Assembly: GCF_017875465.1 (NCBI RefSeq)
Contig: NZ_JAGGMQ010000001.1
Location: forward strand, 3,472,001-3,536,000
Direction of reading: 5' to 3'
Origin: Winslowiella toletana
GTDB taxonomy: Bacteria > Pseudomonadota > Gammaproteobacteria > Enterobacterales > Enterobacteriaceae
Length of the DNA stretch: 64,000 nt
The position numbers and the translations under genes were made by a program. A model generated the notes under the pieces. The model did not search any database. It saw nothing but the letters and a program-made list of their open reading frames with translations, and was not told the origin of the DNA. This document shows, in pieces, positions 1 to 64,000 of this stretch (position 1 is the first letter of the stretch; every line of letters begins with the position of its first letter).

Positions 1-534
1 CATATAGACTTCACCTTCCTCTTCTGAGTCGGTGTTGATCAGGATATCCGCCTGCAACCAGCCAGCCTGCAGACCAAAAGCGCCATCCATACCAGACTCT
101 TCGGTCATGGTCAGCAGCACTTCCAGCGGACCATGCTCAAGGCTGTCGTCGGCCAGCACCGCCAGCGCTGACGCCATACCGATACCGTTATCCGCGCCCA
201 GCGTGGTGCCGCGTGCTTTTACCCACTCGCCATCAACCCATGGCTGAATCGGATCTTTAGTAAAGTCGTGTACCGTGTCGTTATTTTTCTGCGGCACCAT
301 ATCCAGGTGCGCCTGTAGCGCAACCGGTTTGCGGTTTTCCATTCCCGGCGTCGCCGGTTTGCGGATCAGAATATTGCCCACTTTATCGCGATCAACCCAG
401 AAGCCTTTCTCTTTGGCCCAGGACAGAATATGTTCAGCCAGCGCTTCTTCATGATAAGAGGGATGCGGAATAGAGCAGATTTTGGCAAAAATATCCCACA
501 GCGGCTGTGGTGATAGTTGAGACAATTCAGACAC
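1..534 (-). CDS. pepD: Aminoacyl-histidine dipeptidase (peptidase D), N-terminal part
   Basis: Cytosolic zinc dipeptidase that hydrolyses Xaa-His and many other dipeptides (family M20/M25). The 178 codons present start at a GTG (534-532) giving [16 protein letters not shown], which matches the E. coli PepD N-terminus almost residue for residue; the GTG start is chosen on that basis and because no upstream ATG lies in frame with similarity. Metal-site elements visible are the QAHLDMVPQ segment and the later LGADNGIG and TEESGMDG segments typical of M20 enzymes. The gene runs off the left edge of the window, so its C-terminal part is absent. It is divergent from gpt, as in E. coli. Confidence 0.97.
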
Positions 535-786
535 GATAAGTCTCCTGTTTCGGCAACCGGTATGTCCGGTGCGTCGCAAAGTTTCCAGTAAAAGATCGCC
601 GTCAGCGAATCTGACGTGATAAGCCTGAGAATACCACCGTTTAGCGCACCTTGCGCAACCAGCAGCGCTAAAAAGCCGCAACCAGGCACACAGGTGCTGG
701 TTTTTAGCGCTTCAGATCCTTATAATCTCGCGCAACCTTTTCCCATTGCATACTTTTAAGCCAATATTGTTGGCCGGGATTCCTTT

Positions 787-1245
787 ATGAGCGAAAAATA
801 CGTCGTCACCTGGGACATGTTACAGATCCATGCCCGTAAACTGGCTCAGCGCCTGCTGCCTGTGGAACAATGGAAAGGCATTATCGCGGTCAGCCGCGGT
901 GGTCTGGTTCCGGCTTCATTACTGGCACGTGAACTGTGCATCCGTTATGTTGATACCGTATGTATCTCCAGCTATGACCACGATAATCAGCGCGAAATGA
1001 CCGTGCTGAAGCGCGCAGAAGGCGATGGCGAAGGCTTTATCGTGATTGATGACCTGGTGGATACCGGTGGTACCGCGCAGGCGATCCGCGATATGTATCC
1101 AAAAGCGCGCTTTGTGACGATTTTTGCCAAACCGGCAGGTCGTCCGCTGGTCGACGATTATGTGGTCGATATCCCGCAGGATACCTGGATTGAGCAGCCG
1201 TGGGATATGGGCGTGGTGTATGTCCCGCCAATTGTGAAAGGCTGA
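787..1245 (+). CDS. gpt: Xanthine-guanine phosphoribosyltransferase
   Basis: Purine salvage enzyme converting guanine, xanthine and less well hypoxanthine with PRPP to the nucleotides, peripheral at the inner membrane. The 152-residue length equals E. coli Gpt. The PRPP-binding signature is seen as [12 protein letters not shown] near residues 86-97, and the IAVSRGG segment near residue 37 is the PPi loop. It is monocistronic, divergent from pepD, and followed by a strong hairpin at 1275-1301. Gene order pepD-gpt-frsA is conserved in enteric bacteria, which supports the symbol. Confidence 0.97.
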
Positions 1246-1274
1246 TTCACCCGCCATCTTTGATCCACATTAAT

Positions 1275-1305
1275 ACAACGCCCGCTTTTGCCGGGCGTTG
1301 TTGTT
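1275..1305 (+). terminator. Rho-independent terminator of gpt
   Basis: Perfect 10-bp inverted repeat ACAACGCCCG (1275-1284) and CGGGCGTTGT (1292-1301) with a 7-nt loop, then a short T-rich run (tgttt). It begins 30 bp after the gpt stop and lies just upstream of the frsA start. Confidence 0.85.
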
Positions 1306-1366
1306 TCTGCCCGTCACCAGGTTAAACTGTCTTTCCGTCAGGCTGCGCAGGAAGGAAAGCTTCATA

Positions 1367-2614
1367 ATGACTCCCAAAAATCTCAGTGAAGAGCTGTTCA
1401 AGCCCCGCTTTAAGCATCCCGAAACGTCTTCTCTGGTGAAACGCCGTCATTACTCGACGCAAAGTGTGCAATCGACACTGGATGGCGAACATCACGCAGG
1501 CTGGTATCGCATGATTAACCGCCTGATGTGGGCATGGCGTGGTTTACCATTGCTGGAAATTAGCGAAGTGCTGGCGCGGATTGCGGTCAGCGATGCCGGG
1601 CGTACCAACGAAAAACATCTTGATACGGTGATTGGCTATCGCGGCGGCAACTGGATTTATGAGTGGTCGAAACAGGCGGGGATGTGGCAGCAACAGGCGA
1701 TGGAAGCCACTGACGACCTTACCGCCGGTGAGAACTGGCTGCATGCCGCCAACCTCTACAGCATTGCCAGTTATCCACATATTAAAGGCGATGAACTGGC
1801 GGATCAGGCGCAGCTGCTGGCGAACCGGGCTTACGAAGAGGCCGCGCCGCGACTGGCCGGTGAGCTGAAAGAGCTGGCGTTCACCATTGCTGACGTTGGC
1901 GTTATCTCCGGCTTTCTGCATATGCCAAAGCAGGTGGCGGCGCCTTATCCGACGGTCATTATGTGTGGCGGCCTCGACACGTTGCAAACCGACTATTACC
2001 GCTTTTTCCATGACTACCTTGCGCCGCGTGGCATTGCCATGCTGACCATTGATATGCCATCGGTAGGATTCTCGGCGAAATGCAAACTTAGCCAGGACAC
2101 CAGCTTGCTGCATCAGCAGGTATTGCGCCAGCTGGAGTCAGTGGCGTGGGTTGACCATACTCGTGTCGCCGCTTTTGGTTACCGTTTTGGCGCTAATATT
2201 GCGGTGCGTCTGGCGTACCTGGAAGCGCCGCGTCTGCGTGCGGTGGCCTGTCTGGGACCGGTGGTGCATAGCCTGCTGACCGATATCCAGCGGCAAAACG
2301 CGGTGCCGGATATGTATATGGATATGCTCGCCAGCCGCATGGGCATGGCGAATGCCAGCGACAGCGCGCTGCGTACCGAACTGAATCGCTATTCGTTAAA
2401 AATGCAGGGGCTGCTGGGACGCCGTACGCCAACGCCAATGCTGTCCGGTTACTGGGATAACGATCCGTTTAGCCCGGAAGAGGATTCACGCTTAATCGTC
2501 AACTCGTCCGCCGACGGCAAACTGCTGCCGATTACATTCTCGCCGGTGTTGCAGAATTTCGACGACGCGTTACAAAAAATTTGTGACTGGCTCGCCAGGC
2601 AGTTGCAGAGATGA
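1367..2614 (+). CDS. frsA: Alpha/beta-hydrolase FrsA (fermentation/respiration switch family)
   Basis: Homologue of YafA/FrsA, an esterase-like alpha/beta-hydrolase (DUF1100) first described as a partner of unphosphorylated enzyme IIA-Glc; the physiological substrate is uncertain. The chosen ATG at 1367 follows a GGAAGGA ribosome site and gives 415 residues ([19 protein letters not shown]), the family length; a longer reading frame upstream lacks such support. A core region around residues 195-330 has the hydrolase strands, with GFLHMPKQ and the VIMCGGLD oxyanion-type turn. Where FrsA homologues have a weak nucleophile elbow, this copy has [12 protein letters not shown], with Tyr in the nucleophile position instead of the usual Ser. 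Located between gpt and crl, as in E. coli. Confidence 0.93.
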
Positions 2615-2670
2615 GTTGCTATTATTCAGCAGTTTGCTACAAATGAGGCAACATCACAGGAGGTTTAATC

Positions 2671-3072
2671 ATGACGTTACCGAGTGGACACCCGAAAAGC
2701 CGGTTAATGAAACGTTTCGCTGCTCTGGGTCCCTATATCCGCGAGAACAAATGCGACAACGATCGCTTTTTCTTTGACTGCCTGGCAGTTTGCGTCAATG
2801 TCAAACCTGCACCCGAAGAGCGTGAGTTCTGGGGCTGGTGGATGGAGCTGGAAGCAGAGTCCGATCGCTTTACCTATGAGTACCATTTTGGCCTGTTTGA
2901 TAAAGAGGGCAACTGGAAGCCAACAGCAATCAAGGGTAAAGAGAACAATCAGAAACTGGAAGAGACCCTGCGTAATTTCCATGAGCGTCTGAAAGAATTA
3001 CTCGTGGGCATGGAGCTGGGATTAGTGCCTGCGGAACACTTTAACGATCAGCCGGTAAAACTGACTGCCTGA
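2671..3072 (+). CDS. crl: Sigma-factor-binding protein Crl
   Basis: Crl binds sigma-S and promotes its assembly with core RNA polymerase, raising expression of stationary-phase genes such as curli. The predicted protein has 133 residues, exactly the E. coli length, and keeps the conserved segments [28 protein letters not shown] and [11 protein letters not shown] good ribosome site (AGGAGG, 2659-2664) precedes the ATG. It is convergent with phoE, separated by a hairpin at 3101-3128 that can serve both. Confidence 0.97.
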
Positions 3073-3100
3073 TAAGACAGTGATTGCTAAATAAACAGGA

Positions 3101-3131
3101 AAGGCCGCTCACACTGTGAACGGCCTTTTTT
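3101..3131. terminator. Shared terminator between crl and phoE
   Basis: Inverted repeat AAGGCCG (3101-3107) and CGGCCTT (3121-3127) with inner CAC/GTG pairing, followed by a T run on the + strand. It sits between the convergent crl and phoE genes. Confidence 0.85.
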
Positions 3132-3189
3132 TACAGACACATAACGAGGGTAAGACAACCGCATCCGTGGCAGGATGCGGGGAGACAGC

Positions 3190-4290
3190 TTAGAACTGGT
3201 AAGTCATACCGACAGCAACGATATCGTCGGTGTTTTTCGCCAGTTTGTTATCGTCGTTCAGCAGGTTGATTTTGTAATCAACAAACGCGGACATGTTTTT
3301 GTTGAAGTAGTAAGTCGCGCCAACGTCAGCAAATTTAACGTAGTCAGCATCGCCAACGCCGTTTTCGATATCTTTCGCTTTAGTCTGCACGTAAGCCAGT
3401 GACGGACGTAAACCGAAATCGAACTGATACTGAGCCACTAACTCAATATTCTGCATTTTGTTAGCGTAACCGCTAACCGCCAGATCGGCGCCATTAATCT
3501 GCGCGGTGCCGCTGATCGGGTTCATATTACGTGTTTCAGCATAGGTCGCGGCCAGATAAACACCGTTGTTGTCATATTTCAGACCGGTCGCCCAGGCTTC
3601 AGCTTTATCGCCACCGCCGTAAGTTGAGGTTTTCTGGTTCAGCACGCGGTTAGAAGAAGACACCGCACCGTTAATGGTCAGGCTATCCATCAGGGTATAG
3701 GCGAGTGATGCCGCCATACCGTCGCCGTTAGCGGTGGAGCCCTGGCGCGTGGTGCTCTCATTTTTGCCCTGATACTGCAGGCCGAGCTTCAGGCCATCAA
3801 CCAGACCAAAGAAGTTGTTGTTACGGTAAGTCGCTACACCATTGGTACGGGACAGCATATAGATATCTGCGCCGGTATAACCTGTGCCGCCGAACTCAGG
3901 CATCATATCGGTGAACGCTTCAACGTCATAGATCAGGCCATAGTTACGACCGTAATCAAATGAGCCGTAATCGCCTGCTTTCAGACCGGCAAAACCTAAA
4001 CGGGTTTTGGTGCCGGTAGTGCCATCGCTTTCTGCGTTACTGGCAGGCATATGGTATTCCCACTGGCCGTAACCGGTCAGCAGGTCATTAATCTGGGTCT
4101 GGCCCTTAAAGCCGATACGCACATATGACTTATCGCCATCGTTGCTGGCGCTGTCACTCAGGTAGTGCATGGCTTTAACTTTGCCGTAGAAATCCAGCTT
4201 GTTGCCATCTTTGTTATAAATTTCCGCTGCGTGTGCTGAGGTGGTCAGGGCCAGTGCGGCCGTCAAAATTGCCAGAGCGCTCTTCTTCAT
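3190..4290 (-). CDS. phoE: Trimeric outer-membrane porin, PhoE type
   Basis: General diffusion porin of the OmpC/OmpF/PhoE family, 366 residues including a 21-residue signal peptide (cleavage after SAHA, mature [15 protein letters not shown]). The protein ends in FxYQF-like VGMTYQF with terminal Phe, needed for Bam-mediated insertion. Sequence alone does not separate PhoE from OmpC well, but position between crl and proB and a clear Pho box upstream (4371-4388) argue for the phosphate-starvation porin. Ribosome site GGGAAG is about 9 nt before the ATG. Expected to be induced by PhoB. Confidence 0.92.
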
Positions 4291-4354
4291 TTAATAGACT
4301 TCCCGAATAAGTAAAATAACATTTTGCCTTGTAGGCTCTTGTTAACGCAGGAAC

Positions 4355-4388
4355 GTTTTACCCTGACAGGATGAAAGTTTTATGACAT
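4355..4388 (-). promoter_or_regulatory. PhoB-dependent promoter of phoE (Pho box plus -10)
   Basis: On the minus strand 4388-4371 reads as two 7-bp direct repeats separated by AT-rich 4 bp (aTGTCAT-AAAA-CTtTCAT), matching 16 of 18 positions of the recalled Pho box CTGTCATA(A/T)A(A/T)CTGTCA(C/T). A candidate -10 (TAAAAC, 4360-4355) follows after exactly 10 bp, the spacing known for PhoB-activated promoters in which the box replaces the -35 element. Confidence 0.85.
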
Positions 4389-4535
4389 TTTTTCTGATTT
4401 CTTGTTAATTGCGAACTTTTGGTCTACGCCATTGTCCGCGCTATTTTGTGCTTTTCCGCCGCTGGCTGTTGGCTTAACCGGTCACACCTGATTAAATGGC
4501 TGTTTGCAGACTTTTTTTACCAACGGCAGGAAATA

Positions 4536-5639
4536 ATGAGCGGCAGTCAGACCCTGGTGGTTAAATTAGGTACCAGCGTCCTTACCGGCGGATCACGTCG
4601 GTTAAATCGGGCACATATCGTTGAACTGGTTCGTCAGTGCGCACAGCAGCATGCGGCCGGACATCGTATCGTTATCGTGACGTCGGGGGCGATGGCCGCC
4701 GGACGGGAACATCTTGGTTACCCCGAACTGCCGCCCACCATCGCCTCAAAGCAGCTGCTGGCTGCGGTGGGGCAGAGCCGTTTAATTCAGTTATGGGAAC
4801 AGCTGTTCTCCATCTACGGCATCCATATTGGCCAGATGCTGCTGACCCGTGCCGATCTTGAAGATCGTGAGCGTTTTCTGAATGCGCGTGACACCTTACG
4901 CGCGCTGCTCGACAACCATATCGTGCCGGTGATTAACGAAAACGATGCGGTGGCGACGGCGGAAATTAAAGTCGGCGATAACGATAATCTCTCGGCGCTG
5001 GCGGCGATGCTGGCGGGTGCTGATAAACTGCTGCTGTTAACTGACCAGCCGGGGCTGTTCACTGCCGATCCGCGCAATAACCCGGCGGCAGAGCTGATTA
5101 GCGATGTACACGGCATTGATGATGCGCTGCGGACTATCGCCGGTGACAGCGTGTCGGGCCTTGGCACCGGCGGTATGGCGACTAAACTACAGGCCGCTGA
5201 TGTCGCCTGTCGTGCCGGCATCGATGTGATTATTGCCGCCGGTAGCCGTGCAGGGGTGATTGGCGATGTGATCGCCGGTCAGCCGGTCGGCACCCGTTTT
5301 CATGCGTTGCAAACGCCACTGGAAAATCGTAAACGCTGGATCTTTGGCGCGCCGCCTGCCGGTGAAATCGTGATTGATGATGGTGCGCTGTCAGCGATGC
5401 TGGAGCGCGGCAGTTCGCTGTTGCCGAAAGGTATCCGTCAGGTTGATGGCAACTTCTCCCGTGGCGAAGTGATCCGTATCCGCAGCCTGCAAGGACGCGA
5501 TGTGGCGCATGGCGTTTCGCGTTATAACAGTGATGCGATGCGCATGATCGCCGGACATCACAGTCAGAAAATCAGTGAAATTCTCGGTTATGAATATGGT
5601 CCGGTAGCCGTTCACCGCGACGATATGATTGTCAGTTAA
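4536..5639 (+). CDS. proB: Glutamate 5-kinase
   Basis: First step of proline synthesis: ATP-dependent phosphorylation of glutamate, feedback inhibited by proline. The start at 4536 follows a GGCAGGAA ribosome site and gives 367 residues, the E. coli length; the open frame extends upstream without similarity. The amino-acid-kinase domain occupies roughly residues 1-260 ([53 protein letters not shown]) and a PUA domain the last 90 residues ([10 protein letters not shown] to the end). Only 10 bp separate it from proA, so the two form the usual proBA operon. Confidence 0.97.
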
Positions 5640-5649
5640 GGAGTTTTCG

Positions 5650-6903
5650 ATGCTTGAGGAAATGGGTAAAGCCGCGAAAGCCGCCTCTTACCAGCTTTCG
5701 GTGTTAACCACCGCGCAGAAAAATCAGGTTCTGCTGACTATCGCCGACAGCCTTGAAGCGCAGAGCGCGGAGATCCTGGCGGCCAACGAACGGGATCTGG
5801 CCGACGCACGGCAGAATGGTATGAGCGCCGCGCTGCTTGATCGCCTGATGCTTAACCCCGCGCGTCTCAAGGGCATCGCCGATGATGTGCGCCAGGTTTG
5901 TCGCCTGGCCGATCCGGTAGGTTTACTGATTGATGGCGGCCAGCTGGATAGCGGGCTGCGTATTGAACGCCGCCGCGTGCCGCTGGGCGTGGTGGGGGTG
6001 ATTTATGAAGCGCGTCCCAATGTGACGGTGGATGTTGCCTCGCTATGCCTGAAGACCGGCAATGCGGTGATTCTGCGCGGCGGCAAAGAGACGTATCGCA
6101 CCAATGGCGCCACCGTACGAGTGATTCAGCGCGCGCTGCAACAGCATGGCCTGCCGGCTGGCGCGGTGCAGGCGATCGAAAGCCCGGATCGTGAACTGGT
6201 GAATCAGCTGCTGAAGCTGGATCGCTATGTCGATATGCTGATCCCACGCGGCGGTGCCGGATTGCATAAGCTTTGTCGTGAACAGTCGACGATTCCGGTG
6301 ATTACCGGCGGGATCGGCGTTTGCCATATCTATGTTGACCAGTCGATTGAACAGGATGCGGCGCTGAAAGTGATTGTTAACGCCAAGAAACAGCGTCCAG
6401 GCGCCTGTAACTCGGTGGAAACCCTGCTGGTGCATCAGGCGCTTGTCGCCACTTTCCTGCCAGCGCTAAGCAGCCGTATGGCGCAGGAAGGCATCAAACT
6501 GCACGCTGACGCACAATCGCTGCCTGTGTTGCAGACGGGTGGCGCAGAGGTGGTGGCGGTGAAAGAGGCGGATTACAACGACGAATGGTTGTCGCTGGAT
6601 CTGAATGTCAAAGTGGTAGCGGATATGGATGAGGCCATCGCGCATATTCGCGAACATGGCACCCAGCACTCCGACGCGATTCTGACCCGCACTATCCAGC
6701 ATGCCGACCGTTTTGTTAAACAGGTCGATTCATCCGCGGTTTACGTCAATGCCAGCACCCGTTTTACCGACGGCGGCGAGTTTGGTTTAGGCGCTGAAGT
6801 GGCGGTGAGCACGCAGAAACTGCATGCGCGCGGCCCGATGGGGCTGGAAGCGTTAACCACCTACAAATGGATCGCTTACGGCGACGATACAATCCGCGGA
6901 TAA
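5650..6903 (+). CDS. proA: Gamma-glutamyl phosphate reductase
   Basis: Second proline-synthesis enzyme, NADPH-dependent reduction of glutamyl 5-phosphate to the semialdehyde; ALDH superfamily. The start at 5650 ([14 protein letters not shown]) gives 417 residues as in E. coli ProA; an earlier in-frame start inside proB is not used by relatives. The catalytic cysteine is in the [13 protein letters not shown] segment near residue 255, and the C-terminal [19 protein letters not shown] and [10 protein letters not shown] blocks are conserved. Second gene of proBA; the downstream exporter gene begins 25 bp later and may be cotranscribed. Confidence 0.97.
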
Positions 6904-6928
6904 CGCGGGCACTGGCAGGAGAAGAAAT

Positions 6929-7555
6929 TTGACGCTTTCTCAATGGTTACCTTTTGCTGCTATCGCCCTTGGCCTGGTGCTGACGCCCGGGCCAAATATG
7001 ATTTATCTGGTGTCGCGCTCCATCTGCCAGGGGCATAAAGCCGGTCTGATTTCGCTGGCTGGTGTGGCGCTGGGGTTTATTTTCTATATGTTCTGCGCCG
7101 CCCTCGGCATTACCGCGCTGGTGATGGCGGTGCCTTTTGCTTATGACGCATTACGCATTGCTGGCGCGCTCTATCTGCTGTGGCTGGCCTGGCAATCGTT
7201 GCGCAATGGCGCCTCGCCTTTTCAGCTACGTACGCTAAAACCTGACAGCCCACGCAAACTGTTTACCATGGGGCTGATTACCAACCTGCTTAATCCCAAA
7301 GCGGCAGTGCTCTATCTCTCTCTGTTACCGCAATTTATTGATCCGTCTCAGGGCAATGTGCTGGCGCAATCCCTGACGCTGGGTTTCAGTCAGATAGTTA
7401 TCAGTATGCTGGTAAATGGTGCGATTATCTTTACCGCAGGCTCTGTTGCGCAATTCCTCTCCGGTCGCCCGTTATGGCAACGTGTTCAGCGCTGGTTAAT
7501 GGCTACGGTATTGGCCGGGCTGGCGGTGCGCATGGTGATGGATGTGCGGAAGTAA
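6929..7555 (+). CDS. LysE/RhtB-family amino-acid exporter
   Basis: Inner-membrane exporter of the LysE/RhtB superfamily, 208 residues with about five to six hydrophobic segments and the family signature TPGPNMIYLVSRS at residues 20-32, plus the NLLNPKAAVLYLS motif near residue 118. The start is a TTG (6929-6931) behind GGAGAAG; no ATG gives the N-terminal helix, so TTG is preferred. The substrate cannot be told from sequence; homoserine, threonine and leucine are typical for the family. Placement directly behind proBA is not standard in E. coli, but a proline-related role is only a guess. Confidence 0.85.
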   Translation: MTLSQWLPFAAIALGLVLTPGPNMIYLVSRSICQGHKAGLISLAGVALGFIFYMFCAALGITALVMAVPFAYDALRIAGALYLLWLAWQSLRNGASPFQLRTLKPDSPRKLFTMGLITNLLNPKAAVLYLSLLPQFIDPSQGNVLAQSLTLGFSQIVISMLVNGAIIFTAGSVAQFLSGRPLWQRVQRWLMATVLAGLAVRMVMDVRK

Positions 7556-7592
7556 GCCGAATTCATCCATCACCCACGCAGCTTAGCCGATA

Positions 7593-8267
7593 TTACCAGG
7601 CCAGCGCATTGCCGGTATAATCGATATAGTGATGGCCACCTTTGCCGGGCCATTTTTCCAGCTGATCGGCAATACCACTGGCGCTTTCTGCAACCGTCAG
7701 GGTTGCTTCACTGCCCCCCATATCGGTTTGCACCCAGCCTGGATGCACGCAGAGCAACGTTTGTCCGTGCGGCGCGGTAGACTGGGTAAGTTCGCGTGAC
7801 AGCATATTCAGCGCCGCTTTACTGGCGGCATACAGCGGATAAGTTGCGTCGTTATTTTCATTCAGACTGGCCAGTTGCGATGACATCAGGGCCAGAATGC
7901 CGGTTTTTGGCGTCAGCAGGGGCAGCAGTTCTGCAGCACAGCGCACCGGGGAGAAAGCATTGGTGGTAAACAGGGCAAGAAGTTCAGCATCGCTGGCCTG
8001 CATAATATCCTGATGATCAGGGCCAAATACGCCTGCATTAATAAAAATCACCTCAAACTGGCTGGTGCTGAGTGGTTCCTGCAGGGCGCTGCGCTGCCCG
8101 GCGTCATTAATATCCAGCGTCAGCCAGTCGATGGTCGGGTGAGATTCAGGAATTGCGTTACGGGTGGTGGCGCTAACCTGCCATCCGCGTTCGGCCAGCG
8201 TATTTGCCAGCCCTAAACCAATACCACGTGAAGCTCCGATAATAAGGGCATGTTTACTGTTTTCCAC
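7593..8267 (-). CDS. Short-chain dehydrogenase/reductase (C-factor-like)
   Basis: NAD(P)-dependent SDR of 224 residues. The nucleotide-binding GASRGIG motif is at residues 12-18, the NAG motif appears as INAGVFGP, and the active-site YxxxK is YAASKAA near residue 145. The short length and the C-terminal VHPGWVQTDMGG segment resemble the CsgA/C-factor and YciK-adjacent SDR subgroup, whose substrates are mostly unknown. It is transcribed convergently with the LysE-type gene and away from thrW. Stand-alone gene; no operon partner. Confidence 0.85.
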   Translation of the reverse strand: MENSKHALIIGASRGIGLGLANTLAERGWQVSATTRNAIPESHPTIDWLTLDINDAGQRSALQEPLSTSQFEVIFINAGVFGPDHQDIMQASDAELLALFTTNAFSPVRCAAELLPLLTPKTGILALMSSQLASLNENNDATYPLYAASKAALNMLSRELTQSTAPHGQTLLCVHPGWVQTDMGGSEATLTVAESASGIADQLEKWPGKGGHHYIDYTGNALAW

Positions 8268-8435
8268 GCAAACTCCTGTTAGTTATTGAGGAACAAAGGC
8301 TTACAGAAGTTAAGCATAGCGGAACAGGATAAATATGTAAGATGCGGATCGCGAGAAATATGAATTTATTGCACTGGATCGACAGGGTTAACTATTAATT
8401 AATGGTGGTGGTTTACGCAGTTAGCTGTGCAGGGC

Positions 8436-8464
8436 TTGACTCGGAAAAGCGTTTTTTCTAACGT
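8436..8464 (+). promoter_or_regulatory. Possible promoter of tRNA-Thr
   Basis: TTGACT (8436-8441) matches the sigma-70 -35 element at five of six positions; 17 bp later TAACGT (8459-8464) is only a weak -10. It lies 28 bp before the mature tRNA 5' end. The -10 is poor, so the call is tentative. Confidence 0.4.
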
Positions 8465-8491
8465 ATTAGCTCGCGACATTTCTGCTTTAAA

Positions 8492-8567
8492 GCCGGTATA
8501 GCTCAGCAGGTAGAGCAGTTCATTCGTAATGAAAAGGTCCCGGGTTCGACTCCTGGTATCGGCACCA
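8492..8567 (+). tRNA. thrW: tRNA-Thr (anticodon CGT)
   Basis: 76-nt cloverleaf including encoded CCA. Acceptor arms GCCGGTA and TATCGGC pair (one G-T), D arm GCTC/GAGC, T arm with GGTTCGACTCC. Anticodon CGT at 8525-8527 in the loop TTCGTAA. It differs from E. coli thrW at few positions and occupies the same place behind proBA. The gene is a well known integration site for phages and islands in enterobacteria; the 3' half is intact here. Confidence 0.96.
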
Positions 8568-8627
8568 TCTTCAACACTAAGACAGCGCCAGCATGGTCAA
8601 CAGCAATCCTATGCTGCGGCTACAATT

Positions 8628-9518
8628 TCAGCCGGGTCCATCGCTGGCGGCGGCCAAAAGTGGCACCACCAGATCGCTGATCGGTGTTGGGATGCCATGA
8701 GCCTGACCATATCGCTGCACCACCCCGTTACGGATATCCCATTCCAGCGGGCGACCGGCTTGCCGGTCAGCAAGGATTGAGGTGCCTAAATCGGGCGGAT
8801 AACCATGAAATCCATCAACGATCTGTTGTGGCACTTCGTCGCCCAGTATTGCCCCCGCTGCACGCGCCACCGCAAGGCATTCCCGCAGATAAGCCAGCGA
8901 CAGGCTGGTGATATCGCTGCGGGAAAACATGCCCGCACGGCGACCAGCCAGTACCATTAAGCCAGCGACCGCATTCTGCAAAAGTTTGCGCCATGCGACG
9001 GAGGTGAAATCTGCAGCTACTTCGACTGAGCATCGTGTACCGTGCAAAGCCGCAAGCACCACACCGGTTGCTGGCGTGTCTGGCAAGGTGAGGCGTGGCT
9101 TGTCGCGTAGCCACACCGAAGCATTTGCTTCACGTTGAGCGGGAAACCACACCACTGAAGGCAACACCGTGTTGCCGGACAGGTAACGGGCAAAGAGTGT
9201 TTGTTGCTCAACACCGTTTTGCAGTACGCAGACCACGCTCTCTGCATCGCACAACGCTGCAAGCCACGGCGCCATCGCCTCCACCTGCGTTGATTTTACC
9301 GCGACGAAAACCAGGTCAAAGGGGGTTTTTATGGCGACCGGATCAGTCTGCACTGGCCCTGGCACCACGATCTGGCCACCGTCGAAGCGCAGCTCCAGCT
9401 GTGGATGCGCCGTGCGACCGCAAATTGTCGGCGTGCGTCCGACCTCATGCAACGCCGCCGCGATGGTGGTGCCGATGGCTCCCGGACCGACCAGAGCGAT
9501 TGTTGGATTTTCAGACAT
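8628..9518 (-). CDS. Ketopantoate reductase-like oxidoreductase
   Basis: NADP-dependent 2-dehydropantoate 2-reductase family member, 296 residues from the ATG at 9518, which lies 9 nt after AGGAGG (an ATG two codons earlier is too close to that site). N-terminal Rossmann motif LVGPGAIGTTIA, VKSTQVEAMA segment, and the catalytic-type Lys in WRKLLQNAVAGL near residue 175; the C-terminal helical domain ends with HGIPTPISDLVVPLL. It is probably not the housekeeping panE, because the similarity to E. coli PanE is low and context is an accessory region. It follows the coiled-coil gene at 9540 by 21 bp on the same strand. Confidence 0.78.
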   Translation of the reverse strand: MSENPTIALVGPGAIGTTIAAALHEVGRTPTICGRTAHPQLELRFDGGQIVVPGPVQTDPVAIKTPFDLVFVAVKSTQVEAMAPWLAALCDAESVVCVLQNGVEQQTLFARYLSGNTVLPSVVWFPAQREANASVWLRDKPRLTLPDTPATGVVLAALHGTRCSVEVAADFTSVAWRKLLQNAVAGLMVLAGRRAGMFSRSDITSLSLAYLRECLAVARAAGAILGDEVPQQIVDGFHGYPPDLGTSILADRQAGRPLEWDIRNGVVQRYGQAHGIPTPISDLVVPLLAAASDGPG

Positions 9519-9539
9519 CGTCATAATCCTCCTGTGCCG

Positions 9540-9983
9540 TTATTGCGCTTCTCGCTTTGCTTGCTCAATGCGCATATCACTGATCATGGCAGTCAGTTTA
9601 TCGAGTTTCTCATCGGTTTTACTACTGATGGCATCAAGTTTTGCATCGAATCTGGCACCCATTGCATCAAGTTTTGCATCGAATCTGGCACCCATAGCAT
9701 CAATTTTCGCATCAAGTCTGGCACCCATGGCATCCTGCCTGGCAATCATGGCATCAAATTTCGCATCAACCCTGGCGCCCAATATATCGATTTTGTCATT
9801 AACGCGGTGAAAATCTTCTCTGGTGTCCGCCCTGAGCGTGGAGACTTCCGTTCTTACCTCCGATATCTGGCCCTGGAGATTAACATAAATTGTCCAGGCG
9901 CCTAAGGTGGCAACCCCAAGAGCGCCAATGGCGACGTTAAGCGCACTCCAGAAATTCAAAGGGGAGTTAGGATTAAAGTTCAT
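9540..9983 (-). CDS. Membrane-anchored coiled-coil protein with 11-residue repeats (long paralog)
   Basis: No function recognised. 147 residues from the ATG at 9983, which has a GAGGAG ribosome site; a start 15 codons upstream lacks one. An N-terminal hydrophobic segment (about residues 10-32, ALNVAIGALGVATLGAWTIYV) is followed by a long charged helix: QGQISEVRTEVSTLRADTREDFH, then alternating DAK(F/I/L) and DAMGAR(F/L) blocks of 4+7 residues (hendecads), then SSKTDEKLDKLTAMI. The pattern predicts a coiled coil projecting from the inner membrane. A shorter paralog lies at 11419-11739. The DNA of the repeats is nearly identical (33 bp units, 9631-9729), so copy number may vary. Confidence 0.75.
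   Translation of the reverse strand: MNFNPNSPLNFWSALNVAIGALGVATLGAWTIYVNLQGQISEVRTEVSTLRADTREDFHRVNDKIDILGARVDAKFDAMIARQDAMGARLDAKIDAMGARFDAKLDAMGARFDAKLDAISSKTDEKLDKLTAMISDMRIEQAKREAQ
9631..9750 (-). repeat. 33-bp in-frame tandem repeat in coiled-coil gene
   Basis: Three consecutive 33-bp units at 9631-9663, 9664-9696 and 9697-9729, the first two identical except the last base, the third with a few changes, then a shortened 21-bp unit at 9730-9750. Each unit encodes the 11-residue pair DAMGARx-DAKx on the minus strand. The unit length preserves the reading frame and the hendecad phase. Confidence 0.9.
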
Positions 9984-10650
9984 TTTATTTTTCTCCTCTA
10001 TTTTTAGCGAGCTTGTTATTTGTTTCATTTGATATAATTATATTGTTAAGGCGTGGGTTAAATAGCAATTTATTAAATCGAACTGGTGAAGATTATTCTG
10101 TCTTTTTTTGAAATGCAACAGGATTTTTATTGGGTGGTCTTTCCAAAAAATAAACAGATAATGGTTTTTGCTTGTTTTTTTTACCCTCTCGATTAACTGA
10201 GTTCTTCGGCGTGCCTGGTGTTGTTATTTTTTATGTTTATATTAATCAATGGCGTGATGGGTGTTTTGCGCGCGATAATTAATTTCAATAAGAGTAATTA
10301 CCAGAATATATATTTATCCTGTGGCGTCAGGTACAGGCTCTGCGTAAATTACAAAATTAAAAGTTAAACTTGTAATTACTGTATAATCCGGTGAGATGGC
10401 TGCCGTGATAACATACAGCGATTTTCTCCCTGCAGTTGCATCATTAATCTCAGCATAACCAGCGATGAGGTTATGCTGAGCAGTGTGACTTTATCATTAT
10501 CAAATGATGATACCGGAATGCGCGACGTGTTCGGGCCGATAAAGCTGACGCCACGCGGGCAGTGCAGGACGCTGCCCGATAATCAGACCATCCCCCTTGC
10601 CTGATGCCCCGACAATGCTACGATGGCCTAAAACCATCGTGGTGTTAATA
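9984..10650. other. AT-rich intergenic region, no gene seen
   Basis: 667 bp between the divergent coiled-coil and lipoprotein genes. About 10020-10390 is markedly AT-rich with no long open frame. It contains a perfect TATAAT at 10382-10387, a perfect 12-bp inverted repeat at 10449-10480, and a 7-bp hairpin at 10620-10640 just before the lipoprotein start. Only reading frames of about 20 codons exist behind the TATAAT, and none looks like a gene. Confidence 0.7.
10449..10480. repeat. Perfect 12-bp inverted repeat
   Basis: CTCAGCATAACC (10449-10460) and GGTTATGCTGAG (10469-10480) with an 8-nt loop. It has no following T run, so it is a weak terminator; it could be a structured RNA element or a protein site. 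A TATAAT hexamer lies 62 bp upstream of it. Confidence 0.8.
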
Positions 10651-10956
10651 ATGAAATCACTGTTACCCGTCTTAATGATTTTACTGCTGCTTACAGGATG
10701 CGTCTCTTCCGTGGGCCAGGACTTTGACGATGCAAAATTAAGTCAAATTCGTAAAGGGCAGTCGACAAAATCTGATCTTATTGCCCTGTTCGGCCAGCCA
10801 GCCACCGATACGCCTTACCCGGAAGGCAACACGATTCTGGTCTGGAACTGGAGTCAGGCCAGAGCGATGAACACCACCTCCGGCAAAACGCTGACCATCA
10901 AACTGGATAATGGCAGGGTTGAAAGCTATTCGGTAAGTAAAACGTCGATGGAGTAA
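10651..10956 (+). CDS. Small SmpA/BamE-like lipoprotein
   Basis: 101-residue predicted lipoprotein: signal peptide with lipobox LLTGC (Cys at about residue 16) and no Asp at +2, which suggests outer-membrane sorting. The mature part has LSQIRKGQSTKSDLIALFGQPA, the typical first helix-turn of the SmpA/OmlA/BamE fold, then strands ending ILVWNWS and LTIKLDNGRVESYSV. The ATG at 10651 is chosen because it begins the signal peptide. Too short and divergent to be BamE itself; relatives are small stress-related lipoproteins of unknown role. Confidence 0.75.
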   Translation: MKSLLPVLMILLLLTGCVSSVGQDFDDAKLSQIRKGQSTKSDLIALFGQPATDTPYPEGNTILVWNWSQARAMNTTSGKTLTIKLDNGRVESYSVSKTSME

Positions 10957-10981
10957 AATCAGGCTTTCACTGGAGGAGTGC

Positions 10982-11395
10982 ATGTTAAAAAATCTAAACC
11001 ATCTTACCCTCGCGGTTTCAGACTTATCACAGAGCCTGGACTTTTATCATCATCTGCTGGGCTTGCAGTTACATGCATACTGGGATAACGGCGCTTATCT
11101 CACCTGTGGCGATCTCTGGCTGTGTTTGTCGGTTGATCCGCTTCGTCGTCCGTTGAATGCTGAAGAGAGCGACTATACTCATTACGCCTTCACAATTGAT
11201 CGACAGGATTTTCAGCAGTTTGTGCTGGGTCTTGAGCAGGCAAAGATCAGCATATGGAAACGCAACAAAAGTGAAGGGGAGTCCTGTTACTTCCTCGACC
11301 CGGACGGCCATAAACTGGAAGTCCATGTCGGTGGTTTGCCGGAGCGCCTGGCGGCCTGTCGTCAGCAGCCTTATGCGGGCATGGTGTTTAGTTAG
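10982..11395 (+). CDS. fosA: Fosfomycin-inactivating glutathione transferase FosA
   Basis: Metal- and K+-dependent enzyme that opens the fosfomycin epoxide with glutathione; cytosolic, vicinal-oxygen-chelate fold, 137 residues. Matches chromosomal FosA proteins of Enterobacterales throughout: NHLTLAVSDL at the start, GAYLTCGDLWLCLS, ESDYTHYAF, KSEGESCYFLDPDGHKLEVH, and ARLAACR-like plus YAGMVF at the end. Metal ligands His7, His67 and Glu113 are all present, as is Thr9. GGAGG precedes the ATG by 5 nt. It lies 25 bp behind the lipoprotein gene and may be cotranscribed. Expected to confer some intrinsic fosfomycin tolerance. Confidence 0.93.
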   Translation: MLKNLNHLTLAVSDLSQSLDFYHHLLGLQLHAYWDNGAYLTCGDLWLCLSVDPLRRPLNAEESDYTHYAFTIDRQDFQQFVLGLEQAKISIWKRNKSEGESCYFLDPDGHKLEVHVGGLPERLAACRQQPYAGMVFS

Positions 11396-11418
11396 TCTGC
11401 ACTGTTGTTGTGCGGTTA

Positions 11419-11739
11419 TTACGACTCTTTCTTCGCTTGCTCAACGCGCATATCAATGATCATTGCGGTAAGTTTATCGAGTTTCTCATCAGTTTTGCTA
11501 CTGATGGCATCAATTTTTGCATCAAGCCTGGCACCCATGGCATCAATTTTGTCGTTAAGGCGGTGGAAATCTTCTCTGGTGTCTGCCCTGAGCGTGGAGA
11601 CTTCCGATCTCACCTCCGATATCTGTCCCTGAAGGTTAAAGTAAATTGTCCAGGCACCTAATGCGATAATGCCCAGGGCGCCAACTGCAACGTTGAGCGC
11701 ACTCCAGAAAGTTAAGGGAGAGTCAGGGTCAAAAATCAT
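11419..11739 (-). CDS. Membrane-anchored coiled-coil protein (short paralog)
   Basis: 106-residue paralog of the 9540-9983 product; function unknown. The N-terminal FWSALNVAVGALGIIALGAWTIYF membrane segment, the QGQISEVRSEVSTLRADTREDFHRLNDKI helix and the SSKTDEKLDKLTAMI end are nearly identical to the long copy, but only one DAMGARL-DAKI hendecad is kept. Nucleotide identity across the 5' half is also high, so duplication or gene conversion is recent. The ribosome site is weak. The two copies flank the lipoprotein-fosA pair in the same orientation. Confidence 0.75.
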   Translation of the reverse strand: MIFDPDSPLTFWSALNVAVGALGIIALGAWTIYFNLQGQISEVRSEVSTLRADTREDFHRLNDKIDAMGARLDAKIDAISSKTDEKLDKLTAMIIDMRVEQAKKES

Positions 11740-12051
11740 TTAATTTATCTTTTTCTGAAAGGCAATGTAATTACTGGCTAAAACCTGGTGATATAAGTTG
11801 TTATCACGTTATTTTAATGCTTTAAGTAACGATGATTTTATTCTCCAGGGGGGAGGATAAAAACCTATATTTGACTGAAAACTGTATTCACCCCCGCATA
11901 CCTGGTACGCGAACCATCCCTGTCAGGATAAATTTGTTAAACCTTTTTAACATTCGCTTGCGCTATTTTCATCTGCGTGGAAAATAATCGCTACTGAATG
12001 TCTGACTCCATGTAAGCTTATCACCACCTGACATCAGATTAAGGATAATGT
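11740..12051. other. Intergenic region, nothing recognised
   Basis: 312 bp between the divergent coiled-coil and HEAT-repeat genes. AT-rich, without a convincing hairpin, small gene or RNA; promoters for both genes must lie here but no strong hexamer pair was identified. Confidence 0.6.
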
Positions 12052-13404
12052 ATGGCCGCAAGCGATTTTTTCTTACAGCGTCAGCTTGATGCACTGATGG
12101 CTGACGCTGCGAATCAGGACTACCGACTGTGGGTAAAGACGGAGCATCATCCGGTAAAACGTCTTGAGCAATTAGCCCGCCATTATAACGGCCGTATCCG
12201 GCAGCGCGTGGTGCTACGCCTGGGTTATATGCATCAACCTTCATCACTGCCAGCGCTGATTGAGCGGGCCAATGACTGGGCTGCTCCGGTTCGTTCAGCC
12301 GCGCGCCAGAGCATTCGGCGATATATCACGCAGCAGGATGCCGGGCTACTGGTCGATTGTCTGCCCGATTTTTACCGGCTACTCAACGGTGAACGGGACG
12401 ATCATCAGCGGCTGGTAGATGAAGTAATCCAATTTTTATCTTTGCCGCAGCATCAGCAGAGGCTGCTGGATGGCGTCTGCGTTGCTCATAAAAACATTGC
12501 CCGGATTGCGACACAAGTGCTGATTGAACAACAGCTTTTCCCGCCGGGGAAGATTTTTCAGCAGGCCAGCCTGCAGCAGGATTGTATGGTCAGACTGATG
12601 GCTGCCAGAGCAGTTCTTAGCAGCTGCGCGGCCGTAACCACTGAAAGAATGCAGGAACTGCTCAGCGATAGTTACCCACCCATCAAACAGTTAGCGCTGC
12701 ATTACGTTATTAACCAGAAAACAGAGGTGTCGCTGCCGCTACTGCGTGTGTTACTGCTGGATCGCAACGAACTGGTACGCAAGCGTGCGGCCCGGCTGCT
12801 GAAAGCGGGTGGGTGGTCACCGACAGAACATTATCTGACGGTGTTTAATGATACTGGCCGCAAGGTGACTGAAAGGAGCGTGGCGCTGCTCGGTCTGGAT
12901 GAGCAAAAATATCTTCCGGTGGAGGCGCTGGCATTAAATAGTCTGAACAGCCAGCAGCCGGGGATGTACAGGGTGGCTTTGCGGGTAATTGTCAGGCATC
13001 AGCAACAGGAGGCGCGGGAAATATTACTTGAGGCAATCTCCTGCCCATCGTCAGCTATTGGGCGGATGGCTTGCCGGCAATTTATCAAACTTAAACTTTT
13101 TCTCCGGCCAGGCGAGCTTCAACAGGTGCTGGATACGCATCCCTGCGCCGATCGTCAACGGCTTTGTCTGGCTCTGACCAGCAGTTTAAACCTGTGGGAT
13201 AGTCTGATTTTCCTGCTCTACAATGCAGCGATTTTTGAGAAGTCATTAACGCAACAGGCGCTCAGCGGCTGGAAAGTCAGAGCGAACCGTGGTGGAACGC
13301 AGCCTGACGCAAGGCAAAAAAGAGAATTACTGGTTCTGCTTGATAGCTGTGGTGATGATTTATTCAAAGGTAAAGATTATCTGCAGCAGTTGTTATCGTC
13401 ATAG
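12052..13404 (+). CDS. HEAT-repeat protein of unknown function
   Basis: 450 residues made almost entirely of paired helices. Recurrent HEAT/armadillo-like units are visible (for example residues 43-75 with RIRQRVVLRLGYMHQ, 78-110 with DWAAPVRSAARQSIRRY, 150-190, and 235-260 with DRNELVRKRAARLLKAGG). No signal peptide, membrane segment or catalytic motif is apparent, so it is probably a cytosolic scaffold. It stands alone between the coiled-coil gene and a LysR gene, in the variable zone behind thrW. I do not recognise a named family. Confidence 0.7.
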   Translation: MAASDFFLQRQLDALMADAANQDYRLWVKTEHHPVKRLEQLARHYNGRIRQRVVLRLGYMHQPSSLPALIERANDWAAPVRSAARQSIRRYITQQDAGLLVDCLPDFYRLLNGERDDHQRLVDEVIQFLSLPQHQQRLLDGVCVAHKNIARIATQVLIEQQLFPPGKIFQQASLQQDCMVRLMAARAVLSSCAAVTTERMQELLSDSYPPIKQLALHYVINQKTEVSLPLLRVLLLDRNELVRKRAARLLKAGGWSPTEHYLTVFNDTGRKVTERSVALLGLDEQKYLPVEALALNSLNSQQPGMYRVALRVIVRHQQQEAREILLEAISCPSSAIGRMACRQFIKLKLFLRPGELQQVLDTHPCADRQRLCLALTSSLNLWDSLIFLLYNAAIFEKSLTQQALSGWKVRANRGGTQPDARQKRELLVLLDSCGDDLFKGKDYLQQLLSS

Positions 13405-13441
13405 TTAGCGGCGGGGCAATGCCCCATTCCGGTGCATCTCT

Positions 13442-14392
13442 TTAACCAATCCCCAGCGCATCCATAAACAGCGTGATCAGCTGATTGATCTTACGCCCTT
13501 TTTTAATTATCAGGCAGAAGGGCGTTTTAACCTGAAGTTCATCTGGCCCAATCGCGCGCATTTTTTTCTCCTGCACATAATGCTCAGCATAGTGCGCCGG
13601 AAGGTAGCCAATAAAATGTCCGGTAAGGATCAGCATCGCCACCGCCTCAACCTGCACAGCCTGAATTTTACTGCTGCTAAAGGCAAACAGCTTATTGTTA
13701 TGGCGATGCGTGACATAGGTGTGATTAATGATTTTTTGATTCTTTAATATTTCGAGGCTGATGCTGGTGTTTTCCTGTGAAAATAAGGGGTGCTGATTAC
13801 TGCAATATAAATGCGAGGTTTCGGTATAAATAGAATAATAATCAAATTCACTTTTTTTATCATATACCGGCGCAATGGCGCAATTAAACCGCTCCTCATT
13901 TAATCCCTTTTCTATATCATCAAGATGGGCGGTTTGCAGGCGGATGTTTACTTTTGGTGCAGCGTTATGTAGCTGTTGCACCGCTTTGGTTACCGGCGAT
14001 TGTGAGTCAGAAATCGTGTTGTCCACCACGCTGATATTCAGGTCGCCCAGCACCTCATTGCGGCTGTTGTGCAGGCGTTCACGAAAATTATTCAGAGAGG
14101 CGAACAGCTCCAGCGTGGCCTGATAAACCGTGACGCCATATTCGGTCAGCTCAAAGCCCTCACGCCCGCGGCTGCACAGAGTCATTCCCAGACGGATCTC
14201 CAAATCGGAAAGCTGTTTGCTGATCGCCGCCAGACCAATATTCAGTTCATGACTGGCCGAGGTCAGGCCGCCCGAATCTACCACGCATTTAAATACACGT
14301 AATAACTTCAGATCGACATTGTTAATGGACATTGATGAATTATCGCTGCGCGCATAATTCATGTTTCCTGTGTTGGAAACCTTACTTTCCAT
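13442..14392 (-). CDS. LysR-family regulator, likely of catabolic cluster A
   Basis: Transcription factor, up to 316 residues. The winged helix-turn-helix is near residues 28-85 (VDLKLLRVFKCVVDSGG, then SASHELNIGLAAISKQLSDLE) followed by LCSRGREGFELTEYG. An alternative start at 14359 sits directly behind AGGAAA and would remove 11 residues. The C-terminal half is the periplasmic-binding-like effector domain. It is divergent from the argH-like gene, the usual arrangement for a LysR regulator and its target. Its LCxRGxxGFxLTxxG block is shared with the LysR proteins at 23827 and 48218, marking one subfamily that recurs with ureohydrolase clusters in this window. Confidence 0.88.
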   Translation of the reverse strand: MESKVSNTGNMNYARSDNSSMSINNVDLKLLRVFKCVVDSGGLTSASHELNIGLAAISKQLSDLEIRLGMTLCSRGREGFELTEYGVTVYQATLELFASLNNFRERLHNSRNEVLGDLNISVVDNTISDSQSPVTKAVQQLHNAAPKVNIRLQTAHLDDIEKGLNEERFNCAIAPVYDKKSEFDYYSIYTETSHLYCSNQHPLFSQENTSISLEILKNQKIINHTYVTHRHNNKLFAFSSSKIQAVQVEAVAMLILTGHFIGYLPAHYAEHYVQEKKMRAIGPDELQVKTPFCLIIKKGRKINQLITLFMDALGIG

Positions 14393-14563
14393 AATAAATA
14401 TTCAACCCCGGAAGAAATACAGTGAAAGTAAGAGTGAACCTGAATTAGCCGCTAATTACCAGCTGGCAAATTAAAATAACTTTTAATTATCACTCGCACC
14501 CCGGTCAGAGGATTTCCTTATTTTATGACGACAGGGGTGAAACCGCGCAATGAGAGAGGAATT

Positions 14564-15991
14564 ATGTCTGACAGTGCCGATCGTTTATGGGGTGCCCGTT
14601 TTAAAACTCCGCCTGCTGCCGCCTTAACCGCGCTGTCGCGCAGCCCTGAGTACTATTTTGCTCTGGCTCCGTACGATCTGGCTGGCTGCCGGGCGCATGC
14701 TCACGAACTTCAGCGCGCTGGCCTGCTGAGCGAGGCGGAAACCAGCGAAATGATCGCTGCTATCGACCTGCTGGATGCTGACTATCGTGCCGGGAAAGTG
14801 GATCCGATTTATGCCGATGAAGACGTGCATACCTTTATCGAACGTGCGCTGACTGAACGCCTTGGCGCGCTGGGCGGCAAACTGCGTGCCGGACGTTCGC
14901 GCAACGATCAGACGGTGAACGATCTGCGCCTCTACCTGCGCGACAATGTACGCCGGATTACTACCGCTTTGCTGGCTCTGCAACAGGCGCTGGTCAGCCA
15001 GGCCGAACAGCATGCCAGCACCATTGCGCCGGGCTTTACTCATCTGCAGCAGGCGCAGCCGATTGTATTTGGCCATCAGTTAATGGCTCATGCGCAATCT
15101 TTCTCGCGCGATATTGAACGTATTCAGGACTGGGATAACCGCAGCGCTTTCTCACCGCTGGGCGCCGCCGCGATGGCCGGTTCCGCGATTGCCCGCCGTC
15201 CGGAGCTGGCGGCGCAGGAGCTGGGGTATCGCGCGCCGTGCGAGAACTCGATTGATGCTGTCGCCAGCCGCGATTATGTCGCCGAATTCCTGTTTATCAC
15301 CAGCATGATTGGCGTCAATCTGTCGCGCATCAGCGAGGAGATCTGTCTGTGGACCTCACGCCAGTTCCGCTGGGTTGAGATCAGCGACAGCTACGCCACT
15401 GGCAGTTCAATTATGCCGCAGAAGAAAAATCCGGATATCGCCGAGCTGACGCGTGGCCGCAGTGGCCGCCTGATCGGCAATCTGACGGCAATGCTCGCCA
15501 CCATGAAAGCGATGCCGCTCTCCTATAACCGCGATCTTAGTGAAGACAAACGCAGCGCCATCGATTCGGTGGACACGCTGCTGCTGGTACTGCCTGCGAT
15601 GGCTGGCATGATTGAAACCATGAAGGTTAATGAGGCGGAACTGCTGGCGCAGGCGCCGGAAGGTTTCACCCTGGCGACCGAAGTGGCCGACTGGCTGGCA
15701 ATGCGCGGCGTGCCGTTTAAAGAAGCCCATGAAATTACCGGCAAGCTGGTGCAGCTGTGTGAATTCCATGGTCATGGCCTCTCCGATCTGACCGATCAGC
15801 AGCTGGCGGAAGTGGATGCGCGCCTGACGCCTGAAGTGCGCACGGCGCTGACGCTGGAAGCCGCTATCCATTCACGCGACGGTTTCGGCGGCACCGCGCC
15901 AGCGCGCGTCAGTGAGCAGATTGAGCGTCTGAAAGGGCGTATTCAGCAGCAGGCCGAGTGGGTGAGTGCTTACAAGGGCCCTCGTCTGTAA
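14564..15991 (+). CDS. Argininosuccinate lyase-like C-N lyase (catabolic paralog)
   Basis: Fumarase/aspartase-superfamily enzyme cleaving an N-succinyl (dicarboxyethyl) group to fumarate. The ATG at 14564 behind GAGAGAGG gives 475 residues, slightly longer than E. coli ArgH (457). Active-site blocks are intact: SRND at 112-115, THLQQAQP from 159, and the mobile signature loop GSSIMPQKKNP at 280-290. Its place at the head of an ABC-importer/hydrolase operon with its own LysR, away from argCBGH genes, argues for a catabolic substrate rather than arginine synthesis; related lyases act on iminodisuccinate or ethylenediamine-disuccinate. The real substrate is unknown. Confidence 0.85.
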   Translation: MSDSADRLWGARFKTPPAAALTALSRSPEYYFALAPYDLAGCRAHAHELQRAGLLSEAETSEMIAAIDLLDADYRAGKVDPIYADEDVHTFIERALTERLGALGGKLRAGRSRNDQTVNDLRLYLRDNVRRITTALLALQQALVSQAEQHASTIAPGFTHLQQAQPIVFGHQLMAHAQSFSRDIERIQDWDNRSAFSPLGAAAMAGSAIARRPELAAQELGYRAPCENSIDAVASRDYVAEFLFITSMIGVNLSRISEEICLWTSRQFRWVEISDSYATGSSIMPQKKNPDIAELTRGRSGRLIGNLTAMLATMKAMPLSYNRDLSEDKRSAIDSVDTLLLVLPAMAGMIETMKVNEAELLAQAPEGFTLATEVADWLAMRGVPFKEAHEITGKLVQLCEFHGHGLSDLTDQQLAEVDARLTPEVRTALTLEAAIHSRDGFGGTAPARVSEQIERLKGRIQQQAEWVSAYKGPRL

Positions 15992-16019
15992 ACCCTTAGC
16001 ATTGAACCCCGGAGCCGCA

Positions 16020-16898
16020 ATGAACAGTTCGAAAAACGTTAACCTGGCGGGAAGCCGCGAGCAGCCCGAACAGAGTTACGACCTCAAACAGTATCAGGTG
16101 GTGCCGCGTCGTTATTACGGACGAATTACCGCCACGGTGGTGATTATTCTGCTGCTGGCCTCGCTGGTACATGCCTTTTCGCAGGGCAAAATCGAGTGGT
16201 CATTTGTCGGCCAGTTCTTTACCGCGCAGGCGATTCTCGATGGGGTGGTTAACACCCTGGTGATGTCGATTCTGGCGATGGCGCTGGGCATCCTGTTTGG
16301 CGTGGTGGCGGCGATTATGTATATGTCGCCGAACCCGGTGCTGCACTACATCTCTGTGGGCTATGCCTGGGTGTTTCGTGGCACGCCGCTGATCCTGCAA
16401 CTGCTGTTGTGGTTTAACCTGGCGCTGGTGTTTCCGGTGATCTCGATTCCCGGCGTATTCAGCATTGAAACCGTCAATGTAATGACGCCGTTTGTTGCGG
16501 CGCTGCTGGGACTGAGTATCAACCAGGGCGCCTATACCTCTGAGGTGGTGCGCGCCGGGCTGCTGTCGGTGGATACCGGCCAGTATGAAGCGGCGAAGTC
16601 GATCGGTATGCCGCGTCTGCAGGCGCTGCAACGCATCATTCTGCCGCAGGCGATGCGGGTGATTTTACCGCCGGTGGGCAATGAATTTATCAGCATGATT
16701 AAAACCACCAGTCTGGCGAGCATGATCCAGTACTCCGAGCTGCTCTACAACACGCAGAACATCTACTACGCCAATGCGCGCGTAATGGAGCTGCTGTTTG
16801 TAGCCGGTATCTGGTACCTGATTATCGTCACCGTGTTGTCGTTCGGGCAAAGCCGCCTTGAGCGCTACTTCTCTCGCGGCCAGCGCCGCCGTAACTAA
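16020..16898 (+). CDS. Polar amino-acid ABC transporter, permease
   Basis: HisM/GlnP-type inner-membrane permease, 292 residues from the ATG at 16020 (an in-frame start inside the previous gene is not used). A soluble N-terminus of about 35 residues precedes the first helix; the BPD_transp_1 domain spans roughly 70-285 with the ATPase-contact EAA loop EAAKSIGMPRLQALQRIILPQA. Only one permease gene is present, so it presumably acts as a homodimer. It starts 28 bp after the lyase gene and is followed by the ATPase with a 12-bp gap. Confidence 0.92.
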   Translation: MNSSKNVNLAGSREQPEQSYDLKQYQVVPRRYYGRITATVVIILLLASLVHAFSQGKIEWSFVGQFFTAQAILDGVVNTLVMSILAMALGILFGVVAAIMYMSPNPVLHYISVGYAWVFRGTPLILQLLLWFNLALVFPVISIPGVFSIETVNVMTPFVAALLGLSINQGAYTSEVVRAGLLSVDTGQYEAAKSIGMPRLQALQRIILPQAMRVILPPVGNEFISMIKTTSLASMIQYSELLYNTQNIYYANARVMELLFVAGIWYLIIVTVLSFGQSRLERYFSRGQRRRN

Positions 16899-16910
16899 GG
16901 AGATTACGCG

Positions 16911-17675
16911 ATGAGAAATATCGTCAGAGCGGTTGAGGTAAATAAGTATTTTGACCACTTTCATGCCCTGAAAGACGTCAGTCTGGAAGTTAACTACGGC
17001 GAGGTGATGTGCATTCTCGGTCCGTCCGGCTCCGGTAAAAGCACTTTCCTGCGCTGTATTAATCAGCTGGAAAAGATCGATCAGGGCGGAATCTGGATTG
17101 ATAACGAACTGGCGGGCTATCGCATTGCCGGTAACAAACTGCATTCGCTGAGTGACAAGCAGATTGCCCGTCAGCGTCTGCAAACTGGCATGGTATTCCA
17201 GCGTTTTAACCTGTTTCCGCATAAAACCGCGCTGGAAAACGTGATTGAAGGGCCGATGCACGTCCTGCTGCGTCCCAGACGTGAAGCCACCGAAGAAGGG
17301 ATGGCGCTGCTGGATCGCGTCGGGCTGGCGAATAAAGCCCACGCTTATCCGCAGGCGTTGTCCGGTGGTCAGCAGCAGCGCGTAGCGATTGCCCGCGCGC
17401 TGGCAATGAAACCCAAGCTGATGCTGTTTGATGAGCCAACGTCGGCGCTCGACCCGGAAATGGTCGGCGAGGTGCTGGCCGTTATGCGTACGCTGGCGAA
17501 AGAAGGAACCACCATGGTTGTGGTAACCCATGAAATGGGCTTTGCCCGGGAAGTGGCGAATCAGGTGGTGTTCATGGATGAAGGTCGCATTATCGAGCGC
17601 GGCGCGCCCGAAGACATTTTGCTGAATCCGCAAAATCCGCGGATGCAGAACTTTATCTCCGCCATTCTTCTTTAA
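16911..17675 (+). CDS. Polar amino-acid ABC transporter, ATPase
   Basis: 254-residue cytosolic ATPase of the PAAT family (GlnQ/HisP type). Walker [10 protein letters not shown] near residue 38, Q-loop at FQRFNLF, signature LSGGQQQR near residue 150, Walker [16 protein letters not shown]-loop VVTHEMGF. Forms the importer with the neighbouring permease and binding protein and is cotranscribed with them. Confidence 0.95.
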
Positions 17676-17696
17676 ACCCTAACCAGGAACATCCAG

Positions 17697-18518
17697 ATGA
17701 AAAAGATTGTGCTTTCTGCCGTTGCCGCCGCTCTGCTGCTGCAATCCACCGCCTGGGCCGCTGAACTGCCAGCGGCGATTAAATCTAAAGGGGAACTGAC
17801 GGTGGCGATTATGCCGAACTACCCGCCGATGGAGTTTAAGGATCCGGCCACCAATACCCTGACTGGCGTTGATGTCGATCTCGGTAACGCCATTGGCGAG
17901 AAGCTGGGCGTCAAAATCAAATGGCAGGAGATCGCCTTTGAACAGATGGTGAATGCTGTGGCGACGAAGCGCGTGGATATGGTGATGTCCGGTATGACCG
18001 ATACTGCTGAGCGGCAGAAAGTGGTCAGCTTTATCGACTATTTCCAGACCGGCCCGCAGTTCTACACCCTGGCGGCACGCAAAGATATCAACACTGCGGC
18101 CGATTTGTGCGGTAAAAAAGTCGGCACCAGCCGTCGTACCACCTTCCCGCAGGAAATTGCCAAATGGAGCGCGGCTAACTGCGAAGCCAAAGGCAAACCG
18201 GCGATTATTGTGGTCGGCGCCGAAGGTACTGCCGATGCGCGCACCCAGCTGCGTCAGCGCCGTCTGGATGGCGCGGTGCAGGGCAGCGAAACCCTGCCTT
18301 ATGTGATGGATCTGGAGAAAAACACCTATAAACCCCTGGATCAGTCGATTGCCTTCCAGCTTACCGGTATGGCGATTGATAAAAATGATCCGGCGCTGAT
18401 TGCCGCAGTACAGGGTGCGGTCAATGATCTGATCGCCGACGGTAGCTACGTCAAAATCCTCAGCAAATGGGGTCTGGCGGATAACGCGATTAAAACCGCG
18501 ACCGTTAACGGGAAATAA
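17697..18518 (+). CDS. Polar amino-acid ABC transporter, periplasmic binding protein
   Basis: 273 residues with a signal peptide (cleavage after STAWA near residue 21) and the SBP_bac_3 fold: LTVAIMPNYPPMEFKDP, GVDVDLGNAIGEKLG, MSGMTDTAERQKVVSFIDYF. These resemble binding proteins for amino acids and related carboxylates. It supplies ligand specificity for the 16020-17675 importer. The ligand cannot be read from the sequence; the adjacent lyase suggests an N-succinyl or guanidino-type amino acid. Confidence 0.92.
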   Translation: MKKIVLSAVAAALLLQSTAWAAELPAAIKSKGELTVAIMPNYPPMEFKDPATNTLTGVDVDLGNAIGEKLGVKIKWQEIAFEQMVNAVATKRVDMVMSGMTDTAERQKVVSFIDYFQTGPQFYTLAARKDINTAADLCGKKVGTSRRTTFPQEIAKWSAANCEAKGKPAIIVVGAEGTADARTQLRQRRLDGAVQGSETLPYVMDLEKNTYKPLDQSIAFQLTGMAIDKNDPALIAAVQGAVNDLIADGSYVKILSKWGLADNAIKTATVNGK

Positions 18519-18520
18519 CC

Positions 18521-19369
18521 ATGACTGTACCTGACGTCCGCCCGCGCTGGCCGCAAGGCAAGCAGGGCTGTATGGCGCTGGCGTTTGATCTCGACGGGCC
18601 AACCGGCGACGCGATGCTTAACGGCAGCATCTGGCAAATACCGGAGTATTTCACCTTCGGTGGTTACGGTCCGTTTCGTGCGCTGGGCAGAATCCTCGAT
18701 CTGCTGGAGCAGTATCAGGTGCCCGCCACCTTCTTTATTCCGGCGTGGGTGGTTGAGCAGTGGCCGCAGCAGTGCGCCGCAATTGTCGAAAAAGGGCATG
18801 AGGTGGCTTATCACGGCTATCGCCATGAGTCCTTTTACGCGCTAAACGGCGATCAGCAGCGTCAGGTAATGGAGACATCGCGCGAGATTTTCTGGCAGCG
18901 CCTCGGCATTCGTGCCGAGGGTTTTCGCACGCCATCAGGCGACTGGCATCAGGAAACACCTGGTGTATTGCTGGATGCGGGCGTGATCTACTCCAGCAGC
19001 ATGCGCGGTGACGATCGGCCTTATGCCATCAGCGTGCCGGGCTATACGCAGCCGCTGGTAGAGATCCCCGGCAAATGGGAAATGGATGATTACGCCTCGC
19101 TGGCTTACACCCGCGAGCCGGACTTTCCGAAAGGGCTGGATCGCACCGCCAGCTATGCCCTGACGCTGGATAACTGGTGTCGTGAATTTGATGGTGCGAT
19201 GGATGAAGGTCTGTGTCTGACGACGCTTTTCCATCCCAAAATCAGCGGTAAGCCGGGACGAATTCTGCTGCTGGAGCAGTTTATTGCCCATATGCGTCAG
19301 CGCGACGTCTGGTTTGCCCGCTGCCGTGATGTCGCCCACTGGTATCTGCAGGAGCAGCAGCATGACTGA
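18521..19369 (+). CDS. Cytosolic polysaccharide-deacetylase-fold hydrolase 1
   Basis: 282 residues, carbohydrate esterase 4/NodB-like fold, no signal peptide, so unlikely to act on cell-wall glycans. The catalytic Asp motif is FDLDGP (near residue 24), the metal motif HxxxH is present as HGYRH (near 105), and RTPSGDW matches motif 3. Cytosolic members of this fold include PuuE allantoinase and cyclic-imide hydrolase, which open amide rings; a similar C-N hydrolysis is inferred here. It begins 2 bp after the binding-protein stop and overlaps the next, paralogous gene. Confidence 0.83.
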   Translation: MTVPDVRPRWPQGKQGCMALAFDLDGPTGDAMLNGSIWQIPEYFTFGGYGPFRALGRILDLLEQYQVPATFFIPAWVVEQWPQQCAAIVEKGHEVAYHGYRHESFYALNGDQQRQVMETSREIFWQRLGIRAEGFRTPSGDWHQETPGVLLDAGVIYSSSMRGDDRPYAISVPGYTQPLVEIPGKWEMDDYASLAYTREPDFPKGLDRTASYALTLDNWCREFDGAMDEGLCLTTLFHPKISGKPGRILLLEQFIAHMRQRDVWFARCRDVAHWYLQEQQHD

Positions 19370-20243
19370 AGCAACACGCTGGCCACAGGGGCAGCAATCG
19401 GCGGTGGTGCTGACCATCGACTTTAACGATATTCACGGCATTCTGACGCAAACCCCGGCGGTGGCCGGACGCGATAAAACTTTATCGGTCTGGCGTTACG
19501 GCACGCTGCGCGGTGTTGATCGGCTGCTGAAATTGCTGGCGGAAAAAAATGTGCGCGCCAGCTGGCTGGTGCCAGCGATTGTCGCGACTGAAAATCCTGC
19601 GGTGTTCGCCCGTATTGTCGCCGCCGGGCATGAGATTGCCTGCAGCGGCGATCGCCACCAGAATTTTGATACGCTGACGCTGGAACAGCAAATCGCCTGC
19701 GTCAGGCAGGGTTGCGACCAGCTGGCAGCCGCTGGCGGCGCGCGGCCGGTAGGATTTCGCACGCCAGCCGGACAGTGGAAACCGGGGCTGGCGGCAGCGC
19801 TGAGTGAGGCCGGTATCCGCTGGTCATCCAGCTGGCGCGGCGACGATTTACCCTACTTCCATCCGGCGACACGGCTGGTTGAACTGCCGATGCATTATGA
19901 GCTGGAGGACGAGCCTTATTTCGCCTTTAACCTCAGTCCGGCGGTGCCGCCGGGCCAGTCACGTATCGCCTCTTATCAGCAGACGTTAGAAAATATGAAG
20001 CTGGATTTTCGCGGCTTCCACCGTTTTGGTCTCTGCTATGTACTGCGTCTGCATCCGGAAATTATCGGCACTGCCGGGCGCATCGGTCTGCTGGGTGAAT
20101 TGCTGGACTTTATCGCCGGACACCAGCAGGTGTGGATGGCCAGCGCTGCTGAGGTCGCCGACTGGTGGCAAACCCAGCCTGATAATCTGCCCGAACATCC
20201 GGCAGAGATCTTCCAGCGACAGATTATGGAGCAAAACGCATGA
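19362..20243 (+). CDS. Cytosolic polysaccharide-deacetylase-fold hydrolase 2 (degenerate metal motif)
   Basis: 293 residues from the ATG at 19362, which overlaps the previous stop by 8 bp. Paralogous to the upstream gene (WPQGQQSAVVLTIDF, GFRTPAGQWKPGL, SSSWRGDDLPYF), but the HxxxH motif reads SGDRH, so the first histidine ligand is replaced by Ser, and the Asp motif is IDFND. It could be an altered-specificity enzyme or a non-catalytic partner of hydrolase 1. The stop overlaps the next ATG (ATGA), indicating translational coupling. Confidence 0.8.
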   Translation: MTEATRWPQGQQSAVVLTIDFNDIHGILTQTPAVAGRDKTLSVWRYGTLRGVDRLLKLLAEKNVRASWLVPAIVATENPAVFARIVAAGHEIACSGDRHQNFDTLTLEQQIACVRQGCDQLAAAGGARPVGFRTPAGQWKPGLAAALSEAGIRWSSSWRGDDLPYFHPATRLVELPMHYELEDEPYFAFNLSPAVPPGQSRIASYQQTLENMKLDFRGFHRFGLCYVLRLHPEIIGTAGRIGLLGELLDFIAGHQQVWMASAAEVADWWQTQPDNLPEHPAEIFQRQIMEQNA

Positions 20244-21595
20244 GCCAGTTAATGGACGATCTGGCGGCTTTTGTCGCCAGCACCGGTTATAACGATTTGC
20301 CACCAGAGCTGGTGGAGCGCGCCAAACGTCATATTCTCGATACCTTTGGCGCCACCCTGGCGGGCAGTAATAGTCCGATCGCGCAGGCGGTGCAGCAAAC
20401 GGTTATCGCCGAAGGCTGTACGCCGCTGGCCAGCGTCTGGGGATGTGGCTGGCAAACCTCACCGCGCAATGCCGCCTGGCTAAACGGTGTGGCGGCGCAT
20501 ATGTATGAACTGGACGATACCGGTGGCTGCGATCACTCTGGCGCGGTGGTTTTGCCGGCGGTAATGGCGCTGATACCACAGTGTGCGGCGCCGGTTTCTG
20601 GTCAGGCGCTGATTACTGCGGTGGTGCTGGGCTATGACGTGGGCCGCCGGGTGCTGGAAGCCTGTGGTGGCTATGCGCCGCATAATGAAGCGGGCTGGCA
20701 CTCCACTGCTACCTGTGGCGTATTTGGCGCCGCCGCCGCCGCCGCCTCTTTACTTCAGTTAAATCAGAACCAAACCGCGCAGGCATTGGGGATTGCCGCC
20801 AGCTTCAGCAGCGGGTTATGGGGCTTTATCCATGATGGTTCGCAGAGTAAGAAGTTGCATGCCGGACGTGCGGCGGAAGGGGGCGTGTTAGCTGCACTGC
20901 TGGCGGCCAAAGGCATCACCGGCCCTGGCCAGACCTTTGACGATGTCTGGGGTGGTTTTCTGCAAACCTTTGCCCCAGCCAGCCGCCAGCCAGCCGCATT
21001 AACGGCGGAACTGGGGCAGGTATGGAAGCTCAATCGTTGCTCGATTAAGCCCTATGCTTCCTGTCGCGGCACCCATTCGGCGATTGATGCCGTTGGTCTG
21101 CTGATGGCTGAACACAACTGTGGCGCTGAACAGATCGCGCGTATTAATGTGTACCTTAATCCGTTCCTGCTGGATATGTGTGGCAATAGCGATCTGCAAA
21201 GCCTGGCGGCGGCGCAGATGAGTCTGCCCTATGCGCTGGCGGCGCGAGTGCTGTTTGGCCATGCCGGACTGGATGCCTATGACAGCGATAAACGCGCCAG
21301 CAGTGAGGTTGCCGCCATGCTGACGCGCATTGAACTGCATATTGATACGCAGCAGGGCAGCAGCGATGAGCCGGTGGTTGAACTGGAGACGCTGACGGGC
21401 GAACGCTGGCGCCAGCATATTGCCGTGCCGCTGGGTGCGCCGACCAATCCGTTAAGCGATACCGCACTGCTGGATAAGTTTACCCAGCTGGCGCAGCGGG
21501 TGCTTACGCCGCAACAAACCAGTGCGTTGCAGGACTACTGCCTGACGCTGGAGCAGCAGGCGGATGTTAGTGAGTTGCTGGCGTTACTGAAGTAA
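20240..21595 (+). CDS. MmgE/PrpD-family protein
   Basis: 451-residue member of the MmgE/PrpD fold, which contains 2-methylcitrate dehydratase, cis-aconitate decarboxylase and iminodisuccinate epimerase. Conserved features: the N-terminal HILDTFGATLAGS, DDTGGCDHSGAVVLPAVMAL near residue 90 and the KLHAGRAAEGG segment near 210. No propionate genes are nearby, so PrpD activity is unlikely. Association with an ArgH-like lyase parallels the iminodisuccinate pathway, in which an epimerase of this fold supplies the stereoisomer cleaved by the lyase. Last gene of the + strand operon; a 9-bp-stem hairpin follows. Confidence 0.85.
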   Translation: MSQLMDDLAAFVASTGYNDLPPELVERAKRHILDTFGATLAGSNSPIAQAVQQTVIAEGCTPLASVWGCGWQTSPRNAAWLNGVAAHMYELDDTGGCDHSGAVVLPAVMALIPQCAAPVSGQALITAVVLGYDVGRRVLEACGGYAPHNEAGWHSTATCGVFGAAAAAASLLQLNQNQTAQALGIAASFSSGLWGFIHDGSQSKKLHAGRAAEGGVLAALLAAKGITGPGQTFDDVWGGFLQTFAPASRQPAALTAELGQVWKLNRCSIKPYASCRGTHSAIDAVGLLMAEHNCGAEQIARINVYLNPFLLDMCGNSDLQSLAAAQMSLPYALAARVLFGHAGLDAYDSDKRASSEVAAMLTRIELHIDTQQGSSDEPVVELETLTGERWRQHIAVPLGAPTNPLSDTALLDKFTQLAQRVLTPQQTSALQDYCLTLEQQADVSELLALLK

Positions 21596-21601
21596 GGATT
21601 A

Positions 21602-21623
21602 GCCCATATCGCGGGATATGGGC
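21602..21623. terminator. Hairpin between convergent cluster A arms
   Basis: Perfect 9-bp stem GCCCATATC (21602-21610) / GATATGGGC (21615-21623), loop GCGG, located between the convergent MmgE/PrpD and dehydrogenase genes. No long T run, but position favours a bidirectional terminator. Confidence 0.65.
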
Positions 21624-21629
21624 ATTCTG

Positions 21630-22718
21630 TCAGAAGTGACTACCTGCCAGCGCTTCCACCCGCGCCATGGCCTGATACAGCGCCGCTTCGCTAACTGGCT
21701 CGGCCATATTTTTCATATCTGACGTTGCCACCGACTCATGCACAATCACCGCCATCTCTTCCGCCGTGAGGTCGGCAATCGCCGCCAGCGTTAGCGGGAT
21801 AGCGCACTGATGCGCCAGCATCATTTCGCGCAACAGCTCTTCATCGCTACGGTTTTCCAGCGCCAGCAGGCACAGATTGCCGTAGCCGACCAGCAGGCCA
21901 TGGCCATACTCGCGGGTTTTATCACAGAAGGTAAAGCCTTCATAAATCGCATGTGACGCCGCCATATGCGCGCCGTTGCTCATTAGCGAAGTCATACCAG
22001 CAAAAGTGAAAATCGCATCCAGCGCCTGATCGAGATGCTGATCCGGCTGCCCGTTACGCACTGCGGCGCAGGCTTTCGGGCCATGTTCGGCTATCACTTC
22101 ATAGCAGATCAGGCTGTGCGCCAGTGATGATTTCTCATTAGCGCCTGCGGGTGGATGGCGCTGACTGACGGCGCGGAATTCATACCATTTCGCCAGCGTG
22201 TCGCCAAGACCTGCGGCCAGCCAGCGCACCGGCGCCTGAGCCAGCAGCTGGCTATCGATAATTACTGCCGCTGGCGCCTGGGGAAGGGGGAAAATATCGT
22301 AGAAATTACCCTCGTCATCATAACGAATGCTCAGCGGCGTGACGGCGGCGCAGGTGGCGGCGATCGTAGGAATGGTGACCAGCGGGAGATTATGTTCCGC
22401 ACCCACCGCTTTACAGGTATCCAGCGATTTACCGCCGCCAGTGGCGATAATCATATCGGCGTTCAGCGCCTTCGCCCGTTCACCAAGACGGGCGATCTGC
22501 CGCAGCGAGGTTTCACCGCCAAACCATTCGCTGCCGACTAACTCCACTTGTGCGTCAGCAAGCTGCGCACGCACCAGCGGTTCGACGGCCTGCAACGCCT
22601 GGTGACCGCCGATCAGCAGCGCGCGCTGCCCCAGCTCACGACAGATACCACCTAACTGCTGTATAACGCCTGCACCGCGCAGCACGCGCGCAGGGAAAAC
22701 CAGATTTTGTTCAGACAT
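21630..22718 (-). CDS. Iron-containing (GldA/HcxA-like) dehydrogenase
   Basis: 362-residue group III metal-dependent alcohol dehydrogenase related to glycerol dehydrogenase GldA and hydroxycarboxylate dehydrogenase HcxA. NAD-binding ATGGGKSLDTCKAV near residues 91-104 and TIPTIAATCAAVTPLS are typical, and the metal ligands are expected in GLGDTLAKWYE (Asp), HMAASHAIYEGF (His) and YGHGLLVGYG (His), all visible. Substrate probably a 2-oxo or 2-hydroxy acid produced by the pathway; not determinable. It is 12 bp downstream of the ureohydrolase start gene on the same strand and likely cotranscribed with it. Confidence 0.85.
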   Translation of the reverse strand: MSEQNLVFPARVLRGAGVIQQLGGICRELGQRALLIGGHQALQAVEPLVRAQLADAQVELVGSEWFGGETSLRQIARLGERAKALNADMIIATGGGKSLDTCKAVGAEHNLPLVTIPTIAATCAAVTPLSIRYDDEGNFYDIFPLPQAPAAVIIDSQLLAQAPVRWLAAGLGDTLAKWYEFRAVSQRHPPAGANEKSSLAHSLICYEVIAEHGPKACAAVRNGQPDQHLDQALDAIFTFAGMTSLMSNGAHMAASHAIYEGFTFCDKTREYGHGLLVGYGNLCLLALENRSDEELLREMMLAHQCAIPLTLAAIADLTAEEMAVIVHESVATSDMKNMAEPVSEAALYQAMARVEALAGSHF

Positions 22719-22730
22719 GCCTGACCTTAT

Positions 22731-23693
22731 TTAGTTGTAATTTACGCCGGGTAATACACAGAGCATTTCATAAAGAATATTGGCGGCCAGCTGCGAGGTG
22801 GTGCCGCTGATATCGTAAGGCGGAGACACTTCGACCAGGTCTGCGCCAATCAGATTCAGGCCACGACAACCACGCACGATCTCCAGCCCCTGAATCGAGG
22901 TCAGACCGCCCACTTCCGGCGTGCCGGTGCCGGGCGCCCAGGCGGGATCAAAGCTGTCGATATCATACGAGAGATAGACCGGGCCGCTGCCCATCTGCGC
23001 ACGCACCTGTTCCATTAATGGCGTCATCGACTGATACCAGCATTTTTCCGCAGGCACCAGGCGGAAGCCCTGATCGACACCCCACTGAAAGTCGCCGGCA
23101 TCGTAGCCCTGCGCACGTTGACCAATCTGCACTACCCGCTGCAGATCAAGCAGACCTTCTTCTACCGCGCGACGAAAGGTGGTGCCATGGGCAATTTTTT
23201 CACCGAACATTTCATCATTGGTATCGGTATGCGCATCAACATGGATCAAACCAACCGGGCCATGCTTTTTCACCAGCGCACGCAGGATCGGTAGCGTCAG
23301 GGTGTGATCGCCACCCAGTGTCAGCGGCACTAACGGAAAAGCATTCAGTTCGCTGTAATAGTCTTCAATGATCTGCACCGATTTATGCAGATTATAGGTG
23401 TTGATCGGCACATCACCGAGATCCGCCACACGCAGCGAATCGAAAGGCGCAGCGCCTGTTGCCATATTGTACGGGCGAATCATCACTGAATCGGCGCGGA
23501 TCGCTCGCGGCCCGTAGCGGGTGCCGGCACGCTGAGATGCGCCAATATCGAGCGGAATGCCGATAAACGCCGCATCCAGCCCATCGGGGCGTTCAGCGGC
23601 GGGCAGACGCATCATGGTGCCGCGTCCGGCAAAACGGGGCATATCGTTGCCGCTCTGCGGCTGTGGAAAGTCGTTATCGCTGTTCGGGTGCAT
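22731..23693 (-). CDS. Ureohydrolase (agmatinase/guanidino-acid hydrolase family), cluster A
   Basis: 320 residues from the ATG at 23693, which lies 9 nt after GGAGG. Binuclear manganese enzyme removing urea from a guanidino compound. Ligand motifs are complete: GGDHT near residue 144, HVDAHTDT near 166 and DIDSFDP near 250, followed by WAPGTGTPEVGGL. The last block resembles guanidinobutyrase and guanidinopropionase more than classical SpeB, so a guanidino-carboxylate is the likely type of substrate. Divergent from a LysR gene at 23827. Confidence 0.85.
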   Translation of the reverse strand: MHPNSDNDFPQPQSGNDMPRFAGRGTMMRLPAAERPDGLDAAFIGIPLDIGASQRAGTRYGPRAIRADSVMIRPYNMATGAAPFDSLRVADLGDVPINTYNLHKSVQIIEDYYSELNAFPLVPLTLGGDHTLTLPILRALVKKHGPVGLIHVDAHTDTNDEMFGEKIAHGTTFRRAVEEGLLDLQRVVQIGQRAQGYDAGDFQWGVDQGFRLVPAEKCWYQSMTPLMEQVRAQMGSGPVYLSYDIDSFDPAWAPGTGTPEVGGLTSIQGLEIVRGCRGLNLIGADLVEVSPPYDISGTTSQLAANILYEMLCVLPGVNYN

Positions 23694-23826
23694 CAGGTGT
23701 GGCCTCCGGAAGGTGAAAAGGGCATCAGCCATCATCTGCCGGATAAGCTTGAGAAAAAATCATTGAGAGTAAATAATCAGTTCAGAGATTACTTAACTAA
23801 TTAGCCGCCAGGCCGAGGGAGAGTCC

Positions 23827-24726
23827 GTGAGCGTCAACCGCCTGCCAAACCTGAAGTTGCTGACTATTTTTGCCACCGTGGCGCGCTGCCAGGGTTACTC
23901 GCGCGCGCAGCAGGAGCTGAACATGACTACTCCGGCGATCAGCGGTTATATGAGCGAGCTGGAGCAGCGGCTGGGATTTGTACTGTGCCAGCGTGGTCGC
24001 GGCGGCTTTTCGCTGACCCCTCGCGGCGAACAGTTTTTGCAGTACAGCCTGCAATTACTCGGTACGCTGGCGGACTTTGATCGTCAGGTGGAAGGGCTGA
24101 AAAGCGAGCAGGGCGGCGTGTTCTCGCTGGGGGTGGTCGATTCCCTGTCGACTGACCGGCGGCTGGGACTGGCGGAGAGCATCAACCAGTTTAGTGAGCG
24201 CTTCCCGGCGGTGTATCTTAACCTCTCAGTGCGCGATCCCAATGAATTGCAGCAGCAGGTGCTGGATAACCGGCTCGATCTGGCTATCGGCCATTTTCCG
24301 GTCAATGTGAATAATCTGGTGACGCTGCCGCTGCATCACGAGCAACACTGGCTCTACTGTAGCGACAGCCATCAGCTGTTTAACCGCGCTGAACAGGATA
24401 CTGGTGATTTGCATAGCTACGGTTTTGTCACCCGCAGTTACTGGAATCAGGCCGAGCTGGCGCGCCGCGGCTTTAAAGCCAGCGCCGCCTCGGTCGAGAG
24501 CATTGAAGCGCAGCTGATTCTGATCCTGTCAGGCAAATATATCGGCTATCTGCCTGAGCATTGCGCGCAACCCTGGGTGGAGCAGGGCCAGCTAAAACGC
24601 CTGTTACCGCAACAGTTTAGCTATCAGGCGCCGTTCTCACTGATTTTCCGCCGTGGACGCAGCCGGGAAACGCTAATCAGGGCGTTCCGCGACCTGGTAA
24701 AAGTGCGGGTGGCGGTGGGATTGTAG
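23827..24726 (+). CDS. LysR-family regulator, divergent from cluster A ureohydrolase
   Basis: 299 residues with an inferred GTG start (23827). N-terminal HTH LPNLKLLTIFATVARCQGYSRA, then SGYMSELEQRLGFVLCQRG and GFSLTPRG; C-terminal effector domain. Same subfamily as the LysR proteins at 13442 and 48218. The 133-bp gap to the ureohydrolase gene should contain the shared operator. It probably controls the ureohydrolase-dehydrogenase arm. Confidence 0.88.
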   Translation: MSVNRLPNLKLLTIFATVARCQGYSRAQQELNMTTPAISGYMSELEQRLGFVLCQRGRGGFSLTPRGEQFLQYSLQLLGTLADFDRQVEGLKSEQGGVFSLGVVDSLSTDRRLGLAESINQFSERFPAVYLNLSVRDPNELQQQVLDNRLDLAIGHFPVNVNNLVTLPLHHEQHWLYCSDSHQLFNRAEQDTGDLHSYGFVTRSYWNQAELARRGFKASAASVESIEAQLILILSGKYIGYLPEHCAQPWVEQGQLKRLLPQQFSYQAPFSLIFRRGRSRETLIRAFRDLVKVRVAVGL

Positions 24727-24844
24727 TGCCTGTGTTATTCACCATCAGCTTGTTTGCTGTGCAACACAAGAGGATTTGACATTTGTTCGTCTTGAAACGC
24801 GAGGCCGCATGATCAAACCTGTGGCGCTTTTTACGGAGAAAAAA

Positions 24845-25156
24845 ATGAGTTGCCCATACTGTCAGGATCTTTGCGTTAAATACATTATCCGTACACCGGC
24901 GGATCTGCGTAAGGCGATCCGTATTGCCGCTCAGGCGGTCAGCGAGGGGATAATCTCTGAAGCTGAATCGCAATCGCAGTGGAATCAGTATAGTTTCAAA
25001 CAGTGTGCCGAAGGTATGACATGGGGGGATATTGTGGATTACCATTTTTTATGTAACCGCTGCCAGACTCAGTTTGTTTTAGGTGCCGAAACATACCATG
25101 GCAGTGGTGGCTGTTGGTCGCCAGAAACGGAAAAGCCCACGGCAATTATTGATTAA
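24845..25156 (+). CDS. Small zinc-ribbon protein, unknown function
   Basis: 103 residues from the ATG at 24845, 8 nt after CGGAG; a longer frame upstream has no ribosome site. CPYC at residues 3-6 and CNRC near residue 73 form two CxxC pairs, the pattern of a zinc ribbon. In between is a helical segment (LRKAIRIAAQAVSEG). The C-terminal half contains FVLGAETYHGSGGCW. No operon partner and no assigned family. Confidence 0.65.
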   Translation: MSCPYCQDLCVKYIIRTPADLRKAIRIAAQAVSEGIISEAESQSQWNQYSFKQCAEGMTWGDIVDYHFLCNRCQTQFVLGAETYHGSGGCWSPETEKPTAIID

Positions 25157-25488
25157 CTTTATGATATTTTTGGTTTTTTTGAAAAGCGTATTACCATCAT
25201 CAGCCATCATGACAAATCAGCTAAAATAGTCACTTTCCTCCATATATTAATAGCAGTTTAATCCATGAATTTGCCGGTTTAATGAATCTTTTATTTTGTT
25301 TATTTAATATCAAGAACTTATTTTAAGATCGCCCTGCAGAAAAACAACCGCAAAATGCAATGTCCATCACACAATGCTATGTCATAGCTATTATGTCCAT
25401 GTCTTCAGATGTTCATGCCGTAGCGTGAAAACGCTGCTCCTGTAACGTAACACCTGATGAATTATTTTATTTCTCAGGAGTTGTCACA
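25157..25488. other. Intergenic region upstream of araE
   Basis: 332 bp, AT-rich in its first half. It holds an AraC-type half-site at 25385-25401, a second TCCAT 33 bp upstream at 25363-25367, and a small AGCGT-GAAA-ACGCT inverted repeat near 25422-25435. No small gene was found. Confidence 0.6.
25385..25401 (+). promoter_or_regulatory. Putative AraC-binding half-site upstream of araE
   Basis: TAGCTATTATGTCCATG agrees with the recalled E. coli araI1 half-site (TAGCATTTTTATCCATA) at 12 of 17 positions, including both the TAGC and TCCAT boxes. It lies about 88 bp before the araE start. AraC-dependent activation by arabinose is inferred. The adjacent I2-like half-site is not convincing. Confidence 0.55.
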
Positions 25489-26898
25489 ATGTCATACGTA
25501 AGTGATGGTGTGGGGATCATTGCGAAAAATACCCGGCGCATGAATCTGTTTGTCTCCGTTTCTGCGGCAGTGGCGGGATTATTATTTGGCCTCGATATCG
25601 GCGTTATCTCCGGTGCACTCCCTTTTATAACTGAGCATTTTACCCTCAGTAGTCGCCAGCAGGAGTGGGTGGTCAGCACCATGATGCTCGGTGCGGCGCT
25701 TGGCGCACTGTTAAACGGCTGGCTGTCATCACAGCTGGGGCGTAAATACAGTCTGATGGCGGGAGCGGTGCTGTTTATTGTCGGTTCCCTCGGCTCGGCT
25801 CTGGCAGAGAACGTTGAAATATTGATGGCGGCGCGGGTGGTGCTCGGCGTCGCGGTGGGCATTGCATCCTATACGGCACCGCTTTATCTCTCTGAAATGG
25901 CAACCGAAAATGTTCGCGGTAAGATGATTAGTATGTATCAGCTGATGGTAACGCTGGGTATTCTGATGGCTTTTTTATCCGATACCGCTTTTAGTTACAG
26001 CGGCAACTGGCGCGGTATGCTGGGCGTTCTGGCGCTGCCAGCAGTGGTACTGATGATTCTGGTGTTCTTTCTGCCCAACAGCCCGCGCTGGCTGGCGGCA
26101 AAAGGGCGTCATATTGAGGCGGAAGAGGTGCTGCGCATGTTGCGAGATACCTCCGAAAAAGCCCGCAATGAACTCAACGAGATCCGAGAAAGCCTCAAGG
26201 TGAAGCAGGGCGGCTGGGGGTTATTTAAGGTTAACCGGAATGTCCGGCGTGCGGTATTTCTTGGTATGTTATTGCAGGCGGTTCAGCAGTTTACCGGCAT
26301 GAATATTATTATGTATTACGCGCCGCAGATATTTAAAATGGCCGGATTTACCAGCACTGAACAGCAGATGATCGCCACCATTGTGGTCGGCCTGACGTTT
26401 ATGCTGGCGACATTTATCGCGGTATTTACCGTGGATAAAGTGGGGCGCAAACCCGCGCTAAAAGTGGGTTTCAGTGTGATGGCGCTGGGCACGCTGATAT
26501 TGGGGTTCTGTTTTATGTCGCTGAGTATCGGGCATGCATCACCCGGTCTTTCCTGGCTTTCGGTTGGCATGGCAATGATGTGTATTGCTGGCTACGCCAT
26601 GAGCGCCGCGCCAGTGGTGTGGATTTTATGTTCAGAAATTCAGCCGCTGAAAGCACGTGATTTTGGTATCACCTGTTCCACCACCACCAACTGGGTGTCC
26701 AATATGATTATTGGCGCCACCTTCCTGACGTTGATTGATACCTTCGGCGCTGCCGCCACTTTCTGGTTTTATGCCGCACTGAATATCAGTTTCGTATTTA
26801 TTACTTTCGCCCTGGTCCCGGAAACGAAAAATGTCACTCTGGAGCAGATTGAGAAGAAACTCATGTCGGGGGTTAAATTGCGCGATATTGGCTTATAA
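25489..26898 (+). CDS. araE: Arabinose:H+ symporter
   Basis: Low-affinity L-arabinose/proton symporter of the sugar-porter MFS family, 12 membrane helices, 469 residues. Similarity to E. coli AraE is nearly continuous: [90 protein letters not shown] and [17 protein letters not shown]. The [10 protein letters not shown] and GRKPALK loops are the family signatures. No other ara genes are adjacent, which is normal for araE. A long hairpin at 26904-26939 terminates it. Confidence 0.93.
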
Positions 26899-26903
26899 TA
26901 AAC

Positions 26904-26939
26904 AGCGCTATGTCACAGTTATTGCTGTGAAATAGCGCT
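26904..26939. terminator. Bidirectional terminator between araE and fic
   Basis: 15-bp inverted repeat with one mismatch: AGCGCTATGTCACAG (26904-26918) and CTGTGAAATAGCGCT (26925-26939), 6-nt loop, between convergent genes. Confidence 0.8.
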
Positions 26940-26944
26940 ATTAC

Positions 26945-28045
26945 TCAGTAAGCCACCAGCGCATTCTCATCCCTTGTCATCAACTGTATTAGCTTAGGAT
27001 GGACATAGAGCTTCTCGCGACCAAAGGTAATTTCATTCAGAACGCCAATTTCACACAGTTGTTTCAGATAGACTGATGCCGTCTGGCGTCGTGCGATGCC
27101 ATTATCGATCAGGCTCGATATACGACAATAAGGCTGTTCAAAAATGATCTGCACCAGTTCATGGCTGTAGATTTTGGGCAGCGACTGGCGAATATGCGCT
27201 GTGGTTAGCGCCAGCAATTCGCGTACGGCGGCGATTTTCGCCGTGGTCCATATTGAGGTCTCTTCGACAGCTTTCAGCATAAACAGAATCCACGGCTCCC
27301 ACTCACCAGAAGCGGTCACGCCACGTAGCAAATTATAATAATCCGCTTTATGGCTGACGATATGGCGGCTCAGATAGAGTATTGGCAGGGTCAGCAATCG
27401 CTTTTCTATCAGAAACAGGATGTTGAGAATACGCCCCGTTCTGCCGTTACCGTCCGGAAAGGGATGAATGGCTTCAAACTGGTAATGGGTAATCGCCATT
27501 TTCACCAGAGGATCAATATCATCTTCGGCGTGAATAAAATTTTCCCAGTTACTCAACAGATCGCGAATAACACTTTCCCCTTCAGGAGGCGTATAAACCA
27601 CGCGCTGATCGCTGCTGACTAATCTTGTAGCTGGCACCCGGCGGATATCCATCTCTGCATTTTTTAACGTCCGGCAAATCTTTACCGCCGTCGAAGCACA
27701 GAGAGGCCGTTCATGCACATTTTTAAAGCCATCATAGAGTGCAGTACGATAGCGCAATGCTTCTTTAGTGGCCGGATCCGCCTGACTCTCTTCCTGCGAG
27801 AACTGAAAAAGCTTGTCTGAGGTGGTAACGATGTTTTCAATTTCGGAGGAGTCTTTTGCTTCCAGCAACGGGATTAGATTGATCAATAGCCCCTGGTCAG
27901 GCAACAACTCGCCAGCCTGTTTAAGCTCAGCCAGCGCCGCACGGGCTTTAATACAGGCTTTGAGTACGGTTACAGACTCCAGCTGTTCAGCTTGTGGTGG
28001 TAACAGTGGCAGCTGGTTAAAGGGTTTTTCAGCATCCCATGACAT
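26945..28045 (-). CDS. Fic-domain AMP transferase-type protein with winged-helix C-terminus
   Basis: 366 residues from the ATG at 28045 (GAGGG ribosome site 8 nt upstream); the open frame continues 33 codons into a repeat array that is more likely untranslated. Fic proteins usually AMPylate target proteins. The complete catalytic loop HPFPDGNGRTGR is at 194-205, and the inhibitory-helix motif SSEIEN at 66-71 (pattern S-x3-E-N) marks a self-inhibited class II Fic. The last 80 residues look like a winged helix (SSLIDNGIARRQTASVYLKQLCE), so DNA binding is plausible. Target unknown; it may act as a toxin-like or regulatory enzyme. Confidence 0.88.
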   Translation of the reverse strand: MSWDAEKPFNQLPLLPPQAEQLESVTVLKACIKARAALAELKQAGELLPDQGLLINLIPLLEAKDSSEIENIVTTSDKLFQFSQEESQADPATKEALRYRTALYDGFKNVHERPLCASTAVKICRTLKNAEMDIRRVPATRLVSSDQRVVYTPPEGESVIRDLLSNWENFIHAEDDIDPLVKMAITHYQFEAIHPFPDGNGRTGRILNILFLIEKRLLTLPILYLSRHIVSHKADYYNLLRGVTASGEWEPWILFMLKAVEETSIWTTAKIAAVRELLALTTAHIRQSLPKIYSHELVQIIFEQPYCRISSLIDNGIARRQTASVYLKQLCEIGVLNEITFGREKLYVHPKLIQLMTRDENALVAY

Positions 28046-28086
28046 AGGTTTAACCCTCTTGCAGTTATCGACAGCTTCACGGAACC

Positions 28087-28258
28087 TGTCGATGGGATAA
28101 ACATGTCTCAATGATATGTCGATAAAAACTGATTTTATCAACATATCCTGAGCCTAATGTCGATACCATAAACATGCCTCAGTGATATGTCGATAAAAAT
28201 CGATTTTATCGACACGTTTTTAAAACATGTCGATGTCATAAACCTATCCCTAAATGCC
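28087..28258. repeat. Three ~70-bp direct repeats with palindromes upstream of fic
   Basis: Repeat units start at 28087, 28158 and 28228 (period 71 and 70 bp), each beginning TGTCGATnnnATAAAC. The first two are about 85% alike and each contains, 30 bp in, a second TGTCGATA that opens an inverted repeat: 28118-28142 (one mismatch) and 28189-28213 (perfect GTCGATAAAA/TTTTATCGAC). The third unit is cut short by the chemoreceptor stop codon. The array fills the gap between the receptor gene and fic. Confidence 0.88.
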
Positions 28259-29845
28259 TTAGCCGATACGATCTTCCCGCAACTTAAACACTCTGACCAT
28301 TTCCAGCAGCTGTTCCGCCTGCTGCTGCATCGAATGGGCCGCCGCAGAGGATTCCTGCGACAGAGTGGCATTTTGCTGGGTGGCGGAATCCATATGGGTG
28401 ATGGCGACATTGACCTGATCAATACCGGTGCTCTGCTCGTTACTGGCCATCGAGATGGTATCCACTAGCTGGCTGACACGCTGCACGCTGCCAACAATCT
28501 CCGCCATTGAACCGCCCGCACTTTTCACCAGCGTATTGCCCTGATTGATACGGGTTACCGAGTTATCGATCAGGGCGCCAATCTCTTTCGCTGCTGTTGC
28601 TGAGCGTTGCGCCAGCGCCCGCACTTCAGCCGCTACCACGGCGAAACCGCGTCCTTCACTGCCAGCGCGCGCCGCTTCGACCGCCGCATTCAGCGCCAGA
28701 ATATTGGTCTGGAAGGCGATACTGTCAATCACGCCAATAATGCTGCTCATCTCGCTGGAGAACTGGTTGATTTCGCTCATGGTCTGCACCACCTGCTCCA
28801 CCACTTCTCCGCCCTGATCGGCGGCAGAGCTGGCCTCACGGGTAATATCACTGGCGATACGTAAGTTGTCGGCGTTATTTTTCACTACTGATGTCAGCTG
28901 TTCCATTGATGCAGCAGTCTCTTCGATTGCGCTGGCCTGGGCTTCGTTACGCGCGGAAAGCTCGCGGCTACCGATGGCGATCTGGCTGGATGCGGTGGCG
29001 ATGGTTTCGGTACCGGAACGGACACCGGCGACAATCCGCGTCAGATTGCTGTTCATCTCCTGTAAAGCCTGCATCAGCTCCGCCGTCTCATCGCGACCAC
29101 TCACGGTGATAGTGGTCTGAAGATCGCCGGAGGCCACGGTGCGGGCGATCGCCACCGCCTGCGCCAGCGGGCGGGTGATGCTGCGAATCAGCCACCAGGT
29201 AATGATAAAACCGGCAACCAGCGTCAACGCCATTGCCAGCATCAGCATCAGTCGGGTCTGCTGATAGAGCGCAAGGTTGCGCGCATCGGTTTGCTGACGG
29301 ATAAGCGCGGCCTGCTTCAGCGTGCTGGCCACCATCTCATCAATCATGCGCGTGGGTTCACGGTCGATGCCGGAGACCAGCTTATCCACCCGCTGCGGGC
29401 TGGTTGCATCCTGAATATGATATTGTTGCAGTGCCAAAAGATAATGCTTTTCCAGTTCGGCGTGCAGGCTACGGGTCTTCACCACCTCGCTGGTGCTGAT
29501 GCCAATTTGCGGCAGCAGTTTGCTGAGATGATCCAGCAGTGCCTGGGTTTTCTGGCTCTGTTCAGTAAAGGCTTTCTGGTATTTATCGAACTGTTCCTGC
29601 CCCTGCGTGCCACGCAACAGGGTATTTTTCCACTCCTGCACCTGAATCTTGAACTGCACCTGCGCATTACGCGCGGTATCGATGCTGTCTGAAATGATTT
29701 TTTCGGTCGCCAGAATACTCTGGTTATGCGCCAGTCCGTCGGCGTTAACGGACAAACCGCGCATGCCGATAAACAGGGTCGCCAGCAGCAGAATAGCCGC
29801 CAGCAGACCGAGGCGTTGCCCGATGGTGAGATGGTTTAGTTTCAT
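28259..29845 (-). CDS. Methyl-accepting chemotaxis protein
   Basis: Inner-membrane chemoreceptor, 528 residues from the ATG at 29845. Helix 1 ([17 protein letters not shown]) anchors a four-helix-bundle type periplasmic sensor of about 155 residues; helix 2 ([22 protein letters not shown]) leads to a HAMP domain ([23 protein letters not shown]) and the signalling tip [23 protein letters not shown]. The C-terminus lacks the NWETF pentapeptide used to tether CheR/CheB, so it is a low-abundance type receptor. Ligand unknown. A sigma-28-like promoter is found at 29898-29925. Confidence 0.93.
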
Positions 29846-29897
29846 AGCGTTCAGTATTTCCCGGGTTAAATAGAGATCAAGATCGTGCGCCACTGGG

Positions 29898-29925
29898 ATA
29901 TCGACTGCGCAGAGACCCGACTTTA
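29898..29925 (-). promoter_or_regulatory. Sigma-28 (FliA)-like promoter of chemoreceptor
   Basis: Minus strand TAAAGTCG (29925-29918), 12-bp spacer, GTCGATAT (29905-29898): 6 of 8 positions in each half of the flagellar consensus TAAAGTTT/GCCGATAA, with a spacer one longer than the usual 11. It is 53 bp before the receptor start. Confidence 0.55.
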
Positions 29926-30018
29926 ATCTGCCCGCCAGTGGAAAACTGGAGGAATTAGCTGTAAGTGTCTGGTGTGAATTATAAAAACGCTGTTTATGAA
30001 GTTTTTGTGACGGCTGAT

Positions 30019-31395
30019 TTACCGGGCAGAGTAATGAATAATAAACTCGGCGCCGCGTGGCGTATTATGCGCGGTGATTTGCCATTTGTGCGCCTGCGCA
30101 ATCTCTTTACAGATAGCCAGGCCGAGACCGGTTCCCTCAGTGCTGGCATTCGCCGCACGCCAGAAGCGTTTAAACAGCATGGGAAAATCATCATGATGAA
30201 TACCCGGGCCGTTATCCTGAATATGGATGGCACTGGCCTCAACCACCACCGTGACTTCCTGATTTGCTGGCGTGACATTAATGGCGTTTTCGACGATGTT
30301 TTTTAATAAAATAAATAGCGCGCTTTCGTCGGCGTTAATTGGCGGCAGGGTTTCCGGCGCCTCAATCTGCAATTGCACCTGATGGTTTGCCGCTTTCAGC
30401 TCCAGATAGTCAACAACGTCATGGGTAACGGCGATAATATCGGTTTTATCAAACAGATAGTTTTGTGATTCACTGACTTCCGCCAGATGCAGAAGCTGTC
30501 GTACCTGCCTTGCCATCAGGTCGATTTCACGAAACAGCAGATCTTTGTTATTAATTTCAGGCTGCAACTCAATCTGCCCCCTTAATAGCGTTAACGGGGT
30601 TTGTAGCTCATGAGCGGCGGATCCGAGAAACTGCTGCTGGGCGCTGAAGCCGGTCTCTAACCTTTCCAGCGCCTGATTAAACGCACCAATCAGCGGTTTT
30701 ATTTCGCTGGGCATCTCTTGTTCACCCAGACGGGTGGTTAAATTTGCTGGCGTAATCGACATGGCCGCCTTTGAGGCGCTATTCAGCGGGCGCAGCACCA
30801 TACGAATGGTAAAGGGAAACGTCAGGCCAAAACCGATAACCGCGATTAATACGGTAATTGCGGCGATATTTGGCAGCGGGTCCAGTTTCATATCCACTAC
30901 CGTTTCACCAAAATAGTTACTGGTGGCGGTCTGCACGTAAAACGGCCGCTCGTTATGATAAATTTTCAGGCTATAGAGATCGAATGGACGATGATTAAAG
31001 TTGACCTGGCGGTGAGCGCCCACTGCTGAAGAAGAGAGCAGATCTTCCGTCGGGAAATGGTAAATATCACTATGCGAAGAGAGCAGCACCCGGCCTGATT
31101 TATCCAGCACCCGGTACATAAACTCGGTTGACGCCACATCAAACAGCCATGCCGTTCGTTTATCCACCTGGATTGCCGTTGGCTGACCCTGCGGATTATA
31201 TTGCAGCCCTGCAGCCACACTTTCCGCGGTGTCTTGATTGTCTTTCATCTGCCACATTTGCAGCGGTGAGTGGCTGAACATATACAGGATAAGACTGACA
31301 ATCACCGTCAGACTGATCGACAGCACGGCAATGCTGGTTACCCATAATCTGAATGCCAGGCTGCGGCTCCAGTAACTGATGCTATTAAGTCGCAT
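30019..31395 (-). CDS. Sensor histidine kinase
   Basis: 458-residue inner-membrane kinase with two membrane helices (about residues 17-40 and 177-198) around a periplasmic domain of about 135 residues, then HAMP-like linker, dimerisation/phosphoacceptor box AAHELQTPL (His near residue 263), N box NIVENAIN, G1 DNGPGI and G2 GTGLGLAI. Partners the response regulator whose stop lies 1 bp upstream. Its operon starts with a MipA/OmpV outer-membrane protein, suggesting a cell-envelope or outer-membrane cue. Similar in layout to QseC/TctE-type kinases; exact orthology unclear. Confidence 0.92.
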
Positions 31396-31396
31396 T

Positions 31397-32083
31397 TTAA
31401 TCGTTTAACTCCAGCGGCAGCAGGGCGAAGCCGACGCCGCGGACGTTAACTATTTTCGCCAGCACGCCGACGCGCAGCATCTTTTTGCGCAGACGATGGA
31501 CGCTCACTTCCAGTGCATTAGGCGTGACCGCATCAGCCAGACCCCACGCGGCATGCTCCAGGGTGGCATGGCGCACGGTATGCCCTTTCCCCTGCACCAG
31601 CGTCTGCATAATTTGCAGCTCTGGTGAGGAGAGTAAAATCGATTTGCTGGCGCAATGCAGCATCTGTTGTTGCGGATCAAGCGTCATATTGGCGAAACTC
31701 AGCGTCAGCGCCATGGTTTCGGCGGGGCGGCGCATCAGGGTTCGCACGCGGGCGACCAGCTCACTCATGGCAAAAGGTTTGCTGACATAGTCATCGGCGC
31801 CGCTTTCGAGGCCATCGATGCGATCGTGTAACGCATCGCGTGCGGTCAGCATCAGGCAGGCGGTCATCTCGCCTGACGCACGCCACTCCCTTAAAAATGT
31901 GAGACCATCCCCATCAGGCAAGCCGCGGTCGATAATAATCACCTGATAGCGCGCCTGGTTAAGGCCATATTTCGCCTGCGAAAGGGTGGGGAAATAGTCG
32001 GTTTCGATACCCGCAGCCGACAGCGCCTGACCAATCATGCCGGCAAGCCGCAAATTATCTTCAATAAGCGCAACGCGTGACAT
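31397..32083 (-). CDS. OmpR-family response regulator
   Basis: 228 residues: receiver domain with phosphoacceptor Asp52 (IIIDRGLPDGDG), acidic pocket EDN at 8-10, Thr in MLTARDA and Lys in VSKPF, then a winged-helix effector domain ending VSVHRLRKKML and VRGVGFALL. Cotranscribed with the histidine kinase downstream and the MipA/OmpV gene 12 bp upstream. Confidence 0.94.
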   Translation of the reverse strand: MSRVALIEDNLRLAGMIGQALSAAGIETDYFPTLSQAKYGLNQARYQVIIIDRGLPDGDGLTFLREWRASGEMTACLMLTARDALHDRIDGLESGADDYVSKPFAMSELVARVRTLMRRPAETMALTLSFANMTLDPQQQMLHCASKSILLSSPELQIMQTLVQGKGHTVRHATLEHAAWGLADAVTPNALEVSVHRLRKKMLRVGVLAKIVNVRGVGFALLPLELND

Positions 32084-32095
32084 AGGTTCTACCCT

Positions 32096-32887
32096 CTAAA
32101 AGTGATAGAGATAACCAACGCTAACCTGCGGAATGGTGGTGTTATCGACTAACGGACTGTCGTCAATGCCACTGCCGAAGCGTGTCACACTGGCATCAAG
32201 ACTCAGACTCTGATGCGCGCTAAGCGCATAGCTGACATTTAATCCCGCAGAGAAGGCGTAAGTTGATTTGCCATCATAAGCATCGCGACCCGGACGGGCT
32301 TCGGCAGGCCGGACGCCATAGTAGTAATCAACATATTTATCGTTAAGCCAGACAATATCTGCATAAGGTGCAATGGTGACGTCGCCGTAGTCAAATTTTC
32401 TGATGGCGGCTAACTTTGCTTTTTGTCCTTTATTACCGGCGAATAAATAGTCCGCATACAGCGTAACGATTTCCGTATCCCATGCTACCGACGGACCTGC
32501 CCAGAATCCGCCGCTGCGCTTTTGCATATCGTTCAGAACCGGCGCATCCGATCCTTTATAACCATCACCGAAAGCATATTCGCTGTGCAGGGCAAATTTC
32601 AGGTTGTCCCATCGGCCCACTTTAATATCGAGGTTATTGCCAAATAGCCGCAGCCATTTATTTTCAACGTAGATCAGCGGCAGTGGCGAATACTCTGAAC
32701 CATAATCGCGGTAAGGTGACTGCTCATATTTAACGCCAATACCTACTCCCCATTGTGTGACGTTGGGTTGATCGCTGAACAGGGTAAATCCACTGGTCTG
32801 AGCGGCGGAGTTGCTAACCGCATAAAGTGAACCTGAATAGAGAAACAGTGAGCCCAGCAATAATATGGTTGGAAAAGTTTGCTTCAC
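32096..32887 (-). CDS. MipA/OmpV-family outer-membrane protein
   Basis: 263 residues with a signal peptide (about 23 residues, ending LYAVS) and a beta-barrel of the MipA/OmpV family. The C-terminus QVSVGYLYHF ends in Phe as needed for barrel assembly. Typical blocks are WGVGIGVKYEQSPYRDY, SPLPLIYVENKWLRLFG and GGFWAGPSVAWD. MipA was described as scaffolding between MltA and PBP1B, but the family also contains two-component-controlled envelope proteins. First gene of an operon with the response regulator and kinase, so it is probably under their control. Confidence 0.9.
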   Translation of the reverse strand: MKQTFPTILLLGSLFLYSGSLYAVSNSAAQTSGFTLFSDQPNVTQWGVGIGVKYEQSPYRDYGSEYSPLPLIYVENKWLRLFGNNLDIKVGRWDNLKFALHSEYAFGDGYKGSDAPVLNDMQKRSGGFWAGPSVAWDTEIVTLYADYLFAGNKGQKAKLAAIRKFDYGDVTIAPYADIVWLNDKYVDYYYGVRPAEARPGRDAYDGKSTYAFSAGLNVSYALSAHQSLSLDASVTRFGSGIDDSPLVDNTTIPQVSVGYLYHF

Positions 32888-33132
32888 AATCGTTCCTTAA
32901 GCGGCGGATTAAATTTTCGCAGCAACTTTAGGGCGATCAGACTTACAGATTACTTACCACATTGCGTTATGCCTGAAACGGGGGCAGGGAAGCGATTTTG
33001 ATATTAACCCCGCTGCCGCTGCGCGGCTTTTCGTGGTTAATTTGATCCAGCGCAAGATATGTCAGCTTGCCTCCTGCCACTCTAAAACCTGAGCAGTAAT
33101 CCTGAAATGACAGCTGATACAGGGGCGGTAAA

Positions 33133-33237
33133 ATGACAACTAAAATGGGTTTGAGTCTTGGTATGTTGGTATGGCTGGGCTATGTCGCCTGGATGGTTAC
33201 TTATTACGCCAGCACATTTACGCTGTTCAGTTCTTAA
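33133..33237 (+). CDS. Small single-helix membrane protein (34 residues)
   Basis: An ATG at 33133 behind GGGGCGG opens a 34-codon frame: a short basic start (MTTKMG), one hydrophobic helix (LSLGMLVWLGYVAWMVTYYA) and a short polar tail, ending TAA. This is the architecture of bacterial small membrane proteins, and the ribosome site is well placed. It lies in the gap between the divergent mipA/ompV operon and the convergent end of aer. No family recognised. Confidence 0.6.
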   Translation: MTTKMGLSLGMLVWLGYVAWMVTYYASTFTLFSS

Positions 33238-33300
33238 GCGTTGCGGCGGCAGACAGCCCTCTGAATCCGATCATGCGACTCAGAGGGACAGAGCAGTCAG

Positions 33301-34845
33301 CTAACTGAAGACGCTGATGGCATTCACCAGGCGCCGCGCCTGCTGCTTCATTCCCGCCGCTTCACGCACGCTGTTCCCGGCCAGTTCGGCATTCTGACGG
33401 GTATTTTGATCCAGCACTTCCACCGCTTTACCCACTTCACTCAGACCGGTTCCCTGTTCATGGGTCGCCATACTGATCTGATTCAGTAACGCTTTCACAC
33501 TCTGCACTTTTTCGACCATTTCGGTAATCGCTTCACCCGCTTCGCGCACCTGACTGGCGCCATCCTGTACATTAAGGGTACTGGCTTTAATCAGCTGGCG
33601 GATCTCGCTGGCGGCCTGCGCGCTGCGATTGGCCAGACTGCGCACCTCGCCGGCGACTACCGCAAAGCCTTTACCCTGTTCACCGGCGCGCGCCGCTTCC
33701 ACTGCCGCATTCAGCGCCAGAATATTGGTCTGAAAGGCAATGCTGTCGATCAGGCTGATCATGGTGGCGATCTGCGTCGAACTCTCGGCTATTTTATCCA
33801 TGGTGCCGACAACGCTCAGTACCGCCTCGCGCCCCTCTAACGCTGCCTGATTAACTGTTGATGAGAAGCTATTGGCTTTATCGGTGTTGTCGGTATTCTT
33901 CTCTACCGCGCGGGTCATCTGCTCCATCGCGGCGGCGGTTTGCTGCACGCTGACCGCCGTCTGTTCAGTGCGGCTGGCGATCTTCTCGCTGCCCTGCGAC
34001 AGCGCATCGCTGGCCTGATGAACCGCCATAATCTGCGCGCGCACGTCGTTAACCAGCCAGCGAAACATCAGTCCCTGTTGCGACACCGCGCGCAGGGTCA
34101 TGCCGACTTCATCAACGCGATCAAAACCTGCAACCTGGCTATTGGCACCTGTGGCGACATTCAGCGCCATGCGACAGGCTTTCTCCATCGGACGGGATAT
34201 CTGCCACTCCAGCCAGCCGCAGATCACCATTGTGGCCAGCAGGGAAAGTCCGGCAGAGAGCGCCAGCGCGCCCCCGGCAACGCCAGCGGTTAACCAACTC
34301 AGCAGGCTGAGCAGCCAGAAACCGGCGCTGGCCGAGCGGATGCGCCAGCGCAGTGGCATGGTCTTCAGTGCCGAGAGGCTGGCAAGCGGCCCACGACGCA
34401 GCAGAATGCCCTGATGCAACCGCCAGCTACGCAGTTCGCTGCGCTGCATTTGCTGATACAGCTGTTCGGCGGAGTTCACTTCCTCGCGGCTGGGTTTAAT
34501 CCGCACCGACATATAGCCGATGATTTTACTGTCACGGATCAGCGGCACCACATTGGCGCGCACCCAGTAATAGTCGCCATTTTTGCGGCGGTTTTTAACC
34601 AGCCCGCTCCAGGGAAGTCCTTGTCTGATGGTGGCCCACATATCGGCGAACGCCTGTTTCGGCATATCTGCATGGCGCACCAGATTATGGGGCTGCCCCT
34701 CGATTTCGTGCTGCGCGTAGCCACTCACCTCGACAAAACTCATATTGGCGTAAGTGATATTGCCGCTGGCGTCGGTAGTGGTCATCAGAGTGGTATCGTC
34801 GGCGAGCATATATTCGTTACCGCGATGGCTGGTTTGGGAACTCAC
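33301..34845 (-). CDS. aer: Aerotaxis receptor Aer
   Basis: FAD-binding redox/energy taxis receptor, 514 residues with a GTG start at 34845 behind GGAGGAG. N-terminal PAS domain (LADDTTLMTTTDASGNITYAN, GQPHNLVRHADMPKQAFADMW, NRRKNGDYYWVRANVVP) matches E. coli Aer closely; two hydrophobic stretches around 165-210 form the membrane anchor, followed by HAMP and the signalling domain with [20 protein letters not shown]. No methyl-receptor tail. Expression by FliA is expected from the promoter at 34901-34928. Confidence 0.93.
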   Translation of the reverse strand: MSSQTSHRGNEYMLADDTTLMTTTDASGNITYANMSFVEVSGYAQHEIEGQPHNLVRHADMPKQAFADMWATIRQGLPWSGLVKNRRKNGDYYWVRANVVPLIRDSKIIGYMSVRIKPSREEVNSAEQLYQQMQRSELRSWRLHQGILLRRGPLASLSALKTMPLRWRIRSASAGFWLLSLLSWLTAGVAGGALALSAGLSLLATMVICGWLEWQISRPMEKACRMALNVATGANSQVAGFDRVDEVGMTLRAVSQQGLMFRWLVNDVRAQIMAVHQASDALSQGSEKIASRTEQTAVSVQQTAAAMEQMTRAVEKNTDNTDKANSFSSTVNQAALEGREAVLSVVGTMDKIAESSTQIATMISLIDSIAFQTNILALNAAVEAARAGEQGKGFAVVAGEVRSLANRSAQAASEIRQLIKASTLNVQDGASQVREAGEAITEMVEKVQSVKALLNQISMATHEQGTGLSEVGKAVEVLDQNTRQNAELAGNSVREAAGMKQQARRLVNAISVFS

Positions 34846-34900
34846 TGGCAGGTCTCCTCCATGATTATGATAATTTTATTTAAGTCCGCATCAGGGGGGC

Positions 34901-34928
34901 TTATCGGCAGGAGGGGCTGTTAACTTTA
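34901..34928 (-). promoter_or_regulatory. Sigma-28 (FliA) promoter of aer
   Basis: Minus strand TAAAGTTA (34928-34921), 12-bp GC/C-rich spacer, and a perfect GCCGATAA (34908-34901). It matches the flagellar class III consensus at 15 of 16 positions, with a spacer one base longer than optimum, 56 bp before the aer start. Confidence 0.8.
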
Positions 34929-34978
34929 CGTAAAAAAAGTAAATCTGCGATCTGCTTTGGATTAGCGAAATGTAGCCA

Positions 34979-35010
34979 GGTTGCTACAGCCATCACTGGC
35001 TATAGCAACC
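34979..35010 (-). terminator. Terminator behind the lacY-like gene
   Basis: 14-bp inverted repeat with one mismatch, arms 34979-34992 and 34997-35010, loop TCAC, immediately after the permease stop codon on the minus strand. Confidence 0.75.
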
Positions 35011-35019
35011 GTAGTTAAA

Positions 35020-36285
35020 TCAGGCTTTGCTGGCGTCGGGGGTGAGCAGCCCGCTTGCGCCGCGCCCGGTGAGGGTAAAGAACGAGATCAGGGTAAAACT
35101 GGCGGTAATCAGCCCAAGGATCAGGTAAGCCTGATGGAAACCGACAGAATCGTACATCTGGCCGACCCAGGCTGACAGCACGACGCCGGAAAGCTGTTTC
35201 GACAGGTTAAAACCAATCAGAAACAGCGTGGCGGAGAGGCGCGGGTCAAACACCGACGAGATATATTTAAAGGTGCCGACCAGCAGAAATGGCAGCTCAA
35301 ACATATGCAGCGTTTTCAGCACAATCACTTCAACGCCGCTGCTGGCAAAAGAGGAGCCAATGATACGAATCGACATAATGGCTCCCGCCACCAGCAGGGC
35401 ATTTTTAGCGCCAATACGGTTAATAATCGCCGGGGCAAAAAACATAATAATCGCATTCAGCAATTCACCGCCGGTGGTGACGAAACCAAATATTTCGGTT
35501 CCCTGTTGTGGTGATGAGAAGAAGCCTTTAAAGAAATTGGCAAACTGCTGGTCAAACACATCATAGATACTCGCCACGCCTACTACGTACAGTAAAAACG
35601 CCCAGAAACGCGGCATTTTCAATAATTCACCGGCCATTTTTAGCGAGAATTCGCGTTGATTAGCGCCGAGCTTATCGATGACCACTTCGCTCTGGCCTGG
35701 TTGCGGGCGTGAGAGGATCAGCAGCAGCGCCAGCACCAGCGCAAATCCTGAGGCGATCCAGAACGTGATATTCGGATTGATGCTGAACAGAATGCCGGTT
35801 AATGAGGCGCAGACCGCCCAGCCGACGCAGCCGGATACCCGCACCCGACCATATTCAAAACGGTTGGTGCGACTGACGCGCTCGATATACGCCTCGACGG
35901 CGCCAGAACCGCCGGAAAAGACAAAGCCAAGGTAGATCCCGCCCGCCAGCGCGCCGAGCCAGATATTAAATTGCAGCAGTGGCGACAGAACAAAGATAAA
36001 GAAGGGAGCAAACAGAATCAGCAGAATCACGATGCACCAGAGCAGGTGCTTGCGCAGTCCCAGTTTGTCCGATATCAGACCAAAGGCAGTCTGGAAGACA
36101 ATCGAAAACAGCGCGATGGAGGAGAAGACCATCCCGGTTTCGGTTTTTGTCAGATGATTAACTTCCGCCAGCCACACCGGGAAAAAGGGAAAGTACGCCG
36201 ACATGATGAAGTAGTAGAAGAAAAAGAACAGCATAAAGTAGCTGAAATTGTGCCGTTCCCTTGTGGTGAGTTCAGAGAGCTTCAT
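35020..36285 (-). CDS. LacY-type oligosaccharide:H+ symporter
   Basis: 421-residue, 12-helix permease of the OHS family, strongly similar to E. coli Lac[65 protein letters not shown] and [19 protein letters not shown]. LacY residues for proton and sugar coupling are visible (Arg-containing [17 protein letters not shown] with Glu and Arg; the ELLNA Glu; HMFE His and Glu). No lacZ or lacI is near. It is divergent from uxuA across a gap with two UxuR-like boxes, so it may import an oligosaccharide containing uronic acid; this is inference. Confidence 0.88.
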
Positions 36286-36538
36286 AAGGTATCCCGTTAT
36301 TTTATTATTAGTCGGTCTGTAGGTGTAAAATGTTATGCGCTATACATGCATTGCCAGTTATCTCTCTAACGTCTTTTTACGGCAATTATCAGCTGTGTGT
36401 AATCAGAAGGCGATCACAAAAAGCGCTGAAAATAGTAGCGTTAGCGTGTTTTAAACAGGCATGGTGTTAGCGCGTGACATTTCTGTCGCAACGCCAGCTG
36501 ATTCGCCCGGCCAGGCCAAGTTTGCAGTGAATGCTGAT

Positions 36539-36556
36539 AAATTGGTTGATAAATTT
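36539..36556. promoter_or_regulatory. UxuR/ExuR-like box 1
   Basis: AAATTGGTTGATAAATTT matches 14 of 18 positions of the recalled ExuR/UxuR palindrome AAATTGGTATACCAATTT. It lies midway between the divergent permease and uxuA genes. Confidence 0.55.
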
Positions 36557-36626
36557 TCTGGCCTTCTGGCTGGCTCAATTCCATTGATTTTTCGTCATTT
36601 CTGCGATGCAAAGATCATCAGTTTGT

Positions 36627-36644
36627 GATGTGGTTAACCAATTT
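36627..36644. promoter_or_regulatory. UxuR/ExuR-like box 2
   Basis: GATGTGGTTAACCAATTT contains the perfect core TGGT-TA-ACCA (36631-36640) and the right flank ATTT; 13 of 18 positions agree with the recalled box. It is about 80 bp before the uxuA start. Confidence 0.65.
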
Positions 36645-36721
36645 TGTGTCTCAGGTTGACATCATTTGGCAAATCACTGAGTTTAGCGCTAAGCGAATTA
36701 CAGACAATAAGAGGATTGAGC

Positions 36722-37906
36722 ATGAAGCAGACCTGGCGTTGGTATGGTCCCGATGATCCGGTAACGCTGGCCGATGTGCGCCAGGCCGGGGCGACCGGGG
36801 TGGTCACCGCACTGCACCATATTCCGAATGGTGAAGTGTGGACGGTGGAGGAGATCCTGAAGCGCAAAGCGACGGTAGAAGCGGCGGGCCTGGTGTGGTC
36901 GGTTGTGGAAAGCGTGCCGATTCATGAGGATATCAAAACTCACTCTGGCCAGTATCCGCAGTGGATTAGCAACTACCAGCAGTCGCTGCGTAACCTTGCG
37001 CAGTGCGGCATTTCTACCGTTTGCTACAACTTTATGCCGGTGCTGGACTGGACCCGCACCGACCTGGCGTATCAGCTGCCAAATGGCGCCAAAGCGCTGC
37101 GCTTCGACCAGATTGAGTTTGCGGTATTTGAACTGCACCTGCTGCAACGCGAGGGCGCCGCGGCAGGTTACACCGCTGACGAGGTGGAGCAGGCTAATCA
37201 GCGGTTTGCGGAGATGAGCGATGAGAAAAAAGCACAGCTGACCGCCAATATTATTGCGGGTTTGCCGGGGGCGGAAGAGGGCTACTCTCTTGAGCAGTTC
37301 CGCCAGCATCTGCAGCGCTATAAAGATATCGATAAAGCCCGGCTGCGTGAGAACTTCGCTTACTTCCTTAACAGCATTATTCCGGTGGCGGAGCAGGTGG
37401 GGATCCGCATGGCGGTGCATCCCGACGATCCACCGCGTCCGATCCTTGGCCTGCCGCGCATTGTCTCAACGATTGAAGATATGCAGTGGATGGTGGACAA
37501 CGTCAGCAGTCCGGCCAATGGCTTTACTATGTGTACCGGATCCTACGGCGTGCGTGCCGATAATGACCTGGTGCAGATGATCACCGAGTTTGGTCCGCGC
37601 ATTTACTTTACCCATCTGCGTTCCACACTGCGTGAAGAGAATCCGCACACTTTCCACGAAGCGGAACACCTGTACGGCGATGTCGACATGTATGCGGTGA
37701 TAAAAGCGATCGCCACTGAAGAGCATCGCCGTAAGAGCGCTGGTGCTGAAGATCCCATCCCGATGCGTCCTGACCACGGCCACCAGATGCTGGACGATCT
37801 GAACAAGAAAACCAATCCAGGTTATTCGGCGATTGGTCGCCTGAAAGGTCTGGCCGAACTGCGTGGTGTGGAGCTGGCAATCCAGCGCGCATTCTTCAGC
37901 CACTGA
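36722..37906 (+). CDS. uxuA: Mannonate dehydratase
   Basis: Dehydrates D-mannonate to 2-keto-3-deoxygluconate in glucuronate degradation. The ATG at 36722 behind AAGAGG gives 394 residues, the E. coli length; the upstream open frame lacks similarity. Xylose-isomerase-like TIM barrel with metal-binding HPDDPP near residue 227 and RPDHGHQM near residue 350. First gene of uxuA-uxuB-uxaC. Expected to be repressed by UxuR through the boxes upstream. Confidence 0.96.
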
Positions 37907-37912
37907 TCTCCC

Positions 37913-37940
37913 GCCGCATAACACATTCGCGTTATGCGGC
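37913..37940 (+). repeat. Intercistronic hairpin uxuA-uxuB
   Basis: Perfect 10-bp inverted repeat GCCGCATAAC (37913-37922) and GTTATGCGGC (37931-37940), 8-nt loop, just after the uxuA stop. It may stabilise the uxuA part of the message or attenuate transcription into uxuB. Confidence 0.75.
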
Positions 37941-38014
37941 TCCCGGTTTTTCCCGGTTCTGAGTCTGCTTAACCCTGCCGTCCGGCGAGGGTGGTTATTT
38001 AACAGGAGTTTGTT

Positions 38015-39499
38015 ATGGCACAGAATATTGCCAACAGTCCGCTTTCCGTCAGGCGTCCGGCATGGGACGCCACACGCCTGGCGCCGCGTATTGTTCATCT
38101 TGGCTGCGGTGCTTTCCACCGCGCGCATCAGGCGCTGTACACCCACCATCTGCTGGAGATCAGCGACAGCGACTGGGGGATATGTGAAGTGAGCCTGATG
38201 TCCGGTCATGGCGCGCGCCTGATCGACCAGCTGAAAGCGCAGAATTTGCTGTATACCGTGGCGGAACGTGGCGCGAACAGCAGCGAGCTAAAAATTATTG
38301 GCGCGGTTAAACAGGCGCTGCATGCGGAATCTGACGGCGGTGAAGCGATTTTGCAGGCGATGACGCGCGCAGAAACCGCCATTGTCTCACTGACGATTAC
38401 CGAGAAAGGCTACTGCACCGATGGCGCCAGCGGTCAGCTTGATCAGCATCACCCGCTGATTAAACAGGATCTGCTTAATCCTGCACAGCCTGTATCCGCC
38501 ATTGGCTATATTGTTGAGGCGCTGTATCTGCGCCGCCAGCAGGGGCTTAAGCCGTTTACCGTGCTCTCCTGCGATAACGTGCGTGACAATGGCCTGGTGG
38601 CAAAAGCGGCGGTACTCGGGCTGGCAGGCGCGCGCGATGCCGGGCTGGCGCAGTGGATAGCAGAGCAGGTGACCTTTCCCTGTACCATGGTGGATCGCAT
38701 TGTTCCCGCCGCCACTGAGCAGAGTCTGCAACAGATTGGCGCGCAACTGGGGGTATTTGATCCCTGCGCAATTGCCTGCGAACCTTTTCGCCAGTGGGTG
38801 ATTGAAGATCATTTTGTGAATGGCCGTCCACAGTGGGATCGGGTCGGCGCGCAGTTTGTCGATGATGTGGCGCCGTTTGAACTGATGAAGTTACGCATGC
38901 TGAATGGCAGCCACTCATTCCTTGCTTATCTCGGCTATCTCGCCGGTTACCAGACGATTGCCGAAACCATCAATAATGACGCATTCCGCCAGGCTGCGCT
39001 GTCCCTGATGCTGACGGAACAAGCGCCCACACTGGCGATGCCAGCAGATACCGATCTTCACCGCTATGCCGCGCAACTGATTGAGCGCTTCAGTAACCCG
39101 TCATTGCAACATCGCACCGGACAAATCGCTATCGATGGCAGCCAGAAGTTGCCACAGCGCCTGCTTGATCCGATTCGCCAGCACCTTGCCGCAGGCCAGC
39201 CATGGCGTCATCTGGCGCTGGGAGTGGCTGGCTGGATGCGCTATGTCAGCGGCACAGATGAACAGGGGCGCGTTATTGACGTGGTTGACCCGTTGCTGAC
39301 GCAGCTACAGGCGATTCATCAGCAGTATGCCGAACCGCAGCAGCGGGTGCGTGCGCTGCTCGGCATCCACGCTATTTTTGGCACTGACCTGCCGGATAAT
39401 CCGCGGTTTGTCAGGGCCGTAAGCGATGCTTACCTGCAGATACTGGACAATGGCGCGGCTGCTGCGGTGGCAGCCCTTAACCCGTCAGGAGAAGCATAA
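38015..39499 (+). CDS. uxuB: Fructuronate reductase
   Basis: NAD-dependent reduction of D-fructuronate to D-mannonate (mannitol dehydrogenase superfamily), 494 residues, close to the E. coli UxuB length. Seen: [22 protein letters not shown] near the N-terminus, CDNVRDNG, the linker [13 protein letters not shown], and the active-site Lys-containing [20 protein letters not shown] near residue 290. GGAG precedes the ATG. Its TAA shares one base with the uxaC start codon (TAATG), so the two are translationally coupled. Confidence 0.95.
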
Positions 39500-40911
39500 T
39501 GACCGCATTTATGACTGAAGATTTTTTACTGCAAAACGCCACCGGACGCATGCTGTATCACCACTATGCCGCCGCAATGCCGATTTATGATTTCCACTGT
39601 CATCTTAACCCGCAGGAGATTGCCGAAGATCGTCGTTTTGCCAACCTCGGGCAAATCTGGCTGGAAGGCGATCACTATAAATGGCGCGCGTTACGGGCGA
39701 TGGGGGTCGATGAGTCACTGATCACCGGCAAAAGCAGCAGTGATTACGATAAGTATCAGGCCTGGGCGCGCACCGTACCGCGTACGCTGGGAAATCCACT
39801 CTACCACTGGACCCATCTTGAACTGCGACGGCCATTTGGCATCACCGGCACGCTGTTCGGACCGGCCACCGCCGAACGCATCTGGCATCAGTGCAATGAG
39901 CAGCTGGCTACGCCGGAATTTTCGGCGCGCGGCATTATGCGCCAGATGAATGTGCGAATGGTGGGGACGACTGACGATCCGATTGATTCGCTGCAATATC
40001 ATCGCCAGATTGCCGAAGATGGTAGCTTTGATATTGAAGTGGCGCCCAGCTGGCGACCGGATAAAGTGTTTAAAATTGAGCTGGAGGGGTTTAACTCCTA
40101 TCTGCAACAGCTGGAAGCCGCAGCAGATGTGGCGATTACGCGTTTTGATGATTTGCGGGTGGCGCTGGCCCGGCGTCTGGACCATTTTGCCCTGCACGGC
40201 TGTCGCGCCGCTGATCACGGCATCGATATCCTGCGCTATGCGCCGGTGCCGGACGATCGGCTGCTGGATGCGATCCTGTCGAAACGTCTGGCCGGTAACG
40301 CACTGACAGAACTGGAAATCGCCCAGTTCAGTAGCGCTGTGCTGGTATGGCTGGGGCGACAGTATGCGGCGCGCGGCTGGGTGATGCAGCTGCATATTGG
40401 CGCGCTGCGTAATAACAACACGCGGATGTTGCGTCAGTCAGGCGCTGACAGCGGTTTTGACTCGATTGGCGATAACAATATTGCCTGGCCGCTGTCGCGG
40501 CTGCTCGACAGTATGGATATCAGCAATGAGCTGCCGAAAACGATTCTCTACTGCCTCAATCCGCGTGATAACGAAGTGCTGGCGACGATGATCGGTAACT
40601 TTCCCGGCAGCGGGATGCCTGGCAAGGTGCAGTTTGGTTCCGGCTGGTGGTTTAACGACCAGAAAGACGGCATGCTGCGTCAGCTGGAGCAGCTGTCACA
40701 GATTGGGCTGCTGAGCCAGTTTGTCGGCATGCTGACTGACTCACGCAGTTTTCTCTCTTACACGCGGCATGAATATTTTCGCCGCCTGTTATGCAATCTG
40801 CTGGGCCAGTGGGTGGAGGCAGGGGAGGCGCCGGATGACGAAGTACTGCTCGGACAGATGGTGAAAGATATCTGCTTTAACAATGCGCAGCGCTATTTCT
40901 CCGGCGTGTAA
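39499..40911 (+). CDS. uxaC: Uronate isomerase
   Basis: Isomerises D-glucuronate to fructuronate and galacturonate to tagaturonate; amidohydrolase superfamily. 470 residues, identical in length to E. coli UxaC. The N-terminal [11 protein letters not shown], metal-binding [13 protein letters not shown], the [18 protein letters not shown] block, HIGALRNNN and [19 protein letters not shown] are all present. In E. coli uxaC sits with uxaA; here it is joined to uxuAB, making one operon that processes glucuronate as far as KDG. No uxaA/uxaB or exuT is seen in the window. Confidence 0.96.
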
Positions 40912-40944
40912 TTTTCAGGCGACCAGCGGGTCGCCGCTTGCCGA

Positions 40945-40962
40945 AAATTGATCAACCACTTA
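40945..40962. promoter_or_regulatory. UxuR/ExuR-like box upstream of uxuR
   Basis: AAATTGATCAACCACTTA agrees at 13 of 18 positions with the recalled UxuR/ExuR palindrome. Its position 64 bp before uxuR suggests autoregulation. A small 7-bp hairpin (40918-40935) separates it from uxaC. Confidence 0.5.
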
Positions 40963-41025
40963 TGGTATAGTCTGAATATTGCCCTGAATTAGCGGCGTTA
41001 CTGGCAACATAAAGCGGATACCACC

Positions 41026-41799
41026 ATGAAAGCGTCATCCATTCCACCGCGCCCACAACGTCCTTACCAGGAAGTGGGCGGCATGCTACGTACGATGATT
41101 ATCCGGCAGCAATTCGCGCTGGGTGATCGCCTGCCTCCGGAACGTGAAATCGCCGAACAGCTGGATGTCACGCGTACCGTGCTGCGCGAAGCGCTGATTA
41201 TGCTGGAAATTGAAGGGCTGATTGAGGTGCGTCGTGGCTCCGGTATTTTTGTCGTCATGCTGCCGCAGGATCACAACGCTGATGCCGCTGACAGCAGTCA
41301 GTGCAACGACGCCGGACCGTTTGAGCTGCTGCAAGCGCGTCAGCTGCTGGAGAGCAATATCGCCGAGTTTGCCGCGTTGCAGGCGACCCGCGACGATATC
41401 GTCAAGATGCGCCGCGCGTTACAGATTGAAGAGCAGGAGCTGGCCAGCGAAGACCATGAAAGTGGTGATATGCAGTTCCATCTGGCGATTGCGGAAGCGA
41501 CCCATAACAGCATGCTGGTGGAGCTGTTTAAACAGTCCTGGCAGTGGCGTGAGAATAACCCGATGTGGATCCAGCTGCATCGCCATTTGCAGGATACTCA
41601 CTACCGCCAGGCCTGGCTGACCGACCATAAGCAGATCCTTGCCGCACTGATCAAGAAAGATGCGCGGGCGGCGAAGCTCGCCATGTGGCAACATCTTGAA
41701 AACGTGAAAGTACGTCTGCTTGAGTTCTCCGACGTTGATGATATTAACTTTGACGGCTATCTGTTTACCTCCTGGCCATTAAGCGAAGCGAATTCCTGA
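41026..41799 (+). CDS. uxuR: Uxu operon repressor UxuR
   Basis: GntR/FadR-family regulator, 257 residues as in E. coli UxuR. N-terminal winged helix (RPYQEVGGMLRTMII, LPPEREIAEQLDVTRTVLREAL, EVRRGSGIFV) and an FCD effector domain beginning FELLQARQLLESNIAEFAALQ and ending FDGYLFTSWPL, nearly identical to UxuR in that half. Binds fructuronate-type inducers. It should repress uxuAB-uxaC and, by analogy with E. coli, the uid operon downstream. Confidence 0.95.
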   Translation: MKASSIPPRPQRPYQEVGGMLRTMIIRQQFALGDRLPPEREIAEQLDVTRTVLREALIMLEIEGLIEVRRGSGIFVVMLPQDHNADAADSSQCNDAGPFELLQARQLLESNIAEFAALQATRDDIVKMRRALQIEEQELASEDHESGDMQFHLAIAEATHNSMLVELFKQSWQWRENNPMWIQLHRHLQDTHYRQAWLTDHKQILAALIKKDARAAKLAMWQHLENVKVRLLEFSDVDDINFDGYLFTSWPLSEANS

Positions 41800-41832
41800 C
41801 ACAGTTGCCGGTTAATCAAGGGAAGCTCAAAC

Positions 41833-42426
41833 GTGACGACTTCTGATTGCAAAATTTCTTCTCCGTCGCGACAGCGCGTGCTGACCGCCGCGCGCCACTG
41901 TTTTGCGCGCGATGGTTTTCATGGCGCCTCGATGAAAAGCATCTGCAAGGCCTGTGATATGAGTCCGGGCACGCTGTATCACCACTTTGCCAGCAAAGAA
42001 GCGCTGATCGAGGAAATTATTCAGCAGGATCAACAACGTGCCTTTGCACGCTTTGATGACAGCGCCGAACAGCGCGATGTGGTTGAGGAGATGATTGCTA
42101 ACCTGCTGGCGGTACGTGAAGAAGATCAGGCGCAGCGTTCGCTGGTCATCGAAATCATGGCCGAAGGTATGCGCAATCCGCTGGTGGCAGAGATGCTGGA
42201 GCGCAAGCACCAGGCGATTATGCAGCGGGTGATTGAGCGTCTGGAGAAGGGCAAAGCGCAAGGCGCGATTGCGGCGAATATCGATTTAAACGCGGTAGCC
42301 AGTTTGTTACTGTCGCTAACCTATGGCGTGCTGGCGGATACCGGCAGCGCGATGCAGCTTAGTGACCAGCAGCGGCGAAACACCCTGACCGCCATGATTA
42401 ATGGTCTGCTGGGTATCCGGCAGTAA
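41833..42426 (+). CDS. uidR: TetR-family repressor of the uid operon
   Basis: 197 residues, GTG start at 41833. HTH domain SRQRVLTAARHCFARDGFHGASMKSICKACDMSPGTLYHHFASKEALI is TetR-type and closely matches E. coli UidR; ALVVEIMAEGMRNP-like block (SLVIEIMAEGMRNP) is also shared. It releases DNA upon glucuronide binding. Lies directly upstream of uidA in the same orientation as in E. coli. A perfect CGAACGTTCG palindrome in the following gap is a likely operator. Confidence 0.92.
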   Translation: MTTSDCKISSPSRQRVLTAARHCFARDGFHGASMKSICKACDMSPGTLYHHFASKEALIEEIIQQDQQRAFARFDDSAEQRDVVEEMIANLLAVREEDQAQRSLVIEIMAEGMRNPLVAEMLERKHQAIMQRVIERLEKGKAQGAIAANIDLNAVASLLLSLTYGVLADTGSAMQLSDQQRRNTLTAMINGLLGIRQ

Positions 42427-42510
42427 TCACCGCTTTACCAGTTAAACTCCTTTAAAACCATTTAATTAGATAATGTTATCTGGCGATGCCTGCTGGATTA
42501 AAAACTAGAA

Positions 42511-42520
42511 CGAACGTTCG
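42511..42520. promoter_or_regulatory. Putative UidR operator
   Basis: Perfect 10-bp palindrome CGAACGTTCG flanked by AA and G-T sequence; the type and size fit a TetR-family operator. Lies 233 bp before uidA and 85 bp after uidR, so it could control both. Confidence 0.55.
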
Positions 42521-42681
42521 GTTGATCATCTTGCCACTAAAGTCAATCGCCCGCGCGCGTCGTTCGTGAGCCCTGTCGTCTTTCTGTCAGTTGCGCCTGC
42601 GTTTTTGCGAGCGAGACGGCAGTTCATCTTTATCGCGGTAACGCTCCCTTCTGGCACATGCTATCTCTTTTACACGGTTAA

Positions 42682-42699
42682 AATTTGGTTGACCAATAA
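42682..42699. promoter_or_regulatory. UxuR-like box upstream of uidA
   Basis: AATTTGGTTGACCAATAA has the core TGGT-nn-ACCA at 42686-42695 and agrees with the recalled box at 13 of 18 positions. It is about 54 bp before the uidA start, consistent with the UxuR co-repression of uidABC known from E. coli. Confidence 0.6.
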
Positions 42700-42704
42700 A
42701 ATAG

Positions 42705-44558
<1,854 letters not shown>

Positions 44559-44564
44559 TCACTA

Positions 44565-45962
44565 ATGAAAAATAGCCTCACATGGAAAAATATTGTGGGC
44601 TATGGCTTAGGCGATGTTGCTAACAACTTCGCCTTTGCTATGGGCGCGATGTTTTTGCTGAATTACTACACCGATACCGTCGGCATTAATGCCGCGGTAG
44701 CCGGGACGATGTTGTTACTGGTGCGGATCTTCGATGCGGTGGCGGATGTGGTGGTGGGCCGGGTGGTCGACAGCACGCAAACGCGCTGGGGAAAATTCCG
44801 CCCCTTTATTCTGTTTGGCGCCGTACCGCTGATGGTATTTAGCGTGCTGGTATTCTCAGTTCCCACCGCGCTAAGCGACAGCCATAAAATCTTTTATATG
44901 TATCTGACCTATATGGGGCTCGGACTGGCCTATTCGCTGGTCAATATTCCCTACGGTTCACTCTCTACCGCCATGACTCAGCATCCCGAGGAGCGGGCAA
45001 AGCTGGGCGCGGCGCGCACCATTATGGCCTCTTTTACCTATACGCTGCTGGCGTTTGTGATTGCTCCGGCGATTAACAGCAGACACGGTGAGTCGCAGTC
45101 TGTCTATACCCTCTACACCTGTGTGCTGGCAGTGGTTGGCGTGGCGCTGTACTGGATCTGTTTCCGCACCACTCAGGAGAATATTACCCGGGTGGTTCAG
45201 CAACCGACGCTGCGCATCAGCCTGAAAACCATTAAGCGCAACCGGCCACTGATTATTCTCTGTCTGGTGGCGATAGCGACACTGACCGGCACCTTCTCCC
45301 TCAGCGCCGCCGGGCTGTATTACGTACGCTATATTCTGCATGATATGAGCTATTTTAGCGTGCTGATCTTTATTCAGACCTTTCTCGGCGCTGTGTTAGC
45401 GGCTCCGTTAGTGCCGCGGCTGGTCAAACGTTACGGTAAGAAATCCACTTTTATTCTCGGCTCGGGGATCGCCGCGCTCAGTTATCTGACGCTGTTCTTC
45501 TTTCTCTCCTCTTCGATCTATATGGCGTTTTTCCTGTTCGCCTGCGCCTCGTTTGGCGCCAGTCTGTGTATGACCGTGATGTGGGCGCTGGAAGCCGATA
45601 CGGTTGAATATGGCGAATACCAGACCGGCGTGCGGATTGAAGGACTGACCTATTCGCTGTTCTCCTTTACGCGTAAATGCGGTCAGGCGATTGGCGGCTC
45701 GCTACCGGCGTTTATTCTGGTGGGATTTGGTTATGTCTCCAATCAGCCGCAAACCGCCGAGGCCATCACCGGTATTAAACTGGCGGTGGCGATTATTCCG
45801 GCCCTTTGCCTGTTCCTCGCCTTTATTGGTATGTGCTGTTATCCACTCACCGAAAAGAAATATCAGGAGATCGTACAGGAGATTGAAAAAAGAAAAACCA
45901 CCAGTCAGCAATTCCTTGAACAACTCGAAGAGCATAAGGTTTATCGCAGCAAAATCGAATAA
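44565..45962 (+). CDS. uidB: Glucuronide carrier protein
   Basis: 465-residue, 12-helix sodium/proton symporter of the glycoside-pentoside-hexuronide family. Family hallmarks: [21 protein letters not shown] at the start, [45 protein letters not shown], and [36 protein letters not shown]. Imports intact glucuronides for UidA. Translationally close to uidA and uidC. Confidence 0.95.
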
Positions 45963-45988
45963 TAAACACCTCCGGGGATAAGAGTTAT

Positions 45989-47260
45989 ATGAAATACATC
46001 ACCAAAACGCAGTTAATCTGTGGGGTTGTGTTCTGCTTATCTTATCAGGCTGTAGCATCCTCCTTTGAGCAGCAAGAGGATGTTTTAAGATTACGTGTCA
46101 GGAATGAACTTCGCAGGGCGGAGAAGCCCAGCGCCGGTAACGGTAAAGATATCTATGCCTGGGTGCAGGGGCTGGCGCTGGAGTATAACAGCGGTTATTA
46201 CCGCGATATTATCGGTGTCGATATTGGCGACTTTTATGTTTATAAACTCGGCGCGCGTGATAACTGGAGTAGCCGCTGGTATTTAAATGATCATGATAGT
46301 TTCAATCGTTATACTGCGGCGTTAAAAATAAACCTTTCACCGCAGTTGCAGTTTAAAGTCGGTCGTATGGTGACGGATACGCAATACAGCGGTGGCGACG
46401 ATCTGTTAATTATTAATTCATCATCACAACGTACTGTGCCATCACTCTCTGATGCGGCGCTGCTTAAATATCAGCTTAATCCACAGCTGGATATTTATGC
46501 CATGTATCGCTTTGGCGTATATAACTATTCTGATGTCGCCGAGGGGGTGCATAAAACCGGGCCGATTAATACCACCACGCTGAAACATGATCTGTTTCGG
46601 CCACAATATATCAGCGCGCTTGCCTGGCGACGCCAGTGTGAATCTGCCGGTGCGGCGGTCTCCTGGCAGCAGGATGTGGCGCTTCAGCTAATGACCAAAG
46701 CCGCAGGCTGTATTCCGCTGGCGGACGATCAGCGCGAGTATCTGAAGCCGGAGTTTATGGCGTTTTATGCCAGGCTGAATGGACTCAGCGTCCGCGATGA
46801 TGGTCCGGAGTACGGCTATGTCGTCAGTGGACAGCTAAGCTATGTTGCGCCGCCGGGGTCGCTGTTTATGGCGGCGGCCAGAACCGGCGACAGACCGCAC
46901 TGGAGCTCTGGCGTTGACACCGATCTGGGCTATCCGTTTGACCTCAGTATTGACCGTAACCATAACGATATGTGGTCGTGGCAGGCGGGCGGCACAGTGA
47001 ATCTGCCGGGTGATACGTATGTTGGTGTGGCGCAGGTGCTGACTCGCGGTTACGAGGATTATCAGCATCGCGTGCCGATCCATGGCATGGGCACTAACCT
47101 GCTATTTGGCTATCGCCCGCAAGATGGCATGCTGAAAGGGCTGAAGGCGTTACTGATCCTTAATAAAGCGCGTGAGCATCGCAACGGCAGTAGCCTTGGC
47201 GATCGGCTGGACTACTACGATATCAAAATGAATCTGCAATATGATTTTATGCTGAAGTAG
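45989..47260 (+). CDS. uidC: Outer-membrane porin-like protein UidC
   Basis: 423 residues with a signal peptide (about 24 residues, ending QAVASS) and an OprD-like beta-barrel (LYNKSG-type strands; DIYAMYRFGVYNYSDV, LAWRRQ, YYDIKMNLQYDF). E. coli UidC (421 residues) stimulates UidB activity and probably forms the outer-membrane path for glucuronides. Last gene of uidABC. It is convergent with the SdhL-like gene 36 bp away. Confidence 0.92.
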   Translation: MKYITKTQLICGVVFCLSYQAVASSFEQQEDVLRLRVRNELRRAEKPSAGNGKDIYAWVQGLALEYNSGYYRDIIGVDIGDFYVYKLGARDNWSSRWYLNDHDSFNRYTAALKINLSPQLQFKVGRMVTDTQYSGGDDLLIINSSSQRTVPSLSDAALLKYQLNPQLDIYAMYRFGVYNYSDVAEGVHKTGPINTTTLKHDLFRPQYISALAWRRQCESAGAAVSWQQDVALQLMTKAAGCIPLADDQREYLKPEFMAFYARLNGLSVRDDGPEYGYVVSGQLSYVAPPGSLFMAAARTGDRPHWSSGVDTDLGYPFDLSIDRNHNDMWSWQAGGTVNLPGDTYVGVAQVLTRGYEDYQHRVPIHGMGTNLLFGYRPQDGMLKGLKALLILNKAREHRNGSSLGDRLDYYDIKMNLQYDFMLK

Positions 47261-47296
47261 TCCGCCGTCTGCACCGCTGTTAAGGCTGCCGCTGCG

Positions 47297-48118
47297 CTAC
47301 TGCCGCGAGTAAGCGGCGGCCTGCTGGAATAATGCGTCATCCGGGCGGATGCCGGTATACAGCACAAACTGCTCGACCGCCTGAATGGCAAACACTTCCG
47401 CGCCGGTAATCACCGTTTTATGCTGGCTGCGCGCGCTGGCGACCAGCGGCGTCTGTTCCGGTAGCGCGACCACCTCAAATATCACGCTGGCGGCGGCAAT
47501 CTCTTCAGCGCTAAACGACAGTTTATCGGCATCGACACCGCCGCTCATGCCGACTGGCGTGGCGTTAATTAATAAGCCGGGCGCTGGCACCCCTTCGAGA
47601 CTCAGACGCCATTCAAAGCCGCACAGCTCCGCCAGCTGACGACCCGTGGTTTCATTTTTAGCAATAATATAGCCGTGCTTAAAACCGGCATCTTTTAACG
47701 CGCAGGCCACTGCTTTGGCCATGCCGCCGCTGCCGCGCAGCGCAAAACTCATCTCTGTCGGCACCTGATACTGCTTCAACAGGGTGGCAATAGCGATATA
47801 GTCGGTGTTCCAGGCTTTCAGATAGCCATCGGTATTAACGATGGTATTAACCGAGTTGATCGCTTTCGCTGAGGCGTCCAGCTCGTCAACCATGGGAATA
47901 CAGGCCTCTTTAAACGGCATTGAGATGGCGCAGCCGCGAATACCCAGCGCGCGTACGCCGCCGATGGCGGCCGCCAGATCGCTGGTGGTAAAGGCTTTAT
48001 ACAGGTAATCGAGATCCAGCGCGTCATACAGATAGTTATGGAAGCGGGTACCGAAGTTGCCGGGGCGCGCGGCCAGGGACATGCAGACTTTGGTGTCTTT
48101 GTTCAGATTTTTACTCAT
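47297..48118 (-). CDS. Shikimate dehydrogenase-like protein (SdhL/HI0607 type)
   Basis: 273 residues of the AroE superfamily, closest to the Haemophilus HI0607/SdhL group rather than AroE or YdiB: NKDTKVCMSLAARPGNFGTRFHNYLYDALDL, GVRALGIRGCAISMPFKEACIP, SVNTIVNTDGYLKAWNTDYIAI, GSGGMAKAVACALKDAGF. The catalytic Lys (MPFKE) and Asp (NTDY) are kept. SdhL proteins reduce shikimate poorly, so the true substrate is unknown. It lies downstream of a LysR gene on the same strand at the edge of catabolic cluster B. Confidence 0.85.
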   Translation of the reverse strand: MSKNLNKDTKVCMSLAARPGNFGTRFHNYLYDALDLDYLYKAFTTSDLAAAIGGVRALGIRGCAISMPFKEACIPMVDELDASAKAINSVNTIVNTDGYLKAWNTDYIAIATLLKQYQVPTEMSFALRGSGGMAKAVACALKDAGFKHGYIIAKNETTGRQLAELCGFEWRLSLEGVPAPGLLINATPVGMSGGVDADKLSFSAEEIAAASVIFEVVALPEQTPLVASARSQHKTVITGAEVFAIQAVEQFVLYTGIRPDDALFQQAAAYSRQ

Positions 48119-48217
48119 TGTTTTTATCCTGATGGCAGAACAGCGTGTCGTTTATCCCATTCTGGGGGTAATTAAATGCGGAAAAAACAGCAGACTTTAT
48201 GCCTGTGACTTCCCCTT

Positions 48218-49099
48218 TTAGCTCTGGCGCCGGTGGCTGGAGAGCAGCAGCTTCAGCATCGTTTCAGCGGCGGGAGAGAGCGGACGTGAGCCGTGGGTGA
48301 CCGCATAATGTTTTACTTCCCAGCGCGGCGTGCCGGGCACTTCCTGCAACGGCAGCACCGGACGTAACAGATCGGCATAGTGGGTCGGCAAAATGCCGAC
48401 ATACTGGCCGGTGGCAATCAGCATTGCTACCGCTTCAATGCCGTTGGCTTCCGGGCCACGACGGTAGCCCATCCGGCTGATACTCTCTTCAACAAACGCC
48501 TGCTGATGACGGAATACCACCGGCCGTTTTTCACCGGTGACTTCACTGCCAATAAAATAGAGCTGATGGCTTTCGCTATACAATTCAATATAACGTAAAG
48601 ATATGACCTTCTGATGTTCCATGATGCCTTTTAGCGCTATATCCAGTTTGCGATCAAGCAGCGCCTGAATAAGCTGTGGCGCGGTAAGTGTATGCAGCGA
48701 TAAATTTACCAGCGGCGCAGTATGATGTAATTCCTTTAATGCCAGATGTAAAAAACCACCGGGATTGCCAATGATATTATCAGAAAATCCTATGGATAGA
48801 TCGCCGGAAATAATTTCGCGGCTGGCATCAATCGCCGGAAATATACGGTCAAGGGCATCCAGCGCTTCCTGGGCATAAACCAGTGCGGCTTTACCGGCCT
48901 CGGTAAGCTCAAAGCCCTGCGGCCCACGGCTGCAAAGCCTGGCGCCGAGCGTATCTTCTACCGATTTAATCTGCCGGCTAATGGTGGTTTTAGTCATATT
49001 CAGTTTATTTTCTGCTGCGGAAAAACCACCCGCCTGCGCCGCCACGCAAAATATACGTAACGCCCTTAAATCACGTTCATTCAGCACTCTATTTTTCAT
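48218..49099 (-). CDS. LysR-family regulator of catabolic cluster B
   Basis: 293 residues from the ATG at 49099, 8 nt after AGGAAA; a longer frame extends 42 codons into the promoter of the divergent gene and is not favoured. HTH DLRALRIFCVAAQAGGFSAAENKLNMTKTTISRQIKSVE followed by LCSRGPQGFELTEAG. Same LysR subfamily as those at 13442 and 23827. The 106-bp gap to the ureohydrolase at 49206 should carry the operator. Confidence 0.9.
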   Translation of the reverse strand: MKNRVLNERDLRALRIFCVAAQAGGFSAAENKLNMTKTTISRQIKSVEDTLGARLCSRGPQGFELTEAGKAALVYAQEALDALDRIFPAIDASREIISGDLSIGFSDNIIGNPGGFLHLALKELHHTAPLVNLSLHTLTAPQLIQALLDRKLDIALKGIMEHQKVISLRYIELYSESHQLYFIGSEVTGEKRPVVFRHQQAFVEESISRMGYRRGPEANGIEAVAMLIATGQYVGILPTHYADLLRPVLPLQEVPGTPRWEVKHYAVTHGSRPLSPAAETMLKLLLSSHRRQS

Positions 49100-49205
49100 G
49101 GTTGTTTTTCCTGCAACGATGATTGCATAAAAAGTCTGTTTTCCGGCTGCGTAACCATTAATACAATCACCAGTAACATCTTTTGCCACATCAGGGAAAT
49201 AGTCC

Positions 49206-50171
49206 ATGTCAGAACAATTAACCATTGCACCAAAAACTAATCATAAATCACTGTTATTTTCTGAACTTGCTTTAGATCTGGATAACCTGCAGGCGCATTT
49301 TGCCGTGTTAGGCATGCCTTATGGCGCGGCTTATACCCCACAGGATTATAACAACGATCAGACTAACGCACCCACCGCCATCCGTCAGGCATCTGACCGC
49401 GTGATTCGCAGCCCGGAGCGCTTTGATTTTGATATTGATGGCCCGCTGTTGCAGGGACGCGACGATGTGCGCTTTGTGGACTGCGGCGATGTGCCTGCCG
49501 ATCTCAGCGATCCACGCGGGCATTTCCGCCGTGCCGAGCTGGCGACGCGCAAGATCCTTGCGGCGGGTGCGATCCCGATAGTGCTGGGCGGCGACCACGG
49601 TATCACCAACCCGATCCTGCGCGCTTTTGACGACCAGGGGCCGATCACCATTGTGCATCTCGATGCTCATCTTGACTGGCGCGATGAGGTCAATGGCATC
49701 AAAGATGGCCTCTCCAGCCCAATGCGACGCGCCTCTGAACTGCCGTATGTCAAAGAGATTATTCAGATCGGTATGCGCGCTTCGGGCAGTGCGCGCCAGG
49801 AGGAGGCAGACTATGCACGAAAATGGGGCGCTGAAATTATCACTGCCTATGAATTGCACGATATTGGTATGGAAGCGGTGCTGGCGCGTATCCCCGATGG
49901 CGGCCGCTACTACCTGACTATTGATGCGGATGGCCTTGATCCAACCTGTATGCCAGCGGTTGCCGGACCGGCGCCAGGCGGCGTGACCTTCGTTCAGGCA
50001 CGAAAATTGATACATGGCCTGGTGAACAAAGGACAAGTGGTGGGGATGGACTTCGTTGAAATCCAGCCAGAAAAAGATATTAACCAGCACTCCTGCATGA
50101 TTGCAGGCCGTCTGATTCTCAATTTTATCGGGGCCGCGATCCGCGCGGGCTATTGCGATACCACGCGTTAA
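49206..50171 (+). CDS. Ureohydrolase (arginase/agmatinase family), cluster B copy 1
   Basis: 321-residue manganese hydrolase of guanidino compounds. Metal-ligand motifs are complete: GGDHG near residue 128, HLDAHLDW near 151, and TIDADGLDP near 239. Preceded by AGGGAA. It is first in a predicted operon with an amino-acid importer, another ureohydrolase and a transaminase. Divergent from agmatinase SpeB in the N-terminal region (long DNDQTNAPTAIR segment). Substrate unknown; a guanidino acid imported by the adjacent ABC system is a reasonable inference. Confidence 0.85.
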   Translation: MSEQLTIAPKTNHKSLLFSELALDLDNLQAHFAVLGMPYGAAYTPQDYNNDQTNAPTAIRQASDRVIRSPERFDFDIDGPLLQGRDDVRFVDCGDVPADLSDPRGHFRRAELATRKILAAGAIPIVLGGDHGITNPILRAFDDQGPITIVHLDAHLDWRDEVNGIKDGLSSPMRRASELPYVKEIIQIGMRASGSARQEEADYARKWGAEIITAYELHDIGMEAVLARIPDGGRYYLTIDADGLDPTCMPAVAGPAPGGVTFVQARKLIHGLVNKGQVVGMDFVEIQPEKDINQHSCMIAGRLILNFIGAAIRAGYCDTTR

Positions 50172-50189
50172 TTAACCTGGAAGATGCTG

Positions 50190-50930
50190 ATGAAACTGAA
50201 AACCTTATTGCTGACGCTTTGCCTGCCTGCGCTGTTGCATATCGGCTCCACGCTGGCCGCTGAGCCGGTACGTGTGGCGATTGATCCCACTTTCCCGCCG
50301 ATGGAGTACATCAAGGACGGTAAGCGCACTGGTTTTGATATCGATATGGCCAGCGCGCTGGCGGAAAAGCTTGGCCGCCCGCTGGAGTACACCGATATGG
50401 ACTTTAAAGCGATGGTGCCTTCAGTGCTGGCCGGACGTTCCGACATTATTCTGTCGGCGATCTATATCACCGATGAGCGCAAAAAAGTGGTCGATTTTAC
50501 CGACCCTTACTTCTCTGCCGGTCTGGTGGTAATGGTCAATAAAGATAACACCAGCATCAAAGGCCCGGCCGATCTTGCCGGTAAACGCGTAGCGGTGCAG
50601 GTGGGCACGAAGTCAGTCAGCGTGATGAATGCCCAATACCCAACCGCTAAATTGATTGAAGTGGAAAAAAATGAGGAGATGTTTAACTCGTTAACTTCCG
50701 GCCGCGCTGATGCGGTGGTCACCGGTAAACCGGCGGCGCTGCTGTACGCCAAAGCGCGTGGTGTCAGCAAAGTGTTAGACGAACCGTTAACCCGTGAGGA
50801 CTACGGCATTGCCGTCAGTAAACGTGAGCCTGAACTGCGCGCTGAACTGAATAAAGCGTTGCAGGCAATTCGCGCCGACGGCAGCTGGCAGCGTATCCAC
50901 GAGAAGTGGTTTGGCGTTGCGGGCAACTAA
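50190..50930 (+). CDS. Amino-acid ABC transporter, periplasmic binding protein
   Basis: About 246 residues; the ATG at 50190 is preferred because GGAAG is 6 nt upstream (an ATG at 50184 overlaps it). Signal peptide of about 24 residues (ending TLAA), then the SBP_bac_3 fold with VRVAIDPTFPPMEY, GFDIDMASALAEKLG, ITDERKKVVDFTDPYF and YGIAVSK. Ligand specificity cannot be read; neighbouring ureohydrolases suggest guanidino amino acids. Confidence 0.9.
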   Translation: MKLKTLLLTLCLPALLHIGSTLAAEPVRVAIDPTFPPMEYIKDGKRTGFDIDMASALAEKLGRPLEYTDMDFKAMVPSVLAGRSDIILSAIYITDERKKVVDFTDPYFSAGLVVMVNKDNTSIKGPADLAGKRVAVQVGTKSVSVMNAQYPTAKLIEVEKNEEMFNSLTSGRADAVVTGKPAALLYAKARGVSKVLDEPLTREDYGIAVSKREPELRAELNKALQAIRADGSWQRIHEKWFGVAGN

Positions 50931-50942
50931 AGGAGCATAAAT

Positions 50943-51614
50943 ATGGTCACGTTTGATTTTACACCGGCCCTGGCAGGCTGGCGGGATCTGCTCTCAGGCG
51001 CGCTGGTGACCATCGAAATAACCCTGTGTGCCATGGTGTTAAGCTGCATTCTTGGCACGCTGATTGGTCTGGCGCGGGTTAATCCCGCGCGTAAAGCGCT
51101 GTGGCTGGCTGGCAACACCTATGTGGTGCTGGTGCGCGGCACGCCGCTGCTGGTACAGCTGTTTATCCTCTATTTTGGTCTGCCCTATTTCGGCATCGTG
51201 ATCCCGGCGTTTGTCTGCGGGGTGATTGGTATGGGCTGTTACTCCGCCGCCTATGTGTCGGAACTGGTGCGTGGGGCGATTCTGTCGATCGACCGTGGTC
51301 AGATGGAGGCGTCGCGTTCGATGGGCATGTCCTCGGGGCAGGCGATGCGCTGGGTGATTATGCCGCAGGCGCTGGTGCGTATGGTGCCGCCAATGGCCAA
51401 TGAGTTTATTGCGCTGACCAAGAATTCGGCGCTGGTATCGCTGGTAACCATTCATGACGTGATGCATGAAGGGCAGAAAATTATCAGCGTTTCCTACCGC
51501 TCGCTGGAGGTCTATATCGTGATTGCCTTTATCTATCTGATACTGACCAGCGCCACCATGCTGGCGTTACGCAAGCTGGAAAACAAGCTGCGCGCCGGAG
51601 GGATGGTGCAATGA
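50943..51614 (+). CDS. Amino-acid ABC transporter, permease
   Basis: 223-residue HisM/GlnP-type permease with about five membrane helices. The EAA loop reads EASRSMGMSSGQAMRWVIMPQALVRMVPP. A single permease gene, so a homodimer is expected. Its stop overlaps the ATPase start by 4 bp. Confidence 0.92.
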   Translation: MVTFDFTPALAGWRDLLSGALVTIEITLCAMVLSCILGTLIGLARVNPARKALWLAGNTYVVLVRGTPLLVQLFILYFGLPYFGIVIPAFVCGVIGMGCYSAAYVSELVRGAILSIDRGQMEASRSMGMSSGQAMRWVIMPQALVRMVPPMANEFIALTKNSALVSLVTIHDVMHEGQKIISVSYRSLEVYIVIAFIYLILTSATMLALRKLENKLRAGGMVQ

Positions 51615-52360
51615 GTCAGGGCATTATTCAGGTCAGTAAGCTGCAAAAATCATTTGGCGACAACACTATTCTGCATGGCGTTGACCTCGAGGTGCAGCGC
51701 GGCGAAGTGGTGGTGATTATCGGGCCAAGCGGCTCTGGCAAAAGCACCTTTTTACGCTGCTGTAACGGTCTTGAGCAGGCGGAAAGCGGCTCAATCCGCA
51801 TCTGCGGTGAGCGACTGCTGGATAACGGCAAAATGCTCGACGATATCCGCCTCAACGCGTTGCGCACCCATGTCGGTATGGTGTTTCAGTCGTTTAATTT
51901 ATTTCCGCATCTCACCATCCTTAACAATGTGGCGATTGGCCCGCGCAAAATTTTGCAACAGCCAAAAGCCCATGCTGAACAGCTGGCGATGCAACTGCTG
52001 GAGAAGGTCGGGCTGGCGCATAAAGCCACGGCGATGCCCGCCAGCCTGTCGGGCGGGCAGAAACAGCGCGTGGCGATTGCGCGGGCGCTGGCGTTGCAGC
52101 CGGAGGTGATGCTGTTTGATGAACCCACCTCAGCGCTGGATCCGGAGCTGGTGGAAGAGGTGCTGGCGGTGATGAAACAGCTGGCACGTGAAGGCATGAC
52201 CATGATGGTCGTGACCCATGAAATGACCTTCGCCCGTGAGATGGCGGACACGCTGGTGGTCATGGAGGAGGGACGCATTGTCGAAGCGGGTAACGCCGCA
52301 GCGATATTTGCCAGTCCGACCCATGCCAGAACGCAGGCGCTGCTGAAGAAAATCAGTTAA
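51611..52360 (+). CDS. Amino-acid ABC transporter, ATPase
   Basis: 249-residue GlnQ/HisP-like ATPase: Walker [10 protein letters not shown] near residue 39, Q-loop FQSFNLF, signature LSGGQKQR, Walker [16 protein letters not shown]-loop VVTHEMTF. Completes the cluster B importer. Confidence 0.95.
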   Translation: MSQGIIQVSKLQKSFGDNTILHGVDLEVQRGEVVVIIGPSGSGKSTFLRCCNGLEQAESGSIRICGERLLDNGKMLDDIRLNALRTHVGMVFQSFNLFPHLTILNNVAIGPRKILQQPKAHAEQLAMQLLEKVGLAHKATAMPASLSGGQKQRVAIARALALQPEVMLFDEPTSALDPELVEEVLAVMKQLAREGMTMMVVTHEMTFAREMADTLVVMEEGRIVEAGNAAAIFASPTHARTQALLKKIS

Positions 52361-52373
52361 CAGAGAGAATCAG

Positions 52374-53318
52374 ATGACCAATATGCGTGGCGTTGATCGG
52401 GTCAATCGCGCCTTTAGCGGGATTTCCACTTTTTTACGCGCCAACTACTGTGAGGATATCGCCCAGCTACAGGCAGAAATGGCGATATTTGGCGTGCCTT
52501 TTGATGAGGCTTCCCCTTTTATGCCTGGCACGCGGATGGCGCCGCGCAGTATCCGTGAACACTCAATGCGCTTTTCCCCCAGCGGATTTTATGATATTGC
52601 GCGTCAGCAGCATTTTCTTGCCAGTGAGATTACCGACGGCAAGATTCAGGATGTTGGTGATATCGATATTCTGCCCACCAATCTGTCACAAACGATGGAA
52701 AATATCTCCGCGATGACGCGCCAGTTACGGCGCAAAGGGGTGATTGCGGTGGCGATGGGCGGTGATCACTCGGTCTCTTACCCGCTGATTCGCGGCATTG
52801 AAGAGCCGGTGCATGTGATTCAGTTTGACGCCCATCTCGATTTTGCCCCGGTGCAGCACGAGATGCACTACACCAACGGTCAGCCGTTCCGCCATATTGC
52901 TGCGTTACCGCAGGTAAAAAGCCTGACGCAGGTGGGGATCCGCAGTCTGCGCGTGCGTCCGGGCGAAATCGCCGATGCACAGGCGCAGGGCAGCCGTATC
53001 GTGCCGGTAAATGATTTTCGCCAGTGCAGCCCACAGCAGATCGCCGCACTGTTACCCGCTGGTGAGAAGTGTTACGTCAGCATTGATATCGATGTGCTGG
53101 ATATGGCGCTGGTGCCGGGATGCGTCTCTGCTGAGCCTGACGGCCTAAGCTACGCCCAGCTGCGCGATACCCTGTGTGCGCTGGCTGAACGGATGGATAT
53201 TATTGGTTTCGATTTAGTGGAGGTGAATCCGCTGCTGGATGTTGCAACCGGCATGACTTCTTACCTGGCGGCGCATACTATGGTGGAGTTTATGGGTCAT
53301 ATCTTTGCCCACCGGTAA
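52374..53318 (+). CDS. Ureohydrolase (arginase/agmatinase family), cluster B copy 2
   Basis: 314 residues with complete metal motifs GGDHSV near 124, QFDAHLDF near 148 and SIDIDVLD near 236. It is only distantly related to copy 1, although both are in one operon and share the fold; MPGTRMAPRSIRE near the N-terminus is closer to the SpeB/GpuA type. Two non-identical ureohydrolases may act on different guanidino intermediates or form a heteromer. Thirteen bp separate it from the ATPase gene. Confidence 0.85.
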   Translation: MTNMRGVDRVNRAFSGISTFLRANYCEDIAQLQAEMAIFGVPFDEASPFMPGTRMAPRSIREHSMRFSPSGFYDIARQQHFLASEITDGKIQDVGDIDILPTNLSQTMENISAMTRQLRRKGVIAVAMGGDHSVSYPLIRGIEEPVHVIQFDAHLDFAPVQHEMHYTNGQPFRHIAALPQVKSLTQVGIRSLRVRPGEIADAQAQGSRIVPVNDFRQCSPQQIAALLPAGEKCYVSIDIDVLDMALVPGCVSAEPDGLSYAQLRDTLCALAERMDIIGFDLVEVNPLLDVATGMTSYLAAHTMVEFMGHIFAHR

Positions 53319-53366
53319 CGGTCAGAAACAGCGGTGCGGCGTCTCTTCAGGGAAACGGGAATAACA

Positions 53367-54218
53367 ATGCAGCGGATATATGTAAATGGTGAGTTTGTTG
53401 ACCAGCATCAGGCGCGGGTGTCAGTTTTCGACCGCGGCTTCCTGTTTGCTGATGCGGTGTATGAAGTCACTGCGGTGGTTAACGGTCAGCTGGTGGATTT
53501 TGACGGTCATATGCAGCGGCTGCAACGCTCCTGCAAAGAACTGGCATTGCGGGTGCCGCTGAGTGCGGATCAGCTGCATCAGATCCATCTGACGCTGATT
53601 GAGCAGAATGATCTGCATGAAGGTTCGATTTATCTGCAGTTAAGCCGTGGCAGCGCCGGTGTGCGCGATTTTCACTTCCCCGGCCCGGATGTGGAACCGA
53701 CGCTGGTGCTGTTCACCCAGCAGCATGCGATTGTGCAGCATGCCAAATTGCAGAACGGGCTGAAAGTGGTCACCTGGCAGGATATTCGCTGGCAGCGTCG
53801 TGATATTAAAACTGTCGGCTTATTAGCTGCCTGTATGGCAAAAGAGTATGCCCGCGCGCAGCAGGCTGATGATGTGCTGTTTGTCGAGCACGGACTGATT
53901 ACTGAGGGCAGCTCCTCCAACTGTCATATGGTGCTGGCGGATAATACGCTGGTCACCACGCCGTTAAGCCATGCCATCTTACCCGGTATTACGCGTGCAA
54001 CGCTGTTGCGGCTGTGCGCCGCCGAAGGCATCAATGTGGTCGAGCGCTCCTTCAGCCCGCAAGAGGCTTATCAGGCGCAGGAGCTGTTTATCAGTTCCGC
54101 CACCACCTTTGTGTTACCGGTCGTCGCGCTGAATGGCCATACCATTGGCGGCGGCGTGCCGGGGCCGGTGGTACAGCGTCTGCGCGAGCGCTATATTCGC
54201 GAACTGACTAGCCAGTAA
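53367..54218 (+). CDS. D-amino-acid transaminase-like PLP enzyme
   Basis: Fold type IV aminotransferase (D-amino-acid transaminase/branched-chain family), 283 residues from the ATG at 53367. Seen: VYEVTAVVNGQL, the RGSAGVRDFHFP segment, PLP-binding Lys in IKTVGLLAACMAKEYA near residue 145, the EHGLITEGSSSN block with the conserved Glu, and ILPGITRATLL. It likely deaminates a D-amino acid, or reverses that, downstream of the ureohydrolases. Last well-supported gene of cluster B. Confidence 0.87.
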   Translation: MQRIYVNGEFVDQHQARVSVFDRGFLFADAVYEVTAVVNGQLVDFDGHMQRLQRSCKELALRVPLSADQLHQIHLTLIEQNDLHEGSIYLQLSRGSAGVRDFHFPGPDVEPTLVLFTQQHAIVQHAKLQNGLKVVTWQDIRWQRRDIKTVGLLAACMAKEYARAQQADDVLFVEHGLITEGSSSNCHMVLADNTLVTTPLSHAILPGITRATLLRLCAAEGINVVERSFSPQEAYQAQELFISSATTFVLPVVALNGHTIGGGVPGPVVQRLRERYIRELTSQ

Positions 54219-54366
54219 TTTGTGAGGCGGGCGGCGTTTTCACCACCCGTAGTAATGACTTCCATCAATCCGAAACTGGCGCTGATATTTGCCCGAAAGC
54301 GCCAAAAAAGACTACGATTTCAGACTGGCCGTAAAAATCAGCGGATTAAAACTACAGGGAGTCGTA

Positions 54367-55686
54367 ATGAAGAAGGTTCTCCGGGCATTTCTGCCGCTCT
54401 ACACCACCACCCTGTTAATGCTGCTGGGATCCGGCTTACTCACCACCTATGTGTCGCTGCGGCTTGCCCATGAGCAGGTAAGCGGGGCGCTGATCGGTGG
54501 CATTACCGCCGCCAACTATATCGGTCTGGTGATTGGCGGTAAGGTCGGGCACAACCTGATTGCGCGCGTCGGCCATATCCGCGCCTATGTCTCCTGCGCC
54601 GGAATTATTACCGCATCGGTGCTGGGCCACGGGCTGACCGATTTCTTACCGCTGTGGATTTTTCTGCGCCTGATTATCGGGCTGTGCATGATGTGCCAGT
54701 ATATGGTGCTGGAGAGCTGGCTGAACGATCAGGCGGAAGCCAGTCAGCGCGGCGTAATCTTTGGCCTGTATATGGTGGCGACCTACCTTGGCCTCTCCGC
54801 CGGTCAGTTTATTCTGGTGATGCAGAGCGATTTTGGCCTCACCAGCTTAATGATTGTGGCGCTCTGTTTCGCTCTCTGCCTGGTGCCGATCGCGCTGACC
54901 ACCCGCACCAATGCGCAACCGATGTCCCCCGCGCCGATGGAGCTGGGCTACTTCTTTAAAACCATCCCGCGCCTGCTGATTATGACGCTGGTGATTGGTA
55001 TGGCGGTGGGCGCGTTTTACGGTATGGCGCCGGTCTATATCAGCCAGCTGGGATTCAGCGCCCACCTGACCGGGGTCTTTATGGGGATTACCATCTTCGC
55101 CGGGCTGGTGTCGCAATTTCCGCTAAGCTGGCTGTCAGATCGCATCGACCGTAATCGCCTGCTGTTTATTACCGCGCTGATCTTTGCGCTGGTGTCGATT
55201 CCACTCGCCCTGCCGATGCAGTTTAGCTTTACGCTGATTGTCGCCATGGCCTTTGCCGTCAGCATGATGCAGTTTTCCCTCTATCCGCTGGCGGTGGCGA
55301 TTGCCAATGATCAGGTGGTGCCCGAGCGCCGCGTCTCGCTTACCGCCTGCCTGTTAATGGCGTTTGGCATCGGCGCCTGTATTGGTCCGCTACTGACCGG
55401 CGCAATTATGCAGCCGCTGGGCGGCAATATGCTCTACTCCTTTTTCTGTCTGTGTGGCGTGGTGATTGCCGCGCTCAGCTGGCAGAAAGTCTCTGCGGTG
55501 ACCCCCTCTGATGAAGTGCAGTTCCCCCATGTTGCGTTGCCGGATGGGATGACCAGCTCGCCGCTGGCAGTGGCGCTGAACCCGACTATCGATGAGGAAG
55601 AGATCCAGTCGGTAATGGTTAATAGCGAGGAGGAGATCCCGGAGGTTGCCCCGGAAGATGAGGATCAGGATGCGCCAGTGAAGTAA
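54367..55686 (+). CDS. MFS transporter (YcaD-like family)
   Basis: 439 residues with 12 hydrophobic helices and a charged acidic C-terminal tail (about 75 residues, rich in Glu/Asp). The ATG at 54367 behind AGGGAGT is used; the open frame upstream has no similarity. Layout and motifs (GKVGHNLIARVGHIRAY, LSDRIDRNRLL) place it in the YcaD/UMF-type MFS group. No substrate known. It is 148 bp from the transaminase gene and may be an independent unit. Confidence 0.83.
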   Translation: MKKVLRAFLPLYTTTLLMLLGSGLLTTYVSLRLAHEQVSGALIGGITAANYIGLVIGGKVGHNLIARVGHIRAYVSCAGIITASVLGHGLTDFLPLWIFLRLIIGLCMMCQYMVLESWLNDQAEASQRGVIFGLYMVATYLGLSAGQFILVMQSDFGLTSLMIVALCFALCLVPIALTTRTNAQPMSPAPMELGYFFKTIPRLLIMTLVIGMAVGAFYGMAPVYISQLGFSAHLTGVFMGITIFAGLVSQFPLSWLSDRIDRNRLLFITALIFALVSIPLALPMQFSFTLIVAMAFAVSMMQFSLYPLAVAIANDQVVPERRVSLTACLLMAFGIGACIGPLLTGAIMQPLGGNMLYSFFCLCGVVIAALSWQKVSAVTPSDEVQFPHVALPDGMTSSPLAVALNPTIDEEEIQSVMVNSEEEIPEVAPEDEDQDAPVK

Positions 55687-55848
55687 CGCATCACTTGTTA
55701 TGTGATGCCGGTCACTAAACTGCATCTCGCCGGTATGCAGCCAGCTTGCTGTTGATGGATTATGTTTTTCATATAATCATGTTTTGAAATTTTATTTTCA
55801 TTCAAAGCGACGTTATTAACGGCAACTGAACGAGATAAGGAAATAAGT

Positions 55849-56871
55849 ATGAGATTAGGCTTAGTGGGCTACGGTCAGGGCGGACGTTATTTTCATGCGC
55901 CTTTTATTGCGGCGGCACAGGGTATTGAGCTGGTCGGGGTGGTTGCCCGCGCTGCCGAAACCATCGCCCGGGTTAAAGCGGACCTGCCAGACGTCAAAAT
56001 CTATCCCAGCCTCAGCGCCATGCTGGCGGATGGGGTTGATGCGGTGACCATTACTACCCCTCCGGCGACGCGCCGTGAACTGGTGCTGGAAGCGATTGCC
56101 GCCGGGGTGGCGGTTATTGCCGATAAACCTTTTGCTCCCAGCGCTGAAGTGGCGCGAGAGCTTGATCAGGCGGCCAGGGCCAAAGGGGTAGTGCTGGCGG
56201 TGTTCCATAATCGCCGCTTTGACGCTGATATCCTGACGCTGCGTAAAGTCCTGCAACAAGGTTCGCTGGGACAGTTGTGGCGTTTTCACTCGCGGATGGA
56301 TCTGGACGAGAACACACTGGAAGGTGGCGCACAGGGGGGCTTACTGCGCGACCTTGGCAGTCATCTGGTGGATCAGGCGATCTGGCTGCATGGTCCGGTC
56401 AGCACCGTGTATGCACAATTAGACTTTGTCAGCGTCGAGGGGGAGCAGACCGATGCCAGCTTTGTACTGACGCTGACCCATCAGTCGGGGGTGCATTCAC
56501 ACCTCTCCGCCAGCAAACTTAATCATCTGACGGCACGCGAACTGCGCTGTTATGGCGATGCGGGCAGCTACTCGGCATCGGGCACTGATGTACAGGCACA
56601 GGCTATTTTTGCCGGTCTGCGACCGGTGGACGATCCTGCCGGTTGGGGAATTGAGAAGCCAGAATTGTGGGGCACACTGCGCACCGCAGACGGCGACAAA
56701 GTGATCCCTTCTGAGCAGGGCGCTTATCAGGCCTATTATGAGCAGTTTGCCGCGGCAGTGCAGCAGGGCGGTAAGCCGCCGGTCAGCGCCAGCGAGGCGA
56801 TCCTGACGCTGAAAGTGCTGGATGCTGCCCGTATCAGCGCCAGCGAAGGGCGGGTGGTGACGATAGATTAA
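55849..56871 (+). CDS. Gfo/Idh/MocA-family oxidoreductase
   Basis: 340 residues, Rossmann domain first (RLGLVGYGQGGRYFHAPFI, with the GxGxxG-like GYGQGG), then the EKP-like IADKPFAPSAEV, and an alpha/beta C-terminal domain. Length and blocks such as FHNRRFDADILTLRKVL resemble E. coli YdgJ, an NAD(P)-dependent oxidoreductase of undefined substrate. A 12-bp-stem terminator follows. Ribosome site AAGGAAAT precedes the ATG. Confidence 0.85.
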   Translation: MRLGLVGYGQGGRYFHAPFIAAAQGIELVGVVARAAETIARVKADLPDVKIYPSLSAMLADGVDAVTITTPPATRRELVLEAIAAGVAVIADKPFAPSAEVARELDQAARAKGVVLAVFHNRRFDADILTLRKVLQQGSLGQLWRFHSRMDLDENTLEGGAQGGLLRDLGSHLVDQAIWLHGPVSTVYAQLDFVSVEGEQTDASFVLTLTHQSGVHSHLSASKLNHLTARELRCYGDAGSYSASGTDVQAQAIFAGLRPVDDPAGWGIEKPELWGTLRTADGDKVIPSEQGAYQAYYEQFAAAVQQGGKPPVSASEAILTLKVLDAARISASEGRVVTID

Positions 56872-56874
56872 CAG

Positions 56875-56903
56875 GCCATGGGCGGCACAATGCCGCCCAT
56901 GGC
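56875..56903. terminator. Terminator between oxidoreductase genes
   Basis: Perfect 12-bp stem GCCATGGGCGGC (56875-56886) / GCCGCCCATGGC (56892-56903), loop ACAAT, between convergent genes; followed by CTTTGC on the + strand. Confidence 0.8.
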
Positions 56904-56922
56904 TTTGCAGGCACTTAAGGAA

Positions 56923-58452
56923 CTACCGGAAACGTCCGGCAAATGACTCGGCAATCGCCAGGATCGCCGCATGAACCGGACCACAGGTAATGGTGGGGAT
57001 CACTGACGCATCCACCACATAACCATTATCCACACCATGGATACGCAGCCGTCCATCCACCACCGAATCCTGCGCGGTTTTTCCCATCTGACAGGTGCCT
57101 ACCGGATGATGATGCGTAATCACTGCCCGCGAAATAAACTCGCTAAGCGCGGCATCATCCTGCACCTGCTCTCCCGGCAGCCACTCTTTTTCCCGCCACG
57201 GACTCAGTGCTGCGTCATTGCCAATCTGGCGGGCAATTTTTAGCGCTTTAATAAAAGTCTGGCGGTCATGTTCTGTTTGCAGATAAGCCGGGTCGATCAG
57301 TAATTTATCGTTGCGGTGTGGGCCGCTGAGCGTAATTTGTCCGCGACTGGTGGGGCGGGTAACACCACACAGCAGGGTATAGGTGGTGCCCGGTTCCGGC
57401 TGCGGAAAGCTGTCGGCAACTGAAGGCGCACAGACACAGCCGAGTACAATATCCGGCTGGACATCGCGCCGGGTTATATCCGCCGAATGCAGATACATCA
57501 GGGATTCCGAGTGTTGTAAGCGGGTTTTGCCAATCGGCTGACGCGCCAGCCACACATTGCCCGCCGCCAGCAGATGGTCATGCAGATTTTTACCCACCTG
57601 CGCCAGCGGCAGCTGACAGCTGATCCCCAATGCCTCCAGTTCACTGGCGCAGCCAATACCGGATCGCATCAGCAGGGCTGGCGAGGCCAGGGCCCCGGCG
57701 GCAACAATCACGTTATCTGCCGAAAGGGTCTCCGCTTGACCGGCAATAATACAGTTCACACCGCTAATTTTATTGCCTTCGAGCAGCAGCTTTTCCACTT
57801 CGGTGTGTAACAACAGTGTCAGGTTATGGCGTTCACCTGCCGGTTTCAGCCAGGCATCGGCAGCTGACACCCGCTCGCCCTGACGGATGGTCAGCGAGTT
57901 GGGTGCGACGCCGCACAACTGTCCGCGGTTATGATCGCCAAGCCAGGGCGCACCCTGATTCAGTCCGGCCTGCATATAGCTTTTCACCAGCGGATGAACC
58001 TCTGCATCTGGCAGCCAGACATCTAACGGACCATCAGCGCCATGCACCGCGCTGGCGCCGCCAGAAAAGCGCTCACTTTTGATAAACCACGGCAGCAGAC
58101 CCTGCCATGACCAGTTGTCATCACCGGTGGCCTGCGCCCAGGCGGCAAAATCATCCTGATGACCACGCACATGCGCCATCGCGTGTAAGCAGCTGGAGCC
58201 GCCGACGGTACGGCCACGTGGCCAGGGATGGATACGGTTTGCGGTGCCGGATTGCGCTAAGGTTGCGTATTGCCAGTCATAGGCTCTGCCCTGAATCAGC
58301 GGCCACATCGCGGGCTTAGCGATATCCGGATCCGTCGGCCATTCACCAGCCTCAAGCAACGCCACCTGGCAATCCGGGTTTTCTGAAAAACGCGCGGCCA
58401 GTACTGAACCTGCGGAACCGCCACCAATGACCAGCACATCAAAATGACGCAT
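56923..58452 (-). CDS. GMC-family FAD oxidase, probable pyridoxine 4-oxidase
   Basis: 509-residue glucose-methanol-choline oxidoreductase: FAD motif VIGGGSAGSVLAARFSE at residues 7-23, GRTVGGSSCLHAMAHVRG signature near 80, second signature GALASPALLMRSGIG near 255, and the catalytic HHHPVGTCQMG near 445. Choline dehydrogenases share this, but the adjacent GntR regulator and the divergent pyridoxamine-pyruvate transaminase suggest pyridoxine 4-oxidase, also a GMC enzyme (oxidises pyridoxine to pyridoxal). That assignment rests on context rather than motif. Downstream of, and 24 bp from, the GntR gene. Confidence 0.78.
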   Translation of the reverse strand: MRHFDVLVIGGGSAGSVLAARFSENPDCQVALLEAGEWPTDPDIAKPAMWPLIQGRAYDWQYATLAQSGTANRIHPWPRGRTVGGSSCLHAMAHVRGHQDDFAAWAQATGDDNWSWQGLLPWFIKSERFSGGASAVHGADGPLDVWLPDAEVHPLVKSYMQAGLNQGAPWLGDHNRGQLCGVAPNSLTIRQGERVSAADAWLKPAGERHNLTLLLHTEVEKLLLEGNKISGVNCIIAGQAETLSADNVIVAAGALASPALLMRSGIGCASELEALGISCQLPLAQVGKNLHDHLLAAGNVWLARQPIGKTRLQHSESLMYLHSADITRRDVQPDIVLGCVCAPSVADSFPQPEPGTTYTLLCGVTRPTSRGQITLSGPHRNDKLLIDPAYLQTEHDRQTFIKALKIARQIGNDAALSPWREKEWLPGEQVQDDAALSEFISRAVITHHHPVGTCQMGKTAQDSVVDGRLRIHGVDNGYVVDASVIPTITCGPVHAAILAIAESFAGRFR

Positions 58453-58476
58453 ACCTTTCCCCCGTTACTGGTGATC

Positions 58477-59250
58477 TCAGGCGTAATCCTTCTTCGAAGG
58501 TGCAAAACCTAAGCGACTGATGATTTTTTGTTGCACAACCGCCAGGTGCTGCCACATGGCGCGTTCGGCGCCGTCGCAATCGCGGCTGGCGATGGCATCG
58601 GCAATCAGATGGTGTTCCTGGTCTCGCTGTGCGATACGGTCATGGGTGGTCTCTTCATCACTTTGCGCAAAGCGCAGGCGGCTGTCGCTGGCCACCTGGT
58701 TCAGCAACACAAAGAGTTCGCTGACCAGACTGTTACGTGAGCCAGTGGCAATCGCGCGATGAAAACGCTGGTCGGCTTCGCTGGGGGTCAGATCATCTGG
58801 CGTGCTGGCGGCGGCCTTAATTGCCGCAATCTCTTCTGGCGAGGCGCGTAATGCCGCCAGTCTGGCCAGCGCCGGTTCCAGCATCATGCGCATCTCCATC
58901 ACTTCCAGCGGATTGGTGGATCGCACCAGATCACTGCCAATAAAATTACTGACCGCATCCTGTGGCGTATTGCTGTGGTTGCTGCCTTTCTCCACGCGGC
59001 TTTTTGCTTTTGGCTCGCTGGTGCGGCGGCCCGGACGTGCGGGTGGGATCTCACCGCGGTCGCGCATCAGTTGTAAAGCTGAGCGCAGCAGATGGCGCTT
59101 GATATTCAGTTTTCCGGCCAGCACGCGCTCCGCCGGTAACATCCCTTTGGTCTGGGTCAGCTTTTTGATCTCACTGACAAGGTGTTCCAGCTTCTCCTGC
59201 TGCTTCTCCTTGACCGGTGAGCGGGTTGCCGCAGATTTAATGGTTGTCAT
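58477..59250 (-). CDS. GntR/FadR-family regulator of the B6 gene pair
   Basis: 257 residues. The N-terminal winged helix is partly diverged (LPAERVLAGKLNIKRHLLRSALQLMRDRGE near 40-68) with a basic linker; the C-terminal FCD domain (LEVMEMRMMLEPALARLAALRAS, QRFHRAIATGSRNSLVSEL, HHLIADAIASRDCDGAERAMWQH) has the expected metal-binding His/Asp residues. Cotranscribed with the GMC oxidase. A palindrome in the divergent promoter region is its likely site. Confidence 0.86.
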   Translation of the reverse strand: MTTIKSAATRSPVKEKQQEKLEHLVSEIKKLTQTKGMLPAERVLAGKLNIKRHLLRSALQLMRDRGEIPPARPGRRTSEPKAKSRVEKGSNHSNTPQDAVSNFIGSDLVRSTNPLEVMEMRMMLEPALARLAALRASPEEIAAIKAAASTPDDLTPSEADQRFHRAIATGSRNSLVSELFVLLNQVASDSRLRFAQSDEETTHDRIAQRDQEHHLIADAIASRDCDGAERAMWQHLAVVQQKIISRLGFAPSKKDYA

Positions 59251-59445
59251 AAGGCGATCCTGTCAGTTTTCTGTACCCGTGATCGTCAGGGCAGAGTTGA
59301 TGTCGATTATCCATGTTATGCAACCAGTTAAATAGGTTAGATAGTAAAATCATTTAAAAACATATGGATAAATTGTGATTCTTGCGTTTCAGTATTGGCT
59401 GGCCGCGTTTTTTAGTTATCATAACCGAAAAAATGGTGCTAATAA

Positions 59446-59464
59446 AACCATTTATGAAATGGTT
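59446..59464. promoter_or_regulatory. Probable operator between GntR and transaminase genes
   Basis: AACCATTT-ATG-AAATGGTT, a perfect 8-bp inverted repeat with a 3-bp centre, and an extra half-site AAAATGGT at 59430-59437. Size and shape fit a GntR-family operator in a divergent promoter. Confidence 0.65.
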
Positions 59465-59526
59465 GATTTTTAAGGTTGCGGGACATAATGTGAAGATCTG
59501 TCTGGCCATTATCCTGTGAGGTTATG

Positions 59527-60696
59527 ATGCGTTCCGCCTTTGCCCAGCCGTTATTTACCCTGACTACCGGTCCGGTTGATGTCTATCCGGCGGTGTCGCG
59601 GGCATTATCGATGCCGGTCTGGTACGACTACGACCCGGCTTTTCAGAACTGCTTTGAACGCGTCAGCCTGAAGGCCGCACAGGCGCTGGAAAGCGCCACG
59701 CCGCCGCTGATCTTACAGGGTGAACCGGTACTGGCGCTGGAAGCCGCGGCGGCATCGCTGCTTAGCGCTGAGGATATGGTGCTGAATCTGGTTTCCGGCG
59801 TATATGCCGCCGGTTTCTCTGAGTGGGCGCGGCGCTATTCGCGTCAGGTTGAGGAGCTGCGCGTTGAATTTAATCAGGTGATTGATCCTGTCGCGGTTGA
59901 TGCATGGCTTAGTCGTCATCCGCAGATTACCGTGGTGGTGGTTTGCCACCATGACACGCCGTCCGGCACCCTAAACCCACTGGATGAAATTGGGCGGGTG
60001 GTGAAAAAACATGGCAAATTGCTGCTGGTGGATGCGGTTTCTTCGTTTGCCGGTGTGGCGGTGACGGCGGCCAGTTGCCAGGCGGACCTGTTTATTACCG
60101 GCCCCAATAAATGTCTCGGCTGTCCGCCGGGCTTAAGCCTGGTGGCGGTATCTGACGCTGCCTGGCGGAAAATCGAGGCCAATGACGCTGCGCCGCGTGC
60201 GTCGGTACTCAGCCTGCTCGACTGGCGTGATGCCTGGTCAGCGGAAAAACCTTTTCCGTATACCCCATCAGTGGCGGAGATCAACGGGCTGGAGGCGGCG
60301 CTGGACGGTTATTTGCAGGAGGGGCCAGCGCAGGTCTGGGCGCGCCACAGGCTAACCGCACAGGCATTTCGCGCCGGGATTCAGGCGATGGGACTTAGCC
60401 TGTGGGCGGCGGATGAAAGCATTGCTTCACCAACGGCAACTGCGATACGCGTGCCCGACGGGGTAAATGAAGCGCAATGGCGACTGCGCGCGCGTGAGTG
60501 TTATGGCGTGATGTTTTCGTCAGGGCGCGGTGAAACGCTGGGCAAGGTATTGCGTGTCGGCCATATGGGGCCGACTGCGCAACCGATGTTTGCGATTATT
60601 GCGCTGACCGCACTGGCGGGGGCACTTAATCAGCTACGCGAGCCGCAGCTGGATATTGGCGCTGGCGTGGCGGCGGCAATGGCGGTGATTGGCTAA
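59527..60696 (+). CDS. Pyridoxamine-pyruvate transaminase
   Basis: Class V fold aminotransferase converting pyridoxamine and pyruvate to pyridoxal and alanine (vitamin B6 degradation pathway I). Close similarity to the Mesorhizobium enzyme: YDYDPAFQ, GEPVLALEAAAASL, VCHHDTPSGTLNP, TGPNKCLGCPPGL, KPFPYTPSVAEINGL and SSGRGETLGKVLRVGHMG. The Schiff-base Lys is in GPNKCLG near residue 195; the Glu of GEPV and both Arg in the last block, remembered as substrate contacts, are retained. The second ATG (59527) is preferred because GAGG lies 5 nt upstream of it. Serine-pyruvate aminotransferase is the alternative. Confidence 0.82.
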   Translation: MRSAFAQPLFTLTTGPVDVYPAVSRALSMPVWYDYDPAFQNCFERVSLKAAQALESATPPLILQGEPVLALEAAAASLLSAEDMVLNLVSGVYAAGFSEWARRYSRQVEELRVEFNQVIDPVAVDAWLSRHPQITVVVVCHHDTPSGTLNPLDEIGRVVKKHGKLLLVDAVSSFAGVAVTAASCQADLFITGPNKCLGCPPGLSLVAVSDAAWRKIEANDAAPRASVLSLLDWRDAWSAEKPFPYTPSVAEINGLEAALDGYLQEGPAQVWARHRLTAQAFRAGIQAMGLSLWAADESIASPTATAIRVPDGVNEAQWRLRARECYGVMFSSGRGETLGKVLRVGHMGPTAQPMFAIIALTALAGALNQLREPQLDIGAGVAAAMAVIG

Positions 60697-60814
60697 TCAT
60701 GGTCAGTTATAAACCGGCGCTGCTGTGCGAAATCAATATATCTGGTTGTATTTTAACCGCTAATCAGATGTGTTAAATTCTGCGCAGGTCAATCTGGATG
60801 ACAGGAGCCACGGA

Positions 60815-61738
60815 ATGGGTGCAACCCCTACACCGCATGATGCGGTCTTTAAACAGTTTCTTACTTACCCTGCAGCCGCAAGGGATTTTCTGCAAATCCA
60901 TCTGCCGCCGGCGCTGCTAAAGCATTGCGATTTGGCAACACTTCATCTGGAATCATGCAGTTTTGTTGAAGAGGATTTGCGTGCGTTCTATTCGGACGTG
61001 TTGTATTCGCTGAAAACGGTTCGCGGGGAAGGGTACATCCACTGCCTGATAGAACATCAGAGCTCGCCCGACAGGCATATGACCTTCAGGCTGATGCGCT
61101 ACGCCATCGCGGCGATGCAGCGTCATCTTGATGCCGGGCATCATCGTCTGCCGCTGGTAATCCCCATCCTGTTTTACCACGGTACTACCAGCCCTTATCC
61201 TTACCCGATGAACTGGCTACAGGCTTTTGATGACCCGGAGCTGGCCGCGCGCGTCTACGGCGGTGATTTTCCGCTGGTGGACGTTACAGTGATCTCCAAC
61301 GATGAGATCATGTCGCACAAAGGGGTGGCGTTGCTGGAGTTTCTGCAGAAAAATATTCGCGAACGCGACCTGATGAAGCTGCTGGAGCCGCTGGCAACGC
61401 TGATAACAAGTGATTACACTACCGATATGCTGGTGACTGTAGCGATGAATTATCTGCTGCAGGTGGGAGAAACGGCGGACCCGGAAGCATTTATCCGCGC
61501 GCTGGCAAAGCGGGCCGGACAATATGAGGAAATGATGATGACGATGGCAGAAAAGCTGGAGCAGAAAGGTCTGAAGCGAGGTCTGGAACGAGGTCTGGAA
61601 CGAGGTCTCGAGAGAGGGCGTCTGGAAGGTATACTGGAAGTCGCACGCAAAATGTTGTCCCGGGGGCTGGCGCTTGCTGATGTGATGGAAATGACCGGCC
61701 TGACGGAAGATGAACTGAATCAAGCCCGTCACTTATAA
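60815..61738 (+). CDS. Rpn-family (YhgA-like) recombination-promoting nuclease
   Basis: 307 residues from the ATG at 60815, 8 nt after CAGGAG. The N-terminal THDAVFKQFLTYP-like (TPHDAVFKQFLTYPAAARDFL) and EDLRAFYSDVLYSLKT, LIEHQSSPDRHMTFRLMRYAIAAM blocks define the Rpn/transposase_31 family of PD-(D/E)XK nucleases, with the DVLY Asp and IEHQ Glu in the active site. Known Rpn proteins cut DNA with little specificity and stimulate RecA-independent recombination, and some act in phage defence. A run of GLERG repeats (61565-61612) precedes the C-terminal helix. Confidence 0.87.
   Translation: MGATPTPHDAVFKQFLTYPAAARDFLQIHLPPALLKHCDLATLHLESCSFVEEDLRAFYSDVLYSLKTVRGEGYIHCLIEHQSSPDRHMTFRLMRYAIAAMQRHLDAGHHRLPLVIPILFYHGTTSPYPYPMNWLQAFDDPELAARVYGGDFPLVDVTVISNDEIMSHKGVALLEFLQKNIRERDLMKLLEPLATLITSDYTTDMLVTVAMNYLLQVGETADPEAFIRALAKRAGQYEEMMMTMAEKLEQKGLKRGLERGLERGLERGRLEGILEVARKMLSRGLALADVMEMTGLTEDELNQARHL
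61565..61612 (+). repeat. 12-bp tandem repeat inside the rpn gene
   Basis: Four 12-bp units (61565-61576 degenerate, 61577-61588 and 61589-61600 identical cgaggtctggaa, 61601-61612 near-identical), encoding GLxR/GLER. Copy-number change keeps the reading frame. Confidence 0.88.
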
Positions 61739-61836
61739 CCTGCGGTCAAATTTTTCCATATCGCTCAAGCCGCCGCGGCGCAAAAACTATGCAGCTACCG
61801 CTTTACGTCAAAACGGTAGCTACGGCCAGTACAGGT

Positions 61837-62769
61837 TTAACGCGCGCCGCGAATATAGGGCGCGCCAAGCGCCGCCGGTAAACTGGCGCGGCGGCCAAAC
61901 AGCAACAGCACCAGCATCACGGTAATAAATGGCAGCATCTGAATCACATCGGTCGGCACATCCACCCCCAGCACCTGCAGCGCAGTGGTCATCGACAGGC
62001 AGCAACCAAACAGCAGCGCGCCCGCCAGCACCCACAACGGTTTGCCGCGCGCCAGCATCGCTAACACGATGCCGATAAAGCCGTTGCCCTGGGTCATAAA
62101 GGGAACAAAAATGCCCGCGCCGACCTGAGACATAAACGCGCCGCCCAGACCGGCAAACAGTCCGGTGATCAGCACCGCCAGCGTACGCGTGCGCAATACA
62201 TTGACGCCAGCGGCATCCAGCGCCGCAGGTTTATCGCCTGCCGCCTGCAGATATAAACCGGCCAGCGTGCCGCGATAGATCATGGCAAACAGCGGCACCG
62301 CCAGTACTGCCAGATAGATAATCAGCGGCTGATTAAACAGCGCCTGGCCGAGCACCGGAATATTGCTGAGCCCGGGAATCGCCCAGCTTTCGATATTACC
62401 CAGTCGCGGATAGGTGCGGCTAAACTGAAAGTAGTGCAGCAGAGCGGTCGCGCCCTCGGCGCCCAGCGTGATGGCGATACCGACCACAATCTGATTCAGT
62501 CGCCACCAGACGCACAGCAGCGCCATCAGTCCGCCGGTCAGGGCTCCGGCGAGACCGCCCGCCAGCAGACCTAATCCCATTGACTGGCTCTGCCAGGCTA
62601 CGTAAAAACCCAGGTAACCGCCGCTAAGCATCATGCCTTCAAGGCCGATGTTCAGGACGCCCGCTTTTTCCGACAGCTGTTCACCGAGACCAGCCAGCAG
62701 CAGCGGCACACCAGCGGTGACTGCGCCCAGCAGCAGTGAAGTCAGAAAGCCAACCGTAAACAGATCCAT
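61837..62769 (-). CDS. BMP-type (nucleoside-like) ABC transporter, permease 2
   Basis: 310 residues, about eight to ten membrane helices, BPD_transp_2 family (YufQ/NupQ type). NIGLEGMMLSGGYLGFYVAW near residue 40 and QGNGFIGIVLAMLARGKPLWVL near residue 215 are family blocks. It is immediately downstream of permease 1 (1-bp gap) and completes a heterodimeric channel. Nucleosides are the usual substrates for such systems. Confidence 0.87.
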   Translation of the reverse strand: MDLFTVGFLTSLLLGAVTAGVPLLLAGLGEQLSEKAGVLNIGLEGMMLSGGYLGFYVAWQSQSMGLGLLAGGLAGALTGGLMALLCVWWRLNQIVVGIAITLGAEGATALLHYFQFSRTYPRLGNIESWAIPGLSNIPVLGQALFNQPLIIYLAVLAVPLFAMIYRGTLAGLYLQAAGDKPAALDAAGVNVLRTRTLAVLITGLFAGLGGAFMSQVGAGIFVPFMTQGNGFIGIVLAMLARGKPLWVLAGALLFGCCLSMTTALQVLGVDVPTDVIQMLPFITVMLVLLLFGRRASLPAALGAPYIRGAR

Positions 62770-62770
62770 G

Positions 62771-63865
62771 CTATCCCCTCACTTTTTGTCGTTGACGCTG
62801 TTCAACACATTCGGTCAGTCCCAGCACCAGCATCAGTACCGCAACCGTAACCAGCGTGAAATGGTTGGGAATATCCATGCGGCGCGCGGCACTTTCACTG
62901 CCAATCGACAGCATGGAAAACAGAAAGACAAACGCAATGGTGCCAAAGCCGTTAAAACGCGCCAGAAACACCAGCGGCACCACCACCAGGCCATAGGCCG
63001 GATTCCAGTCGGCGCGCACATTGCCCTGCACTCCCATAATTTCCACTGCGCCAGCCAGACCGGCAAGGGCAGCCGAGAGGGCAAATACTGCCAGCGTCAG
63101 CAGGCTCACGGAAATCCCGGCATGGATTGCCGCTTGCGGATTAGCGCCCACCACGCGCAGTTGCAGACCAAAGGCGGTGCGCGTCATCATCCAGTGCACC
63201 GCCAGAATCGCCAGCAGACCGAGCAGTAACCCGCTGGAGATATGGCTGCCAAACAGCATGGGTAAGCGATCTTCCCACGGCAGGGTACGGGTTTGCGGCA
63301 CGGTGGTGCTGGGATCAAAAAACACCAGCTTTACCAGCACATTTGCCAGCGAAATACCGAGAAACGACATCATCATGGTGGTAATGATTTCATTGATATT
63401 TTGCCAGGCTTTTAGCAGACCGGGCAATAACGCCCAGACGCCGCCGACCACTGCCGCCGCCAGCATCGCCAGCAGCAGGGCCAGCCATACCGGCGCCCCC
63501 CAGGCGAGCAGCGCAGGGGCCAGCGCGGAGGATGTCACCGCGCCGAGCAGGAACTGGCCGTCACCACCCAGGTTCCACAGCCCGGCGCGAAAAGCGACGA
63601 TCAGGCTGGCAGCAATCAGTAACAGCGGGCCCATCCGCGTTAAGGTGGCGTCCAGCCCGGACGGGGTCAGCAGCCCTTTGCGCACGATATAGCTGTAATA
63701 CTCCAGCGGATTCACCCCCATCACCAGCAGCAGACTGCCGGTGATCAGCAGCGCAATCAGCAGTGGCGCCAGTGAAAAACTGAGCCGGGTCAGCCACCGT
63801 TTGATCCACGGCGGAAAGGCGACGCCTGACGTTGTCAGGCCAGTGGGTCCGGATTGACTGCTCAT
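62771..63865 (-). CDS. BMP-type (nucleoside-like) ABC transporter, permease 1
   Basis: 364 residues, BPD_transp_2 family (YufP/NupP type). LIVAFRAGLWNLGGDGQFLLGAV near residue 90 and INEIITTMMMSFLGISLANVLV near residue 155 are diagnostic. The start (63865) overlaps the stop of the ATPase gene by one base. Substrate-binding protein is not in the window. Confidence 0.87.
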   Translation of the reverse strand: MSSQSGPTGLTTSGVAFPPWIKRWLTRLSFSLAPLLIALLITGSLLLVMGVNPLEYYSYIVRKGLLTPSGLDATLTRMGPLLLIAASLIVAFRAGLWNLGGDGQFLLGAVTSSALAPALLAWGAPVWLALLLAMLAAAVVGGVWALLPGLLKAWQNINEIITTMMMSFLGISLANVLVKLVFFDPSTTVPQTRTLPWEDRLPMLFGSHISSGLLLGLLAILAVHWMMTRTAFGLQLRVVGANPQAAIHAGISVSLLTLAVFALSAALAGLAGAVEIMGVQGNVRADWNPAYGLVVVPLVFLARFNGFGTIAFVFLFSMLSIGSESAARRMDIPNHFTLVTVAVLMLVLGLTECVEQRQRQKVRG

Positions 63866-64000
63866 TAATGCACTCCACTCATCAATTCACCCACCCGGCT
63901 ACGGGCGGCAGGATCGTTGTCGACAATGCCGACAATCTGGCCTTGCGACATCACCGCGATGCGGTCGGCCAGCTCAAGAATCTCTTCCAGATCGGTGGAA
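63865..64000 (-). CDS. ABC transporter ATPase, C-terminal end (partial)
   Basis: The last 44 codons of a frame ending TAA at 63867-63865: STDLEEILELADRIAVMSQGQ, GQIVGIVDNDPAARSRVGELMSGVH. This is the end of a duplicated ATPase of the sugar/nucleoside importer type (the DLEEILELADRI helix follows the H-loop). The gene runs off the right edge. Confidence 0.8.
   Translation of the reverse strand, partial: STDLEEILELADRIAVMSQGQIVGIVDNDPAARSRVGELMSGVH

Follow-up and report, generated by a model that had tools for sequence, protein, structure and literature searches.

An operon pairing an ArgH-like lyase with an ABC importer and two CE4 proteins may release arginine from succinate conjugates

The genes for an ArgH-like lyase, an ABC permease, its ATPase and binding protein, two CE4 proteins (CE4a and CE4b) and an MmgE/PrpD-fold protein form a real operon in the window, the 64,000-nucleotide stretch of Winslowiella toletana DNA analysed here (Table 1). 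From comparison of the encoded proteins, this operon may take in arginine conjugated with succinate (as a 1,2-dicarboxyethyl group), in ring-closed or epimeric form, and break the conjugate down to fumarate and either arginine or a closely related guanidino amine; we put the probability of this reading at roughly 0.4. We are more doubtful of its fullest form, a new pathway that combines an epimerase, a cyclic amidohydrolase made of two paralogues (one active, one catalytically dead) and a lyase derived from ArgH on two independent occasions, and that draws fumarate and arginine from an unrecognised reservoir of arginine bound to succinate as opine-like or ring-closed conjugates. An initial annotation had proposed import of a natural or synthetic N-(dicarboxyethyl) amino compound, perhaps with a guanidino part. 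The genes that it named were all found where it placed them and in the families it gave, and its interpretation was partly supported: the co-inheritance of the core, the MmgE/PrpD branch and the guanidino part stood, and the likeness to EDDS lyase and the synthetic substrate did not.

Table 1. Features of the operon and its surroundings (positions within the window)
Feature	Position	Strand	Remarks
LysR1, divergent regulator of operon	13442..14392	-	LysR_substrate + HTH_1
ArgH-like C-N lyase	14564..15991	+	475 aa from ATG 14564; open frame from 14525
Amino-acid ABC permease (single)	15966..16898	+	BPD_transp_1, TIGR01726; 86/86 loci
Amino-acid ABC ATPase	16911..17675	+	310 bits to GlnQ/TcyN models, under their cut-offs; 86/86 loci
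Periplasmic binding protein, unusual pocket	17697..18518	+	SBP_bac_3
CE4a, HP0310/PuuE-like amidohydrolase	18521..19369	+	complete Asp-His-His metal triad
CE4b, CE4a paralogue without metal triad	19362..20243	+	open frame from 19284; start about 19362
MmgE/PrpD-fold protein, predicted epimerase	20240..21595	+	MmgE_PrpD_N/C
Hairpin between convergent operon and accessory genes	21602..21623		terminator-like, no clear T run after
GldA-like dehydrogenase, accessory	21630..22718	-	Fe-ADH, close to glycerol dehydrogenase
Guanidinobutyrase-like ureohydrolase, accessory	22731..23693	-	Arginase family; likely start 23693; open frame to 23735
LysR2, divergent from ureohydrolase	23827..24726	+	LysR-type judged from translation; in 14/86

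Co-inheritance of the core genes in other genomes, the test that the initial annotation had named, was confirmed in a survey of 86 loci with enough flank from Gamma-, Beta- and Alphaproteobacteria, and because the core is co-inherited, its grouping is beyond chance. Every locus (86/86) carries all three ABC genes and the CE4 pair; the lyase is found in 85/86 and the MmgE/PrpD gene in 73/86. The set counted is non-random: it was picked by CE4a similarity (the best 80 of 288 relatives from one search), omits two distant CE4a relatives without the cluster (L094 and L095), the short loci L097-L106 and two hits on plasmids (H2 and H6), and probably holds at least one contig twice (L061 and L166, both on contigs of length 1,102,295). 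Among 247 genomes searched of the family of one carrier, G051, CE4a was found in G051 only.

The lyase carries Lyase_1 and ASL_C2 domains and scores 528.9 bits against TIGR00838 (cut-off 279.5), which makes it a member of ArgH by score; the source names shown among its closest protein clusters (120 listed, at ≥70% identity) are argininosuccinate lyase. The ATG start given in Table 1 is likely to be preferred over the longer reading frame, as it gives a length like that of most listed relatives. The nearest solved relative is the M. tuberculosis argininosuccinate lyase 6iem (496 bits), compared with 193 bits to the EDDS lyase 6g3d, so that the particular resemblance to EDDS lyase once suggested was not upheld; orthology to the EDDS or iminodisuccinate lyases was rejected, the scores being too low. 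The catalytic and fumarate-binding residues compared are all shared with ArgH and do not vary among the aligned lyases (23 housekeeping, 85 gamma/beta and 4 alpha rows), and K331 and Y323 are kept in the gamma/beta cluster lyases.

Unlike ArgH, however, the cluster lyase is changed at D33 and Q328, is encoded together with an importer, and coexists with another ArgH. We take D33 and Q328, following the delta-crystallin literature, to contact the arginine half of the substrate. Both are present in 23/23 housekeeping ArgHs and in the mycobacterial, Thermus, duck and human enzymes of solved structure, yet neither is kept in the distinct gamma/beta cluster lyases (0/77), where D33 is replaced by Tyr or Phe and Q328 by Ser, Ile, Ala, Gly or Val. 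The portion of PMC2779060 consulted does not give contacts for either residue. A second, higher-scoring ArgH was present in 22/22 cluster-bearing genomes checked, and by sequence the cluster lyase is an ArgH paralogue alongside the housekeeping enzyme. We consider it unlikely that the lyase is a plain second argininosuccinate lyase in an operon that scavenges ordinary argininosuccinate for arginine: its TIGR00838 score, the retained residues and the arginine-catabolism neighbours seen in some lineages would fit such a role, but the presence of the better-scoring ArgH speaks against it, the changes at D33 and Q328 argue against plain argininosuccinate as the best substrate, and that compound should require neither CE4 proteins nor an epimerase. 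In the four alphaproteobacterial cluster lyases, D33 and Q328 are retained, whereas S29, Y323 and D330 are changed (4/4). The lyase pockets thus differ between lineages, and the lyases of the alphaproteobacterial clusters seem to have been drawn from a different ArgH paralogue. These differing pockets, together with a lyase tree that carries a long-branch warning, count against the arginine-conjugate reading.

The importer is an HEQR-type ABC system of permease, ATPase and SBP_bac_3 protein. In 90/90 distinct binding proteins R106 is kept, R146 and E198 are additional, and the Asp of lysine/arginine/ornithine-type proteins, presumably the contact for the ligand's alpha-ammonium group, is Gly (G196). 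Among reference binding proteins encoded in this genome, of which the top 12 of 29 were compared, that position holds Asp in 8, Asn in 2, Met in 1 and Gly in 1.

In several lineages some members have arginine-catabolism genes next to the operon, which supports the guanidino part of the substrate first suggested. Such neighbours occur at a minority of loci, and their absence at most loci counts against an arginine conjugate: they are missing from 38/52 Pseudomonas loci, from 4/6 CE4a-bearing genomes of Prodigiosinella's family and, the guanidinobutyrase-like gene excepted, from most Enterobacterales. The 14 Pseudomonas loci that have such neighbours probably go back to a single ancestral site.

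CE4 enzymes are classically de-N-acetylases, and PuuE opens a hydantoin ring. Both CE4 proteins match Polysacc_deac_1, and their best NCBIfam match is the PuuE allantoinase model TIGR03212, far under its cut-off (72.7 bits for CE4a and 77.6 for CE4b vs 424.6). CE4a shares its full-length fold with 3rxz, PuuE and HP0310, the small-molecule branch of the family, and polysaccharide deacetylases are much more distant; its metal triad, D25/H98/H102, is as in HP0310 and is found in 93/93 distinct sequences. Unlike those proteins, it belongs to a separate subfamily and is paired with a triad-less paralogue, CE4b, which is 36% identical to it and keeps the D/H/H triad in 0/94 distinct sequences. The earlier description of two PuuE-like hydrolases of deacetylase fold therefore holds for the family, but CE4b lacks the metal triad in every copy compared and probably does not act as a metal enzyme in its own right. 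CE4a homologues also occur in Streptomyces.

Distant CE4a relatives in Nocardia (37% identity) and Natronosalvus (35%) adjoin amidase, urea-carboxylase-associated and hydantoinase genes. Together with the hydantoin chemistry of PuuE and the possibility that Tyr in place of D33 fills the arginine pocket, these neighbours would fit a smaller amine, with a cyclic ureide or imide such as 5-carboxymethylhydantoin, or guanidinosuccinate, giving urea or guanidine plus fumarate and the arginine genes being incidental. We regard this as improbable, since arginine-catabolism genes adjoin the operon in unrelated lineages and the three annotated records read list no gene for urease, for urea carboxylase or for guanidine next to the core; the urea carboxylase of Burkholderia stagnalis is about 19 kb away from the lyase.

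The CE4 pair could instead, as N-deacylases, remove the acyl group from an N-acylated conjugate of arginine, with the MmgE/PrpD protein a dehydratase or decarboxylase and the order and chemistry of the steps different, a possibility that weighs against ring opening but that we find rather unlikely. The classical activity of the family agrees with it, and fold comparison of the MmgE/PrpD protein does not separate decarboxylase from epimerase; against it, the fold of CE4a is much nearer to PuuE and HP0310 than to the polysaccharide deacetylases. HP0310, the metal-binding relative of known structure, showed no activity towards allantoin or towards the N-acetyl substrates tested, according to the portion of PMC3084791 consulted; the first result favours deacylation over ring opening, and the second counts against deacylation.

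The MmgE/PrpD protein has H99 and Y145 in 79/79 distinct sequences and lies, in agreement with the initial annotation, on the cis-aconitate decarboxylase/iminodisuccinate epimerase side of its family and not on the 2-methylcitrate dehydratase side. Identity as the dehydratase PrpD was rejected, with 27.7 and 21.2 bits against NCBIfam cut-offs of 950 and 575 and with fold comparison also against it. By sequence and fold, cis-aconitate decarboxylase is at least as close as iminodisuccinate epimerase (129 bits), and the protein is dispensable, being absent or truncated in 13/86 loci; both points count against an epimerase step for an arginine conjugate. That the operon degrades aminopolycarboxylates of natural or synthetic origin, such as free iminodisuccinate or EDDS, is very unlikely given the scores to the iminodisuccinate epimerase and EDDS lyase, two CE4 proteins that would have no obvious role, and a presence in three classes that does not point to a xenobiotic pathway of recent origin; nothing was found pointing to a synthetic aminopolycarboxylate.

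For the arginine-conjugate reading, we hypothesize the following steps. The importer would bring in a ligand that has at least two carboxylates and is not recognised, as is usual, through a free alpha-amino group. Argininosuccinate spontaneously forms rings of the cyclic amide or hydroimidazolone type, and CE4a, as a metal amidohydrolase of the PuuE/HP0310 branch, may open such a ring with CE4b probably its non-metal partner subunit. The MmgE/PrpD protein would then invert the succinyl stereocentre as iminodisuccinate epimerase does, the ArgH-derived lyase would eliminate fumarate, and the amine would enter arginine catabolism by AST, arginase/ornithine cyclodeaminase or guanidinobutyrase, according to lineage. 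The proposed logic resembles iminodisuccinate degradation in Agrobacterium BY6, where an epimerase acts with a stereoselective C-N lyase, in that an MmgE/PrpD-fold epimerase candidate adjoins a fumarase-superfamily C-N lyase; it differs in the dedicated ABC importer, the CE4 pair, the ArgH-derived lyase and the distance of the epimerase. Hydantoin utilisation, which consists of a racemase, a cyclic amidohydrolase and an N-carbamoylase, offers a working parallel of epimerization, ring opening and N-C cleavage, but the families of the operon are unrelated and its final step would be an elimination giving fumarate.

If this reading is right, the operon is a catabolic route, by implication for a natural compound, and a literature search on this gene combination found no description of it. 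Many genes labelled argininosuccinate lyase would then probably encode another enzyme, the curated equivalog TIGR00838 calling the window's lyase ArgH, and the strict pairing of metal-competent and metal-incompetent CE4 proteins would present a testable pseudoenzyme complex. The question is directly testable because Pseudomonas fluorescens FW300-N2E3, which carries the operon at about 5,642,700-5,651,300 of NZ_CP012830.1, has published transposon-fitness data, as reported in the portion of PMC9007349 consulted.

A LysR1-type match was found in 75/86 stretches, upstream of and divergent from the lyase in the loci whose gene order was compared. LysR1 and LysR2 are 29.7% identical, so their assignment to one subfamily is weak. 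The GldA-like dehydrogenase (260 bits to the glycerol dehydrogenase subfamily vs a cut-off of 336) and the ureohydrolase, both formerly counted as parts of the cluster, are accessory, occurring in 21/86 stretches and 13/86 loci, respectively, and the latter was rejected as a core enzyme on that count. Divergent to a LysR gene and nearest among solved relatives to the guanidinobutyrase 3nio (510 bits; 3-guanidinopropionase 320, proclavaminate amidinohydrolase 217), the ureohydrolase resembles guanidinobutyrase, although its rarity places it outside the core. Positions 13000-25500 gave no Rfam match at gathering score, and an RNA element was rejected on that ground. The region 21590-21640, which holds the hairpin of Table 1, has a folding energy of -20.3 kcal/mol (z -5.0), with 0/200 shuffles as stable.

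The locus, in a genome of 5.30 Mb, consists of a seven-gene operon with a divergent LysR gene, a strong hairpin, accessory genes and a second LysR gene. Neighboring operon genes overlap or almost touch, as expected for coupled translation. All genes were as described in the initial annotation, but the two LysR genes, which it had assigned to one subfamily, are merely 30% identical. Erwiniaceae bacterium BAC15a-03b and Pantoea supply the nearest named relatives of the MmgE/PrpD protein.

Features of the operon locus and of a second guanidino-type cluster (window positions)
Feature	Position	Remarks
Operon locus	13442-24726	divergent LysR gene to second LysR gene
Lyase gene	14564-15991	first operon gene
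Permease, ATPase, binding protein, CE4a, CE4b and MmgE/PrpD genes	end 21595	remaining operon genes, in this order
GldA-like dehydrogenase and ureohydrolase genes		convergent to operon, past hairpin
Second LysR gene		divergent from ureohydrolase gene
Second guanidino-type cluster	48218-55686	
LysR gene		second cluster
Agmatinase-family paralogue 1	49206-50171	161 bits, below TIGR01230 cut-off of 174
Agmatinase-family paralogue 2	52374-53318	138 bits, below TIGR01230 cut-off of 174
ABC importer		second cluster; its binding protein, too, carries Gly where Asp is usual
D-amino-acid-transaminase-like and MFS genes		second cluster

The operon gene set is uncommon. CE4a, the PuuE/HP0310-like protein with an Asp-His-His metal triad, was matched at E 1e-60 in 7 of 398 evenly drawn Pseudomonadota genomes, this genome counted, and at E 1e-90 in 6 of 119 genomes from the family of Prodigiosinella and 1 of 247 from the family of genome G051. 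CE4a forms a tight subfamily, with 63% mean column identity across 22 aligned sequences (picked from at least 120 relatives) ranging from Enterobacterales to Streptomyces. A scan of a species-level genome collection with this alignment found 288 relatives; the best 80 of these were fetched with their flanks and joined by plasmid records and additional genome stretches. In this CE4a-seeded survey, in which most loci are from Pseudomonas or Erwinia/Pantoea relatives and some sequences are near-duplicates, 99 loci entered the count and 86 had 5 kb on either side of CE4a. All 86 contained the three ABC genes (permease, ATPase and binding protein), CE4a and CE4b (the paralogue without the triad); 85 had the lyase and 73 had MmgE/PrpD. 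The lyase was missing from a single locus, on a Paracoccus seriniphilus plasmid for which the survey covered the plasmid sequence only. Contig-end cuts aside, and apart from the 13 loci that lack a complete MmgE/PrpD gene, all of them from Pseudomonas, the 80 fetched loci share the same core gene order; the lyase follows MmgE/PrpD in Rhizobium, Ensifer and Ochrobactrum. Two plasmid loci outside the 99, with distant CE4a relatives from Nocardia (L094, 37% identity) and Natronosalvus (L095, 35%), had no such cluster.

Several loci vary in content. MmgE/PrpD was lost and the other operon genes kept in L024, L028, L036-L038, L041, L042, L049, L069, L076, L079 and L083, and in L060 it is truncated with the remaining operon kept. 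A Paraburkholderia plasmid (L089) carries the ABC genes twice, one set with CE4a, CE4b and MmgE/PrpD and the other with the lyase, and L087 and L163 have an additional binding-protein gene 3' of MmgE/PrpD.

The lyase scores almost twofold above the cut-off of the curated argininosuccinate lyase model TIGR00838 (528.9 against 279.5 bits), and its relatives among the matches listed carry argininosuccinate lyase as the source name shown. When 23 genomes were searched with this model, the 22 bearing the cluster each had at least two ArgHs (one had three), and G166, without a CE4a match, had one. Catalytic and fumarate-half residues were invariant in 112 of 112 rows, some of which repeat the same gene. 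Other positions (duck delta-2 numbering) differ: D33 is Asp in 23/23 housekeeping enzymes, but of 77 distinct lyases from gamma/beta clusters 73 have Tyr there and 4 have Phe. Q328 is Gln in the same 23; in those 77 it is replaced by Ser (64 sequences), Ile (7), Ala (4), Gly (1) or Val (1). Both residues are present in the mycobacterial, Thermus, duck and human argininosuccinate lyases of known structure. They are also kept in the four alpha cluster lyases, all of which are changed at S29, Y323 and D330. We take D33 and Q328, from the delta-crystallin literature, to serve the arginine half. In a 43-row maximum-likelihood tree, midpoint-rooted and computed with a long-branch warning, 16 gamma/beta cluster lyases formed one group (100/100) and the four alpha lyases a separate one (100/100), which nests among housekeeping ArgHs from Pseudomonas and other genomes (99/96). 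These two groups suggest that the lyase was recruited separately in the gamma/beta and alpha clusters.

The binding protein retains the carboxylate-binding Arg in all 90 distinct sequences, with Gly replacing the usual Asp and two additional residues, Arg (146) and Glu (198), in each; position roles are presumed from HisJ/LAO. Among 12 reference binding proteins (the best 12 of 29 found in this genome), none has the extra pair, eight have the Asp and one has Gly, so that Gly by itself is not unique. Taken together, these features make it probable that additional carboxylate and cationic groups are present on the ligand and that it is not a plain free alpha-amino acid.

The lyase changes suggest that the amine end is presented otherwise than in ordinary argininosuccinate. 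From sequence and gene neighborhood, we favor as substrate an arginine conjugate of the dicarboxyethyl type that is cyclized or epimeric; possible variants are an opine-like conjugate linked through Nalpha and a 4-guanidinobutyrate analogue. The pathway would resemble hydantoin utilization (a racemase plus a ring opener) in its first part, coupled to the C-N elimination that ends iminodisuccinate degradation. Argininosuccinate forms cyclic anhydrides, which fits the proposed CE4 step.

Genes of arginine catabolism adjoin some of the operons. In Prodigiosinella, astC, astA, astD, astB and astE start 100 bp past the operon on the same strand, and G470 has them next to the operon too; the four other CE4a-bearing genomes fetched from that family do not. 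Arginase and ornithine cyclodeaminase genes adjoin the Paracoccus operon on the opposite strand. Of the 52 Pseudomonas loci covered for 9.9 kb downstream, 14 contained AstA, CtlX or ornithine cyclodeaminase, in most cases at a distance of 3.6-4.7 kb from CE4a, and the stretches of the other 38 had none of the three; the 14 may represent one common ancestral site. In P. fluorescens FW300-N2E3 (L048), for which ctlX fitness data are reported (PMC9007349), the operon lies near astA and ctlX. The guanidinobutyrase-like ureohydrolase gene neighbors the operon in the window and in 13 of the 86 stretches, from Erwinia, Pantoea or Enterobacter plus one further stretch. The GldA gene occurs in 21 of 86 and adjoins the core in L013, L014, L016, L035 and L078, with no ureohydrolase within those stretches.

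Each of these 52 Pseudomonas loci (range L015-L085, about 13.1-14.4 kb) had an MFS gene, directly downstream of the operon in all four loci read out; the model that it matches best, at 230 bits and under the cut-off, is that of the efflux transporter YdeE. The second guanidino-type cluster in the window, with two ureohydrolase paralogues in one operon, recalls metformin hydrolase.
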